From: Sipunculus nudus
Lineage: Eukaryota; Annelida; Sipuncula; Golfingiida; Sipunculidae
DNA: 64,000 nucleotides
Assembly (NCBI GenBank): GCA_026874595.1
Contig: CM049314.1
Location: 36,811,229 to 36,875,228, forward strand
Direction of reading: 5' to 3'
Positions 1 to 64,000 of the stretch are shown piece after piece. Under the pieces are notes generated by a model, which had not been told where the DNA came from, searched no databases, and saw nothing but the letters and a program-made list of their open reading frames with translations. The stretch's first letter is position 1; the number at the start of each line of letters is the position of its first letter. The translations under genes and the position numbers were made by a program.

Positions 1-243
1 TTGTTAGGCTGCACTTTTCTCTTTGGGGGATTTTCAAAGGATGAACCCAATTTCTTTTATTATAAATGGCTTAGATATATGTAAAATATGGGCATACATA
101 TTTTCAAAAAACCCTTTTTCCTAACCTCATTTACTGAAAATTAAAAAAGTGATCTTGATTAAACCCTTTGCTATCCCCTTCCTCCAGTTCTTTTGTATTT
201 GATTGGGAAAATCATAGGCTGTATTTAGTTATAAAATTACTTT

Positions 244-1075
244 TTATGCCCCCCCGCCACAAAGTAGCTAGGGCATATAGTTTTACCCATGTCCGTCCTT
301 CTGTCCTTTTGTCATTCTGAAATGAAACAGTTGAACAGACTTTTTTTCGCAATGCCTGCAGATATTGGCGTGTGGGCAGATAATGACCTGTTACAGATCG
401 AGTTAGCTTTTCGTCCCAGTTGACCTACTTTTGACCGTATGACGTCTCCAAAATATAGAAAATTTCATGAAAAATAGAAATTTTCATGACAAATGCATAT
501 GTATGGACTTTTTTTGCAATGCTTGCAGATATTGGCCTAATTTTTGGTGTGTGGGTTCATAATGACCACTTACAGATTGAGTCGGCATTTTGTCCTGGAT
601 GACCTACTTTTGGCCATATGACGGCTCCTGAACAAAGAAAAATTTCATGAAAAAATCGAAATTTTCCAGACAAATGCACATGTACAGACTTTTTTTGGCA
701 GTGCCTGCAGATATTAGCCTAATTTTTGGTGTGTGGCAGCGAAATGACCACTTACAGATCAAGTTCATGTTTTGTCTCGGTTGACGTTCTTTTGACCGTA
801 ATGCAGCTCATGAACTTAGAAAATTTCATGAATAAATTGAAATTTTCATGATAAATGCACATGCATGGACTTTTTTTCGTAATGCCTGCAGATGTTGGCC
901 TGATTTTTGGTGTGTGGCAGCAGAAAGACCACTTACAGATCTAATTCGCATTTTGTCCTGGTTTACCAACTTTTGACCATATGACCGCTCCTAAACATAG
1001 AAAATTTTACAAACTTTAACAAATATTTCTAATTTGCTCCAGGCGGGGGCATTCTTGTCATTCCGACACATCTAG
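244..1075 (+). mobile_element. HINE/Helentron-like non-autonomous element with central tandem repeats
   Basis: About four copies of a 170-180 bp unit, marked by 'tgcctgcagatattgg'-like anchors near 350, 520, 700 and 880, fill the centre. ATGCCCCC...CGCC near 247 is inverted relative to GGCGGGGGCAT near 1042, giving subterminal inverted repeats. The right end reads CCGACACATCTAG followed by T, the CTAG-T end expected of Helitron-like elements. Non-autonomous Helentron relatives with central repeats are known in bivalves. The exact left end is uncertain. No protein is encoded. It lies in the intron before the terminal exon at 1237. Confidence 0.5.
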
Positions 1076-1236
1076 TTTTCATTCCGACACATTTAGTTTT
1101 TTGGTATATTTCCTCGATATAACCAATACAGTATGCAACACGTATCTGTGTTGCGTATCCCTTCGTATTGATATATCGGTATATTGATACAGTCCTAATA
1201 AATACTAATATAAATTTTTCTTTTGTTGTGTTCCAG

Positions 1237-1311
1237 GTGGTCCGCCTTGCAGACATTGTAAAATTGGCACAAGAGGCTGCTGTTGAAGTGAAGTTTGAGC
1301 TTCCTTTGTAA
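1237..1311 (+). CDS. Terminal coding exon of an unidentified gene
   Basis: A pyrimidine-rich tract ending TTGTTGTGTTCCAG (acceptor at 1235-1236) is followed by 25 codons in phase 0, ending in TAA at 1309-1311. The peptide begins VVRLADIVKLAQEAA and ends KFELPL. It is helical and mixed-charge, and looks like the tail of a conserved cytoplasmic protein, but I do not recognise the family. The rest of the gene is to the left of the window. The downstream 1.8 kb with no coding potential and a poly(A) signal at 3089 fits a 3' UTR. It is too short for a homology claim by eye. Confidence 0.55.
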   Translation: MVRLADIVKLAQEAAVEVKFELPL

Positions 1312-2290
1312 AGTGTCTTTGTACCCTCGGGAGAACTCTTAATGCCCACCCCTTGATTGTCAAATGTATTCCTCAAGACTGCAGTGAACATGATCTCCTC
1401 TACCTTTCATCTTATCAAATAGCCGCCACTAGTGCTGCAACCTGTTATGTATACCTGGAACCAATTTAGGGCAATGTAAACTTTTATTAATTTTATGCAA
1501 CTATTTAATTACACAGTTAATTGGTGTCCTTATCATGTGGAAGCAGCAGTTTTCCTTAGATATTCAGTATGATTGATGAGTTTCAGTTTAAGCTTCTCTA
1601 TATGGGAATGTTATATAGAATTCATGAAGACAAAATGAATTTGAAAGAAAAAAAAACAATTCTTGATAAATTTACAAAGTCCCAAAAAATATGAGGATTG
1701 GACTGTGTCTCAGATATTTGCCAGTAGAAAATCAAATTTTAATTAAACCAGTAATAAATGTACTTTAAGGGACTAGGAGCATTATTTTTAGGGTGATTTC
1801 ACATTTTAAATCATTCCCAATCCCATATAACATTATATTAAATTTGTTTAAATGTCACTGTTCAAATTACCATAAGTTCATTAATGTATAATCTTCTGTT
1901 GGTGTAATTGAGGAATATAATACTAATTATTATGACTGATCAAGGAACTGTTAATATTTGACACAGCAGGTTATACATAATGTTGTGTGTTATCTTACCT
2001 TTTTAACCTGTCTAAAAGATTCATCTTTTCCTTTCTTTTCTGTTGCACCACATGACAAATGGAATGATCTGACTCTATAAACTACAACAATGCACAAGTC
2101 ACAAGCACTGTGGATAAACATGTACAGATGTGAATATTTTCTATTAAGGTTATCCAGGTGCTTGGTAGTCAGGATTAGTACTGTTTCTGTGTAACTGTAC
2201 CACCACCTTCAGTTAATTTGACAACAGTTCATGCACACCCCAGTATTTAACGTGCTGGCAGTAGATAAACGGATCTGTAGATGGTGCTTA

Positions 2291-2855
2291 ATACTGGGTC
2301 CCAATTAGCTACAAACCCCTTTTTTACTTGTCTAAAGAGGTGTTACAATGCAGTATGGGGATACTTTACCTCACAGATGGTTGGACAGATCCAGTAGGAA
2401 TTCCATAAAAATTAGGTGGGGAATGTATGCAAATTAACATCTCCCCTGCAGAAGCAGCTCATTTTTGAGGATAAACCCTCATTGTATTACGAATCCTTCC
2501 CATCATACATCACAGTGTTTACAACCATGCCTAATTCCCATTGGCTGATACAATCAGATGATACCAAGAGCCCATGTAGAGAAGAATAAATACCTCATTT
2601 ATTTACAGTAAGTGGCCATTATTTTGTTCATGCTATTCATTCAGCAGTTTTTTGGGGCCCAATGGTGTCTAAGCATCTGTATTTATGGTAATGTGAAGGG
2701 GTTATATGGTGTCTTTATGCTACACATGAAATATGCGCCCAAACATATTTGAACTGTTCTGTCCAACCATCCGTGAGGTTAACTCTAACTGTACTGCATT
2801 GTACTGCTTGTTTATACAAGTGGACAAGTGGTGCTTTTATAGCTAGGTCCCAATA
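2291..2855. mobile_element. Foldback/MITE-like element with about 100-bp inverted arms
   Basis: The left arm (2291-2388, beginning TACTGGGTCCCAA and ending GGTTGGACAG) is matched in inverted orientation by the right arm (2759-2855, beginning CTGTCCAACC and ending GGTCCCAATA). The arms are diverged but align over their full length, sharing ACAATGCAGTA and ACCTCAC.GATGGTTGG. The centre (about 370 bp) has no coding potential. This fits a non-autonomous DNA transposon; the superfamily is not clear. Confidence 0.6.
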
Positions 2856-3088
2856 TTTTTTTTTCAGTGTAATTGGAAAGCAAAAAGTACAAAAATGTTG
2901 GTACGTTACATGTACATCCCTGTGTTAATGATAACTAAACTCTGACTAAAAGAAACTCTACTAAAATCTGTGTGATGTTACTTAATTGCTATCTTTGTAA
3001 AGAGCTGAAGATGAGTGATTTTATAAGAACATAAAGAAGAGTGCTTGTTAAGTATTTCTTGACTTGTTATGGGATTTTCAGGATTGTC

Positions 3089-3094
3089 AATAAA
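3089..3094 (+). promoter_or_regulatory. Poly(A) signal AATAAA
   Basis: AATAAA is followed after about 10 bases by a GT-rich stretch (3103-3132, GTTATGTGACTTGTTTTGTT...), the usual downstream element. It is the best 3'-end candidate for the gene with the terminal exon at 1237. Confidence 0.5.
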
Positions 3095-3110
3095 GCTTAG
3101 TTGTTATGTG

Positions 3111-4079
3111 ACTTGTTTTGTTGTGTTTGCTCTCCTGTAGGTTATAGGGTTAATATGGCTTTTGTGGGCGATGTATGTATCTGAAGATCAGTTTCATAGG
3201 CCTTCATTGAGCATTGTATGTGGTTGACTAGCAAATGATCAATTAAGGGCCGTCTTCATGCAAATAGCCCCACAGCATTAGTTGAATCAATTAAACCTGA
3301 TACTGTTAAGTGAAATGTGATGAATGATCGCTGTGCGCTGCGACTGTGAGATCATGTGGAGCTTCTTCCTGTCCTTAAACACCATAGAAGCGATGAAAAT
3401 TCATAATTTTAATGTACAAGTATTCTTTATTTTAGTGAATGAAAGGTTGTACAATGTAATTTAAAAAAAAGACCATATATTTTTCAAAAATATAACTATA
3501 TTTAATTAAGATTAATTTTTTTACCAGTTATTAGATCTGAATTTTGTAAAAGTGTTAAGTTGTGAGCACAAATGTAAAATTCTACGGTTTATTTTGGCCA
3601 ACTTTGACCATAGCACATTTTTACTCTGTTCACACTGTTGATTTAATTTTTATAATGTCATAAGGAGTCAATCTTTTAAAATCTGAACTTTGAAGGGAAT
3701 TTATCACAAAGTTTCCAGACAACATGTCAAGTATGTTTTGAAAAGCTCAAAAACCAGGCAAGTAACATAATTTTTTTTTCATGGGGTTTATTGTATTCAT
3801 TTGCATTGTCAACTACTTGAGGTCTGATGCCACTGCATGTGTGTAAATCTCTGTTTATCATGAGATAAAAAATATTTATGAATCAACATTTAATTATAAG
3901 CACCATTGAATAAACTTTCATATGCTGTGTGTATGAGTGGAATTTGAAAACAAAATTGATATTCTAATATAGTTTGCATCACAAATGTATGAAATTTATT
4001 AACTGGGGGGGGGGGGGGGGGGGGGAGGGGGGGAAACAGGATCTAATGCAATTAATTTTTTTCATTTTTTTTTTGGTGG
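3111..4079. other. AT-rich intergenic sequence
   Basis: No gene or recognisable repeat is visible. It ends with a G-rich homopolymer tract at 4006-4033. Confidence 0.5.
4006..4033. repeat. Poly(G) tract
   Basis: A run of G broken by one A (4026), 28 bases long. It is prone to length error in assembly and could form a G-quadruplex on the + strand. Confidence 0.8.
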
Positions 4080-4418
4080 AGGTTACAGCCTCCATTTTTT
4101 TAATGCTGACTTAACTATACATATGTACATCTGCAGAATTCCATTCTGGTTTCGGACTGCATGACAGTTCAGAAGAACACACTTCCTCTCATTTTATATA
4201 CTTGTATTTAACAGGCCCAGTGGCTACTGCACATGCAAGCCCAGGGTGCCTTATCATCCCCATTGGTGGGTCATACCACTGAGGAACCCATGAAAGCTCC
4301 ATTCATTTATGAGTGAAACAGTCGTAGGGCAAGACCTTTACATTAAGCCTTCGAGTGCTCACCTTGGGTTGGGGCTGACAATGAAAAATCTCAACGCCTC
4401 GGCTTAGCTTTGAATGAA
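4080..4418 (-). mobile_element. tRNA-derived SINE, degenerate copy
   Basis: It aligns along its length with 6004-6385: shared blocks include GCAGA(A/G)TTCCATT, CCCAGG, ATCATCCC and ATTAAGCCT. The tRNA-like head, at the right end on the - strand, is badly eroded in this copy. It was identified by its similarity to the better copy. Confidence 0.55.
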
Positions 4419-4431
4419 CAAATAATGATTC

Positions 4432-5220
4432 TCAGTGGGGCCAAAGAAGCCAGTTCATTATTTCTTCATTATTTTCCTGGCCTAACAGAAAAGCAAAAAA
4501 GAAACAAAGTTTTCTGCCTGTCCGTCTGTCCATTTTTTTAAATTTTGATAGTAAAGAATCAAATTTTAGCTCTGCTGACTTTAAGTCATCTGAGCTATAG
4601 TATGGTCCATTATCTGTCGTCCATCTGTCTGTTAGACTGAGATGTTTTGAAACTGTTAGACCTAGTAATCCAAAATTTGGCATACTGTTAGATGCCCCCA
4701 AGATCTCCTACCAAACAGAAAACTGGGTCACTTTAAATTCTTTCCCCAAAGGAAAAACCTCAGTTTTCCATTAAAAACCTTTTATCACACTTCAGGACTG
4801 CCTAATATCAAAACCACTGATCTGTTTTTGTTCATATATACCATTCTCCTATATAGTTCCTATGTACATGCCAGAAATAAGGTCAGTATTACATAATTTT
4901 AAAAGTTATGGGCCCAAACATAATTCATTTTGTAAAAAATCAGGAAAGATATTTACTCATTTAACATGATAACTGTTGAAGCTAGAGACTTTTATCAGGG
5001 ATATAACTTTATTTAATCAAGAACCAAAAATTAGTTCTAAATTTTGTAAATTTTTAAAGTTATTTGCATAGATATAAAATCAGTACCATAAATTTTGCCC
5101 AACCTTGACCATGGCACATCCCCTGTAAGTACATTTGATTCAATTTTTGCAGCATGTAAACATAAGGATTCAATCTGTTAAATTATGAAATTTGAAAATA
5201 AAAGCTTTTTATTTAGGCTA
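4432..5220. other. AT-rich non-coding sequence
   Basis: It holds an open frame of about 89 codons on the - strand (4432-4701) with no recognisable motif and the low-complexity composition of the surroundings. Nothing supports it as a gene. Confidence 0.4.
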
Positions 5221-6003
5221 GTTATTGAAGTTAGTCACTACAATCCTGCCGGGGTAACCTTATTAGTGATGCAACACTAGTTGAACACCCCTGCTGTCAC
5301 AGGTGTACAGTTATTCTCATGTCACCTCCCTCCCCTCCCACCCCTCACCCCCCAACCAAGTGTATTGCATTAATTGTTATTGTTTGAAACTGTATTTGTT
5401 TAATTGAAAAGCTGTTTCTACTCCAATGTACAAAATGTTTCTTGAAATAATAATTCGAGTAAAACCCAGAAGATGCCATGATGTGGTCTTTTAGCATTTT
5501 AAAGAAATGAATTTCCTTTTAAACAATATAAGCAAAATAAAATATAATTAAACCCATCAGTAGGCATAATTTGATAATATATGAGCCAAATCATGGTAAA
5601 AAAGATGCAATTTAGAATTGTTAATTCTGAATCAAGTGTTATTTTCAGATATTTATTGTTTTGCAAATTTAAAAAATATATTTGATAAAAAACATACTTC
5701 CATGTGTACAATGTGATGTTACCTGACCAAATTAGCTATAATTGTTGATGCAGTTTTAAATTGTTAATTAGCTTATATATTCAGATATATATGTTATTCT
5801 GTAAATGTATAGTTATAAAAAAATGAGGATTTAATGCAAACATTTGTTCATTATTTTCCTGCCTCAGTCAAATCAGAATTAAAGTGATTTGCTTTGTTTT
5901 CCATTTCTCTGCCTGTTTTTAATTAAATATTTAATAATTATGAATAAACTTTTTCCTGCAAGCACTGTTGAATTAAATTTCATATATTGTATATATATGC
6001 AAG
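5221..6003. other. AT-rich non-coding sequence
   Basis: Short AT-rich open frames only. I see no splice-flanked exon, RNA gene or repeat with a boundary. Confidence 0.45.
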
Positions 6004-6385
6004 GGTGTTGTAGCTCCCATCTCATAAAGTTTAATCTAAGTATGTATATTTGCAGAGTTCCATTTCATTTTGGAACTACGTGACAGGGCTTTAGCAGTCT
6101 CTTTCTATATATATCATATTATTTCTGTATCCTGGTGTCACCCAGGCCCGGTGTCAACTGTACCTGTGAGCCCTGGGTGGGAAATCATCCCGATTGCAGG
6201 GTCATAACACCAAGGAACACCCAAAGACACACCCGTTTGTGAATGATACACAGCTGTGGGGCACAGCCTTTCCATTAAGCCTGCAGAATACTCTCCCTGG
6301 GTCAGGGCCGACCTTGATAATCTCACTGCTTTGGCTAAGATTTGAACTCATGACCTCCATGTGCTCTACCCTGAGCCACAGAAGC
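6004..6385 (-). mobile_element. tRNA-derived SINE
   Basis: Read on the - strand, the head (6382 down to about 6340) carries an A-box-like TGGCTCAGGGTAGAGCA and a B-box-like AGTTCAAATC, the two internal RNA polymerase III promoter boxes. A body of about 200 bp and a 3' region shared with the copy at 4080-4418 follow. It is a retroposon, not a functional tRNA, because the cloverleaf does not close. Confidence 0.65.
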
Positions 6386-6649
6386 AGTTGAGTTAATGTC
6401 TAAATGTGGTACACAATTGAATTATATGAATCACACCTTTAGTTTTGAGCTTAAATTTATTACCACCATACATAACACTGATAATTATTAAATAACAGTT
6501 GGTAAGATGAAAGAAGGGGACTTGGCTGATCATTAAGCAGAAGGCAAAACTTTGAAAAAATTTCTTGCTGAATAGGTCTGATGAAATGTATATAATTAAA
6601 AAGTTCATCCTTGAAGAAATACTGTTTGCTTTCTGCAAGATGAATGGAG

Positions 6650-6900
6650 TTGATTAAATGGTATCAAATATGTTTATAATAATGTAGGGTGAGTTGAACC
6701 CATCAGAGGCCATATCCATTCAGATCAAGTAAAGAAAATCACTGAACATAGATGAACAATTCATCCAAATATCATTTAAGTGACCAAAAAGACTGACTCT
6801 GTAAGCGAAGCTTTTATTCTAACCTTCAAATGCATACAAAGATGATTTGTTACCTTTATCATAGAAAACAGTTCAAATAGCGCAAAAAACTTTCAAAGTC
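6650..6900 (-). repeat. Dispersed 3'-end-like module, copy 1
   Basis: Similar to 58219-58460 and, more weakly, 47100-47270. Shared blocks are GAGTTGATTAAAT, ATATCCATTCAGA, CACTGAACATA and GTAAGCGAA.CTTTTATT. On the - strand the last block contains AATAAA (6813-6818). The other two copies lie 3' of NLR fragments, so this could be an old gene 3' end or a transposon fragment. Confidence 0.45.
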
Positions 6901-8760
6901 AATGTCATTTTCTTTTTTAAATATCCTTTTTTTCTCTCTTTTTTTCGCCTCCTATTGTTCATTTTTTTCCTTAACATTGCTACTTCATCATTGAGGAAGA
7001 TATTTATGTTGTCTTGCACATAAAATGATAAAACATTAACAAAGACAATTCATGTTATTGTACAGGACAAGCAAATTACATTAACGCTGATCTGCCGTCA
7101 AACAAACTTAAAATGCATGATTCTGTACAAATGTATCTCTCAATTTACCCTATCTAAAAATAAGCTTAGATATTTGTCCTTTTTCATGTGCTATATACCT
7201 TTCTGTAACCTCTGTCTCTACTAAAATCCCTCGAAATATTTAAAACAAAGCAGATATGGATAGGTTGTCCTCCCTTTGCTTACTCAATACATAATAAATT
7301 TACATCAAGATCTGGAGGTAAATGGGACTATAACATACAATATAAAAGCTAATTGCAGTTCTGGCATATAATAATCTGCTACAATAATCTCTGTATCAAC
7401 GTCAGCTGAGTATACTTCACAGTTCAAAAAACCTTTGTTTCGAGTGATACTGTATTGCATTCCTCAATGCTGCCTAAAACAATCAGAGGATTTTTCAGAA
7501 AGACCATGTATTTTCAACATCCCTTTTTCATCCACAAAATCATTGATATTACAAATGCCCAAACAGTGTGGTCTCTTATTTACCGCAACATTTCTTTTTT
7601 AGTTATATATTTGTTCCTACACACAAAATGATAAATGACATCCACTTGTGTTTTTGGTTCCACTGACACAATGTTTGGTAAAATACTAAGATCAAAATAA
7701 CTGCTTATACATCTTAATCCACCAATTTTCCTTAACTTGTAAATCAATATCTCAGTAATCTAAGATAACTGATAACAAAGTAGCCACCTGACACACATAA
7801 TTATCTGTGGCTTTATCTTACTCTTGATTCCTGGAACATTGATACCCCCATTTTCATATTTCCCAGTAATTGTACTATATATAACCTTTGGTCCTTTATT
7901 AGTCCTTACAATATGAATTGTAAATTTTAAGTTCATTGCATTCAAACAAGAATAATCCTCATTTCTTTAAATCAGATTCCCACATGATTTTTCTTCAGAC
8001 TCGCTTAAATATTCTAATGTAAAGGAAGACATTAAAATAAATGTTGAACTCTTGTTAAGACAAAATACTTTCTCTGGTATTTATTAATAAAATTTTGTGA
8101 TACACCTGCTGAATTCTATGATATCTGTACATTTTGTCATGTTTCAGTTTGGTAACCTCTCTTCTAATATTTCCCTTTAAACTTTCTATCTCTATCTTTG
8201 CTATATTTATTGTATACTCTCTTATCTTGTATTTCAAGTACTCTCACATATATCTTGCTGTTTCATTTAATTTTTATATCAGCATCATGATCAGTAAGAT
8301 ATACATTAACCCCAAATCTCTACCCCAAATAAGATGAAATTTAAATTATTGAACATATTCAACATTTCTTCCAACACTGATTAAAGGCAACCTGCTGTGC
8401 TCCATAATTTAGTAATAAAATTATAATAAATATCAACAAGTTTCACTGAAACCTATCATTTCACATCATTTATAAAGTATCTTCCATTATTGTCAATATT
8501 GTTGTTAATCTCCTTACATTCAACATTTTTACCAACAAGTATAGATACTTCACCTGATTTTGTACTCCCATGAGCAAGAAACATTTTACCTCACCACTGT
8601 TTAGACCATCATGTTTTATGCAAGTACATTACGTAAGAAAATGATTTCATGGTATTCATTGTGTTTCAGTAACCAATTAAGTGTCAGCCTTCTCTTAATA
8701 TAGCTTCTTATTCCTCTCACATGCAAAGAGAGGACCTGGTATGTTAACTGCCATGTTACT
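6901..8760. other. AT-rich non-coding sequence
   Basis: Only short, low-complexity open frames occur. No exon, RNA or repeat boundary is visible. Confidence 0.45.
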
Positions 8761-8772
8761 TGTAGAGAGTTT

Positions 8773-8906
8773 ATTCTGTGATAAGTTTTGGGTAAGTAAG
8801 GTCATCAAAATGAAGTTTATTTTCTTCTAGTTCACTCATTCTGTGATAGGTCTTGGGTAAGTAAGGTTATCAAAATGAAGTTTATTTTCTTCTAGTTCAC
8901 TCACTC
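8773..8906. repeat. Direct tandem duplication, 65-bp unit
   Basis: Two near-identical copies start at 8773 and 8838. Each runs from ATTCTGTGATA through GGGTAAGTAAGGT and AATGAAGTTTATTTTCTTCT to CACTCA. The few differences show it is recent. Confidence 0.8.
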
Positions 8907-8937
8907 AGCTGATCAGAGTACAAGACTTTCTTACCAA

Positions 8938-9000
<63 letters not shown>

Positions 9001-9012
9001 TAAATGTATATT

Positions 9013-9057
<45 letters not shown>
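8938..9057. repeat. (TA)n microsatellite, two blocks
   Basis: Two long TA runs are separated by an imperfect spacer near 8997-9018. Length in the assembly is unreliable. Confidence 0.9.
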
Positions 9058-9058
<1 letters not shown>

Positions 9059-9059
9059 A

Positions 9060-10060
9060 CATTAAAAATTATCATTGTTGGGTCATTTAACTGCCAGACA
9101 TTATATAACTAACTATGCATATTAATTCGGATGTAAATAACTGTCAGAATGATCCATCATACTTTATTTCTCTTACAACACTTTCATTCAGGAATTCCTT
9201 TCTATCCCTTGTCCAAGCACCTTTAACCATGTGATGTATTTTACCCTGTTATAGAGTTGATACAACTCTTAAAACATGTCATCAGCCATGACAATTCCTA
9301 TACCCTTTAATCTCCATCATTCTCTCATGACTTATCCTGTGACGCTTCTGATATATTTGACCATTATGGCTCTAGGTTTACTGTTTTGGTCCTTTAGCTA
9401 TATGCCTACCCAATAGAAAACATCAACGTCTATTATACCCAGGTCAAACTTAAGTTTTCTTTGCAGAGTTTTTGCGCCAATTCTATACACTTTCTGACCG
9501 CTTTGTGTTGTGTTCACTCTCAAGTACACCAAATAATCTGACAGTAGATTTTCTAGAATATTGTTCTAGATCCATAGCCCTGTCTTTGCATCTGTAGCAT
9601 CAGTGGCTGTTTTATTTACACTGTTCCTCTAGTGCAGCAGTTTAGTCTTGGAGTTACTATTTCAGTTTTTATTTCTTATTTTTTTCATGTTCAAAAAAGT
9701 ACCTTTGTTCCTAAATGATCTACTGTTCTTTCATACAGGTTTGACGGGGTATTTGACTTAAATGAGGTTGCCAGAAAGAACTCACCATGTAGTTTGAACA
9801 CTTTGATTGCATGAAAATAATATATGATAAAGACATAATTTGTTGCTAGTATGCATTAATGCACACTTAAATTGGCCCATTCCGATACCTGACATGTAGA
9901 AAATAAAGATAATATATTGAACCTTAAATAAAAAAGGCACTGATCCCACAGTGCACATTGTGTTTTAGCTAATATTAATTACAACATTTCATGAAAGAGT
10001 ACTCGGAACCCAGAGTGATCTAGAGATTACCTTAATAATTCAAATTAGGTAGCTGAATAT
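9060..10060. other. Non-coding sequence
   Basis: No recognisable gene, RNA or repeat. Confidence 0.4.
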
Positions 10061-10329
10061 ATTTCTTTGCGTTTTTCAAATAATATGACAAATTCATTTA
10101 GGAGTGCTGCCTTGGTCTGTGCTCATATAGCCAACTTCTGTGCTAAGACTCCAAGCCAAAGTGTTTACCACAAGGGCTCTTGGATTGGTACTGGTAATGA
10201 GAGTCCAGCAAATATAGAAGGAACTAGAATAAGGGTAGTAGACAAACGACTGGTGGCCGCGAGTGTTAGGGGTGAAGTGAGGCATGGAATGAGTAGTGCT
10301 GGATAAAAGTGTAAGATGTGTTGCATGTC

Positions 10330-10700
10330 AGCATGGATGTCTGCCACCAAAACATGATCATAGGTGGCGCCACCTCTCATTTGAACAAGAAACCTATCCA
10401 AGATGCATGTATACATATACTAAATTTCAGACAGGACAAGTCAAACCACTGCCGAGATATGAGTGATTTTAACCCTAGACAGACAAACAGATGGATGTTG
10501 TGCAAAAATCGTTGTAGGTGGCGCCACCAGTTTTGTGTATGATATAGCGCTACACTCATGTAAAATTTCAGTCCGATTTGTGAAAAAGTCCGATGGTATC
10601 TGGGTCAACACAAAACGGTTTGGCACCAGTTCACATGTCACCCGATAATTGAGTCAAGTTTAAGAAAAATAGGTCCATTGGTCTCAGAGGGGTTCTCTGG
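10330..10700. repeat. Tandem modules headed by a GGTGGCGCCACC palindrome
   Basis: The 12-bp palindrome occurs at 10363-10374 and 10517-10528, 154 bp apart. Each copy is followed by similar text (AAATTTCAG.C.G.) with a weaker third repeat near 10620. It looks like the repeat core of an interspersed element. The short open frames on both strands here are by-products of the repeats. Confidence 0.5.
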
Positions 10701-11220
10701 AAACGAACGCGTTGTTGGAGGCGGATACTTTGTTTTATGCGGATACAATAACTTTCAAGCACCTATCACGGCGGCTTGGGTTGTGTGCTTCTCAGGGTCT
10801 GAGAAAAAGCTACAAAAATAATTATGCGCGAAGGGTCCGAAAAGAAAAATGTCATAAAAACACCAGTACAAGGGACTTAAATAACACTGTACCAAACTGA
10901 CAATTTTTAATTCCCATTAAAAAAAAAACTTATGCCCGCGGAAAAACAGTATAAAATACAATATGCCCCTTAAGCAGCACGGTGGGCCTGTTGTAATCAA
11001 AATATAGATATCTATTTACAGTATGAAAACGATATACAATTTAATAAAATAATACCAATCACCGGTAAAAGAAGGGTAGTAAAGCATAAACGCTCCCACA
11101 ATTTGCACTCACTAAATGATGTCACTTGAAACCAAATATAAAAAAGTAACTACCGATCAGCACCAAAATATATATTTTGACTTAATGTAATCATTCACTC
11201 CAAGTTGTTAGAGTATCTAT

Positions 11221-12922
11221 CTAATTTCCCCAAATATCAAAACATGATTTCCTTTTGTCATCGTTCATCTTTTTCTTTCCAAGAAAATCATTTCTGTATT
11301 TCTCGAATAGCTCGTAGTCAACATGTGCCACTTTCTCCAATAGGTCTGCTTTCTTGCGAACATCTTCCAACGCCTTGACACGGTCCTCCCATCCTGGGTG
11401 TGTTTCTTTCTTCTCAGATGCAATCAGTCGGTCAACATACTCAACAGCTCCCAGTGGATCTTGCTGGAATGCTATTTCTTCTAGTCGTTTCAGACTTTTG
11501 TAGGTGTTAGCCAACAAATGGAACACACATTCCTCAATAAGGAGGAACTCCTCTTTGTGCTTCTTGATCACTTGTTCCACATTTAGTTTCTTTCCGCAGG
11601 CCTCGATGTATCGCTTCAGTAGATCAGCGTATGTTTCCCTCTCCTTTTCTTCGTAGTGTTCGTACCTGTATGAGTTGTTAAAGTGGTCATTCCAAATACA
11701 CTTGCCCGGGCACTTAGTGCAGGTACCGTTTCGTATTGCCGAGCAACGTATTTTGTCTTGATCGTTTGCATATTTACATGGATAGTGGCATGTAAACATA
11801 CAGACTACACAATTTGTAACAAATTCGTTAAATATGTCGATTTTTCGAATTTTATGATGTAGAATTTCATATTCGAAGTTCTCGTTTGCTTTTATATCGC
11901 TTTCGCATTCTTCAAGAGTAAGTTGTTTCTTTCGTAGTTGTTCACGTTTACGACAGCCACGTTGGATGTTAAGTTGCAAATCCTCCAAAGCACTCTCAAG
12001 TCGCTTCCTTTCTTCTAAAACTTCTTTCGTGAGGGAAACGCTCTTTGGCCGTGACATTTCGAGGGAGGAAAACAAAGCTTTCATACTTTGGCAACCACGT
12101 TCCCAGAAATCTTTGTTATCATCGTAGCTTGTCCTTTTGCTCTCACCAGATGTGCCAGGGAAAAATTCCCTTGTACTTTTTGAATTCTTTGCAAACAGTG
12201 GTGCATTGCTGAAAGTGAAGATTTTACTCTTACAAAAGAGACCTTCAGCCTTAAAAGTATCAATGACATCAGGGTACTGTTTGTCTGCAAAAGTAACAAG
12301 CAGCATGATGTTTTCAGCAATGTCCTTGCCAAATATTGACAAAATGGATTCATAAACGAACTTCTGTGTGGTTGTTAACTCAGCACGAGACGCCGAAGTA
12401 ACAAAGCCAATGCCGTCAATGTGATCCACATGGTGCTTGTCTGAATCAGCAAAATACTCTCTTATCTGGTGAAGAATAAGTTTGTTCTTTTCAATATTCT
12501 TTGTGCCTTCAAATTCGGGAGTGTCAACTATTGTCACTGTCCATTCAAGCTTCATCCCTTCCTGGACATGGATAGTGTAAGATGTTACCACCTGTGTGTT
12601 GCTTTCAGTTTTGCCTGGAACAGATATCATCTCAAAACGGTAGTCATCTGACCAGTTTACCTGTAGTATATTATTCATCATGAAATTGATAAGCGTACTT
12701 TTGCCTGCCCCATTTGGCCCCAACGACCATGAAAACAACGTGTCGTTTACCTTGGGATCCTTCCTCACCAAATTTATACATTTGATATTTACCTGTCGTA
12801 TGGAGCTGTGGTTGATTAAGGCAAACCCTGTAAACAGCCGGTGGGCCATCCGAGGTCTTTTGTGCCTCTCCTATAAGGCTCTTGATCATCTTGTTCTTTT
12901 GTTCTTTGACCTTTTCAAGTTT
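11221..12922 (-). CDS. AIG1/GIMAP-like P-loop GTPase, terminal exon (frame broken in the P-loop)
   Basis: The exon starts after an acceptor (TGATTTGCAG, AG at 12924-12923) and ends at the stop codon at 11221-11223. Its first ~67 codons (KLEKVKEQKNK... to the P-loop) are in one frame. The remaining ~500 are in another, because a GGGG run at 12718-12721 seems one base too long. Counted in the downstream 542-codon frame: P-loop GPNGAGKST (44-52), G3-like DTPEF (109-113), G4-like TFAD (186-189), coiled coil (about 270-320), and a Cys/His block (C347, C350, C354, H355, C358, C369, C377, C380, C384, H389) like a zinc-binding module, then a second helical region (about 395-520). AIG1-type GTPases assemble on membranes and are expanded in bivalve immunity. 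This protein's role is inferred. Indel error, polymorphism or a new pseudogene are all possible. Confidence 0.8.
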
Positions 12923-13682
12923 CTGCAAATCAGTCAGTGAGAGAGAGAGCAAATATTAGAACTACATGCAGCTTAATAAAGTGAATCATATTTCTATAGG
13001 TTAGCATTGATATGAAGGATAGCCATCTCCAGTTTCAACCAAATTAAATATAAACCGATGATCTGTTGGTTTAAAAGATCGCTTGGTTTAACTTGACAGT
13101 TCTGGCTACTAGATTTGTGAGATCCCATACATGGTTGCGTTGAAATAATACAGTGTACCAGGCTTTAACTCTCCCAGGACTTGTTTCATTTTTCCTGAAT
13201 ATCTCTTCTGTTCTTTTGTAACCTGCCGATTAAGGGAACTTGGATGTCCAGACAACTCGTACTTAATCTAAATAACTTCTAAATTAACTCTGCAAGTATG
13301 AACTTATCTCGAAATAGCCAGTAATGTAATGGAATCTATTTATCATATACGAAATGTACATACATCTAAATGAACTGAATCAAATTTGTATAGGCTAGTA
13401 GTGATATTATAGATAGACATCTGCAATTTCAAACACATGGATATAAAATAATGATCTGTTGGTCTTAATGGTCGCTTATGAAAAACTGGACAGTTCTGGC
13501 TATTTGTTTTGTGATATCCTATACATGGTTGTGTTGTCACAATGCTAACAAGACAAAGAGTAAAATACAATCGGGAAGAGAATATGTGAGACATATATCA
13601 GAATCGTTTTCGAGTTTTTTCTTTTGTTTCCTCGTAAGATTTCTTTCACGCTGCAATATTTTGCTGACAGAGACTCACGAAC

Positions 13683-13754
13683 CTTTTCAGGTTTTGCCTG
13701 GTCTGCCCTAGGTTGGACCGCTTCTCTTTGTAATTTCAGGGGTTTCTTTTCTTC
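13683..13754 (-). CDS. Array exon 1 (nearest the GTPase exon)
   Basis: 72 nt, phase 0, flanked by acceptor CTGTAG and donor GTTCGT on the - strand. It encodes 24 residues beginning EEKKPLKLQRE and ending AKPEK. It is the most diverged of the type-A exons. Its end would splice in frame onto KLEKVKEQK at 12922. Confidence 0.65.
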
Positions 13755-14930
13755 CTACAGAATAGATGGAGAGCAGATATTAATAGTATATACAGCTAAA
13801 CATATGAAACACCGTGGTAAAGCTTTGTGTGTTGAGAGCATAAGTAGCGACAATAATGGAAGCCTTCGGTTTTGAAAACAAATGAACTAAATATCTATGG
13901 GGCCCAACAGTAGAAACATATCAGTAGACGTTTTTGAGCATTTTACTTATAAGATCCCTTAAACTGTAGGGTTTCTTCACTATGCATTATTAAATAATAA
14001 TACACAATCATGTAAAATAATATTAATGATAGATTACAAAAAGGATCATCATTTTTGTTTGGAAACTAGTTTTTATTAGAACACGCGACAAAGCAAATTT
14101 ATTATTATCTTTAAAGATCAAAGCAAATCATCTTCAGGGGCCTATACATCAGAGGGAAATAAAAAATTGCAAGTGTATAAATCTTAACATATTAATCAAT
14201 TCCATCACTACTGTAAGAAGCATGGTAGGCCTTGTTAATGCAGATTTTCAAATCACAATACGGAGACTGAGAGGCGTATTAACTGTTCAACTCGAATAGA
14301 AGCCGAAGTATATGGTAAACGGTTTTAACTCTGAGGCCTTGTTTAATGTTTTCCTGAAGATGTCTTCCTATCTGTTGGAACCTGCCAATTTAAGGGTCGT
14401 TAAACACACTAATGTCTACATGACTTTGAATTAATATTATCACACCTTAGACGTATACAATCCTGAGTTTAATATTTTTATTGAACCTATATTAAATCTG
14501 CCGTGCATGCTACGTTAACCACGATAAGGTGAATTTACGCTTCCGTTTCGAGGGTGGCATCTGACCTTTAAAATCCTAATTTTGGCATATCTGAGCTAAC
14601 TCGATTCAAATGGTATGGACTCGTAATGAACACTTTAAGCATGTTTAAAATCTTTGGATCTCGACAAATCTTGTCTAAAATAATTGGGATGTCTAAACAA
14701 CCAATGATTCAATGGTCTAAACGGTCGCATATAAATACCTTTACAGTTCAGGTTATTTGCGTTAAGAGATCCGATACATGGATGTGTTGTCACTATGTAT
14801 ACAATACAAATGTAACAATACAATCCGTAAGAGAATATGCAAGACATATAGGAGAATCATTTCGGGCTTTTTTTACTCCTCGTAAGTTTTCTTGCACGCT
14901 GCTATATTTTGCGGACAGAGACTAACGAAC

Positions 14931-15002
14931 CTGTTTAGGTTTCGCCGGGCTTTCCGCGGGCTTGGGCGGTTCTCCTTGTGGTTTCTGGGTATTCTTTTCC
15001 TC
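14931..15002 (-). CDS. Array exon 2 (type A)
   Basis: 72 nt, acceptor CTGTAG, donor GTTCGT. The peptide begins EEKNTQKPQGEPPKP and ends AKPKQ: rich in Pro, Lys, Glu and Ala, with no hydrophobic core, so probably a disordered linker. Confidence 0.65.
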
Positions 15003-16362
15003 CTACAGAACAGATTGATTGCAGATATCAAAAGTATGTACATCTAAACATATGAATCAACGTGGTAAAACTTATGTGTATTGAGAGCTTAAGTAGCGAC
15101 ATTAATGAGAGCCTTCGGTTTTGAAAACAAATAAACTAAAGCTCTATGGGGCCAAACAGTAGATATCATATCCGTTGACATTTATGAGCATTTTACGTAA
15201 AGTATCGGTTAAATTGTAGTTTTTTCACTAGGCATTATGATAAATAATACACTATCATATAAAATAATATTTAAGATGGTTTACAAGAAGGATAATCATT
15301 ATTTGTTTGGAAACTAGTTTTAATTTGAACACTGGACAAAGCAAATTAATTATTATCTTTAAAGATCAAAGCAAATCATCTTCAGGGGCCTATACATCAG
15401 AAGGAAATAAAAAATTACAAGTGTATAAATTTTAACATATTAATCAATTCCACAACTACTGTAAGAAGCATTTTGGGCTTTGTTAATGCAGATTTTCAAA
15501 TCACAATACGGAGACTGAGTGGCGTATTAACTGTTCAACTCTAATAGAAGCCGAAGAATATGGTTTCAACTCTGAGGCCTTGTTTAATGTTTTCCTGAAG
15601 ATGCCTTCCTATCTGTTGGAACCTGCCAATTTAAGGGTCTTTAAACAAACTAATATCTACATGACTTTGAATTAATATTATCACACCTTAGACGTATGCA
15701 AACCTGAGCATATTATTTATATTGAACTAAATTAAATCTTCCATGCACGATACGTTAACCGCGATAAGATGAATAACGCTGCCGTTTCAAGGGTGGCATC
15801 TGACCTTTAAAATCCTAAATTCGGCATACTGAGCTAACTCGTTTCAAATGGTATGGACTCGTAATGAACATTTTAAGCATGTTTAAAATCTTTGGATTTC
15901 GACAAATTTTGTCTAAAAAAATTAGGATGTCTAAACACCTCGTACTTTTTCTCAATAAATTCGTAACTAACTCCGCAAGCAAATAGTTTTCTTTGATCAA
16001 CCGTTAATTTAAAGGAATCATTTTGTCAAATACTAAATGTAAATACAATTAAATCAATTGAATCAAATGTGTACAGGATAGCACTGATGTTTAGAATAGC
16101 CAATTCCAGTTTCAAACACTTGTATATTGAACTAATGATCCAATGGTCTAAACGGTTGCATAAGAATACCTTTACAGTTCAGGTTATTTGCGTTAAGAGA
16201 TCCGATACATGGTTGTGTTGTCACTATGTATACAAGACAAATGTAACAATACAATCCGGAAAAGAATATTCAAGACATATAGGAGAATCATTTCGGGCTT
16301 TTTTTAATTCCTCGTAAGTTTTCTTGCACGCTGCTATATTTTGCGGACAGAGACTAACGAAC

Positions 16363-16434
16363 CTGTTTAGGTTTTGCCGGGCCTTCCGCGGGCTTGGGCG
16401 GTTCTCTTTGTGATTTCTTTATATTCTTTTCCTC
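16363..16434 (-). CDS. Array exon 3 (type A)
   Basis: 72 nt with intact acceptor and donor. The peptide begins EEKNIKKSQREPPKP and ends AKPKQ. Compared with exon 2 it has several replacements and no indel or stop. Confidence 0.65.
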
Positions 16435-17604
16435 CTACAGAACAGATTGAGTGCAGTAGTATGTACATCTAAATATATAAATCAACGTGGTAAAATTTAT
16501 GTGTATTCAGAGCTTAAGAAGCGACATTAATGGAAGCCTTCGGTTTTGAAAACAAATGAAATAAAGCTCTATGGGGCCACACAGTAGATATCATATTTGT
16601 TGACATTTATGAGCATTTTACATAAAGTATCAGTTAAAATGTAGTTTTTTTTCACTAGGCATTATGATAAATAATACACTATCATATAAAATAATATTTA
16701 AGATGGTTTGCAAGAAGGGTAATCATTTCTTGTTTGGAAACTAGTTTAATTTGAACACTGGACAAAGCAAAATTATTATTATCATTAAAGATCAAATCAA
16801 ATCATCTTTAGGGGCCTAAACATCAGAGAGAAATAAAAAATTACAAGTGTACAAATCTTAACATATTAATCAATTCCACAACTACTGTAAGAAGCATGGT
16901 AGGCCTTGTTAATGCAGATTTTTAAATCACAATACGGAGACATAGAGGCGTATTAACTGTTCAACTCTAATAGAAGACAAAGTGTATGGTAATCGGTTTT
17001 AACTCTGAGGCCTTGTTTAATGTTTTCCTGAAGATGCCTTCCTATCTGTTGGAACCTGCCAATTTAAGGGTCTTTAAACACACTAATGTCTACATGATTT
17101 TTGAATTAATATTATCACACCTTAGACGTATGCAATCCTGAGCTTATTATTTATATTGAACCTAAATTAAATCAGCCGTGCACGATACGTTAACAACGAT
17201 AAGATGAATAACGCTTCTGTTTCGAGGGTGGCACCTGACCCCTAAAATCCTAAATTCGGCATATCTGAGCTAACTCGATTCAAATGGTATGGACTCGTAA
17301 TGAACACTTTAAGCATGTTTAAAATCTTTGGATCTCGACAAATCTTGTCTAAAATAATTGGGATGTCTAAACAACCAATGATCCAATGGTCTAAACGGTA
17401 GCATATGAATACCTTTTACAGTTCAGGTTATTTGCGTTAAGAGATCCGATACATGGTTGTGTTGTCACTATGTATACAAGACAAATGTAACAATAAAATC
17501 CGTAAAAGAATATGCAAGACATGTAGGAGAATCATTTCGGGCTTTTTTTATTCCTTGTAAGTTTTCTTGCACGCTGCTATAATTGCGGACAGAGACTAAC
17601 GAAC

Positions 17605-17675
17605 CTGTTTAGGTTTTCCGGGCCTTCCGCGGGCTTGGGCGGTTCTCCTTGTGGTTTCTGGGTATTTTTTTCCTC
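17605..17675 (-). pseudogene. Array exon 4 (type A, one base short)
   Basis: 71 nt: the text TTTTCCGGGCC (+ strand, about 17614) lacks the G present in the other copies (TTTTGCCGGGCC). The acceptor is CTATAG rather than CTGTAG; both are usable. Splicing it in would shift the frame, so it must be skipped, an error, or a disabled copy. Confidence 0.6.
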
Positions 17676-18851
17676 CTATAGAACAGATTGAGTGCAGATG
17701 TCAAAAGTATGTACATCTAAACATATGAATCAACGTGGTAAAACTTGTGTGTATAGAGAGCTTAAGTAGCGACATTAATGGAAGCCTTCGGTTTTGAAAA
17801 CAAATAAACTAAAGCTCTATGGGGCCAAACAGTAGATATCATATTTGTTGACATTTATGAGCATTTTACGTAAAGTATCGGTTAAATTGTAGTTTTTTTC
17901 ACTAGGCATTATGATAAATAATACACTATCATATAAAATAATATTTAAGATGGTTTGTAAGAAGGATAATCATTTCTTGTTTGGAAACTAGTTTAATTTG
18001 AACACAGGACAAAGCAAAATTATTATTATCTTTAAAGATCAAATCAAATCATCTTCAGGGGCCTAAACATCAGAGAGAAATAAAAAATTACAAGTGTACA
18101 AATCTTAACATATTAATCAATTCCACAACTACTGTAAGAAGCATGGTAGGCCTTGTTAATGCAGATTTTTAAATCACAATACGGAGACATAGAGGCGTAT
18201 TAACTGTTCAACTCTAATAGAAGACAAAGTGTATGGTAATCGGTTTTAACTCTGAGGCCTTGTTTAATGTTTTCCTGAAGATGCCTTCCAAACTGTTGGA
18301 ACCTGCCAATTTAAGGGTCTTTAAACACACTAATGTCTACATGATTTTGAATTAATATTATCACACTTTAGACGTATGCAATCCTGAGCTTATTATTTAT
18401 ATTGAAACTAAATTAAATCAGCCGTGCACGATACGTTAACAACGATAAGATGAATAACGCTTCCGTTTCGAGGGTGGCATCTGACCTTTAAAATCCTAAA
18501 TTCGGCATATCTGAGCTAACTCGATTCAAATGGTATGGATTCGTAATGAACACTTTAAGCATGTTTAAAATCTTTGGATCTCGACAAATTTTGTCTAAAA
18601 AAAATTGGATGTCTAAACAACCAATGATCCAATGGTGTAAACGGTCGCATGTGAATACCTTTACAGTTCAGGTTATTTGCGTTAAGAGATCCGATACATG
18701 GTTGTGTTGTCACTATGTATACAAGACAAATGTAACAATACGATCCGTAAAAGAATATGCAAGACATATAGGAGAATCATTTCGGGCTTTTTTTGATTCC
18801 TTGTAAGTTTTCTTGCACGCTGCTATATTTTGCGGACAGAGACTAACGAAC

Positions 18852-18923
18852 CTGTTTAGGTGTTGCCGGGCCTTCCGCGGGCTTGGGCGGTTCTCCTTGT
18901 GGTTTCTGGGTATTTTTTTCCTC
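18852..18923 (-). CDS. Array exon 5 (type A)
   Basis: 72 nt with good splice sites. It begins EEKNTQKPQGEPPKP and ends ATPKQ. It is the last type-A exon; units to the right are type B. Confidence 0.65.
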
Positions 18924-20436
18924 CTACAGAACAGATTGAGTGCAGATGTCAAAAGTATGTACATCTAAACATATGAATCAACGTGGTTAAACTTATGTGT
19001 ATTGAGAGCTTAAGTAGCGACATTAATGGAAGCCTTCGGATTGAAAATTAAGAAGCGACACTAATTGAAGCTTCGGTTTTGAAAATAAATGAACAACAGA
19101 TCTATGGGGCCCAACAGTAGACATCACATCAGTTGACATTAATGAGCATTATACTTATTGAATCAGTTAAATTGTAGTTTTGTTCACTAGGCATTATGAA
19201 ATAATCATACACAATCATGAAAAATAATATTTCAGATAGTTTACAAGAAGGGTAATCATTTTTTGTTTGGAAACTAGTTCACAGGACAAAGCATATTTAA
19301 AGACATTATTATTCTTAAAAGATCAAAGCAAATCATCTTCAGGGGCCTGTACATTAGAGGAATATATAAAAAATTGCAAGTGTATAAATCTCAACATATT
19401 GAACAATCCTACAATCGCTGAAAGAGCATAGTAGGCCTAGTTCAAGCTTATGTTCATAGCACAATACGGAGACTGAGAGGCGTGTTAAATAGTCAACTCT
19501 AATAGAAGCCGAAGAATATGGTAATCAATTTCAACTCTTAGGCCTTGTTTAATGTTTCCCTGAAGAAGTCTTTCGATCTGTTGGATCCTGCCGATTTAGG
19601 GGTCTTTAAACAAACTAACGTCTACATGACTTTGAATAATTATTATCACACATTTGACGTATGCAATCCTGAGCTTTTTATTTATATTGTACCTAAAATA
19701 AATGTGTCTTAAATGATACGCTAACCATGATAAGGTGAATAACGCTTCCCAGTCGAGGGTGGCACATGACCTATGCAATCCTGAACTTTTTATTTATATT
19801 GAACCTAAAATAAATGCGTCTTAAATGATACACTAACCATGATAAGGTGAATAACGCTTCCCAGTCGAGGGTGGCATATGACCTATGCAATCCAAAATTC
19901 GGGAAAGTTTGGCTAACTCGTTTCAAATTGTATGAACTCGTACTGAATACTTTAAGCATGTTTAAAATCTTTGATCTCCAAAATTTTGTTTAAAATAATT
20001 TGGATGTCTAAACAACTTGTCCTTAATCTCCATAAATTCGAAACTAAGTCTACAAGCATGAAGTTTTCTTGGATCAAACGTTAATGGTATGGAAGAAATT
20101 TATCAAATACTAAATGTACTTACACCTAAATAAACTGAATCAAATGTGAATAGGTTAGCAGTTGTATTAAGGATAGCCATCTTCAGTTTTAAACAGGAGT
20201 TTAAAAGCTAATGATGCGTCGATCTGAACGGTCGCGTATGAATACCCTGACAGTTCTGGTTATTTGCGTTGTGAGATCCGATACATGGTTGTATTGTCAT
20301 CTGTTTAGATAACAAATGTAACAATACAATTTGGAAAAGAATAGGCCAGACATATATGAGAATCGTTCCGGGCTTTTTTTATTCCTCGAACGATTTCTTG
20401 CACGATGCTATATTTTGCGAGCAGAGACTAACGAAC

Positions 20437-20508
20437 CTTATCAGATGTTGCCAGGCTTGCCGAGGGCCGGAGCGCTTCTCCTTGTGGATCCGGTGATTTC
20501 CTTTCCTT
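20437..20508 (-). CDS. Array exon 6 (type B)
   Basis: 72 nt, donor GTTCGT. The peptide begins KERKSPDPQGEALRPSAS and ends ATSDK. Type B differs from type A in half its residues but keeps the same length and phase. Confidence 0.65.
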
Positions 20509-21884
20509 CTACAGAACAGATTGAGAGCAATTGTTAAAAGTATTTACATCTTAACATATGAGTCAACGTGGTAAAGCTTACGTGTATTGAAAATTTAAGA
20601 AGCGACACGAATGGAAGCCTTCGGTTTTGAAAATAATGAACAACAGATCTATTGGGTCCAACAGTAGACATCACATCAATTGACATTAATGAGCATTTTA
20701 CTTATTGAATCAGTTAAATTGTAGTTTTGTTCACTAGGCATTATAAAATGATAATACACAATCATGAAAAATTATATTTCAGATATTTTACAAGAAGGGT
20801 AATCATTCTTTTGTTTGGAAACTAGTTTTAACTAGAACACTGGACAAAGCATATTTAAAGACATTATTATTCTTAAAAGATCAAAGCAAATCATCTTCAG
20901 GGGCCTATACATTAGAGGGGTATAAAAAAATTTCAAGTGTATAAATCTCAACATATTAAACAATCCTACAATCCCTGAAACAGCACAGTAGGCCTAGTTC
21001 AAGAATATGATCTTAGCACAATACGGAGTCTGAGAGGCGTGTTAAATATTCAACTTAATAGAAGCCGAAGAATATGGTAATCAATTTCAACTCTTAGGCC
21101 TTGTTTAATGTTTCCCTGAAGAAGTCTTTCGATCTGTTGGATCCTGCCGATTTAGGGGTCTTTAAACAAACTAACGTCTACATGACTTTGAGTAATTATT
21201 ATCACACATTTGACGTATGCAATCCTGAGCTTTTAATTTATTTTGTACCTAAAATAAATGCGTCTTAAATGATACGCTAACCATAATAAAGTGAATAACG
21301 CTTCCCAGTCGAGGGTGGCATATGACTTATGCAATCCAAAATTCGGGAAAGTTTGGCTAACTCCTTTCAAATTGTATGAACTCGTATTGAATACTTTAAG
21401 CATGTTTAAAATCTTTGATCTCGACAAATATTGTTTAAAATAATTGGGATGTCTAAACAACTTGTCCTTAATCTCCATCAATTCGAAACTAACTCTGCAA
21501 GCATGAAGTTTTCTTGGATCAACCGTTAATGGTATGGAAGAAATTTATCAAATACTAAATGTACATACACCTAAATAAACTGAATCAAATGTGAATAGGT
21601 TAGCAGTTGTATTAAGGATAGCCATCTTCAGTTTTAAACAGGAGTTTATAAGCTAATGATGCGTCGATCTGAACGGTCGCGTATGAATACCCTGACAGTT
21701 CTGGATATTTGCGTTGTGAGATCCGATATATGGTTGTATAGTCATCTGTTTACATAACAAATGTTCCAATACAATATGGAAAAGAATTGGCAAGACATAT
21801 ATGAGAATCGTTCCGGGCTTTTATTTGGATTCCTCGAACGATTTCTTGTACGATGATATATTTTGCGAGCAGAGACTAACAAAC

Positions 21885-21956
21885 CTTATCAGATATTGCC
21901 AGGCTTGCCGCGGGCCGGAGCGCTTCTCCATGTGGATCCGGGGTTTTTTTTTCCTT
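21885..21956 (-). CDS. Array exon 7 (type B)
   Basis: 72 nt, donor GTTTGT, acceptor CTGTAG. It begins KEKKTPDPHGEALRPAAS and ends AISDK. Confidence 0.65.
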
Positions 21957-23439
21957 CTACAGAACAGATTGAGAGCAATGGTTAAAAGTATTTACATCTT
22001 AACATATGAATCAACGTGGTAAAGCTTACGTGTATTGAAAATTTAAGAAGCGACACTAATGGAAGCCTTCGGTTTTGAAAATAATGAACAACAGATCCTT
22101 TGGGCCCAACAGTAGACATCACATCAGTTGACATTAATGAGCATTTTACTTATTGAATCAGTTAAATTGTAGTTTTGTTCACTAGGAATCATGAAATAAT
22201 AATACCGGTCATGAAAAATAATATTTCAGATATTTTACAATAAGGGTAATCATTTTTTTTGTTTGGAAACTAGTTTTAACTAGAACACTGGACAAAGCAC
22301 ATTTAAAGACATTATTATTCTTAACAGGTCATAGCAAATCATCATTAGGGGCCTATACATTAGAGGGATATAATAAATGCAAGTGTATAAATCTCAACAT
22401 ATTGAACAATCCTCCAATCCCTGAAAGAGCATCGTAGGCCTAGTTCAAGCATATGTTCATAGCACAATACGGAGACTGAGAGGCGTGTTAAATATTCAAC
22501 TCTAATAGAAGCCGAAGAATATGGTAATCAATTTCAACTCTTAGGCCTTGTTTAATGTTTCCCTGAAGAAGTCTTTCGATCTGTTGGATCCTGCCGATTT
22601 AGGGGTCTTTAAACAAACTAACGTCTACATGACTTTGAGTAATTATTATCACACATTTGACGTACGGAATCCTGAGCTTTTTATTTATATTGTACCTAAA
22701 GTAAATGCGTCTTAAATGATACGCTTACCATGATCAGGTGAATAACGCTTCCCAGTCGAGGGTGGCATATGACCCATGCAATTCTGAGCTTATAATTTAT
22801 ATTGAACCTAAAATAAATGCGTCTCAAATGATACGCTAACCATGATAAGGTGAATAACGCTTCCCAGTCGAGGGTGGCATATGACCTATGCAATCCAAAA
22901 TTCGGGAAAGTTTGGCTAACTCGTTTCAAATTGTATGAACTCGTTCTGAATACTTTAAGCATGTTTAAAATCTTTGATCTCGACAAATTTTGTTCAAAAT
23001 AATTGGGATGTCTAAACAACTTGTCCTTAATCTCCATCAATTCGAAACTAACTCCTCAAGCATGAAGTTTTCTTGGATCAACCGTTAATGGTATGGAAGA
23101 AATTTATCAAATACTAAATGTACATACACCTAAATAAACTGAATCAAATGTGAATAGGTTAGCAGTTGTATTAAGGATAGCCATCTTCAGTTTGAAACAG
23201 GATTTTAAAAGCTAATGATGCGTCGATCTGAACGGTCGCGTATGAATACCCTGACAGTTCTGGTTATTTGCGTTGTGGGATCCGATACATGGTTGTATTG
23301 TCATCTGTTTACAAAACAATTAACAATACAATTTGGAAAAGAATAGGCAAGACATATATAAGAATCGTTCCGGGCTTTTTTTTATTCCTCGAACGATATC
23401 TTGCACGATGCTATATTTTGCGAGCAGAGACTAACGAAC

Positions 23440-23511
23440 CTTATCAGATATTGCCAGGCTTGCCGAGGGCGGGAGCGCTTCTCCTTGTGGATCCGGTGGT
23501 TTCCTTTCCTT
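23440..23511 (-). CDS. Array exon 8 (type B)
   Basis: 72 nt, donor GTTCGT. The acceptor reads CGGTAG, the only copy with this change. It begins KERKPPDPQGEALPPSAS and ends AISDK. Confidence 0.6.
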
Positions 23512-24929
23512 CTACCGAACAGATTGAGAGCAATTGTTAAAAGTATTTACATCTTAACATATGAATCAACGTGGTAAAGCTTACCTGTATTGAAAATTTA
23601 AGAAGCGACACGAATGGAACCCTTCGGTTTTGAAAATAATGAACAACAGATCTATTGGGCCAAACAGTAGACTTCACATCAGTTGACATTAATGAGCATT
23701 TTACTTATTGAATCAGTTAAATTGTAGTTTTGTTCACTAGGCATTATGAAATGATAATACACAATCATGAAAAATTATATATCAGATATTTTAGAAGAAG
23801 GGTAATCATTTTTTTGTTTGGAAACTAGTTTTGACAAGAACACTGGATAAAGCACATTTAAAGACATTATTATTCTTAAAAGATCAAAGCAAATCATCTT
23901 CAGGGGCCTATAATTATTCTTAAAAGATCAAAGCAAATCATCTTCAGGGGCCTATACATTAGATGGATATAATAATTGTAAGTGTATAAATCTCAACATA
24001 TTGAAGAATCCTCCAATCACTGAAACAGCATAGTAGGCCTAGTTCAAGAATATATTCATAGCACAATACGGAGACTGAGAGGCGTGTTAAATATTCAACT
24101 CTAATAGAAGCCGAAGAATATTGTAATCAATTTCAACTCTTAGGCCTTGTTTAATGTTTCCCTAAAGAAGTCTTTCGATCTGTTGGATCCTGCCGATTTA
24201 GGGGTCTTTAAACAAACTAACGTCTACATGACTTTGAATAATTATTATCACACTTTTGACGTATGCAATCCTGAGCTTTTATTTATATTGAACCTAAATT
24301 GAATCCGTCTTTAATGATACGCTAAAAATGATAAGGTGAATAACGCTTCCCAGTCGAGGGTGGCATATGACCTATGCAATCCAAAATTCGGGAAAGTTTG
24401 GCTAACTCGTTTCAAATTGTATGAACTCGTACTGAACACTTTAAGCATGTTTAAAATCTTTGATCTCGACAGATTTTGTTTAAAATAATTGGAATGTCTA
24501 AACAACTTGTCCTTAATCTCCATCAATTCGAAACTAACTCTGCAAGCATGAAGTTTTCTAAGATCAACAGTTAATGGTATGGAAGAAATTTATCAAATAC
24601 TAAATGTTCATACACCTAAATAAACTGAATCAAATGTGAATAGGTTAGCAGTTGTATGAAGGATAGCCATCTTCAGTTTTAAACAGGAGTTTATAAGCTA
24701 ATGATGCGTCGATCTGAACGGTCGCGTATGAATACCCTGACAATTCTGGTTATTTGCGTTGTGAGATCCAATACATGGTTGTATTGTCATCTGTTTACAT
24801 AACAAATGTTACAATACAATTTAGAAAAGAATAAGCAAGACATATATGAGAATCGTTCCGGGCTTTTTTTTTTATTCCTAGAACGATTTCTTGCACGATG
24901 CTATATTTTGCGAGCAGAGACTAACAAAC

Positions 24930-25001
24930 CTTATCAGATATTGCCAGGCTTGCCGCGGGCCGGAGCGCTTCTCCATGTGGATCCGGGGGTTTCTTTTCCT
25001 T
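24930..25001 (-). CDS. Array exon 9 (type B)
   Basis: 72 nt, donor GTTTGT. It begins KEKKPPDPHGEALRPAAS. It is identical base for base to exon 11, as part of a recent two-unit duplication. Confidence 0.65.
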
Positions 25002-26475
25002 CTACAGAACAGATTGAGAGCAATTGTTAAAAGTATTTACATCTTAACATATGAATCAACGTGGTAAAGCTTATGTGTATTGGAAATTTAAGAAGCGACA
25101 CTAATGGAAGCCTTCGGTTTTGAAAATAAATGAACACCAGATCTATGGGGTCCAACAGTAGACATCACATCAGTTGACATTAATGAGCATTTTACTTATT
25201 GGATCAGTTTTATTCACTAGGCATGATGAAAAATAATACACAATCATGAAAAATAATATTTAAGAGAGTTTACAAGAAGGGTAATCATTTCTTTGTTTGA
25301 AAACTAGTTTTAACTAGAACACTGGACAAAGCACATTTAAATACTATATTATTCTTAAAAGATCTTAGCAAATCTTCTTCAGGGGCCTATACATCAGAGG
25401 GATATAAAAAATTGCAAGTGTATAAATCTCAACATACTGAACAATCCTACAATCCCTGAAAGAGCATAGTAAGCCTAGTTCAAGCATATGTTCATAGCAC
25501 AATACGGAGACTGAGAGGCGTGTTAAATATTCAACTCTAATAGAATCTGAAGAATATGGTAATCAATTTCAACTCTTAGGCCTTGTTTTATGTTTCCCTG
25601 AAGAAGTCTTTCGATCTGTTGGATCCTGCCGATTTAGGGGTCTTTAAACAAACTAACGTCTACATGACTTTGAATAATTATTATCAAACATTTGACGTAT
25701 GCGATCCTGAGCTTTTTATTTATATTGAACCTAAATTGAATTCGTCTTTAATGATACGCTAACCATGATAAGTTGAATAACGCTTTCCGGTCAAGGGTGG
25801 CATATGACCTATGCAATCCTGAGCTTTTTATTTATATTGAACCTAAAATAAATGCGTCTTAAATGATACGCTAACCATGATAGGGTGAATAACGCTTCCC
25901 AGTCGGTGGCATATGACCTATGCAATCCAAAATTCGGGAAAGTTTGGCTAACCCCTTTAAATTGTATGAACTCGTACTGAACACTTTAAGCAGTTTTAAA
26001 ATCTTTGATCTCGACAGTTTTTGTTTAAAATAATTGGGATGTCTAAACAACTTGCCCTTAATCTCATTCAATTACGAAACTAACTCTGCAAGCATGAAGA
26101 TTTCTTGGATCAACCGTTAATGGTATGGAAGAAATTTATCAAATACTAAATGTACATACACCTAAATAAACTGAATCAAATGTGAATAGGTTAGCAGTTC
26201 TATTAAGAATAACCATCTTCAGTTTTAAACAGGATTTTAAAAGCTAATAATGCGTCGATCTGAACGGTCGCGTATGAATACCCTGACAGATCTGGTTATT
26301 TGCGTTGTGAGATCCGATACATGGTTGTATTGTCATCTGTTTAGATAACAAATGTTACAATACAATTTGGAATATATTAGGCAGGATATATATGAGAATC
26401 GTTCCGGGCTTTTTCTTTGATTCCTCGAACGATATCTTGGACGATGCTATATTTTGCGAGCAGAGACTAACAAAC

Positions 26476-26547
26476 CTTATCAGATATTGCCAGGCTTGCC
26501 GAGGGCCGGAGCGCTTCTCCTTGTGGATCCGGGGGTTTCTTTTCCTT
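26476..26547 (-). CDS. Array exon 10 (type B)
   Basis: 72 nt, donor GTTTGT, acceptor CTGTAG. It begins KEKKPPDPQGEALRPSAS and ends AISDK. Confidence 0.65.
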
Positions 26548-27922
26548 CTACAGAACAGATTGAGAGCAATTGTTAAAAGTATTTACATCTTAACATATGA
26601 ATCAACGTGGTAAAGCTTATGTGTATTGAAAATTTAAGAAGCGAGACTAATGGAAGCCTTCGGTTTTGAAAATAAATGAACAACAGATCTATGGGGCCCA
26701 ACAGTAGACATCACATCAGTTGACATTAATGAGCATTTTACTTATTGAATCAGTTAAATTGTTGTTTTGTTCACTAGGCATTATGAAATGATAATACACA
26801 AACATGAAAAATAATATTTCAGATAGTTTACAAGAAGGGTAATCATCTTTATGTTTGGAAACTAGTTTTAACTAGAACACTGGACAAAGCACATTTAAAG
26901 ACACTATTATTCTTAAAAGATCAAAGCAAGTAATCTTCAGGGGCCTATACATTAGGAGATATACAAAAATTGCAAGTGTATAAATATCAACATATTGAAC
27001 AATCCTACAATCGCTGAAAGAGCATAGTAGGCCTAGTTCAAGAATATATTCATAGCACAATACGGAGACTGAGAGGCGTGTTAAATATTCAACTCTAATA
27101 GAAGCCGAAGAATATTGTAATCAATTTCAACTCTTAGGCCTTGTTTAATGTTTCCCTGAAGAAGTCTTTCGATCTGTTGGATCCTGCCGATTTAGGGGTC
27201 TTTAAACAAACTAACGTCTACATGACTTTGAATAATTATTATCACACTTTTGACGTATGCAATTCTGAGCTTTTATTTATATTGAACCTAAATTGAATCC
27301 GTCTTTAATGATACGCTAAAAATGATAAGGTGAATAACGCTTCCCAGTCGAGGGTGGCATATGACCTATGCAATCCAAAATTCGGGAAAGTTTGGCTAAC
27401 TCGTTTCAAATTGTATGAACTCGTACTGAACACTTTAAGCATGTTTAAAATCTTTGATCTCGACAGATTTTGTTTAAAATAATTGGAATGTCTAAACAAC
27501 TTGTCCTTAATCTCCATCAATTCGAAACTAACTCTGCAAGCATGAAGTTTTCTAAGATCAACAGTTAATGGTATGGAAGAAATTTATCAAATACTAAATG
27601 TTCATACACCTAAATAAACTGAATCAAATGTGAATAGGTTAGCAGTTGTATGAAGGATAGCCATCTTCAGTTTTAAACAGGAGTTTATAAGCTAATGATG
27701 CGTCGATCTGAACGGTCGCGTATGAATACCCTGACAATTCTGGTTATTTGCGTTGTGAGATCCAATACATGGTTGTATTGTCATCTGTTTACATAACAAA
27801 TGTTACAATACAATTTAGAAAAGAATAAGCAAGACATATATGAGAATCGTTCCGGGCTTTTTTTTTATTCCTAGAACGATTTCTTGCACGATGCTATATT
27901 TTGCGAGCAGAGACTAACAAAC

Positions 27923-27994
27923 CTTATCAGATATTGCCAGGCTTGCCGCGGGCCGGAGCGCTTCTCCATGTGGATCCGGGGGTTTCTTTTCCTT
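27923..27994 (-). CDS. Array exon 11 (type B)
   Basis: 72 nt with the same sequence as exon 9. Flanks from about 24.1-25.7 kb and 27.1-28.7 kb are also nearly identical at a spacing of about 2.99 kb. Confidence 0.65.
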
Positions 27995-29206
27995 CTACAG
28001 AATAGATTGAGAGCAATTGTTAAAAGTATTTACATCTTAACATATGAATCAACGTGGTAAAGCTTATGTGTATTGGAAATTTAAGAAGCGAGACTAATGG
28101 AAGCCTTCGGTTTTGAAAATAAATGAACACCAGATCTATGGGGTCCAACAGTAGACATCACATCAGTTGACATTAATGAGCATTTTACTTATTGGATCAG
28201 TTTTATTCACTAGGCATGATGAAAAATAATACACAATCATGAAAAATAATATTTAAGAGAGTTTACAAGAAGGGTAATCATTTCTTTGTTTGAAAACTAG
28301 TTTTAACTAGAACACTGGACAAAGCACATTTAAATACTATATTATTCTTAAAAGATCTTAGCAAATCTTCTTCAGGGGCCTATACATCAGAGGGATATAA
28401 AAAATTGCAAGTGTATAAATCTCAACATACTGAACAATCCTACAATCCCTGAAAGAGCATAGTAAGCCTAGTTCAAGCATATGTTCATAGCACAATACGG
28501 AGACTGAGAGCCGTGTTTAATATTCAACTCTAATAGAATCTGAAGAATATGGTAATCAATTTCAACTCTTAGGCCTTGTTTAATGTTTCCCTGAAGAAGT
28601 CTTTCGATCTGTTGGATCCTGCCGATTTAGGGGTCTTTAAACAAACTAACGTCTACATGACTTTGAATAATTATTATCAAACATTTGACGTATGCGATCC
28701 TGAGCTTTTTATTTATATTGAACCTAAATTAAATCCCTCTTAAATGATACGCTAAAAATGATAAGGTGAATAACGCTTCCCAGTCGAGGGTGGCATATGA
28801 CCTATGCAATCCAAAATTTAGGATAGTTTGGCTAACTTGTTTCAAATTGTATGAACTGGAACTGAACACTTTAAGCATGTTTAAAATCTTTGATCTCGAC
28901 AAATTTTGTTTAAAATAATTGGGATGTCGAAACAACTTGTCCTTAATCTCAATAAATTCAAAACTAGCTCTGCAAGCATGAAGTTTCCTTGGATCAACCG
29001 TTAATGGTATGGAAGAAATTTATCAAATACTAAATGCATATACACCTAAATAAACTGAATCAAATGTGAATAGGTTAGCAGTTGTATTAAGGATAGCCAT
29101 CTTCAGTTTTAAACAGGTGCTTAAAAGCTAATGATGCGTTGGTCTGAACGGTCGCGTATGAATACCCTGACAGTTCTGGTTATTTGCGTTGCAGAGACTA
29201 ACGAAC

Positions 29207-29278
29207 CTTATCAGATATTGCCAGGCTTGCCGCGGGCCGGAGCGCTTCTCCTTGTGGATCCGGGGGTTTCTTTTCCTC
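29207..29278 (-). CDS. Array exon 12 (most upstream copy seen)
   Basis: 72 nt, donor GTTCGT. It begins EEKKPPDPQGEALRPAAS, so it has a type-A start (EEK) on a type-B body. About 130 bp of the 3'-flanking intron found in other units is deleted just left of the donor (the text jumps at 29190). No exon further upstream was recognised, so the gene's 5' end is not seen. Confidence 0.6.
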
Positions 29279-29639
29279 CTACAGAACAGATTGAGAGCAA
29301 ATATTAAAAGTATATACATCTAAACATATGAATCAACGTGGAAAAGCTTATGTGTATAGAGAGCTTAGGTAGCGATATTAATGGAAGCCTTCAAGTTTGA
29401 AAACAAATGAACTAATAATCTATAGGGCCAAATAGTAGATATCAAATCAATTGCCATTTGTGAGAATTTTACTGATGGGATCAGTTAGATTGTACGTTTT
29501 TACACTAGGCATTATAAAATAATACTCAATCATGTAAAATAATATTTAAGAAACTTTCAAGAAGTACAACCATTTATTTTGTTTGGAAACCAATTTTCAT
29601 TAGAATTTTGTGCAAAGCAATTAACGTGTATAAATCTAA

Positions 29640-30700
29640 AACATATTAATCAATTACACAACCACAGAAAGAGAAAAAAATGCTCGATCGCATTGATTCT
29701 TTTTCAGGAAAAAGTGCCGAAGAACTATATATGAGAACAATCCCCATCATTTATTACACATAGTTTTGCACATTCTAATGCTTTTGTAATGTGTTATTTG
29801 ACCAAAAAGCTTCCATTAGACTTGATTTTTGTTCTTACAAAAGCCAAGAAGTAGCCATATGAGTTGTCCAATGTAGTATGCATATTTCATTATTTTATAA
29901 TAGTCTGCATATTTCAACTATATGAATCTGGTTATATCCCTCTCCAGTGTAAATTTTTTAGTCTTATTACGTGACCTGTATTCTTCATTAATAACCTAGA
30001 AAGAAAAAAAAGCAAAAAGTTTGCTTAAAATTAGCTGGTTACACTAAATGACAATGTCTGTTACACAATAATGAGAAAAATGAAAAAACAGACTATACGG
30101 AATTAAATTCGATGTTTGAATTTCTCCATAAGGAAATTTTAATGTGAAGTAAACGGCGCTCATCTTCTTTGTTCACTGTTGATTAAACTTTGCTCAAACT
30201 GATAAAAAAACAGAAATATACCCCACATTGTTATTCTTGAGTTTATTTTAAAGTAAATATAACGTATATTCTTGTAATCTTGACGTTTACTTTTCTGTTT
30301 TACAGGGAATTTTAATGTATTTAACTTATAATTTTGAAAAAACAGCTCTTAAACTTGTCTAAACATAAGATATACGCTTAACTCTAATCTTCACGTTTAC
30401 CTGAAAAGTATATCCAAAGTAAATATGTGTACACTTTACATTAAAGCACCTTTAATCAAATGAAATTTTAAGTCCATGTAAACGCCTCAAATATTTTTTT
30501 TTTATTTTATTACTAATTATGTACACTTAAATTAATGTAAAGATGATCTTAATGCGTCAAAGTTATCCGTCTGAGTAAACTATAAATAAATCTAAAATTA
30601 AATGTCCAAAAACATGATGTTTAATTTTTTCGTGAAATTTCACGTTCAATTGACAGAAAACTCCTAGTATACATTAAACTTCAAGTTTTACAATATTTAA
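29640..30700. other. AT-rich sequence upstream of the exon array
   Basis: Repeat similarity to the array fades after about 29.6 kb. No first exon or promoter for the GTPase gene could be picked out. Confidence 0.4.
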
Positions 30701-30704
30701 TTTT

Positions 30705-30887
30705 TCATGCAGTGCACTTTCTGTCACAGGCAGAATTTTCATCGAAAGCAGCTAGATATTCGGCTTTTCGTTTCAGAACATTCGCAACTTGTGTCTTCCA
30801 ACACTGAAACTGGTCTGCCAATGCTCGCACACTTTTCTTTGAAATTTTACTTGCACAGATGAGCTTCACTTTTTCGACAACGTGAGC
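30705..30887 (-). pseudogene. CENP-B/Tigger-type helix-turn-helix remnant
   Basis: Reading from 30887 leftward, the peptide has VVEKVKLI, KKSVRALADQF and VLKRKAEYLAAFDENS before a TGA at 30705-30707. That matches the N-terminal DNA-binding helix-turn-helix of Tigger/pogo transposases (pattern: ...KVELI...S.R.LA..F.V...Q...ILK.KAEYL). The start and all of the catalytic domain are missing. It is a transposon fossil or part of a domesticated gene; the former is likelier. Confidence 0.55.
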
Positions 30888-30986
30888 TCACGCCTGGGAG
30901 TATAGGTGTTGGCGCCTGCTGGCATTTTTCGGTACTATCCTGATATCGTTCGTTTTCGTTAGTTTCAATGGCGTTGTCATTGCGCA

Positions 30987-31037
30987 TATGGCAGAGGCAA
31001 AAATGGAAGCTATACTTAGTCAAGGCTTTTATATAGG
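30987..31037 (+). other. Possible first coding exon (weak)
   Basis: ATG GCA GAG GCA AAA ATG GAA begins a short open run reading MAEAKMEAILSQGFYI and ending at ATAG|GTGAAC, a plausible donor. It lies beside GC-richer sequence unlike its AT-rich surroundings. There is no continuation exon that I can point to. Confidence 0.2.
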
Positions 31038-31559
31038 TGAACGTTGTTTTCTGTGTTAAATTAAGGTCTTATGATTGTCAAACAACCTGGGTTTATTTTA
31101 GCGTTAGAATTCATTTTAAAATGAATTTTAGCCACAATGATATAACATATTTGGAATTATTAGAATATCTGCTGTAAAATGAGATATATATATAATCATT
31201 GTCTCAGATTTTTCTTTGAAGATTTTAATCTTTAAATAATTATTTAATATTTATTCATATATCTCACATTTGGCAAAGGGTATGTATGTAAAAATACTGA
31301 CACATGGAAGTACATAAAAATATCTCTAGGCCTTTTTTCTATTAAAATCGTTTTTCTTATTGAATTTTCAATTTACAAAAAATATGATACAAACAATGCT
31401 TATTTTTTAATGGTGTATAACTGCTAAACTAAAACAGATATCGAAAAAGAAAAAAAAATCGCATTTTAGGTTACAGGTCAACTTACCTATATGTAATATT
31501 TGAAAAACTCTGCTTGTGGTGGATTTTTATATATCGCCCCGAAGACCGTGAGTCTGTTA

Positions 31560-32270
31560 AATTGTAGTTTCGGGAAAATGGCAAAAAAAAAAACTGTTTG
31601 GGAAGCATCCGGCCGTCTGTCCGTTAACAGGGCACAAATCGTAATCACTGGACCTGGAATCTTCTAACTTTACATCCAGGGAGGTCCATGAAAAATCTCC
31701 TTGAAAAATGGAATTAGGTCTCTGTTACTCATATTCTTTGAGCTAGGGTCCTCCGAAGTACCCCCTCCCCCCGGAATATTGGAAAAGTTGATACAAAAGC
31801 TCAAATATCTGAACAACTAATGCATTGATCACCATGATTCTTTGCATAGATATTGATCAGGAAGTGTTTCTGCAGACTGGTTGCGCCATCTGTTTTTATT
31901 ATTTTTACGATTTTTTTCTCTATTTTTGAGACTTTAAAGATGTGGTCATCTTTGAGGTGTAAACAGAACACAAATCGTAACGACTGGACCTAGAATCTTC
32001 TCTCTTGATATACAGGGAGGTCCATTAAAAGTCTCCTTGGAAACTTAAAATTCTTTGAGGTGTTGGTCTCTGAAGCACCTACAAGAATAATAGGAAATCT
32101 GATACGAAAGCTCCAGTATCTGAACAACTAATGCATTGATAACCATGATTCTTTACTTGGATATTGGTTATGGAATGTTCCATCAGTTTCTGCGTTCTGG
32201 TGGTGCCACCTGTATTTTTTCATGTTTTACGATTTTTTTCTTCATTTTTGAGACCTCTTAAGATGTTATA
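31560..32270. repeat. Two tandem copies of a 336-bp module
   Basis: CTGGA.CT.GAATCTTCT...CAGGGAGGTCCAT occurs at about 31650 and 31986. TTTTACGATTTTTTTCT.....TTTTTGAGAC occurs at about 31906 and 32228. Both copies carry a GCGCCA/GTGCCACCT block. This is the core of an interspersed element. Confidence 0.6.
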
Positions 32271-32286
32271 TTTTGCACAGTTCATT

Positions 32287-32289
<3 letters not shown>

Positions 32290-32344
<55 letters not shown>

Positions 32345-32345
32345 C
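32290..32345. repeat. (TA)n microsatellite
   Basis: An uninterrupted TA run directly after the tandem module. Confidence 0.9.
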
Positions 32346-32519
32346 AGAATAAACCAGAAAAGATAAAAGGTTTTGCTCCGTAGCCCCTTACATAATCTTG
32401 TTAGCAAAGACATAACTCATATATTCAGCTATTTATGCTTACATGTATGATATATGATATAAACTTTATTTATTTTACATAGATTGTACAACTTGAAAGA
32501 ATAACTAATACAGGGCAAT

Positions 32520-32697
32520 CTGCAAGGCTCGGATGCTGGCGCTTAGTAATTGGTTAGGATCGAGGAAACCGGAGAACCCGGAGAAAACCACCGACCTTGG
32601 ATGAGTAACTACAATCCATTCTCAAACCGAGCCTGGAATCGAACCCGCGTCTCCAGTGGGGAGGGCCGAGCGTTTTAACACTCTGTCCAGGCACCTT
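32520..32697 (-). mobile_element. tRNA-derived SINE (second family)
   Basis: On the - strand, TGGACAGAGTGTTAAAACGCTC (A-box region, from about 32691) and GGTTCGATTCC (B box, 32645-32635) are followed by a core with GGTTTTCTCCGGGTTCTCC and CGGTTTCCTC (32588-32560). The head is tRNA-like and the 3' part is a block seen in many invertebrate retroposons. Confidence 0.6.
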
Positions 32698-32699
32698 GT

Positions 32700-34060
32700 A
32701 TGATTTAAGGATACATAAATTTTCAACTAAATTTAGCACGTGTAACGGGCTAAGTATTTTAGACACCTTTAGACGACGTATCTCTTTACGATAGTTTCGG
32801 CATTGATCTTTAGTCTGTACGGTATGAAGAAAATTACTTTGGATAATAGCCCTGGGACCTTTATAAATTGTGCTGGGTGTACTTTCTGAGACAACGTGCT
32901 ATTTCCGTTCTTTCTAGAAGCTCATGTACTTGGTTGGCGCCGCTCCGATATTGTTTGTAACTTAACCGAGTGTCAGCGTATATTGTAGTGTCCAGTAGGT
33001 CAGTTACCGATTCATTAATCTTTTTACACATATCAAGATATATAAACGCATAAACGACGAAAAGGAAGTTGAAATATTGTATTTGGAAATTCGATACAGC
33101 CATGACGTTGGCGGACTACACATGGCACTTCAAACTTCATCGAGCCGAGTCAAGCCCTCTGCAAATATGTTTCCAGATTTTAAGTTTTATAGAATCCAAA
33201 AGGCATATGACCCATTCAAGTACAATTTAACACCATTTCACACATCTGACAACTACATAGTCCATTTATGGTGATCAGGTTTGTCTTGGTGATAAAAATG
33301 ATGTTTAAGTCATTTTGAAGTTATAAGGGCTTCTTAGTAAATTTTACAAAGAACTGGATGTAAAGGAACCACTTTCTATATCTTATTTGTACAGTTTGTG
33401 TCCTGCTAATGTCCAACGGATGAAAGTGTGACGGACACGACCGTTCGATCAACTTAAGAAAGGCCAGCATGACAGGAAGTCGTCTGGGCAGAACGCATCT
33501 TAAATTTCATAGACATAGTAAATAATATCAAATGAAATGGAAGGTCACTAAGAGGAACAATTGTTTATTATTGTTATTTTTTAGCCTCAGTAAATATTTT
33601 TTTTTCATCTGAACATTTACCGATACTATTGGACTGCTATACTAGCTTCCTCTCTACAATTATAAAAGCCCTACATCCGGCCCTCTATGTGTTTTTGCAT
33701 ATATTAAGGGTATGAATCTACAAATAAAACTGATGTATAAATTTCTACCTTTGGGGAACTACTTAACGTTGTTCGAATGAATATGTGAAAGGACTCCTGG
33801 GAAGCCCCTGAAAAAGTTGGGACAGCCCCTGGAACGTCTGTGACCTTACAACCATTACCCCTGTTGCTGTTCCGCATTTCCAGCATGGCCGACGAGTGAA
33901 CTGGTCAAGCGAGGCGGAGGATTTATCTTCAGATGACAATGTCTAAGACACCGTAAAAGAATAACGCAACGTCGAATTTTGACCTGTAGATGTGATGGCA
34001 AAGAGGGGGCGCAGCCCTAAAGTCGGGAAAGGGGGCTATTCTGCGTCTTTTAGACATGTC
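32700..34060. other. Non-coding sequence
   Basis: Several short open frames on both strands have no recognisable domain and no splice-flanked exon pattern. Confidence 0.35.
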
Positions 34061-34067
34061 ATATATA

Positions 34068-34068
34068 A

Positions 34069-34143
<75 letters not shown>
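34068..34143. repeat. (TA)n microsatellite
   Basis: A TA run of about 70 bp. A second short run is at 34349-34371. Confidence 0.9.
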
Positions 34144-34148
<5 letters not shown>

Positions 34149-34379
34149 TAATTATATTGATATTCCACAAAGCCCTATTAGTAGCAAGCAAGCATATTTA
34201 AACTTGTTTGAACACACTGCGTGGGTGTTAAATTGTCTCCTACTCAACATATCAAATATTGTTAGTTCGTGCATAATTATTATGATTATTATATGTAATT
34301 TTGTAAGGTAACTAGTTCAAGTTGTTTATTATGTTTGTGGGACCCTCATATATATATATATATATATATATTTGAACAA

Positions 34380-35240
34380 CAGAAAAATACATGCATCAAT
34401 AAGTGTAGTGTTGTAACTTTATCGTAATTTTTAAGTAGAAGATGGTCAGCACACATGTAAAAGAACTGAAATGGATTAACTATTATATGTCACTGAATCT
34501 GTCAATATATATTACATCTTTTTTCATGTAGAGCTTCTGATAATGAACTCCATAATATAGGTTTTCGTAGATAAATTATTTTTGCAGAAATTAAGTTCGA
34601 ACTATAGCAAGTTGGAGTTAAAAAAAATAAAGATAGTCTGACCTGAGGTAATTAAAGTACATAAATACAAGAAATTTTAGAAGTGAAAAATACTTATTGA
34701 CCGTTATTTGCATTCCAGGTTTATATATTATCATTGAAAATGCAGCTTTCTGAGATAAAGCCTGGCCATCTAGCTCCAGTGACAGTAGCTGGGTATTTAG
34801 AGGTGATTTTAATTACCCCAGAATAAAAAAAAACTGAAGCTTTCATATAGTCTCTTTGTGTATTCCAGGGTTAATTTTTAAAATGAAGCATAGCAAGGGT
34901 CTAGTGAAAGTAGAAATAGCTTGCATGGACTGTTTAACAGTTTTTGGCCATCCACTATCATGTTACAGAACAATCGAAGGGTTTGGAGACTTCACTTCTG
35001 CACACAAACAAAATAGAAAGAGAGATAGTAAAAACATGAAAAAAATGTTTAAGTATATAATCCCTTTACTGTGTAGATTTATTTTAGAAATTTTCCAAGT
35101 CTGACACTCTTTACATTTACATTACGAACAAAATCTTGTTGAGGTTTTGTTATTTCTTAACAAAATTTCAACAAATACAACAAAACTAGTTTCTCTTTAG
35201 GTCAATAGGAACCTTTAGAACTAATAATAAGTCCATATTA
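34380..35240. other. AT-rich non-coding sequence
   Basis: An open frame of 82 codons at 34856-35104 (+) follows TATTCCAG and contains CMDC, but no family is recognised and composition is like the surroundings. Confidence 0.3.
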
Positions 35241-35247
35241 TTATATA

Positions 35248-35249
<2 letters not shown>

Positions 35250-35301
<52 letters not shown>
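35250..35301. repeat. (TA)n microsatellite
   Basis: An uninterrupted TA run flanked by near-repeats of TTTACATTAC.GACAA (35110 and 35302), which suggests a small duplication around it. Confidence 0.9.
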
Positions 35302-35304
<3 letters not shown>

Positions 35305-36089
35305 CATTACAGACAAGATCTTTCTTGTTTTTCTTCTTTCTTTTCCATTTGGGAATCACATTACCATAACCACGCATAGAGAAACATGAAAATATTTTTT
35401 TTTACTTAAAACGCCATATTTTTATTCTATGTGTGTGCCTACTCAATTAAAATAACATAAAATAAATTTGAGTTAACAAACATAACAATTGCCAGTAGTT
35501 GCCTTGTATAAGTGTTAAGAGAATTTTTGGGGGGCACGCCCCTTTGCGCCCCCCCCCCCCCACCCTATGAATACACCCCTGACTTCTATATTAATTGTTT
35601 TAAGCTTTGAACCACGTGCATAACAGAAGGCATTCGGTGACAGCGGCCGCCGGTTATATTCCTTTAACGAACAGGATGGAATCTGTGGGAATTTTTTAGT
35701 AAGATATATTCTGATGATTATTATCTAAATAACAGGATTATTCAATAATAAAATAATTTTAGAAATAAAGTATAAAATTGTTCAATATGCCGATACAAAT
35801 CAAGTGGTCATTAACCTGGGCTAGTCTTGCTTAATATCGCTCGCGACACTTGCAACAAATTTTGATGTTGTTAACAATGTTTTGAAGGGTGCCGTGATGG
35901 CATGTTTTGCGTCGGCAATCATCAGCTGATAATCCACTTCGTCTTGAAATAAGCATATAGCGCTTACAGACTTCTTCCTTTTTATTATATTGGCCCAGCT
36001 TGACAAGCTGTGCCCTAGAGTGATCACCGTGTCAGTCCGTCCTTCCATACTTCCGTCCTTCCGTAAGTGACACACTCTTTCGCGTGTGA

Positions 36090-37220
36090 TATATCAACTA
36101 CAACATACTTCAGCTTTCCCTAATTCACAAGGATGATTGGTATATGAGGGCTCAAGACCTACTGAATAACAGACCTGTCGGAATTCCAATATGGCCGCCA
36201 CAGCCAAATCGCTGATTTTTCTTTCGTGCGCGATAACTCAACAACAACATACTTCAGCTTTCCCAAATTGTTAGGGATGATTGGTATATGAGGGCTCAAG
36301 ACCTATTGACTTATAGACCTGTCGGAATTCCAATATGGCCGTCACAGCCCAATTGCTGATTTTTTTCGCTCGAGATAACTCATTAACAACATACTTCAAC
36401 GTTCCCAAATTTACAGGGATCATTGGTACATTTAAGAGCTCTATACCTATTAATTACAGACCTTCCAGAATTCCAATATGGCTGCCTTAGTCCTATCGCT
36501 GATTTTCTTTTGCGCGCGATAACTCAACAACAACATACTTCAGCTTTCCCGAATTCACAGGGATGATTGGTACATATGAGGGCTCGAGATCTTTACAATT
36601 ACACACCTGTCGGAATTCCAATATGGCCGCCACAGCCCAATCGCATAGTTACTTTCGCTCGTGATAACTCAACAACAACATACTTAAACTTTCCCATATT
36701 CACAGGGATGACTGGTACCTATAAGGGTACTTTCTCTATCGAATAACAGATCTGTCTGAATTCCAATATGGACTCTAGATCAAAATGGGTGATTTTCTTT
36801 CGCGGCCGATTTCTCAACAAGAACATGCTGGATCTTTATCTTTTTCTCAGGGATCATTGGTGCCTATGCAGACTCAATCCCTTTCAAGTAAAAGACCTAT
36901 CAGAATCCCAATATGGCTACCAGAGCACAATTAGGAATTTTCTTTTAAGCGCGATATCTCAACAAGAACATGCATCTTTCTAATTTACACAAAGATGATT
37001 GGTACCTATAAGGCTCCATCTCTATCAAATTGTAGGCCTGTCGGAATTTCAATAGGCATCCAGAGCACTATTGTTGATTTTATTTCGCACCCGAAATCTC
37101 AACATGAACATGCCTGATCTTTCACAAATTCACCTGGATCATCGGTGCCTATGAGGTGCCTTGTCTTTAGAAATACAGACTTGCTCAAAATCAAATATTG
37201 CCAACAGACTACAGTCGGTG
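36090..37220. repeat. Tandem array of about eight 145-bp units
   Basis: The anchor AACATACTTCAGCTTTCCC or a decayed form occurs near 36101, 36247, 36387, 36529, 36676, 36821, 36965 and 37106. It is followed by GGGATGATTGGTA, CAGACCTGTCGGAATTCCAA and TATGGCCGCCACAGCC. Units on the left are cleaner than those on the right. A non-repeated head with CTTGACAAGCTGTGCCCTAG (about 36000) suggests a larger element. Confidence 0.75.
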
Positions 37221-37387
37221 ATATCTATTGCACACATTATTTCAGACATATCTTCTTTAAAGGGACATAACCAGGAGCAATATTATTTCTATATTTTTAC
37301 ACTTCAGTTAAGTTTTGATTTATACAAAAGTTTCCAAACAAAATCATCCCAACACAGTTTCATTTCCTCGCATACGACTGTTTAACA

Positions 37388-37439
37388 CCTTGTTATAGCC
37401 CTGTGTCTTGGTAAACAAGGTCTGTTTACCATAACAAGG
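37388..37439. repeat. Nested inverted repeat (potential cruciform)
   Basis: The outer arms CCTTGTTAT (37388-37396) and ATAACAAGG (37431-37439) match perfectly. The inner arms GGTAAAC (37410-37416) and GTTTACC (37424-37430) match perfectly around a 7-base loop. Confidence 0.75.
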
Positions 37440-37887
37440 CCGCGTGACTTGAGGTCTGATTAAGAGGGGTAACAGGCGGTGTTTCAATTCAATCAGGGCA
37501 TCATCCGATTTGCACGTGCTGTGGCTCCGCGCAGCATACGGCCCGACGCACTGTGCTAATGTTGACACCTGCGATCGCGCCCGGTTCACTGTTTTGAACA
37601 CTCTTTTACAGGAGTAAGCAAACGGTTTCAATGTAATATTTTGGCAGGCACAAATTTATTTTAAAGGGAAGGAGCAATTTTTCGTTTTAACTCAACATGC
37701 TTTATAGGTGATCAGGCCCCTTTAATATTCCTTGAACCAGTAGGGTTCTTTCCCTCATGCATATGGATCAAATCCTCTTCCTGTTTGTCGTATTTTTCAA
37801 TTTTAATTTAATTTTTCACCCATATGTAAACTAGTCCAGCACTAGCAAAAATGTGGGCCCTGTGTGGAATATTGTCCGACCACATCT

Positions 37888-37888
37888 A

Positions 37889-37919
<31 letters not shown>
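37888..37919. repeat. (TA)n microsatellite
   Basis: A short TA run directly following GACCACATCTAGTG. Confidence 0.85.
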
Positions 37920-37926
<7 letters not shown>

Positions 37927-38104
37927 TTAGGTTTATATGTAATAAATAATTAATACAGAGCATGAAATTCATATTGTAAAACCAATTATGAAAGATTCGG
38001 GTTGGTACCAGCTTTAGTAATTAACAGACGTGTTTCTTTTGAGTGTCGCACTACTATTGTCGGTTGCTTGCTTACAGCATATAGACTGAGGCTACCTTAC
38101 AGCA

Positions 38105-39300
38105 ATGGACGTCGGGTATCTTATCCATGGACTCGCCGCCAGCGTCATAGAGAATACGCATACTAGATACGAACTTATTCTGCGGACCTTTCCTAATCTG
38201 GAATTTGACATCATAGCCACTACAAGGTTAAAGCTTTATTTTCATCCAACCAACGCAGCCGAATTACGCCAATTAACAAACTTGTTGAAATAAAAGAAAA
38301 CAACTGGGTTCTCGACTATAACAGAGGAGACAACCGCTCAGAAACGACTCAGACGCCGACTTACGCCAACCCCGAAAAGAAATGAGGGATTATTTTCCCA
38401 ACGTTGTTCGAGGAGTACCAACTGATAGCTGATATCCTAGCCAAGCTCAAAGACACATCATTGAGACCCACCGCAGTTATCAGACTCTGAAATCTGAATG
38501 AAAAATCCGTTATGAGAGGTAAAATAATTTATGTCAGCCAAGCAGACGCCAGTGTGGTCCTTGACAAATGCATAGTCAACAGACCGGAACGCTGTTCAGT
38601 TGAGCCATATTCATCAGTGGAGGTCGCTTCCTGCGGGCGTTTTTCATACTTGGGACACAATAGTAGAGCGTGCCCGGAGCCAGCCAAGTGTTATAGATGT
38701 GGATCCAAGGACCATGCAACTAAACAATGCTTAGCCACTCAGTTTACATGTGCTTATTGTAATCAGAACCTTTCCTCTGCGTACAAGGGATGTGCCTATT
38801 AACACCGCTACAAGAAAAACTTGAGAGAAAAAACCACTACATAACCCGAGACACCAAACTTATACTCTTACGGAAACAACAGAGAATCCATTTGCACAGA
38901 CTTTTATTCAACAGAAAGCCAAGTTTTGCCAGACAGGTAAAGAGACATCCTGAACTGAGACAAGGACAGCAACTAGAAAACTAGTTGCTACCCAAACGAA
39001 ACCCGAGAAGACAACAAATAGTATTAGAACTCAGACATAAAAGATACCAACCACTACAGAACCGCAAATAGTTTCACCAACTCCGTCAGATGTCGCTCCA
39101 TTCGAGCAATCAAGGATAATACACAGCTATTTGAAAGACAATCAAATGTAGACTCAGTGGACATGGCAAACATTGGCCTCATCAGGGAATGTTTAACTTC
39201 AATAGAATGACACCAGAAGAAAGAAATAGACAGATAGAAGAAATGAAGGATGAGGAAGAAGAAGACGATCGGCCAGTTCCAGAACAAAGTTAATCCTTAA
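38105..39300 (+). pseudogene. Non-LTR retrotransposon ORF1 (zinc-knuckle) remnant
   Basis: Open pieces in different frames follow one another: 38105-38293, then ADILAKLKDTSLRPTAVIRL near 38430, then 38512-38802. The last has three CCHC-like knuckles: C-GRFSYLGHNSRAC (first Cys of the pair lost), CYRCGSKDHATKQC and CAYCNQNLSSAYKGC. That arrangement is typical of ORF1 of Jockey/CR1-like LINEs, with an RRM-like region ahead of it. The tail to about 39300 is Glu/Arg-rich. Several frame changes and stops show it is dead. No reverse-transcriptase ORF follows. Confidence 0.6.
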
Positions 39301-39309
39301 CCGAGAACC

Positions 39310-41530
39310 AGTAACCAAAAACCAGAACAAAAGAAACCAGCGGTACAGACCAAAAAAAAGAAAAAGACAGCCTTTCATGACTGAAAATGCACACGCATAT
39401 ATATTATAATTATAACATGCACACACATATATTTTATAATTATAACAGTCTATATAACACGATGGGGAGGGTTAGTTCCATTAGTACCATCCACCAGACG
39501 GAACCCCCCCACGGCTGTTATTAATCAAAATTAAAGACCTTTCGTCCATTGCATCCTTTGCGTGTGTCTATAATAACCGCCCACATCCATTTGCAGTTAA
39601 CGAAATCCGACAGTTATCCAACAGTTTGCATTGATATTACCTCGCCCATATACACATCTGTGATATAACGCCAAGATAGCTATAATCATTATTCATATCC
39701 ATGTTGCCATTTTATATTTAGATGGTCTGTTTACACAGTGTTGACAGTGTGTTATTGATTACACGAACTCTTGAAACGAAATTATTTCTTCATCCGAATT
39801 AAATCATGCATATTGACAATATTAGCAATTCCAAGATGCTTAAGCTAAACACATAATAACTGTTAAATATATTATATTGGTAATTTTATTTGCAAACTCA
39901 ACAAGCTTCAAACAGTAACCATATTCACACAACATCAGAAAATGCAAACAAATATTAAATGCAAAACCAATCTTTATTTTATTGTCTTATCACAAAAACA
40001 GTCTGCTTAAACAAAGCAGTATTACGAAGAAACGTTATAACGCCTGACACCGCCTTATCCTCGAACCATATTACATATGGCCGATAAAGGTATAATAACA
40101 AGTTAGCGACTAATTCCTTGTGGTCTCACAGAAGTGAATAAATTTGACACGGTTGTATGTTACAAGTTACTCTTAAATTCAATATTCGTTAAATATCTAA
40201 ACATGTACACAGGAACGCCCCTTATATTTTATGCAACTCTCATACAGAAAAGCAATACACATTTATTTGACAAAAAATATGTTACAATTAAACATATTAA
40301 TAAGTTAACTTGTGCACATGCTAAATAGTGCCTGCAATGATAAATCCTCCCTCTGATACGTAGAATGCTAAATAAAACAGTATGATATAAACACATAGTA
40401 GTAATTTTGTGTGAAAACATATCAGTTCCTAGAGTCAGACAATTCCTCATATATGGTGATTAATGTTTAAATGATTGAATGATTTATGATATACACCATT
40501 CCATACGTGGACTGAAACAGGCAACTATTTTGAATTTAGCAGTCGATAGAAAGAATCCGACTTTACTGATTTCGTATACGAATTACTCTGTTGACCCTCA
40601 ACATAAATCGGGATATCATATCATGCTTGAAAAAAAATCATCTTTTCGTTACATTCGTGAAAAAAATAATCAAATGTGATTTCTTTTTCAACAGTGGGCA
40701 TTTGGCTACTTTAAGGTACAAAGAGTTACCCTGTAAACATATGTTGTACAGACCATCAAAGAACCTGAGTACCGATTTCAGTCTTGGCAACTGAGTGCCA
40801 CCTCGTCTTTGGGACTCAGGGCGCATAGGCCTACTCCTGATATTGAGCTTTCAAACATAATAAACATATAGAGATCTTTCTTGGGCGTAGGAATACATTC
40901 TCCTCATAATGGTCCTCGGTAAGGGGTATCTGTCATAAAGAAGAATTTTGATTTACGTCTAAATAAAGCACAAACATTATAATAAACTTCCTCTTTGGAG
41001 GGAACGGGGGTACAGTAGGGCGGGGGTATATTGATTATGACTCTAAATCGTTGTCATGGAATCGCTCTGTGGCTACTACGCCTAAGCCTGTTTAGGTCTT
41101 GAAGTGTCTGGAACGCTGTCATGAAGTTAAGGGGCCATGTGCTTACACATTCCTTAAGGAACTGAAATGAAATTTCGCTGTCTAACTCGATCAATGGAAC
41201 TACGATGAAGTCTCCCGGGATACCTATAATAATTATGGTAATTTTTTTTGTATAAAATTTCACTCTGTTTATTCCCAAATTTGGGTCATGAGACTCATGA
41301 CAGCATCCTCAAGTCAGACTTGAATAACCTGGGACTGATTAATGTTGAAGGTGTCTCAACGGCTACAATATTACAGCATTGGAAAATACCCTCTTGCAGA
41401 TATCCTAGCAACTAAAGGCCAAGCAGTAAATGAAAACAGCTAGATGTATATAAACTTCTTGGGGGAAGTGATGCCATGCTGCCATGTCTTTGCAATACTC
41501 CCCCTATATGCCTCTTAGAAAGGCCTGGCA
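39310..41530. other. Non-coding sequence between the LINE relic and the NLR gene
   Basis: Short open frames only. A 74-codon - strand frame at 41054-41278 has ordinary protein-like composition but no motif. Nothing else is recognised. Confidence 0.35.
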
Positions 41531-41541
41531 CCTAACTTTTC

Positions 41542-43482
41542 TTATATATAACATATTTTGCCCATGGCCAGCTCCAACTGAGGGAGATCTTGCTTGAGCT
41601 GTCGCCTGTTTTTGTCAGTAACTTGTCCAGACAGATCATTGTCGTGAACCCACAGCTTCTTCAGTGATTTCATGTGTTTTGTAAAATTAACCACTTCTTC
41701 GAGTCCATTGCCGATCTTATTGCTGTGCACACAGATCTGTGTGAGATTTGGACACTGATCGCACTGCATCATAAGCTCTAGGAAGGCATTGGAATCACTT
41801 AACTTGCAAAAATCCATCCTAATAACCTGCAACGCTTTGAGACAGGAGAGACGCTGTGACAGATGTCGTACACTCTGGTCTGTTATGTCATTGTAGGACA
41901 AAACCAACATTTGAAGAGTCACTGGGAGACGGTCCATTAAAAGTGGCCAATCGGGAAAAACGCTCGTCGAGTGGTACAGCCCTCCACAAATACAATATTT
42001 TTATTGGAGGTGGCTGATTATGCAGGACTTGACATAGTGACCGCAGACCTAACGCTAACAGTGAGCCCCACTCAAACTTTAAGTCTGTGAGACGCACCAT
42101 ATTTAAAAGGGCCTGGGTCACGGCTGAATGTGCTGCAGAGTGGAAGCCCCTATCACATGCGGTGAAATGAGTGACATTAGAAAAATCTTCCGAGAAATAT
42201 CGTTCATATAAGCCCACTGAGTAATCAGTATTGAACTCTATGAAAACGTGAGGTGGCAACTTCAGTTTAGCGTTCATGTTATTGGATAGGAATCTGAGCT
42301 GTAACATTGAAAATATTCTAGACTTTTCTTCGGCTGAAACATTGATAACTTCATCAATTTCCTTTCTTATCGCTTCGCAACCAAGCCCGCTAATGAATCT
42401 GTGAACCATTTCATATTCCTGGAAAGCCTTAACTGGGGAGGAAATTTTCATCAGCAACTCCTTTTGTTTTGATGCGCCACAATTTACAATGAAGTAAACC
42501 AAGAAGAATTCCTGGACAGTTTAATGAGGGAAAACAACAATATCTTCACCCTTTATGTTGCTTTCTTTTTCAAAGATGCCCAGCTCCCAAGCAGTCTCTC
42601 CTATTTTGTTAATCATATCTCTGAACATGAACTTTACCTGAAGGTGGTTCTCATTTAGTCCTTCTGTACAAAACTCCCCTATTTGCATGAGAGGTCTGTG
42701 GTATTTATCAAATATATTCTGAGGTAGTGACCTCTCAGAATGTTTCACAACCTTTTTTTCGTAACGTCCACAAACATAATCCACAAATTGTAAAAAGAAA
42801 ACTTTAAGGGAATCAGAGAGATAACCTTTGTGTGTCCAGAGGTTACACATTAGGAGTAAGTTGGCAGGAAGGCGCCTGAGGTGTCATAGTCCATCTGACC
42901 TTTTTATCTTAGCCAGGAGATGGCCCACCTGATTTTATAAACATTCTGGAAGAAATTGTTAATATACAAAGAAACCCCTACAGGGTTAAACCCTTTTAGT
43001 AAAATATGATTGTCAGCAAGTACGGTTTTCTCTCCACGTGTGGGAAATCATAAGAAGGTGAATGCCTAGAAGTAATGAATAGGGTTGATTCTTTGAATAT
43101 TTTTCTATGTGCAATGTTTGTAATATCATAAGAGGTACACTCTGTGTATTCATCATACCCCTCTAAGACAATCAATGTGTCTTTAAGGGATTGCTGGATT
43201 GTACTGTACAACAAGGAGGCGGTTTCAGACTATACACAATATTGATATTCTATGACATCTTGTAGTTTCATACCTTCCTTAAAATATCTTAAAAGAATAA
43301 GAAGAACATATTTAAATTTAGAATACACAGATTCTTCTTGTACTGACACCTCAAATTTCCTGTCCAACCATCTTCTCTTAACCAGACCACTCCACTTTAC
43401 AACCAGCATCGAACCAATGTTGATTTACCAGAACCAGCCGGACCTTGTAGAAACACATACCCTACTTCTATTTCGCCTTCGC
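41542..43482 (-). pseudogene. NACHT-LRR body of an NLR gene, multiply disabled (copy A)
   Basis: The exon opens after acceptor TTTCTCAG (AG at 43484-43483). It reads YVFLQGPAGSGKSTLV: Walker A at about 43446-43417. LIVLEGYDEYTE (Walker B, about 43177-43142) and STLFITSRHSP (sensor 1) follow, then the NACHT-associated helical region (42521-42850 frame), winged-helix-like sequence (41888-42502) and LRRs (LQMLVLSYNDIT, LTQICVHSNKIG, LKKLWVHDNDLSG; 41542-41937). Breaks: a frameshift just after Walker A (about 43410), TAG at 43230-43232, a frameshift near 42935, TGA at 42884-42886, TAA at 42521-42523, and a frameshift near 41985. NLRs are cytosolic NTPase sensors. This copy cannot make one intact protein. 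Confidence 0.85.
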
Positions 43483-44041
43483 CTGAGAAATGTAATTCAA
43501 AATAAAGAAATACTATAAATCGCATTGTATGTATAGTGTGATGATATTGATTAGGTTAGAATTTTTTATATTGTTTACATTGCTTTTATGACCATACTAG
43601 TGAATAGTAAATATATTGTTCAAGTTAATAACTTAAATTGTTGATTTAAAAAAACTCTTTTTAACAAATCTTTCCCGTTTTATATCATTATAATTATAAA
43701 AATTCTTGGGGTTTAATGTATATCTGATATTAATTACATTTACTCCTCTCTCATTTTATTCTCTATGATATACTGGGATTATGGTCAATGCAATGCATTC
43801 ATCACAAATTCTACAGCAGAGCCACTAAAATAATACATATATATTATATGGCATTATTGATTATATTGGTAATTATTTGTTATATATATTAATTAAATCA
43901 TATATGATGTATGACATTTATTCAAAGTTCATCTTAACATGTACCGTGAACATATCAGAATAATTTCCGAGGCTGGCTAGGCTTTCATTCTTAAATGAAT
44001 GGCCTTTACTTTTGGCCCATATAAGGTCTGCAAAATTTCAC

Positions 44042-44149
44042 CAATGGCCGCAAAGCGTTTGTCTTGAGCCCATGTCCATGTCTCCACATCGCAACACCTT
44101 CGCAGTAAGGAATGTCTCATTGTTAACTGAATATTTCTGAAGGTATCGT
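44042..44149 (-). CDS. NLR copy A, exon before NACHT (proposed)
   Basis: 108 nt between acceptor TTTCAG (44151-44150) and donor GTGAAA. It begins in phase with one base from the exon at 44484 (giving Asp) and leaves one base that completes Gly with the GC opening the NACHT exon. The reading is DTFRNIQLTMRHSLLRR and on through WTWAQDKRFAAI. Phase agreement on both sides is the main support. The family match is weak, and an alternative donor at 44009 exists but breaks the phase. Confidence 0.45.
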
Positions 44150-44483
44150 CTGAAATTTAACATTACAATTACAGACGTGTTTCATTGATTCTCGGTTAAA
44201 ATTCCGAAACTAAATATTGTTTATTAATGGGTTAAATTCATGCTTCATTTATACATTTGATGATATAAAATAAGCTTCAGTAAAATGTGTAAACTATATT
44301 TAGGTGATAAAGTAGGAATACGTAAATGTGAATATATTTGAGAACTATTTATAAAGGCCTTCTTTACTGGTTATACCTTAACATATTAAGTCTACAAAAT
44401 AGATATTGCTCAATAATAAACAATTCAGTTCCAGATAAATACTAATCCTATTCTTCCAAATGTTTGACTGTGGAATCTCTCAC

Positions 44484-44532
44484 CTGAGGAAGAATCGTAA
44501 TAACTAGACCCGTCCCTTGTAATTGCTGAATC
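44484..44532 (-). CDS. NLR copy A, small linker exon (proposed)
   Basis: 49 nt between acceptor CTTGTAG (AG at 44534-44533) and donor GTGAGA (44483 leftward). It reads DSAITRDGSSYYDSSS in the phase set by the CARD exon 2 and hands one base to the exon at 44149. It is Ser/Tyr-rich, as expected of a linker. It is short, so confidence is limited. Confidence 0.4.
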
Positions 44533-45225
44533 CTACAAGTATTAAACAAAATGAATCAAATACCCAGAGGATTATCGGGTGTCAGGTAAGATGTATGTTC
44601 ATAAATAGTTGCACAATGGTTATTGGAACTTGCACTTTTAAGACTTTTCTTTCTCCACATGTCACACATAAATCGGACGATATCAGACCATTGTCATGTA
44701 AATCCATTATTCCTACAACCTCTAGAAAATGCTTTTAGTATTCTATCTTTAGTCTCTTGAAGAAGATGTATATATCTATATTTTAAGGAATGTAGGTAGA
44801 ATCAACTAAGTTTAAAATTGAAACAAATTCATATATACGGGGTGCATTACCAAGATAAAGGTTTTTATGCGGACTAAAATGGTCGAAATCAATCCTGTTT
44901 AATGCACGTGTTTAGTGTGTGACTTGTGCCCTGCAAACGCGTGACCGTCATAGAGTGATTTCAAAGGACATTTTCTCATAGATTATATTAGGTCTATATA
45001 TGTATATATGTGACTACTTCAGTTTTTGTCCATCAATGTATATAACCTTTAACATAACAATTCTAATTAATTACGAATGTGTTATTACCAAGGGGAGGGG
45101 CGATGTTTGCAAAATGTTTGTCTCTCAGTATGGCGACATTCTGATGCTAACGTATTTACAAAGTATCTTAATTTCTATGAAGACATAACTATTGTGGAAT
45201 TCATTATTAACATTTAGTATCTTAC

Positions 45226-45369
45226 CTGACGAAGCTCCAGCAGGGCCACAAGATGAGCTTGACCTGTTTGATCTAAAGCTTCCAAGAAACGGAGATAGCA
45301 GTCATCCGACCTTTTCTTCAAAGATTGCACTAAATCAAACACCTGTTCATCATCAGCGCGGTCCCTTCC
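45226..45369 (-). CDS. NLR copy A, CARD exon 2
   Basis: 144 nt, phase 0 at both ends, acceptor CGTTACAG and donor GTAAGA. It reads GRDRADDEQVFDLVQSLKKR, then LRFLEALDQTGQAHLVALLE. This is the second half of a CARD: helices 4-6 with the ...F..L..L....H..L...L pattern. It is fully open. Confidence 0.75.
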
Positions 45370-45686
45370 CTGTAACGATACTCCAATGTTTAAGTAGATT
45401 CAAATTTTACTCATGCTTTTTTAATGAACGCAATTCTTTCACCAGGTAATTTTAATTTGTTTTCTGCTGTTTAACACTTATTACCACTTACATAAATTTT
45501 AGTTTACACAAACCGAATGAAACAGTCTCGTAACCCATAATTTATTGTTATCCACCCCCCACCCCCAATATTTCCACTTCTAATATTTTATTACACAGAG
45601 AAACGTAACCGCCTGCATTATTTCCCACTACATCTTATAGGACCTGTAATGTTTAATGCCACCAGGTATCTCAATCTGTATCTAAC

Positions 45687-45851
45687 CCTTATAGTCTCTA
45701 CTTCACTGTCGGTCAGCACCAAAAGGCTCAAAAGAATCGCCCAAAAGCTGGCAGTTATGTTCATGCCAGTCATCAATGTGGGCAGATTTCTAGTCAACGC
45801 CTCCTTGTGTTCTTCCGTCATCACTGGTTTTTTAGTTTCTTTGCTGGCCAT
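45687..45851 (-). CDS. NLR copy A, CARD exon 1 (start of gene)
   Basis: 55 codons from ATG at 45851 to a proposed donor GTTAGA (45686 leftward). It reads MTEEHKEAL, RNLPTLMTGMNI and LLVLTDSEVETIR from residue 11 on: the first half of a CARD, with the usual I/L pattern and the ...VLT..E.E.I motif. Joined in phase 0 to exon 2 it gives a 103-residue CARD. CARDs recruit partner proteins through CARD-CARD contacts, and CARD-NACHT-LRR is a known NLR layout. The CARD part is undamaged while the NACHT-LRR part downstream is broken. No promoter motif was identified. Confidence 0.75.
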
Positions 45852-45859
45852 TTTCCTTC

Positions 45860-47090
45860 AAATTTAAAAAGACATTTATCAGTATTATTGAAACTTTGAA
45901 ATAACACTTAAACAAATTGTCAATGCAATCGCAGGTGTAGTAGATTTTGTTTTGATTTTTAGCTTGGGAACCTTAAGTTGTTATAAAACTACATCAAAAC
46001 TTAGATGGACAAGTGACGCCATCTATGTAGATATGTGTCAACTATTAACATAGATGTACAATCTAATATACCATATCTCGTTTTAAACAGAATGGAGATT
46101 TCTTAAAAAACATTTAACATGGAGACTTACCCAAAATGCAAAAATAGGGTCATTCCCTGGAAACTTTCATCTTTGTTAGAATTAAACCTGAACAAACGTT
46201 ACGAAATGCAGGTAACTCTCAGGTTCCAACTCTTCGTTAGTGATACTGAAGAATACTGTCTTAATAAACTGACTTTTTCGCATATATCGATTAAGTAATA
46301 AATGTCTTCATAAACTAGATGTCAGATATATAAAAGACGTTCGACGGCCTATCGGGCTGTTCAACACACTACGCCTAAAAGGATAGAAAGGAAGGTAGTG
46401 TCGCTACATAATACCGAAGTAAGTCTGTAAGGGAATCATGGGAAATATCAGGATATTGTATTTATCACACATGGCAGCTATAATAATAACCTGGGTATAC
46501 CACTACACATAAAACGCATTTGATAAAGCTCATTACTCGGACTCTTGCATCAGACTGAGTATGGACTTTGATACTAGGCTCGCAAGGGCCTTTACTGTAA
46601 ACTCAGCTAGCTGTGTAGAGACACATCACATTTATGATAAATATTGTAACTCAGTGATAGATCAAGCGACCGGCAATCGGAAGATCATGGATATTTTTAC
46701 CATTAGCTGTGAACCAACGTTTCCGTCTATTCCTGTTACTTTTCTCAATAAAAATGAACCAGCATAGCTTTTACATCTTTATATTACATCTCTGTATAAT
46801 ATATGCCGCACACATTAAAAGGCAACCAGTTCCTCCTGGTACATGCAAAGTGGCTGTGCCGACAAATGTAGTGGGTAGCAATCCACTGATACACAGATAC
46901 AGCTTTCAGGAATGTTCAAAATGTTGACTAAATTATCCGGCTGGGTTGGTGTAATTACATTTATCAGAAAAGTGTTTACTTTATCAAGTAACAGTACTTA
47001 CGAATAAAAAAAAAATGGCGTGCACCGTCAAGATACCGATTTCTGAGCTGACAGTATCCAATCAGGCAGAATAAACAAATAGAGATTATA
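45860..47090. other. Non-coding sequence upstream of the NLR copy A
   Basis: No coding exon or repeat boundary is recognised. Any promoter of the CARD-NLR gene would be in the first few hundred bases. Confidence 0.35.
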
Positions 47091-47099
47091 AGTAAAGAG

Positions 47100-47560
47100 T
47101 TCCTGCTGATTTAATCAATAAAGCTGATAATGCGAGCAAAGCTTTTATTCAAATCGATGTACTCAAAGAGTGAAAAGTTATTATACAGAATAACACAAAT
47201 ATAACAAAGGCATTACAAAGTGCAGGAGAAATCAAAAGTCAGTGTCATTTTATCTTAAAACCCCATGTCCCTTCTGTTTAGAATTAATAAATCCTACATA
47301 TTGATTAATTATCAGTGCAACAATATCAAGAAGTCTCCTCATAGGAGAAACAGGCGATGTATAAATGAATTATAAAGGTACATTTTATTTGTTAAATTAT
47401 ATATAAACGTATTTAAAGTCATTTATATTCAATGCCATATTTATTATTATATATTAATTTTATATGATTATATATTAATATTCAAATAACCATGTTCAGG
47501 AGATGGTTAATTGGACCTATACATGCAAAGGTAAGTTTGTGTCTCCACTTGTCGTACAAT
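47100..47560 (-). repeat. Dispersed 3'-end-like module, copy 2
   Basis: It aligns with 58330-58770: GCGAGCAAAGCTTTTATTCAAA versus the GTAAGCGAATCTTTTATTAAA text, ACAGGC.ATGTATA, and GTGTCTCCA....TCGT. On the - strand it contains AATAAA (47149-47144). It lies downstream of NLR fragment B1 and may be its old 3' end. Confidence 0.5.
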
Positions 47561-47569
47561 AACTTTTAA

Positions 47570-48230
47570 AATCAATCCATGAAAATAGTTTTTCTTCGTG
47601 TTTTATGCGATTCTTTTGGTTATTCATGCGTAATATCATTCTGAGCGTATCATACGTGACAGTTAAATACCTCTAAAGCCTTATGATTTTACATTGAAGA
47701 ATGCTGCTTGCTATGTATTAGATTATTTGGATTGCTTCGTTATTATCATGTCAACTGAAACGTAGAAATAGCTTTATTACAACTCTTTTAGCTTATTATA
47801 TACATTATTACCTATTGAGACAGATGGGCTTTGAGAGAAAACCTAGATACAAAAGAGGTTTAACTCAAGTGGGTTTTATATGATTTTTTTTTTTTAATAT
47901 TTTGAATGGAGCTTGAAATTTTGTTTACACATATATCTGCATTCCGACAATTTGTTAATGGTTTTACTGTATTTTATGATAACATGAATATTTCTTTCTT
48001 TCATTGATGTTAGAATGTTCCTGGACTTGGTACAATCCTTATTCTTGATTAAATTAGTTACGTCGCTCGTGCCTGTAATCCTTGTCTAGATTTAATACAT
48101 GTGACTTTCTTTTCTTTAAAGGATAGGTCCATGGCCTGTAGGTGGCACTTTCTATTGCATGCAGATGAAGGTATCCATATGATAAGAATGATATGTTTAT
48201 TATTAAGTCTTCTGGATTTCAGTTTTTTAT
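47570..48230. other. AT-rich non-coding sequence
   Basis: Nothing recognisable. Confidence 0.4.
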
Positions 48231-48239
48231 GCCAAGGTT

Positions 48240-48408
48240 AGGAATAATCCAGAAGTCATAACCTGCCGTTAAGACATTAGAGCGAATCTCTGAGGTTCTA
48301 CAACGAGTTTCCCCATTATGCCAATGATCGAGGCACTTGCGCGGTTCGAACCGGGGACCTTCAGCTGCGAAGTCCAACGCCTTATCTACTAGGCTACGTC
48401 CTACCCCT
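48240..48408 (-). mobile_element. tRNA-Arg-like SINE
   Basis: From 48408 leftward: GTAGGACGTAGCCTAGTAGA (A box), an anticodon region GGACTTCGCAGC with TCG in the loop position, and GGTTCGAACC (B box, 48350-48341). The T stem does not pair properly, so it is not a working tRNA. A body with CAGAGATTCGCTCTAATG and a tail near 48240 follow. Confidence 0.65.
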
Positions 48409-48419
48409 TGACTTTATTG

Positions 48420-50270
48420 GTTTCTTCATTCCACACATAAACTTAGTCCCCAACTGTCCCTCTGAAAGATATGTGAATTTGATTTCTTGACTTACGTCTT
48501 TACTAATTCTAGTATAGTTTCTCTTAATTGTATTTTTATAACTTGCCTTGGTTTTTCTGGAGTATGCCAAGTCATTCCATGTGCACGTTCTGTCCGAATC
48601 TCGCTTTCTCTGCCCTTTAAGTTCATTTCATCTTTCATTACACTTTTCCTCTTGGATCACAGTCTAACCATTTCCCCCTGAATACCAAAGAACAAGCATT
48701 TTCTTTTTTCTATTATTCCTCCAGTTAGTTCTTTAATATTACCAGTTATTGATCGGACAACATCTGGAACATTTTTCGTTTAATTCAAGATCACAATTAT
48801 GTGCTAAAAAAGTTCTAGCAATCGAGTCTAATCCAGTAGATCCCCTATTATTGCTCACCTGTTGTTGCCCGGTAATTTGTGTGGTGTGTCACCCCCCTCT
48901 GTCCCGGCTCTTACAGGTCCAAGCACGTTAACATGATGGTCATTTTTGGGTGGCCGTATTTGTAAAATTCTGACGGTCAAATTTACAAGCACATACATAA
49001 CATGCCTACATTTATATTTACATCTTGAACAGAATTTCTAAACCTATGTTGTTTTCGTGTCCTGTTTGGCATACATGTATTAATAATTGAAGTATTAGCA
49101 TAAGCATGTGCACACGATAAAAAAAATTGAAGTTAAAAGGGCTAAGTATTATGTTACAGGCTCAGTCCCTTCTTTATAGAAATGTTAAAACATGTTTTAT
49201 TTAACATATCAAAGCAGCTTCCAAAGCAAATTTTATCAATAAATTCACAAATAACATATGTTTTATTCAAAATTTTGCAAGACAGTCGAGTGATGACTAG
49301 GAATTCCCCTAGGATCTGGGGGCCTTGTTTTGGGTGATAATAGGGGAATAAGATGGTTCTACGTACAATACATTCAACATCATGAGTGTATCCTTCTATA
49401 AAATTACTGTAGCCCTTCTACCGTGAATTCTTATAGTTTCAGTAGCCCATTTCCCCACGCTTTTTTTTTTGGCTAATTGTTGATAAATGTCCCAGGTTAC
49501 TATGATGGTGTTTGTATTACAAGCCTGAGTTCAACATGACCGCTCCATGAATAGGGATTTTTAACGTTTGTATATTTGATATAAAATAAAACTTATTAGA
49601 TGGACAAAAAAATAGTGAGCATGATTTTATGATGGAGTTGTATTAATATATGAACATAATTTCTTTTCTTTCATAACAGCTCATATTGCAAAATTTATAT
49701 GCAATGCCTGCCTGTATCAGAAACCAAAGACAATTTTATAATATAAAGGATATTATTTTGTGATATTTAATATATATATATATGTGTGTGTATCTAATTA
49801 TACAACTTAGTGTCATTCCTGAAGAAATGGTCGGGCCAATTATGTTCCAGTTTTGAATATTGACGCATTTATGGCGTACGCCAGGAACATTATTTCAATC
49901 ATAGAAAATGTATGATGAAAACCAAAAACTATCCATACACAGTTATTTGTCAGGTGTTTGACAGTCCTAGAGCTATTCTAGAACTTGAGTAATATGAAAA
50001 CGTCATTGTTGAACCTACAATTGATCCAAGATCAGGATGCATTGCAAATTTTACAGAAATAAATGCAATACGGTTTGAGATATGGGAGCATTTTACGACA
50101 TTTTGTATAATATTTAGTGAAACATATTCTGTTATTTAGATTTTTTTTAAATAATATTATAACATACTGACCGAGTTAAAGGTTTAAATGAGACACGATA
50201 TTTCGGTTTTTGGAACTGGGCAGGTCAGACAAAAGCCCATCATAATTCAGTTTACGTGTAGTCCAAAGAC
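48420..50270. other. Non-coding sequence
   Basis: Short open frames without motifs. A short TA/GT repeat is at 49768-49792. Confidence 0.4.
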
Positions 50271-51166
50271 TTCTATTTATATCCCATCTTCAATACGAAC
50301 TGGTTGCACCTGCATGATGTCTGACTAATCCACGTACAAGTCCAGCTCCAATTTATGGAGATTCTTCTCAAGCTGTTGTGTGATCCTGTTTCCCTACGTA
50401 ACGAGACAACTGTTGCCGCCTATCGTCAGCTTCCTCAATGACGTCATATGTTTTGTTAGCTGAACTAGCTCGATTAATCTGTCACGGAAGTTATTGCTGC
50501 ACACATTGATATCCATGAGTTTGACATACAGCGGAGATTTTTATCAGGCCAAGGCCTCACAAAGATTGCACGACCGCATCTTGATGACCTTCACCTGTTT
50601 GAAGTGAGAGAGACGCTGAGGGAGACGACGCACAGATTCGCTTGTTATGTTATTAATGGACACATCTGGCTTCTGCAGTGTTTCTAGGAGAGAATCCATT
50701 AGCATTGACCAGGAGGCACCAGGTACATCCCAAAGTACAGCCCATTCCATGTCCAATGTGGTGAGTGGTGGGGACTCAGGGGTCAAGGTGTTACTCCCTC
50801 CCAAACGTTAATTCTGTAATACGCATCATATTGTCAATCGCTGGGATCATGAAGGTGTTTGTAATGAAATGATAAACTCCAGTCAGAACGGTGAGATGAG
50901 TGACGCTTGAGCAGTTACCGCACAGGTAATGTTTCTATACCTCCTCTATAACTGTCACTTATCGTTAAAACAACAAGGACTTGCAACTTCAGCCGTTCAG
51001 GTTCTCGGCTGAGAAGCTGAGCTGTAAAGCAGGAATTATTTCAGCTTTGTTGTCCTCTGTGACATTAGTTATTTTTTAATCTCCTCTTTAATCTCCTCCC
51101 CTTCAAGGCCACTGATAAATGTTTGAATATCTTCCGATTCCTCTACCGCTTTGATCGAACTTTATA

Positions 51167-52387
51167 CAGTGGAACCCCGCCTTGCGACCACCCCACAATT
51201 GCGACCACCCCACAATTACGACCATTTTGCTTGGTCCCGAATTTTTTTTAGTTTATTTATGTTTAAAAATGACTCAAAATTACGACCACCCCTGAATTCA
51301 GAATTACGACCAGATTTCCTGGCCCAAGCGCTAATGCGACCCCGCTAATGCGACCACCGCCGAGAAGTACTGAAACAACATTTGTCACGAGTCAATGGCT
51401 GCGTCTTGTCACAGGGGCCTTAACGAAAGATCAAAGCGGGTAACAAGGTTTCTTAACCCGAGTGTTAATCTGGTCCCGCATATCTTCCCGACTCGGTGTC
51501 TTCGCTGGGATTCGTTTAGGTGTAGGTTATAGATCAAAGAGGGTAACCATCGGCCTGATTACTTAATGAGCCGGTCTGACCTTGGGTCAGATGCTAATTG
51601 CCCCTCAGTGATCACCTGTATTAGAGCTACCCTAAGTGTGGGGTTGCGGGCTTAATATTTCAACTCATCACATATTGTTCGATCCTAATTGGTAAAATTA
51701 ACGACCTAGTTAATCCTAAATGTGTTCATACCTTACTGACACTGAGTATTGAGCAGTCAGTAAAATGTATAAATAAAGCTTGCATGGGGGGAAAATCCCT
51801 CACATTAACTTGCCTTTTCTGATAGATCGTTGTCAGTTTATTTCTCTACTGGTTAAGTTTGCATTTAAATTGCTTGTGGTTAGGCAACCATGCCTCTGAA
51901 AGAGCTCTCCTTGAAGGATAAAGTCGCGTTTATCAAGGCGGCAATACCACGCGCAGTCAGCACCAAATGGCTCAGCAGTTTAGCGTCGGGAAAACTCAAG
52001 TGCACGCAAAATATACTCAAGCGGAAGGCTAAATATATGACAGCCACGTATTATGTTCAATATGCATTCAGTAGTTTGTAATCGTATTGTCTTAGTGTTA
52101 TTATTTGTTAATCATCAGTCACTACGTATGTGTACATGTATATTAATTTTTATCATGAATAAATATGTTCAGCTACACACAAAAAAACATTCATAATAAG
52201 GGGCCTCCGCTAAGTAAAACATTTTGTTATAATTCACATTAAAGATATGCAGTAGATAAACTCTGATACACATTAAATATCAGCGTGTTATATGCGACCA
52301 AGGTAAGAGTTTCACAAATACGACCACCCCCAAATTACGACCACTCTGCTCAGTCCCCAGGGTGGTCGTAATTGTGGGGTTCCACTG
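51167..52387 (+). mobile_element. Tigger/pogo-type DNA transposon (non-autonomous)
   Basis: The 12-bp terminal inverted repeats CAGTGGAACCCC (51167) and GGGGTTCCACTG (ends 52387) are flanked by TA on both sides, as for Tc1/mariner-pogo elements. Subterminal copies of AATT(A/G)CGACCACCCC occur at both ends. Inside, 51890-52081 (+) encodes an N-terminal helix-turn-helix (MPLKELSLKDKVAFIKAA, then ILKRKAEYM) without a catalytic domain. The second copy of the duplication has an uninterrupted TATATTAGAATT at the matching site (59715-59727). Confidence 0.9.
51890..52081 (+). pseudogene. Truncated transposase: CENP-B-type helix-turn-helix only
   Basis: A 63-codon frame with the LKDKV...I...LASGK....QNILKRKAEYM pattern of Tigger/pogo transposase N-termini. 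The DDE catalytic part is absent, so the element is not self-mobile. It is inside the terminal repeats of the element at 51167-52387. Confidence 0.7.
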
Positions 52388-52879
52388 TATTAGAATTAAT
52401 AGCTCCCTTTGTTTTGATTTATCACATCTTGCAATGAAGTATGCCGAGAAGAACACCTGCATAATCTTATGAGGAAAAGCAACAAAATCGTCACCATCCT
52501 CTTAAGAAAGCCCAGCTGCAAGGCTGTCTCTCCTATCGTATCGATGACATCTCTGTACAGGAAGGTCAACTATAGCTTGTTCTCTTTAAATCCAACTATG
52601 TTGATTTCACCAATTTTCATTAAATAGTCGTGATAATTAACCATTATATTTTTAGATGTTGCCCGTTGTGAAGACCTAACAAACGTTTTTTCGTAACGCC
52701 TCAATAGCATAGTACCCAGATCTCGTTCTGATTGCGCGTGGTTATCTCAAGAAATACCGTCTGCTGCTATTTACCGTGTACCGCGATCAGCCGGCTCTAT
52801 CACTTTGGTTGTCAATCACTTCGGCACAACAGATGGATGAAACATAGCGCTGCAATGCCAAAAATGTGTTTGAGTGATA

Positions 52880-53560
52880 ATTTATTATATAAAGGCACAC
52901 ACGAACCCATTTTTTTTTATTTCAAACATATTGTACAAACAACAAAGTACAATACAATATGTGGACAATGCGTGAAGGGAAAGACTATTAACAAGTGACA
53001 GAGGGCACAAGTTTTTCAAATATAATTGGTCTTTTACTTTCTTTGGAATGAGGCATATAACCCCTTGAATCATAGTTATTGGAAGAGAATCTGTACTGGA
53101 GGAAGAGTTAATATCACTTATAAAGTACTCTTTATTCCCCCAAAATGTTTTGTAGAACTCGACTGGGAATCCGTCCGGACTGGCAGATTATTCAGAGACA
53201 TTGATTCAATTGTAGATTTAAAGTCGACCTCTTTAAATTCTACCTCACATAATTCCTTTCAATCTTCTTCAAGAATTTTATGGTGTTCTGTTGAAAGAAA
53301 AATTTTATTTGTAATACTGAACTTGTTTCTGGCTATATATTATTTTTTTTTATAAAATTGCAATTCTTCTTTTAAAATATCTTTGCTTTTATACATTCTT
53401 TTACTGTATAAAGGTAACTTTCGTCGTTTAACAGTGAACAGTTTAATTTCCAAAAGCTTGGTCCATGTTTGTGTTCTGTTAATAATGATTGTGATTAATG
53501 AATGAAAGCTTTTATATCCAGCTTCTATTTCAGACTGACTAATACTGTTAGTTAGGCTAG
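52880..53560 (-). pseudogene. LINE reverse-transcriptase relic, copy 1
   Basis: On the - strand: TWTKLLEIKLFTVKRRKLP near 53450, then SPDGFPVEFYKTFWG near 53180-53135, then GVICLIPKKVKDQLYLKN near 53060-53005 followed by PLSLVN. These match the fingers region of LINE ORF2 reverse transcriptases (PGPDG...FY..FW...G....IPK......NWRPISL). The frame changes between blocks. No YxDD block was found. Confidence 0.65.
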
Positions 53561-54047
53561 GGTACCGTTATTTAGAAAATAATTTAATCTTCAAAACACT
53601 GGATCCGGTACACGAACCAAATTTATAAATGAAAAGTGATAAATGAACACATAAATGACTATGGTGTCAAGGCGACTCAGGTAAATTATTTAACCAGGGT
53701 TTTTTGTATATGACTTTCTATGCTTTGTTTGAAAGCCTGCAATTATTTATCATATGCAATTAGTATGGTCACAGCTCCAAGTCGGTTAACACTATGTTTA
53801 CTCACAATCAAAAATGTTAAGTTATCAACTATCAATGGTTTAGCCTGCAACTGTGTAAACTAGGCCACTTTTTTATTCTGAAGGAAGTGGATGTATAGTT
53901 GCTACACTTACCTCTAATCTTAGTACTCCTAGTCGATAAAGCTGATGGATACAAACATTCCATACATTGAAGAAATATTTGGCTGTATAGGTCAAGTAAC
54001 ATTATTTAAACGTTTGGGTGTTACAAAATGGATCATGTCATTTTGTT

Positions 54048-57000
54048 GCTTGCCGGAAATCTTATATTTCGGACAGCAGGTTGGTCAGTTGAGGATGTAT
54101 GTTTGTCTGTCTGTTTTTCTGTTTGTTTGTGTACTCTCTACAGGCCACTCTTTTGCGGCAATTGCTTTCAAACTTACATAGCTGGTAGACAAGCAAAAGT
54201 TCTGGAAGTCTATTGTTTTTTGGGCATTATAGGTCAAAGGTCAAGGTCAAGGTCATCAAATCTTCTCAAACGGTTTTTTCTTCATATCTTTGTCACTTTA
54301 AGTCGTATCTACTTTGACTATAGCTCATTTTAATCTCATTCAAAGGCCTTCTATCTGGTGTGTATCTGGCTCAAATTTGCCGTAACTATGGTTAGGCCTT
54401 TTTGGGGGAAACTAATGAAATTCGAAAATCAATGGACTAATTTTTCTAACTTTGTCAGTTTTAAGGCTAGAGAGGTCTAGTTTTCTTGCCTCAGGTAGCA
54501 TACAAGTAGTGCTGTTTGATTATATTACAGTTCTCGCAATATCTCGTACAATATCTCGTCAAACGAGATATTTCGAGATTTCATTCATCTTGCTTTGGAG
54601 GCCACAGTTTTGCAGGTATCTTCTTGAAACTGATATATCGTAAGTCTTATATTATTATCTCAAAATATTTTTTTTCAGCTTTTGAATGCAGCCGCTAGGG
54701 GGCGCTGAATGCAAACCTCCCCAACATATCATGTTTAAGCCATATCTCCAAACTTTTAAACCTGAATTACATAAACTATAGCTTATTTTCTTCCTCTGAG
54801 TCTTTTCCATAATCTGGTTAAGTCATCTGGTCTCAATCTTGTGTCACTTTGTCATATGTCTGGTTGTTTGTCATTTGTCCGCAATTTTACCTGCTTTCTG
54901 GTTCTTGCGTTTCACATATAATATTCTACAGACCACAGCTTTCAAAGAATCCTTTTGAAACTATCACATCTAATGTCTTACACTAATATCTCGAAACGTA
55001 TTCTTCATTTTCTGGATATGGCCACTAGGGGGCGCTGCACCCCGACCTCCCGAACATATCATTTCTCAATAACCTGAATAAGTCCTCTGGTCTTCATTTT
55101 GTGTCACTTTTTTAATATGTCTGTCTGTTTGTCAGTTGTCCTCAATTTCACCTGCTTGCTGATTCTTGCGTCTCACATATAGCAGTCTACAGGCCACAGT
55201 TTTAGAGGAATCCTTTGGAAACTGATACATGTTATGTCTAACACTAATATCTTGAAATATATTTTTCATTTTCCGAATATGGCCGCCGGGGGGCGCTGCA
55301 GTCGAAAATCTCTATCATATCAGTTTTAGCCATATCTCCTAAACGTTGAATTTTATCTGCAAAAACTATAACTTATTTTATTTCTAATTACCTTCTCTAT
55401 TTGATTATCAAACCCTCTGGTATCTCATATGTGACAGTGTGTCAGTATATCTGTCCGTTTGTCTGTTGTTGTCAGCTATCTCTGCTTTCATGTTCTTTTG
55501 TATGATACAAGTCGTTATACAGGCTACAACTTCTCAGCAATCGTTCTGAAAGTCATCAAAGTGAGAGAAAACCGACAACATTTTTTGTCTGTCCGTCTGT
55601 CTGTCTTTTCAGCTTCCGGCAAGCGCTCGACTTACGGTCGTCTAGTTTGTCTGTCTTTCTTTCTCCAGCCTTAAATGCACAGTTTTGCAGCGATCGCTTT
55701 CATACTTACAAAGATGATATAAAACAAAAAGTTACCGAACCCGATTTATTTTTGTCATTATCGGACACAGGTCAAGGTCATCGAAAAACGTCGAAAGTTT
55801 ATTTTCGTCATAACTTCGTCAATATTAGACCTATTGTCACAAACCTAAGCTCAATATCTTCCTCTGGGAATTCTCAATTACCAGGTTTAGTTCATTGGCC
55901 TCAATCTTGTGTCGCTTTGTCAGTATGTCTGTCTGTCAGTTGCCCTCAATTTTGCATGGTTGTTGGTTCTTGCATCTTACATTTAGCAGCGTACAGGCCA
56001 CAGTTTTGCAGGAATCCGTTTGAAACGGTAAATCCTATGTTTTACACTAATATCTCGAAAAAGTTTTTTTCATTTTTGGGATATGGGCCCTAGGAGGCGC
56101 TGCACTTGATCCTCCACATCATATCATTTTTTGGCCATAACTCCAAAACTATAAACCTTAATTACAAACACTTTAATTTCCTTCCTTAGGGTCTTTGTCA
56201 TAACTTTGTTATGTCATCTGGTCTCAATCTTGTGTCACTTTGTCAGTATGTCTGTCTGTTTTTCAGTTGCCCTCAATTTTGCCTGCTTGCTGGTTCTTGC
56301 GTCTTACATATAGCATTCTACAGTCGACAATTCTACACGAATCACTCTGTAACTTACAGATATTGTATATAGGAATGCTTTCTGTAAGTCCTGTGTATAT
56401 ATTTTTTAAATAGATCAAAGGTCAAGGTCAAGATCATTACAACACATCAGAATATTATTTTCCTCATAACTTTGTCAATATTGGTCCTATTTTCACAAGC
56501 CATAGCTCATTTTCTTTTCCACTGGGTCTTCTTCAGAATCTGGTTTAGTCGTCTGGTCTCAATCTTATGTTACTTTGTAAGTATGCCTGTCTGTCAGTAA
56601 TCCTCAATTTTGGCTGCTTGCTGGTTCTTGTTTCTTACAATGACCATTCTACAGGCCACAGGTTTGCAGAAATATTTTAGAAAATAGTATATCATATGTT
56701 GCATACTAATATCTCGAAGGTGATTTTTCATTTTCGGAAAATAGCCGCTAGGGGGCGCTGAACTCGAAACAGCGCTTATTTTCTTCCTCTTGGTCTTTTC
56801 CATAACCTGGTCAATATGGTCTTAACCTTGTGTCACATGGTCAGTATGTCTGTCTGTCAGTTATCTTCAATTTCGCATTCTTGCTGGTTCTTGTGTATGG
56901 CATAAGCAGGATGTGTATTAATTATATAGGTCAGAGGGCAAGATCAAGGTCACCAAAACACGTCAATTTCTTATTTCCTTCATAACTTTGTCATTATTGG

Positions 57001-57102
57001 TCCTATCTTAAAAAATATGGCCCTTTTTTCTCTCCATCATCACCTATTCATTTGACTGTTTCCACGTAATTTCCGGCAAGCGCTCGACCTCTGGTCGTCT
57101 AG
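54048..57102 (+). mobile_element. HINE/Helentron-like element with internal tandem repeats
   Basis: The subterminal inverted repeats CTTGCCGGAAAT (54049-54060) and ATTTCCGGCAAG (57069-57080) are 12 bp and perfect. The right end is CGACCTCTGGTCG (hairpin) TCTAG followed by T, as in Helitron-like 3' ends. A second, internal end of the same form is at 55617-55645. The centre has repeats with a GGGGGCGCTG anchor (near 54698, 55028, 55290, 56092 degenerate, 56750) and blocks GGCCACAGTTTTGCAGGAATC, CACTAATATCTCGAAA and GGTCAAGGTCA. The 148-codon frame at 55647-56093 is repeat sequence, not a gene. Confidence 0.6.
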
Positions 57103-57479
57103 TTTTATTTTCATTTCTCGGGTTAGCCGTACAGGGTTAGCTGTACATTTGTATTTATTGAGCGAGAATAGACGCGCCGGTCAGAGTATTGTGTTGTTAG
57201 ACAATGGCTGTATTCAAGAGAGGGGTCACAGACTTGCGCTACAGGTCCAGTCATGACATTGCTGTGACGATTCCTTTTGGAGTTGACGTGCTTTTTTCCA
57301 AGTTTATTTAGTATTCAGCATGCTTATCAATATCGATTGGCCATAGTGGAAAAAGCAGGCCAGGCTTTGTATAAGTCTTATGAATATAAATGAGCCTCCT
57401 GGGTAGAAGGGTATTCGAAAGAGTGCATACGCAGTATTAGAACACAGTCTGTGTAGACAGCAGAGTCCAAAAGCGCCGA

Positions 57480-57835
57480 CCGCCAGTGTCCAGAGAAGTG
57501 CCGTTAATCAATGTCAAGAGAGGAGCTGCGAGCGGTGCAGCTCGTCACTGTCCAAAGAGGTGCTGCCACCCAGGGAACAGAGAGGTGTCGAGTGAGGTCC
57601 CGCCAGCCGGCGTCGAGTAAATTGCTACAAACCGGTGTCGAATGAAGTTCTGCCAGCTGGGGTCCAGAGATGTCCAGAGAGGTACTACCAACCGGGGTTC
57701 AGTGAGTTGCCACCAGCCAGGGTGCAGCGAGGTGCCGCCAGCCATGGTGCAGTGAGGTACCACCAACCGGTGTCGAGTGAGGAACCGCCAGCCGGGGTCC
57801 CGAGAGGTGCCTCCAGCCGGGATCGAGTATTGCTA
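57480..57835. repeat. GC-rich minisatellite, about 28-bp unit
   Basis: About eleven degenerate copies of a unit like GAGGTGCCGCCAGCCGGGGT(C)GAGT. It stands out as the most GC-rich stretch of the window. The long frames on both strands are produced by the repeat. Confidence 0.75.
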
Positions 57836-57839
57836 GTAC

Positions 57840-58220
57840 AGGAGATCTAGAGACTCTTTAACCGGACTCTGTGTTTTTACTAACGTTTTATTTAGTGTAT
57901 GTACCAGTGTATCAAGTGAGGCGTAACAGGCTGGGAACCCTATCTGGTAAGTGATTTTTAGTTGTGCACCTTTTATTTTCTTATTAATAAATACTCTTAT
58001 TGTTTAGCCACTGACTTGTTTTGTTGTGTGCCTGATTGCTGATATGTTGTGTGCGCCATCAAAAACCACACAATCTTTATCACGTTAAAGCAAAGGCTAC
58101 CTGGTCCGTCATTTCGTAACGGCAACCTTTTCCCAAAGGCACCAGAAAGGGGTAACGGTGATATTAGTATATATACTAAGTTTAAGCTATGCTTTCTGCA
58201 GCATGAATTTGCAGCAGAGT
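57840..58220. other. Non-coding sequence with an isolated donor-like site
   Basis: CCCTATCTGGTAAGTG at 57939-57954 is a strong donor-like sequence on the + strand, after the minisatellite. No coding sequence is attached to it. Confidence 0.3.
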
Positions 58221-58770
58221 TGATTAAATTTTACACATTTGTTTATATTGTGAGTTGGTCCCATCAATTTCAATATCCATTCAGACCTAATAAAGAAATT
58301 CACTGAACATAAATTAACAGTTCATGCACATTTCATAATTAACCAATAAGACTAACTTTGTAAGCGAATCTTTTATTAAAGTCTAAAAAGATATACAAAG
58401 ATTATTCTTTTACATAGAGAACAGATCAAAAGGTAAAAAAAGCTAAAGCAAAGACAATTTCTTACATCAACGTCATTTTTCTTTGATAGATTTTATAAAC
58501 GTTTTGTTTACAAGTAATGATTAATATTACTACATTAATATTATCAGTGCAAAAACATTTTAAATAATATTCCTTCCTAGTAGCCTAGGGAAACCGGAAT
58601 AGGTAATTTATAATTAGTCATAAATGTATAATGTATGCATTAAATATATTAAAAACATGTCTGCATTAAAAAAGTGCCCTCAAGTAAACTATAATAAAGG
58701 AAAAACAGGCAATGTATACATACATATGTAAGTTCTAAATGTGTCTCCATCCGTCATATAAACAAATAGC
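58219..58770 (-). repeat. Dispersed 3'-end-like module, copy 3
   Basis: Related to 6650-6900 and 47100-47560. On the - strand it carries AATAAA (58377-58372) about 500 bp downstream of the end of NLR fragment B2. Confidence 0.5.
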
Positions 58771-58889
58771 AAAAACGTTTACATTCCTAGTTTTACCAAC
58801 ATGATGATCTAGATGATTTTGCATTTGTAAGCAAATACATTTTTATATCCCATCTTCAATACGAACTGGTTGCACCTGCATGATGTCTG

Positions 58890-60030
58890 ACTAAGTACAA
58901 GTCCAGCTCCAATTTATGGAGATTCTTCTCAAGCTGTTGTGTGATCCTGTTTCCCTACGTAACGAGACAACTGTTGCCTTTCGTCAGCTTCCTCAATGAC
59001 GTCATATGTTTTGTTAGCTGAACTAGCTCGATTAATCTGTCACGGAGGTTATTGCTGCACACATTGATTTCCATGAGTTTGACAGCGGAGATTTTTATCA
59101 GGCCAAGGCGTCACAAAGATTGCACGACCGCATCTTGATGACCTTCACCTGTTTGAAGTGAGAGAGACGCTGAGGGAGACGACGCACAGATTCGCTTGTT
59201 ATGTTATTGAGGGACACATCTGGCATCTGCAGTGTTTCTAGGAGAGAATCCATTAGCATTGACCAGGAGGCACCAGGTACATCCCAAAGTACAGCCCATT
59301 CCATGTCCAATGTGGTGAGTGGTGGGGACTCAGGGGTCAAGGTGTTACTCCCTCCCAAACGTTAATTCTGTAATACGCATCATATTGTCAATCGCTGGGA
59401 TCATGAAGGTGTTTGTAATGAAATGATAAACTCCAGTCAGAACGGTGAGATGAGTGACGCTTGAGCAGTTACCGCACAGGTTATGTTTCTATACCTCCTC
59501 TATAACTGTCACTTATCGTTAAAACAACAAGGACTGGCAACTTCAGCCGTTCAGGTTCTCGGCTGAGAAGCTGAGCTGTAAAGCAGGAATTATTTCAGCT
59601 TTGTTGTCCTCTGTGCTATTAGTTATTTTTTAATCTCCTCTTTAATCTCCTCCCCTTCAAGGCCACTGATAAATGTTTGAATATCTTCCGATTCCTATAC
59701 CGCTTTGGTCGAACTATATATTAGAATTAATAGCTCCCTTTGTTTGATTTATCACATCTTGCAATGAAGTATGCCGAGAAGAACACCTGCATAATCTTAT
59801 GAGGAAAAGCAACAAAATCGTCACCATCCTCTTAAGAAAGCCCAGCTGCAAGGCTGTCTCTCCTATCGTATCGATGACATCTCTGTACAGGAAGGTCAAC
59901 TATAGCTTGTTCTCATTAAATCCACCTATGCTGATTTCACCAATTTTCATTAAATAGTCGTGATAATTAACCATTATATTTTTAGATGTTGCCCGTTGTG
60001 AAGACCTAACAAACGTTTTTTTCGTAACGC
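58890..60030 (-). pseudogene. NLR fragment B2, without the transposon
   Basis: The same fragment as B1 with LRR frame 59098-59358 and NACHT-associated frame 59714-59899 (TFLYRDVIDTIGETALQLGF). The TAG in place of Gln (near 59900) and the frameshift after LGFLK are shared with B1, so both lesions predate the duplication. The single-copy site of the transposon is intact here. Confidence 0.75.
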
Positions 60031-60199
60031 CTCAATAGCATAGTACCCAGATCTCGTTCTGATTGCGCGTGGTTATCTCAAGAAATACCGTCTGCTGCTA
60101 TTTACCGTGTACCGCGATCAGTCGGTTCTATCACTTTGGTTGTCAATGACTTCGGCACAACAGATGGATGAAGCATAGCGCTGCAATGCCAAAAATGTG

Positions 60200-60885
60200 T
60201 TTGAGTGATAATTTTTTATATAAAGGCACACACGAACCCATTTTTTTTATTTCAAACATATTGTACAAACAACAAAGTACAATACAATATGTGGACAATG
60301 CGTGAAGGGAAAGACTATTAACAAGTGACAGAGGGCACCAGTTTTTCAAATATAATTGGTCTTTTACTTTCTTTGGAATGAGGCATATAACCCCTTGAAT
60401 CATAGTTATTGGAAGAGAATCTGTACTGGAGGAAGAGTTAATATCACTTATAAAGTACTCTTTATTCCCCCAAAATGTTTTGTAGAACTCGACTGGGAAT
60501 CCGTCCGGACTGGCGGATTTTTCAGAGACATTGATTCAATTGTAGATTTAAAGTCGTCCTCTTTAAATTCTACCTCACATAATTCCTTTCAATCTTCTTC
60601 AAGAATTTTATGGTGTTCTGTTGAAAGAAAAATTTTATTTGTAATACTGAACTTGTTTCTGGCTATATATTATTTTTTTTTATAAAATTGCAATTCTTCT
60701 TTTAAAATATCTTTGCTTTTATACATTCTTTTACTGTATAAAGGTAACTTTCGTCGTTTAACAGTGAACAGTTTATTTTCCAAAAGCTTGGTCCATGTTT
60801 GTGTTCTGTTAATAATGATTGTGATTAATGAATGAACGCTTTTATATCCAGCTTCTATTTCAGACTGACTAATACTGTTAGTTAG
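60200..60885 (-). pseudogene. LINE reverse-transcriptase relic, copy 2
   Basis: The duplicate of 52880-53560. The motif LKNWCPLS here is closer to the LINE consensus LKNWRPIS than LKNLCPLS in copy 1 (one base differs). Confidence 0.65.
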
Positions 60886-61389
60886 GCTAGGGTACCGTTA
60901 TTTAGAAAATAATTTAATCTTCAAAACACTGGATCCGGTACACGAACCAAATTTATAAATGAAAAGTGATAAATGAACACATAAATGACTATGGTGTCAA
61001 GGCGACTCAGGTTAATAGACGATTATTTAACCAGGGTTTTTTTGTATATGACTTTCTATGCTTTGTTTGAAAGCCTGCTATTATTTATCATATGCAATTA
61101 GTATTGTCACAGGTCCAAGTCGGTTAACACTATGTTTACTCACAATCAAAAATGTTAAGTTATCAACTATCAATGGTTTAGCCTGCATCTGTGTAAACTA
61201 GGCCACTTTTTTATTCTGAAGGAAGTGGATGTATAGTTGCTACACTTACCTCTAATCTTAGTACTCCTAGTCTTCGATAAAGCTGATGGATACAAACATT
61301 CCATACATTGAAGAAATATTTGGCTGTATAGGTCAAGTAACATTATTTAAACGTTTGGGTGTTACAAAATGGATCATGTCATTTTGTTG

Positions 61390-64000
61390 CTTGCCGGAAA
61401 TCTTATATTTCGGCAAGCAGGTTGGTCAGTTGAGGATGTATGTTTGTCTGTCTGTTTTTCTGTTTGTTTGTGTACTCTCTACAGGCCACTATTTTGCGGC
61501 AATTGCTTTCAAACTTACATAGCTGGTAGACAAGCAAAAGTTCTGGAAGTCTATTGTTTTTTGGGCATTATAGGTCAAAGGTCAAGGTCAAGGTCATCAA
61601 ATCTTCTCAAACGGTTTTTTCTTCATATCTTTGTCACTTTAAGTCGTATCTACTTTGACTATAGCTCATTTTAATCTCATTCAAAGGCCTTCTATCTGGT
61701 GTGTATCTGGCTCAAATTTGCCGTAACTATGGTTAGGTCTTTTTGGGGGAAACTAATGAAATTCGAAAATCAATGGACTAATTTTTTTAACTTTGTCAGT
61801 TTTAAGGCTAGAGAGGTCTAGTTTTCTTGCCTCAGGTAGCATACAAGTAGTGCTGTTTGATTATATTACAGTTCTCGCAATATCTCGTACAATATCTCGT
61901 CAAACGAGATATTTCGAGATTTCATTCATCTTGCTTTGGAGGCCACAGTTTTGCAGGTATCTTCTTGAAACTGATATATCGTAAGTCTTATATTATTATC
62001 TCAAAATATTTTTTTTCAGCTTTTGAATGCAGCCGCTAGGGGGCGCTGAATGCAAACCTCCCCAACATATCATGTTTAAGCCATATCTCCAAACTTTTAA
62101 ACCTGAATTACATAAACTATAGCTTATTTTCTTCCTCTGAGTCTTTTCCATAATCTGGTAAAGTCATCTGGTCTCAATCTTGTGTCACTTTGTCATATGT
62201 CTGGTTGTTTGTCATTTGTCCGCAATTTTACCTGCTTTCTGGTTCTTGCGTTTCACATATAATATTCTACAGACCACAGCTTTCAAATAATCCTTTTGAA
62301 ACTATCACATCTAGAGTCTTACACTAATATCTCGAAACGTATTCTTCATTTTCTGGATATGGCCACTAGGGGGCGCTGCACCCCGACCTCCCGAACATAT
62401 CATTTCTCAATAACCTGAATAAGTCCTCTGGTCTTCATTTTGTGTCACTTTTTTAATATGTCTGTCTGTTTGTCAGTTGTCCTCAATTTCACCTGCTTGC
62501 TGATTCTTGCGTCTCACATATAGCAGTCTACAGGCCACAGTTTTAGAGGAATCCTTTGGAAACTGATACATGTTATGTCTAACACTAATATCTTGAAATA
62601 TATTTTTCATTTTCCGAATATGGCCGCCGGGGGGCGCTGCAGTCGAAAATCTCTATCATATCAGTTTTAGCCATATCTCCTAAACGTTGAATTTTATCTG
62701 CAAAAACTATAACTTATTTTATTTCTAATTACCTTCTCTATTTGATTATCAAACCCTCTGTTATCTCATATGTGACAGTGTGTCAGTATATCTGTCCGTT
62801 TGTCTGTTGTTGTCAGCTATCTCTGCTTTCATGTTCTTTTGTATGATACAAGTCGTTATACAGGCTACAACTTCTCAGCAATCGTTCTGAAAGTCATCAA
62901 AGTGAGAGAAAACCGACAACATTTTTTGTCTGTCCGTCTGTCTGTCTTTTCAGCTTCCGGCAAGCGCTCGACTTACGGTCGTCTAGTTTGTCTGTCTTTC
63001 TTTCTCTAGCCTTAAATGCACAGTTTTGCAGCGATCGCTTTCATACTTACAAAGATGATATAAAACAAAAAGTTACCGAACCCGATTTATTTTTGTCATT
63101 ATCGGACACAGGTCAAGGTCATCGAAAAACGTCGAAAGTTTATTTTCGTCATAACTTCGTCAATATTAGACCTATTGTCACAAACCTAAGCTCAATATCT
63201 TCCTCTGGGGGTTCTCAATTACCAGGTTTAGTCCATTGGCCTCAATCTTGTGTCGCTTTGTCAGTATGTCTGTCTGTCAGTTGCCCTCAATTTTGCATGG
63301 TTGTTGGTTCTTGCATCTTACATTTAGCAGCGTACTGGCCACAGTTTTGCAGGAATCCGTTTGAAACGGTTAATCCTATGTTTTACACTAATATCTCGAA
63401 AAAGTTTTTTTCATTTTTGGGATATGGGCCCTAGGAGGCGCTGCACTTGATCCTCCACATCATATCATTTTTTGGCCATAACTCCAAAACTATAAACCTT
63501 AATTACAAACACTTTAATTTCCTTCCTTAGGGTCTTTGTCATAACTTTGTTATGTCATCTGGTCTCAATCTTGTGTCACTTTGTCAGTATGTCTGTCTAT
63601 TTTTCAGTTGCCCTCAATTTTGCCTGCTTGCTGGTTCTTGCGTCTTACATATAGCATTCTACAGTCGACAATTCTACACGAATCACTCTGTAACCTACAG
63701 ATATTGTATATAGGAATGCTTTCTGTAAGTCCTGTGTATATATTTTTTAAATAGATCAAAGGTCAAGGTCAAGATCATTACAACACATCAGAATATTATT
63801 TTCCTCATAACTTTGTCAATATTGGTCCTATTTTCACAAGCCATAGCTCATTTTCTTTTCCACTGGGTCTTCTTCAGAATCTGGTTTAGTCGTCTGGTCT
63901 CAATCTTATGTTACTTTGTAAGTATGCCTGTCTGTCAGTAATCCTCAATTTTGGCTGCTTGCTGGTTCTTGTTTCTTACAATGACCATTCTACAGGCCAC
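61390..64000 (+). mobile_element. HINE/Helentron-like element, second copy (partial)
   Basis: The duplicate of 54048-57102. Its head reads CTTGCCGGAAAT......ATTTCGGCAAGCAGG, where copy 1 has ATTTCGGACAGCAGG, so this copy keeps a better head hairpin. The internal CTAG end is at 62986. The right end is off the window. Confidence 0.55.

Follow-up and report, generated by a model that had tools for sequence, protein, structure and literature searches.

A tandem array of 72-nt exon-like segments beside an AIG1/septin-like GTPase exon in Sipunculus nudus, possibly derived from that exon

Exon arrays of the kind analyzed here have known parallels in the polymorphic mucins of Schistosoma mansoni (SmPoMuc) and in the ROCO GTPases of brown algae. 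For SmPoMuc, the accessible text of the source describes a 27-bp exon encoding a 9-residue repeat in a protein with a signal peptide, and it demonstrates that repeat number varies in transcripts (PMC2576457). The brown-algal ROCO genes carry tandem 72-bp exons for which diversifying selection at four sites, alternative splicing and a candidate immune role are described in the available part of that report (PMC11378527). According to the portions of their sources that are accessible, titin has many short Pro/Glu/Lys-rich PEVK exons that underwent duplication in evolution (PMC6469411), and molluscan AIG/GIMAP genes form an expanded set of AIG1-type GTPases with varied extra domains, immune-responsive expression and mostly one exon per AIG1 domain (PMC7053062). 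Among publication titles, with subscription literature mostly outside the scope of the search, we found none on such an array in the gene family described below.

We analyzed a window of 64,000 nt from S. nudus (assembly GCA_026874595.1, contig CM049314.1, positions 36,811,229 to 36,875,228) and give coordinates within it. As originally predicted, twelve minus-strand segments between 13683 and 29278 each have AG upstream and GTT[CT]GT downstream; eleven are 72 nt long and open in one phase and one is 71 nt. Types A (n = 7) and B (n = 4) proved to be real sequence classes, and a third type, C (n = 1), is present and adjoins the GTPase exon. Counting away from that exon, the segments are C1 (13683..13754; EEKKPLKLQREAVQPRADQAKPEK), B1 (14931..15002), B2 (16363..16434), B3 (17605..17675, one base short, so that its inclusion would shift the frame), B4 (18852..18923), A1 (20437..20508), A2 (21885..21956), A3 (23440..23511), A4 (24930..25001), A5 (26476..26547), A6 (27923..27994) and A7 (29207..29278), the most 5′ exon found. 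Between array exons the start-to-start spacing is 1241-1585 nt, and by that measure C1 lies 832 nt from the GTPase exon; the whole array spans 12923..29672, the similarity of the 5′ flank to other units stopping at about 29672. When exon-plus-flank DNA was searched twice against the organism's own 1.43-Gb genome, the matches listed (11 and 8) all lay within the array. Units A4 and A6 are 97.5% identical and A5 and A7 96.3%; the block duplication of array units is recent, and the predicted instability of copy number is plausible in view of these identities. Copy number is 12 here versus 2 in the single relative compared.

The locus resembles SmPoMuc in that a small exon is tandemly repeated together with its flanking introns (12 units here, units of ~1 kb in SmPoMuc), in its several exon types and in its multiple-of-three exon (symmetric in 11 of the 12 units; SmPoMuc has 1 to about 20 genomic copies), but SmPoMuc is a mucin with no GTPase in the accessible account, whereas the exon in the window would derive from the gene's own GTPase exon (PMC2576457). 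With the ROCO genes it shares tandem 72-bp exons in a GTPase gene, so that the original statement that no GTPase with such a linker had been described needs qualifying. Its array is of phase 0, matches the leucine-rich repeat (LRR) consensus in 0 of 12 exons and belongs to another GTPase family, while the ROCO exons are described as phase 2 and LRR-coding (PMC11378527).

Several measures suggest that the array segments look like coding exons. The frame-0 codon score was 12.0-17.5 bits in all 12, in each case the best of six frames, and 4881 sampled intron 72-mers, on which introns the background of the score had itself been trained, gave a mean of -15.4 and a maximum of 11.5, below all 12 exons. 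GC content is 46-58% in the exons versus 34% in the array introns. Relative to a majority ancestor, types A and B show N = 20 and S = 0 (simulated P 0.001-0.003), and with C included N = 27 and S = 3 (P 0.012-0.038), the array offering three effective exon types in all. At least 10 of the 11 A/B copies of the exon carry neither gap nor stop, a state matched by 0 of 1513 intron windows; because these windows overlap, they are equivalent to no more than some twenty independent ones. The noted conservation of frame and length is supported by codon score and by the lack of equally clean intron windows. Indels in exon columns (1 observed, 2.1 expected) and the stop-free state of all three types (P about 0.21-0.23 if neutral) were not significant, and neither was accepted alone as proof of coding. 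At +3 the GTTYGT donors carry a T, which makes them weak when judged against the splice consensus; by eye, the acceptors look good and the donors weak. TAG follows the donor in 11 of the 12 exons, where translation would stop if the donor were skipped. None of the 12 contains an in-frame ATG.

The exons probably encode 24-residue segments that are rich in Pro, Lys, Ala and Glu and predicted to be disordered, as first proposed; disorder-promoting residues make up 81% of the 11 exons other than B3. The description of the peptide as PEVK-like holds for types B and C, whose five exons (5 of 12) reach the per-exon ratio of 0.54 taken as a threshold from the accessible part of PMC6469411, and fails for type A (0 of 7). 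The array is like titin PEVK in its duplicated, short Pro/Glu/Lys-rich exons and unlike it in the partial reach of that ratio and in having no muscle protein context.

We compared the array with related genes in the same genome. Nine paralogous loci read as intronless SNTX-FN3-GTPase coding regions, in one open frame in six of the nine, and the window's GTPase domain and C-terminal region are homologous to these canonical copies at up to 55% identity. The window gene differs from that family in its exon array, its changed DxxG motif and the SNTX and FN3 parts, which were not found: they gave no match at E<=1 in the contiguous 93.7 kb rightwards from the window's left end, and three short matches (E 0.30-0.87) in the 10 kb to the left. 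An upstream exon supplying SNTX/FN3 was rejected on the 93.7-kb result. The locus also departs from molluscan AIG/GIMAP genes, as far as the available text describes them, in that its canonical relatives carry SNTX and FN3 and its own AIG1 score falls below the cut-off (PMC7053062).

The closest relative, ~58 kb off, has two 144-nt phase-0 exons of like kind, E1 and E2, with positive codon scores (25.2 and 31.2 bits), and groups with the window gene at 100/100. E1 and E2 align with the array exons at both splice borders, and also with the beginning of the GTPase exons themselves. The donor site coincides with a boundary between codons in the ancestral linker, lying on the Val codon of VCL; the homologous junction reads AAG/GT or AGG/GT in four of the nine canonical paralogues and in the window, and the first intron bases align with GTPase exon coding sequence. 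Beyond the original prediction, a vestigial second exon start recurs 11 times in the array introns, on the minus strand. One copy lies at 28338..28403 (tgatgtatag followed directly by GCCCCTGAAGA..) and the others near 14100, 15348, 16774, 18021, 19305, 20863, 22311, 23910, 25345 and 26903; codon 8 is a stop in nine of the 11, the exceptions being the copy at 28338..28403 and the one near 25345. By eye, this vestigial start resembles exon E1 of the neighboring paralogue.

On balance, we favor the reading that the array consists of tandemly duplicated coding exons that originated at the 5′ end of the large GTPase exon in the same gene, on the observed basis of homology, phase, coding signal and block duplication. 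In the canonical family member an apparently intronless coding region runs from SNTX-type and FN3 domains through a short linker to the GTPase; the N-terminal domains are missing from the sub-lineage of window gene and neighbor. The linker part of the GTPase exon would have been copied, an AAG/GTN junction (Lys/Arg before Val) becoming a 5′ splice site, and this copying would have yielded 144-nt phase-0 exons that the neighbor still carries. In the window gene the exon would have become 72 nt shorter, in frame, and unequal exchange, some of it two units at a time, would have multiplied a block of exon, flanking introns and the second, now mostly dead exon start until there were 12 copies. The array would add 24-residue segments between an N-terminus and the GTPase. 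We infer the direction of the 72-nt change, and likewise splicing, disorder and any spacing or binding role. Counting against this reading are the 71-nt B3, the broken GTPase frame, the weak-looking donors, an array devoid of in-frame ATGs, a homology search that yielded no upstream exon, the non-significant indel and stop counts, and the A-B and type C comparisons given below.

The GTPase exon itself (11224..12922, minus strand) comprises a short Lys/Glu-rich linker, an AIG1/septin-like GTPase domain and a C-terminal region. In keeping with the predicted in-frame joining, it would start at 12922 in phase 0, continuous with the array exons. Just 5′ of the P-loop, at approximately 12714..12726, we found a frame break that the original prediction did not contain: the frame of the exon start (..HVVFMVVG) differs from that of the P-loop (GPNGAGKST..). 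We rejected the idea that this break and the 71-nt B3 compensate each other, since the P-loop frame is reached but stops precede it. The DxxG motif is changed from DTPG to DTPE in the window gene and its neighbor; DTPG is present in 9 of 9 other loci by reading, although the automated scan picked an earlier DTP in one of them (L032). The Pfam AIG1 score is 24.3 bits, under the curated cut-off of 27 bits, and 33.1 and 28.7 bits in the two of nine canonical copies scanned. With a frame break ahead of the P-loop and an altered DxxG, the assembled DNA does not encode the working GTPase with such a linker that had been envisaged. As the frame stands, a complete GTPase is probably no longer produced from the assembled copy: either the gene became a pseudogene recently, or it is polymorphic, or the assembly errs at the frame break.

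An alternative that overlaps the main explanation is that the exons once were coding, that the gene is now a pseudogene in this species and that the array grows only through the expansion of tandem repeats by unequal exchange. Besides the frame break, the 71-nt exon and the DTPE shared with the neighbor, it is favored by a window-neighbor dN/dS of 0.48 and by the outcome of a homology search between window and neighbor loci for an upstream (5′) exon, which found none; beyond the first array flank, what the two upstream regions have in common is confined to low-complexity stretches and brief matches, several of them inverted. It is opposed by the 11 of 12 exons that remain in frame and by the 497 codons 3′ of the break that are free of stops at a dS of 0.46 to the neighbor, so that any decay can only be recent. 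Parsimony-polarized GTPase counts (8 synonymous and 60 nonsynonymous changes in the window gene, 1 and 46 in the neighbor) were set aside because they are limited to sites conserved in other paralogues and hence biased. We regard a locus that is simply dead as a serious but less probable possibility.

A second alternative is a cassette of variable exons, skipped or chosen among types as in SmPoMuc or Dscam and selected for peptide diversity, with which the equal length and phase of the exons, their three diverged types and the apparently good acceptors and weak donors are consistent. Our direct comparison of A with B gave 18 differences, 17.5 nonsynonymous and 0.5 synonymous. Against the cassette, Fisher's test of N against S in this comparison gave P about 0.2. 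The A-B nonsynonymous rate (17.5/55.5 sites) exceeds the mean intron rate of ~0.164 (P about 0.003-0.007), a point in favor of the cassette, but does not exceed 0.243, the rate of the intron block that diverges most quickly (P 0.11-0.18). Also against the cassette, type C is without nonsynonymous excess (dS 0.25-0.39, dN 0.35-0.44), and the A exons hold little diversity, A4 being identical to A6 and the others nearly identical among themselves. In overall divergence between A and B, the exon (0.289) is the highest 72-column block but one (0.355, 53% gaps), versus 0.076-0.243 for intron blocks with <25% gaps. We rejected the notion that the exon outpaces all intron, given that gappy block and a divergence within A and within B that is average relative to introns. 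A stronger claim of positive selection, from 20/56 nonsynonymous sites, was dropped after the direct count of 17.5 of 18. Positive selection on the A and B types is not established by the present comparisons, and we consider such a cassette improbable.

Least probable of all is a never-spliced, non-coding tandem repeat in which fragments copied from the start of the GTPase exon underwent satellite-like expansion, for although the segments are such partial copies, their first intron bases align with GTPase coding sequence, their donors look weak and three neutral types would all be stop-free with P about 0.22, it is opposed by the codon score in 12 of 12 exons, by the few synonymous changes among many differences and by the neighbor's two 144-nt phase-0 exons with their own codon scores.

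Under our favored origin from the GTPase exon, the likely source (the start of that exon, whose latent donor sits at a codon junction) and a plausible intermediate (the neighbor's two 144-nt exons) lie within ~64 kb, which makes it possible to trace at a single locus how an exon array is born. A further step, which we hold to be doubtful, is that the array is functional and transcribed: a codon junction of an immune-type GTPase exon would have become a donor now carried by 14 small exons (12 and the neighbor's 2). The product would have, ahead of a domain that binds nucleotides and may be a pseudo-GTPase, a disordered arm that diversifies fast and whose variable length is tuned by splicing and by copy number among individuals. 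If transcribed, the locus would directly exemplify how an immune-type gene acquires, from its own coding exon, a linker that varies in length and evolves fast.

All twelve small segments of the array (window 13683-29278) lie on the minus strand where the original prediction placed them, each preceded by AG and followed by GTT[CT]GT (12/12). Eleven are 72 nt long and B3 (17605-17675) is 71 nt. Their translations bear out the proposed exon types A and B and add a third, giving seven A, four B, and one C exon (A1-A7, B1-B4, C1), and the GTPase exon (11224-12922, minus strand) would open in phase 0 at 12922 as foreseen. Starts of successive array exons are 1241-1585 nt apart, with 832 nt from the start of C1 to that of the GTPase exon, and at the 5′ flank resemblance to the other units stops near 29672. 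When exon-plus-flank DNA was searched against its own genome (1.43 Gb, 153 contigs; window at C9:36811229-36875228), the 11 and 8 matches listed, the best candidates scored, all fell inside the array, a distribution unlike that of a dispersed repeat. Three array introns hold a 112-bp element that is itself tandemly duplicated (19655-19893, 22668-22896, and 25689-25928).

Besides the window gene and one fragment, the 13 matches of a protein search of the genome represent the closest paralogue of that gene (the neighbour, 66% identical, at C9:36881358-36882827) and nine further loci, one of which accounts for two matches. All 13 lie on the chromosome-scale contig C9 in a few clusters (25.9, 30.7-31.1, 36.7-36.9, and 40.0 Mb). 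The nine further loci are the apparently intronless canonical paralogues; six can be read in one open frame (1265-1302 codons) starting at the N-terminal motif and continuing through to the end, and the other three are interrupted. A Pfam scan of two of them placed Stonustoxin_helical, Thioredoxin_11, fn3, Septin, and AIG1 over the cut-off in both and MACPF_SNTX over it in one and under it in the other; the domain content of the other seven was judged by eye. In a tree of 11 sequences, the window gene and neighbour form one clade (100/100). Over 93.7 kb rightwards from the left end of the window, a search for the N-terminal part found nothing at E≤1. Upstream of its GTPase exon, the neighbour has two small phase-0 exons of 144 nt each, E1 (C9:36885622-36885765) and E2 (C9:36885021-36885164), whose codon scores are 25.2 and 31.2 bits.

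The codon score was trained on eight open frames of the canonical paralogues with intron triplets of the same array as background. Frame 0 scored 12.0-17.5 bits in all twelve array exons and was the best of six frames in each, against a mean of -15.4 and a maximum of 11.5 bits for 4881 sampled intron 72-mers. GC content (46-58% in array exons versus 34% in introns) adds to this gap but not to the frame preference inside one exon. In the alignment of the 11 A/B units, the exon is gap- and stop-free in ten, whereas no 72-column intron window, out of 1513, is so in all units or all but one; since these windows overlap, they amount to only about twenty independent trials. With changes counted from a majority ancestor, all 20 in types A and B are nonsynonymous (simulated P 0.001-0.003); adding C brings the counts to 27 nonsynonymous and 3 synonymous (simulated P 0.012-0.038, varying with transition bias). 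Neither the one indel in exon columns (2.1 expected) nor the chance that three neutral types all remain stop-free (0.21-0.23) helps in deciding whether the segments are coding. Lastly, the borders and phase of the array exons match independent exons of the neighbouring gene. Taken together, the score, intron-window, substitution, and neighbour evidence makes coding status well supported at the sequence level.

The original prediction had proposed setting exon dN/dS against substitution in flanking intron blocks. In the direct comparison of A with B, 18 sites differ, comprising 17.5 of 55.5 nonsynonymous and 0.5 of 16.5 synonymous sites. The nonsynonymous rate exceeds the mean intron rate (about 0.164, worked by hand from 18 blocks with under 25% gaps; P about 0.003-0.007) but is not higher than in the fastest of these blocks (0.243; P 0.11-0.18); for nonsynonymous against synonymous change, Fisher's test gave P about 0.2. 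The direct comparison is thus weaker than the majority-ancestor count. With B3 left out, single A and B copies differ pairwise at dN 0.35-0.64 and dS 0-0.17, and C shows no clear nonsynonymous excess against either (dN 0.35-0.44, dS 0.25-0.39). Diversifying selection on the array exons is only suggested.

An alignment of E1, E2, C1, B1, A7, A4, and both GTPase exon starts revealed a common pre-acceptor region and a common end point of the small exons. This end point falls at a junction between two linker codons (VYR|VCL in the window gene). Four of the nine canonical paralogues (L026, L029, L033, and L034) have AAG|GT or AGG|GT there, and intron bases just past the donor can still be aligned to coding sequence of the GTPase exon. 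Array exons are 72 nt shorter than E2. An E1-like exon start recurs 11 times in the introns and is mostly dead, nine of its copies having a stop at codon 8. The sequence preceding the GTPase exon also recurs there, in nine further copies (family D19). The amplified block therefore probably began upstream of E1 and ended ahead of the GTPase exon. Unit identities of 97.5% (A4/A6) and 96.3% (A5/A7) suggest duplication in a two-unit step. A search with the E1-E2 region of the neighbour gave 12 matches, only to itself and array units, one being a short inverted piece of itself.

Other features lie elsewhere in the window. A 145-bp unit is repeated in tandem 7.5 times (36076-37156). Pieces of an NLR-like gene (41545-42883, minus strand) include one frame matching LRR_4 in Pfam; two further open frames upstream of it had no Pfam match and resemble the NACHT-side region of the gene by eye only. 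LRR-like fragments at 50547-50807 and 59101-59361 were likewise seen by eye, with no Pfam match. Near-identical stretches about 7.3 kb apart (about 53000-57830 and 60350-64000, continuing past the window end; for instance, 55506-56090 and 62847-63431) represent a segmental duplication. The assembly also includes bacterial contigs (C60, C61, C62, C66, C72, C74, C75, C89, and C123). COX1 gave nine near-equal matches across eight of them, the best of 80 relatives listed among GTDB species genomes was only about 58% identical to the bacterial COX1 searched, and a cbb3-type oxidase was recognized by eye on C123. A possible source of these contigs is an undescribed bacterium, present as several strains, that was co-sequenced.

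With B3 left out, the peptide of the 11 array exons is 18% Pro, 17% Lys, 13% Ala, and 12% Glu, and 81% of its residues are disorder-promoting, a composition from which we infer disorder. The description "PEVK-like" holds for five of the twelve exons, which reach the published per-exon PEVK ratio of 0.54, but not for the other seven. Precedents for such arrays exist. SmPoMuc has units of about 1 kb with one 27-bp exon each (PMC2576457). In a brown-algal ROCO GTPase gene, the tandem 72-bp exons are in phase 2 and encode LRRs, and both alternative splicing and diversifying selection have been reported (PMC11378527). Both systems resemble the array in organisation, as does titin PEVK (PMC6469411). 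An LRR array of the ROCO kind was ruled out by the features tested. If spliced, the array would by analogy work most like SmPoMuc and brown-algal ROCO.

The window gene itself may be broken. In the assembled sequence, the frame set by the start of the GTPase exon ends shortly ahead of the P-loop, and the P-loop itself is open in a different frame. This break, which may be a sequencing error or a real change, is absent from the neighbour. The nine other loci have DTPG; the window gene and neighbour both have DTPE, so their branch may be pseudo-GTPases. Array donors have T at +3, a weak donor by consensus, and for 11 of the 12 exons the donor hexamer is followed by a TAG. No array exon contains an in-frame ATG, and a homology search revealed no 5′ exon. 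Past the break there is an open stretch of 497 codons; over 488 codons, window and neighbour differ at dS 0.46 and dN 0.22, and a frame left open despite this dS fits selection until recently. Judged from sequence, the segments are most likely genuine exons, and the gene they belong to a derived paralogue, reduced at its N-terminus and of doubtful function today. The anatomy of the array is sound, and its origin is unusually legible.
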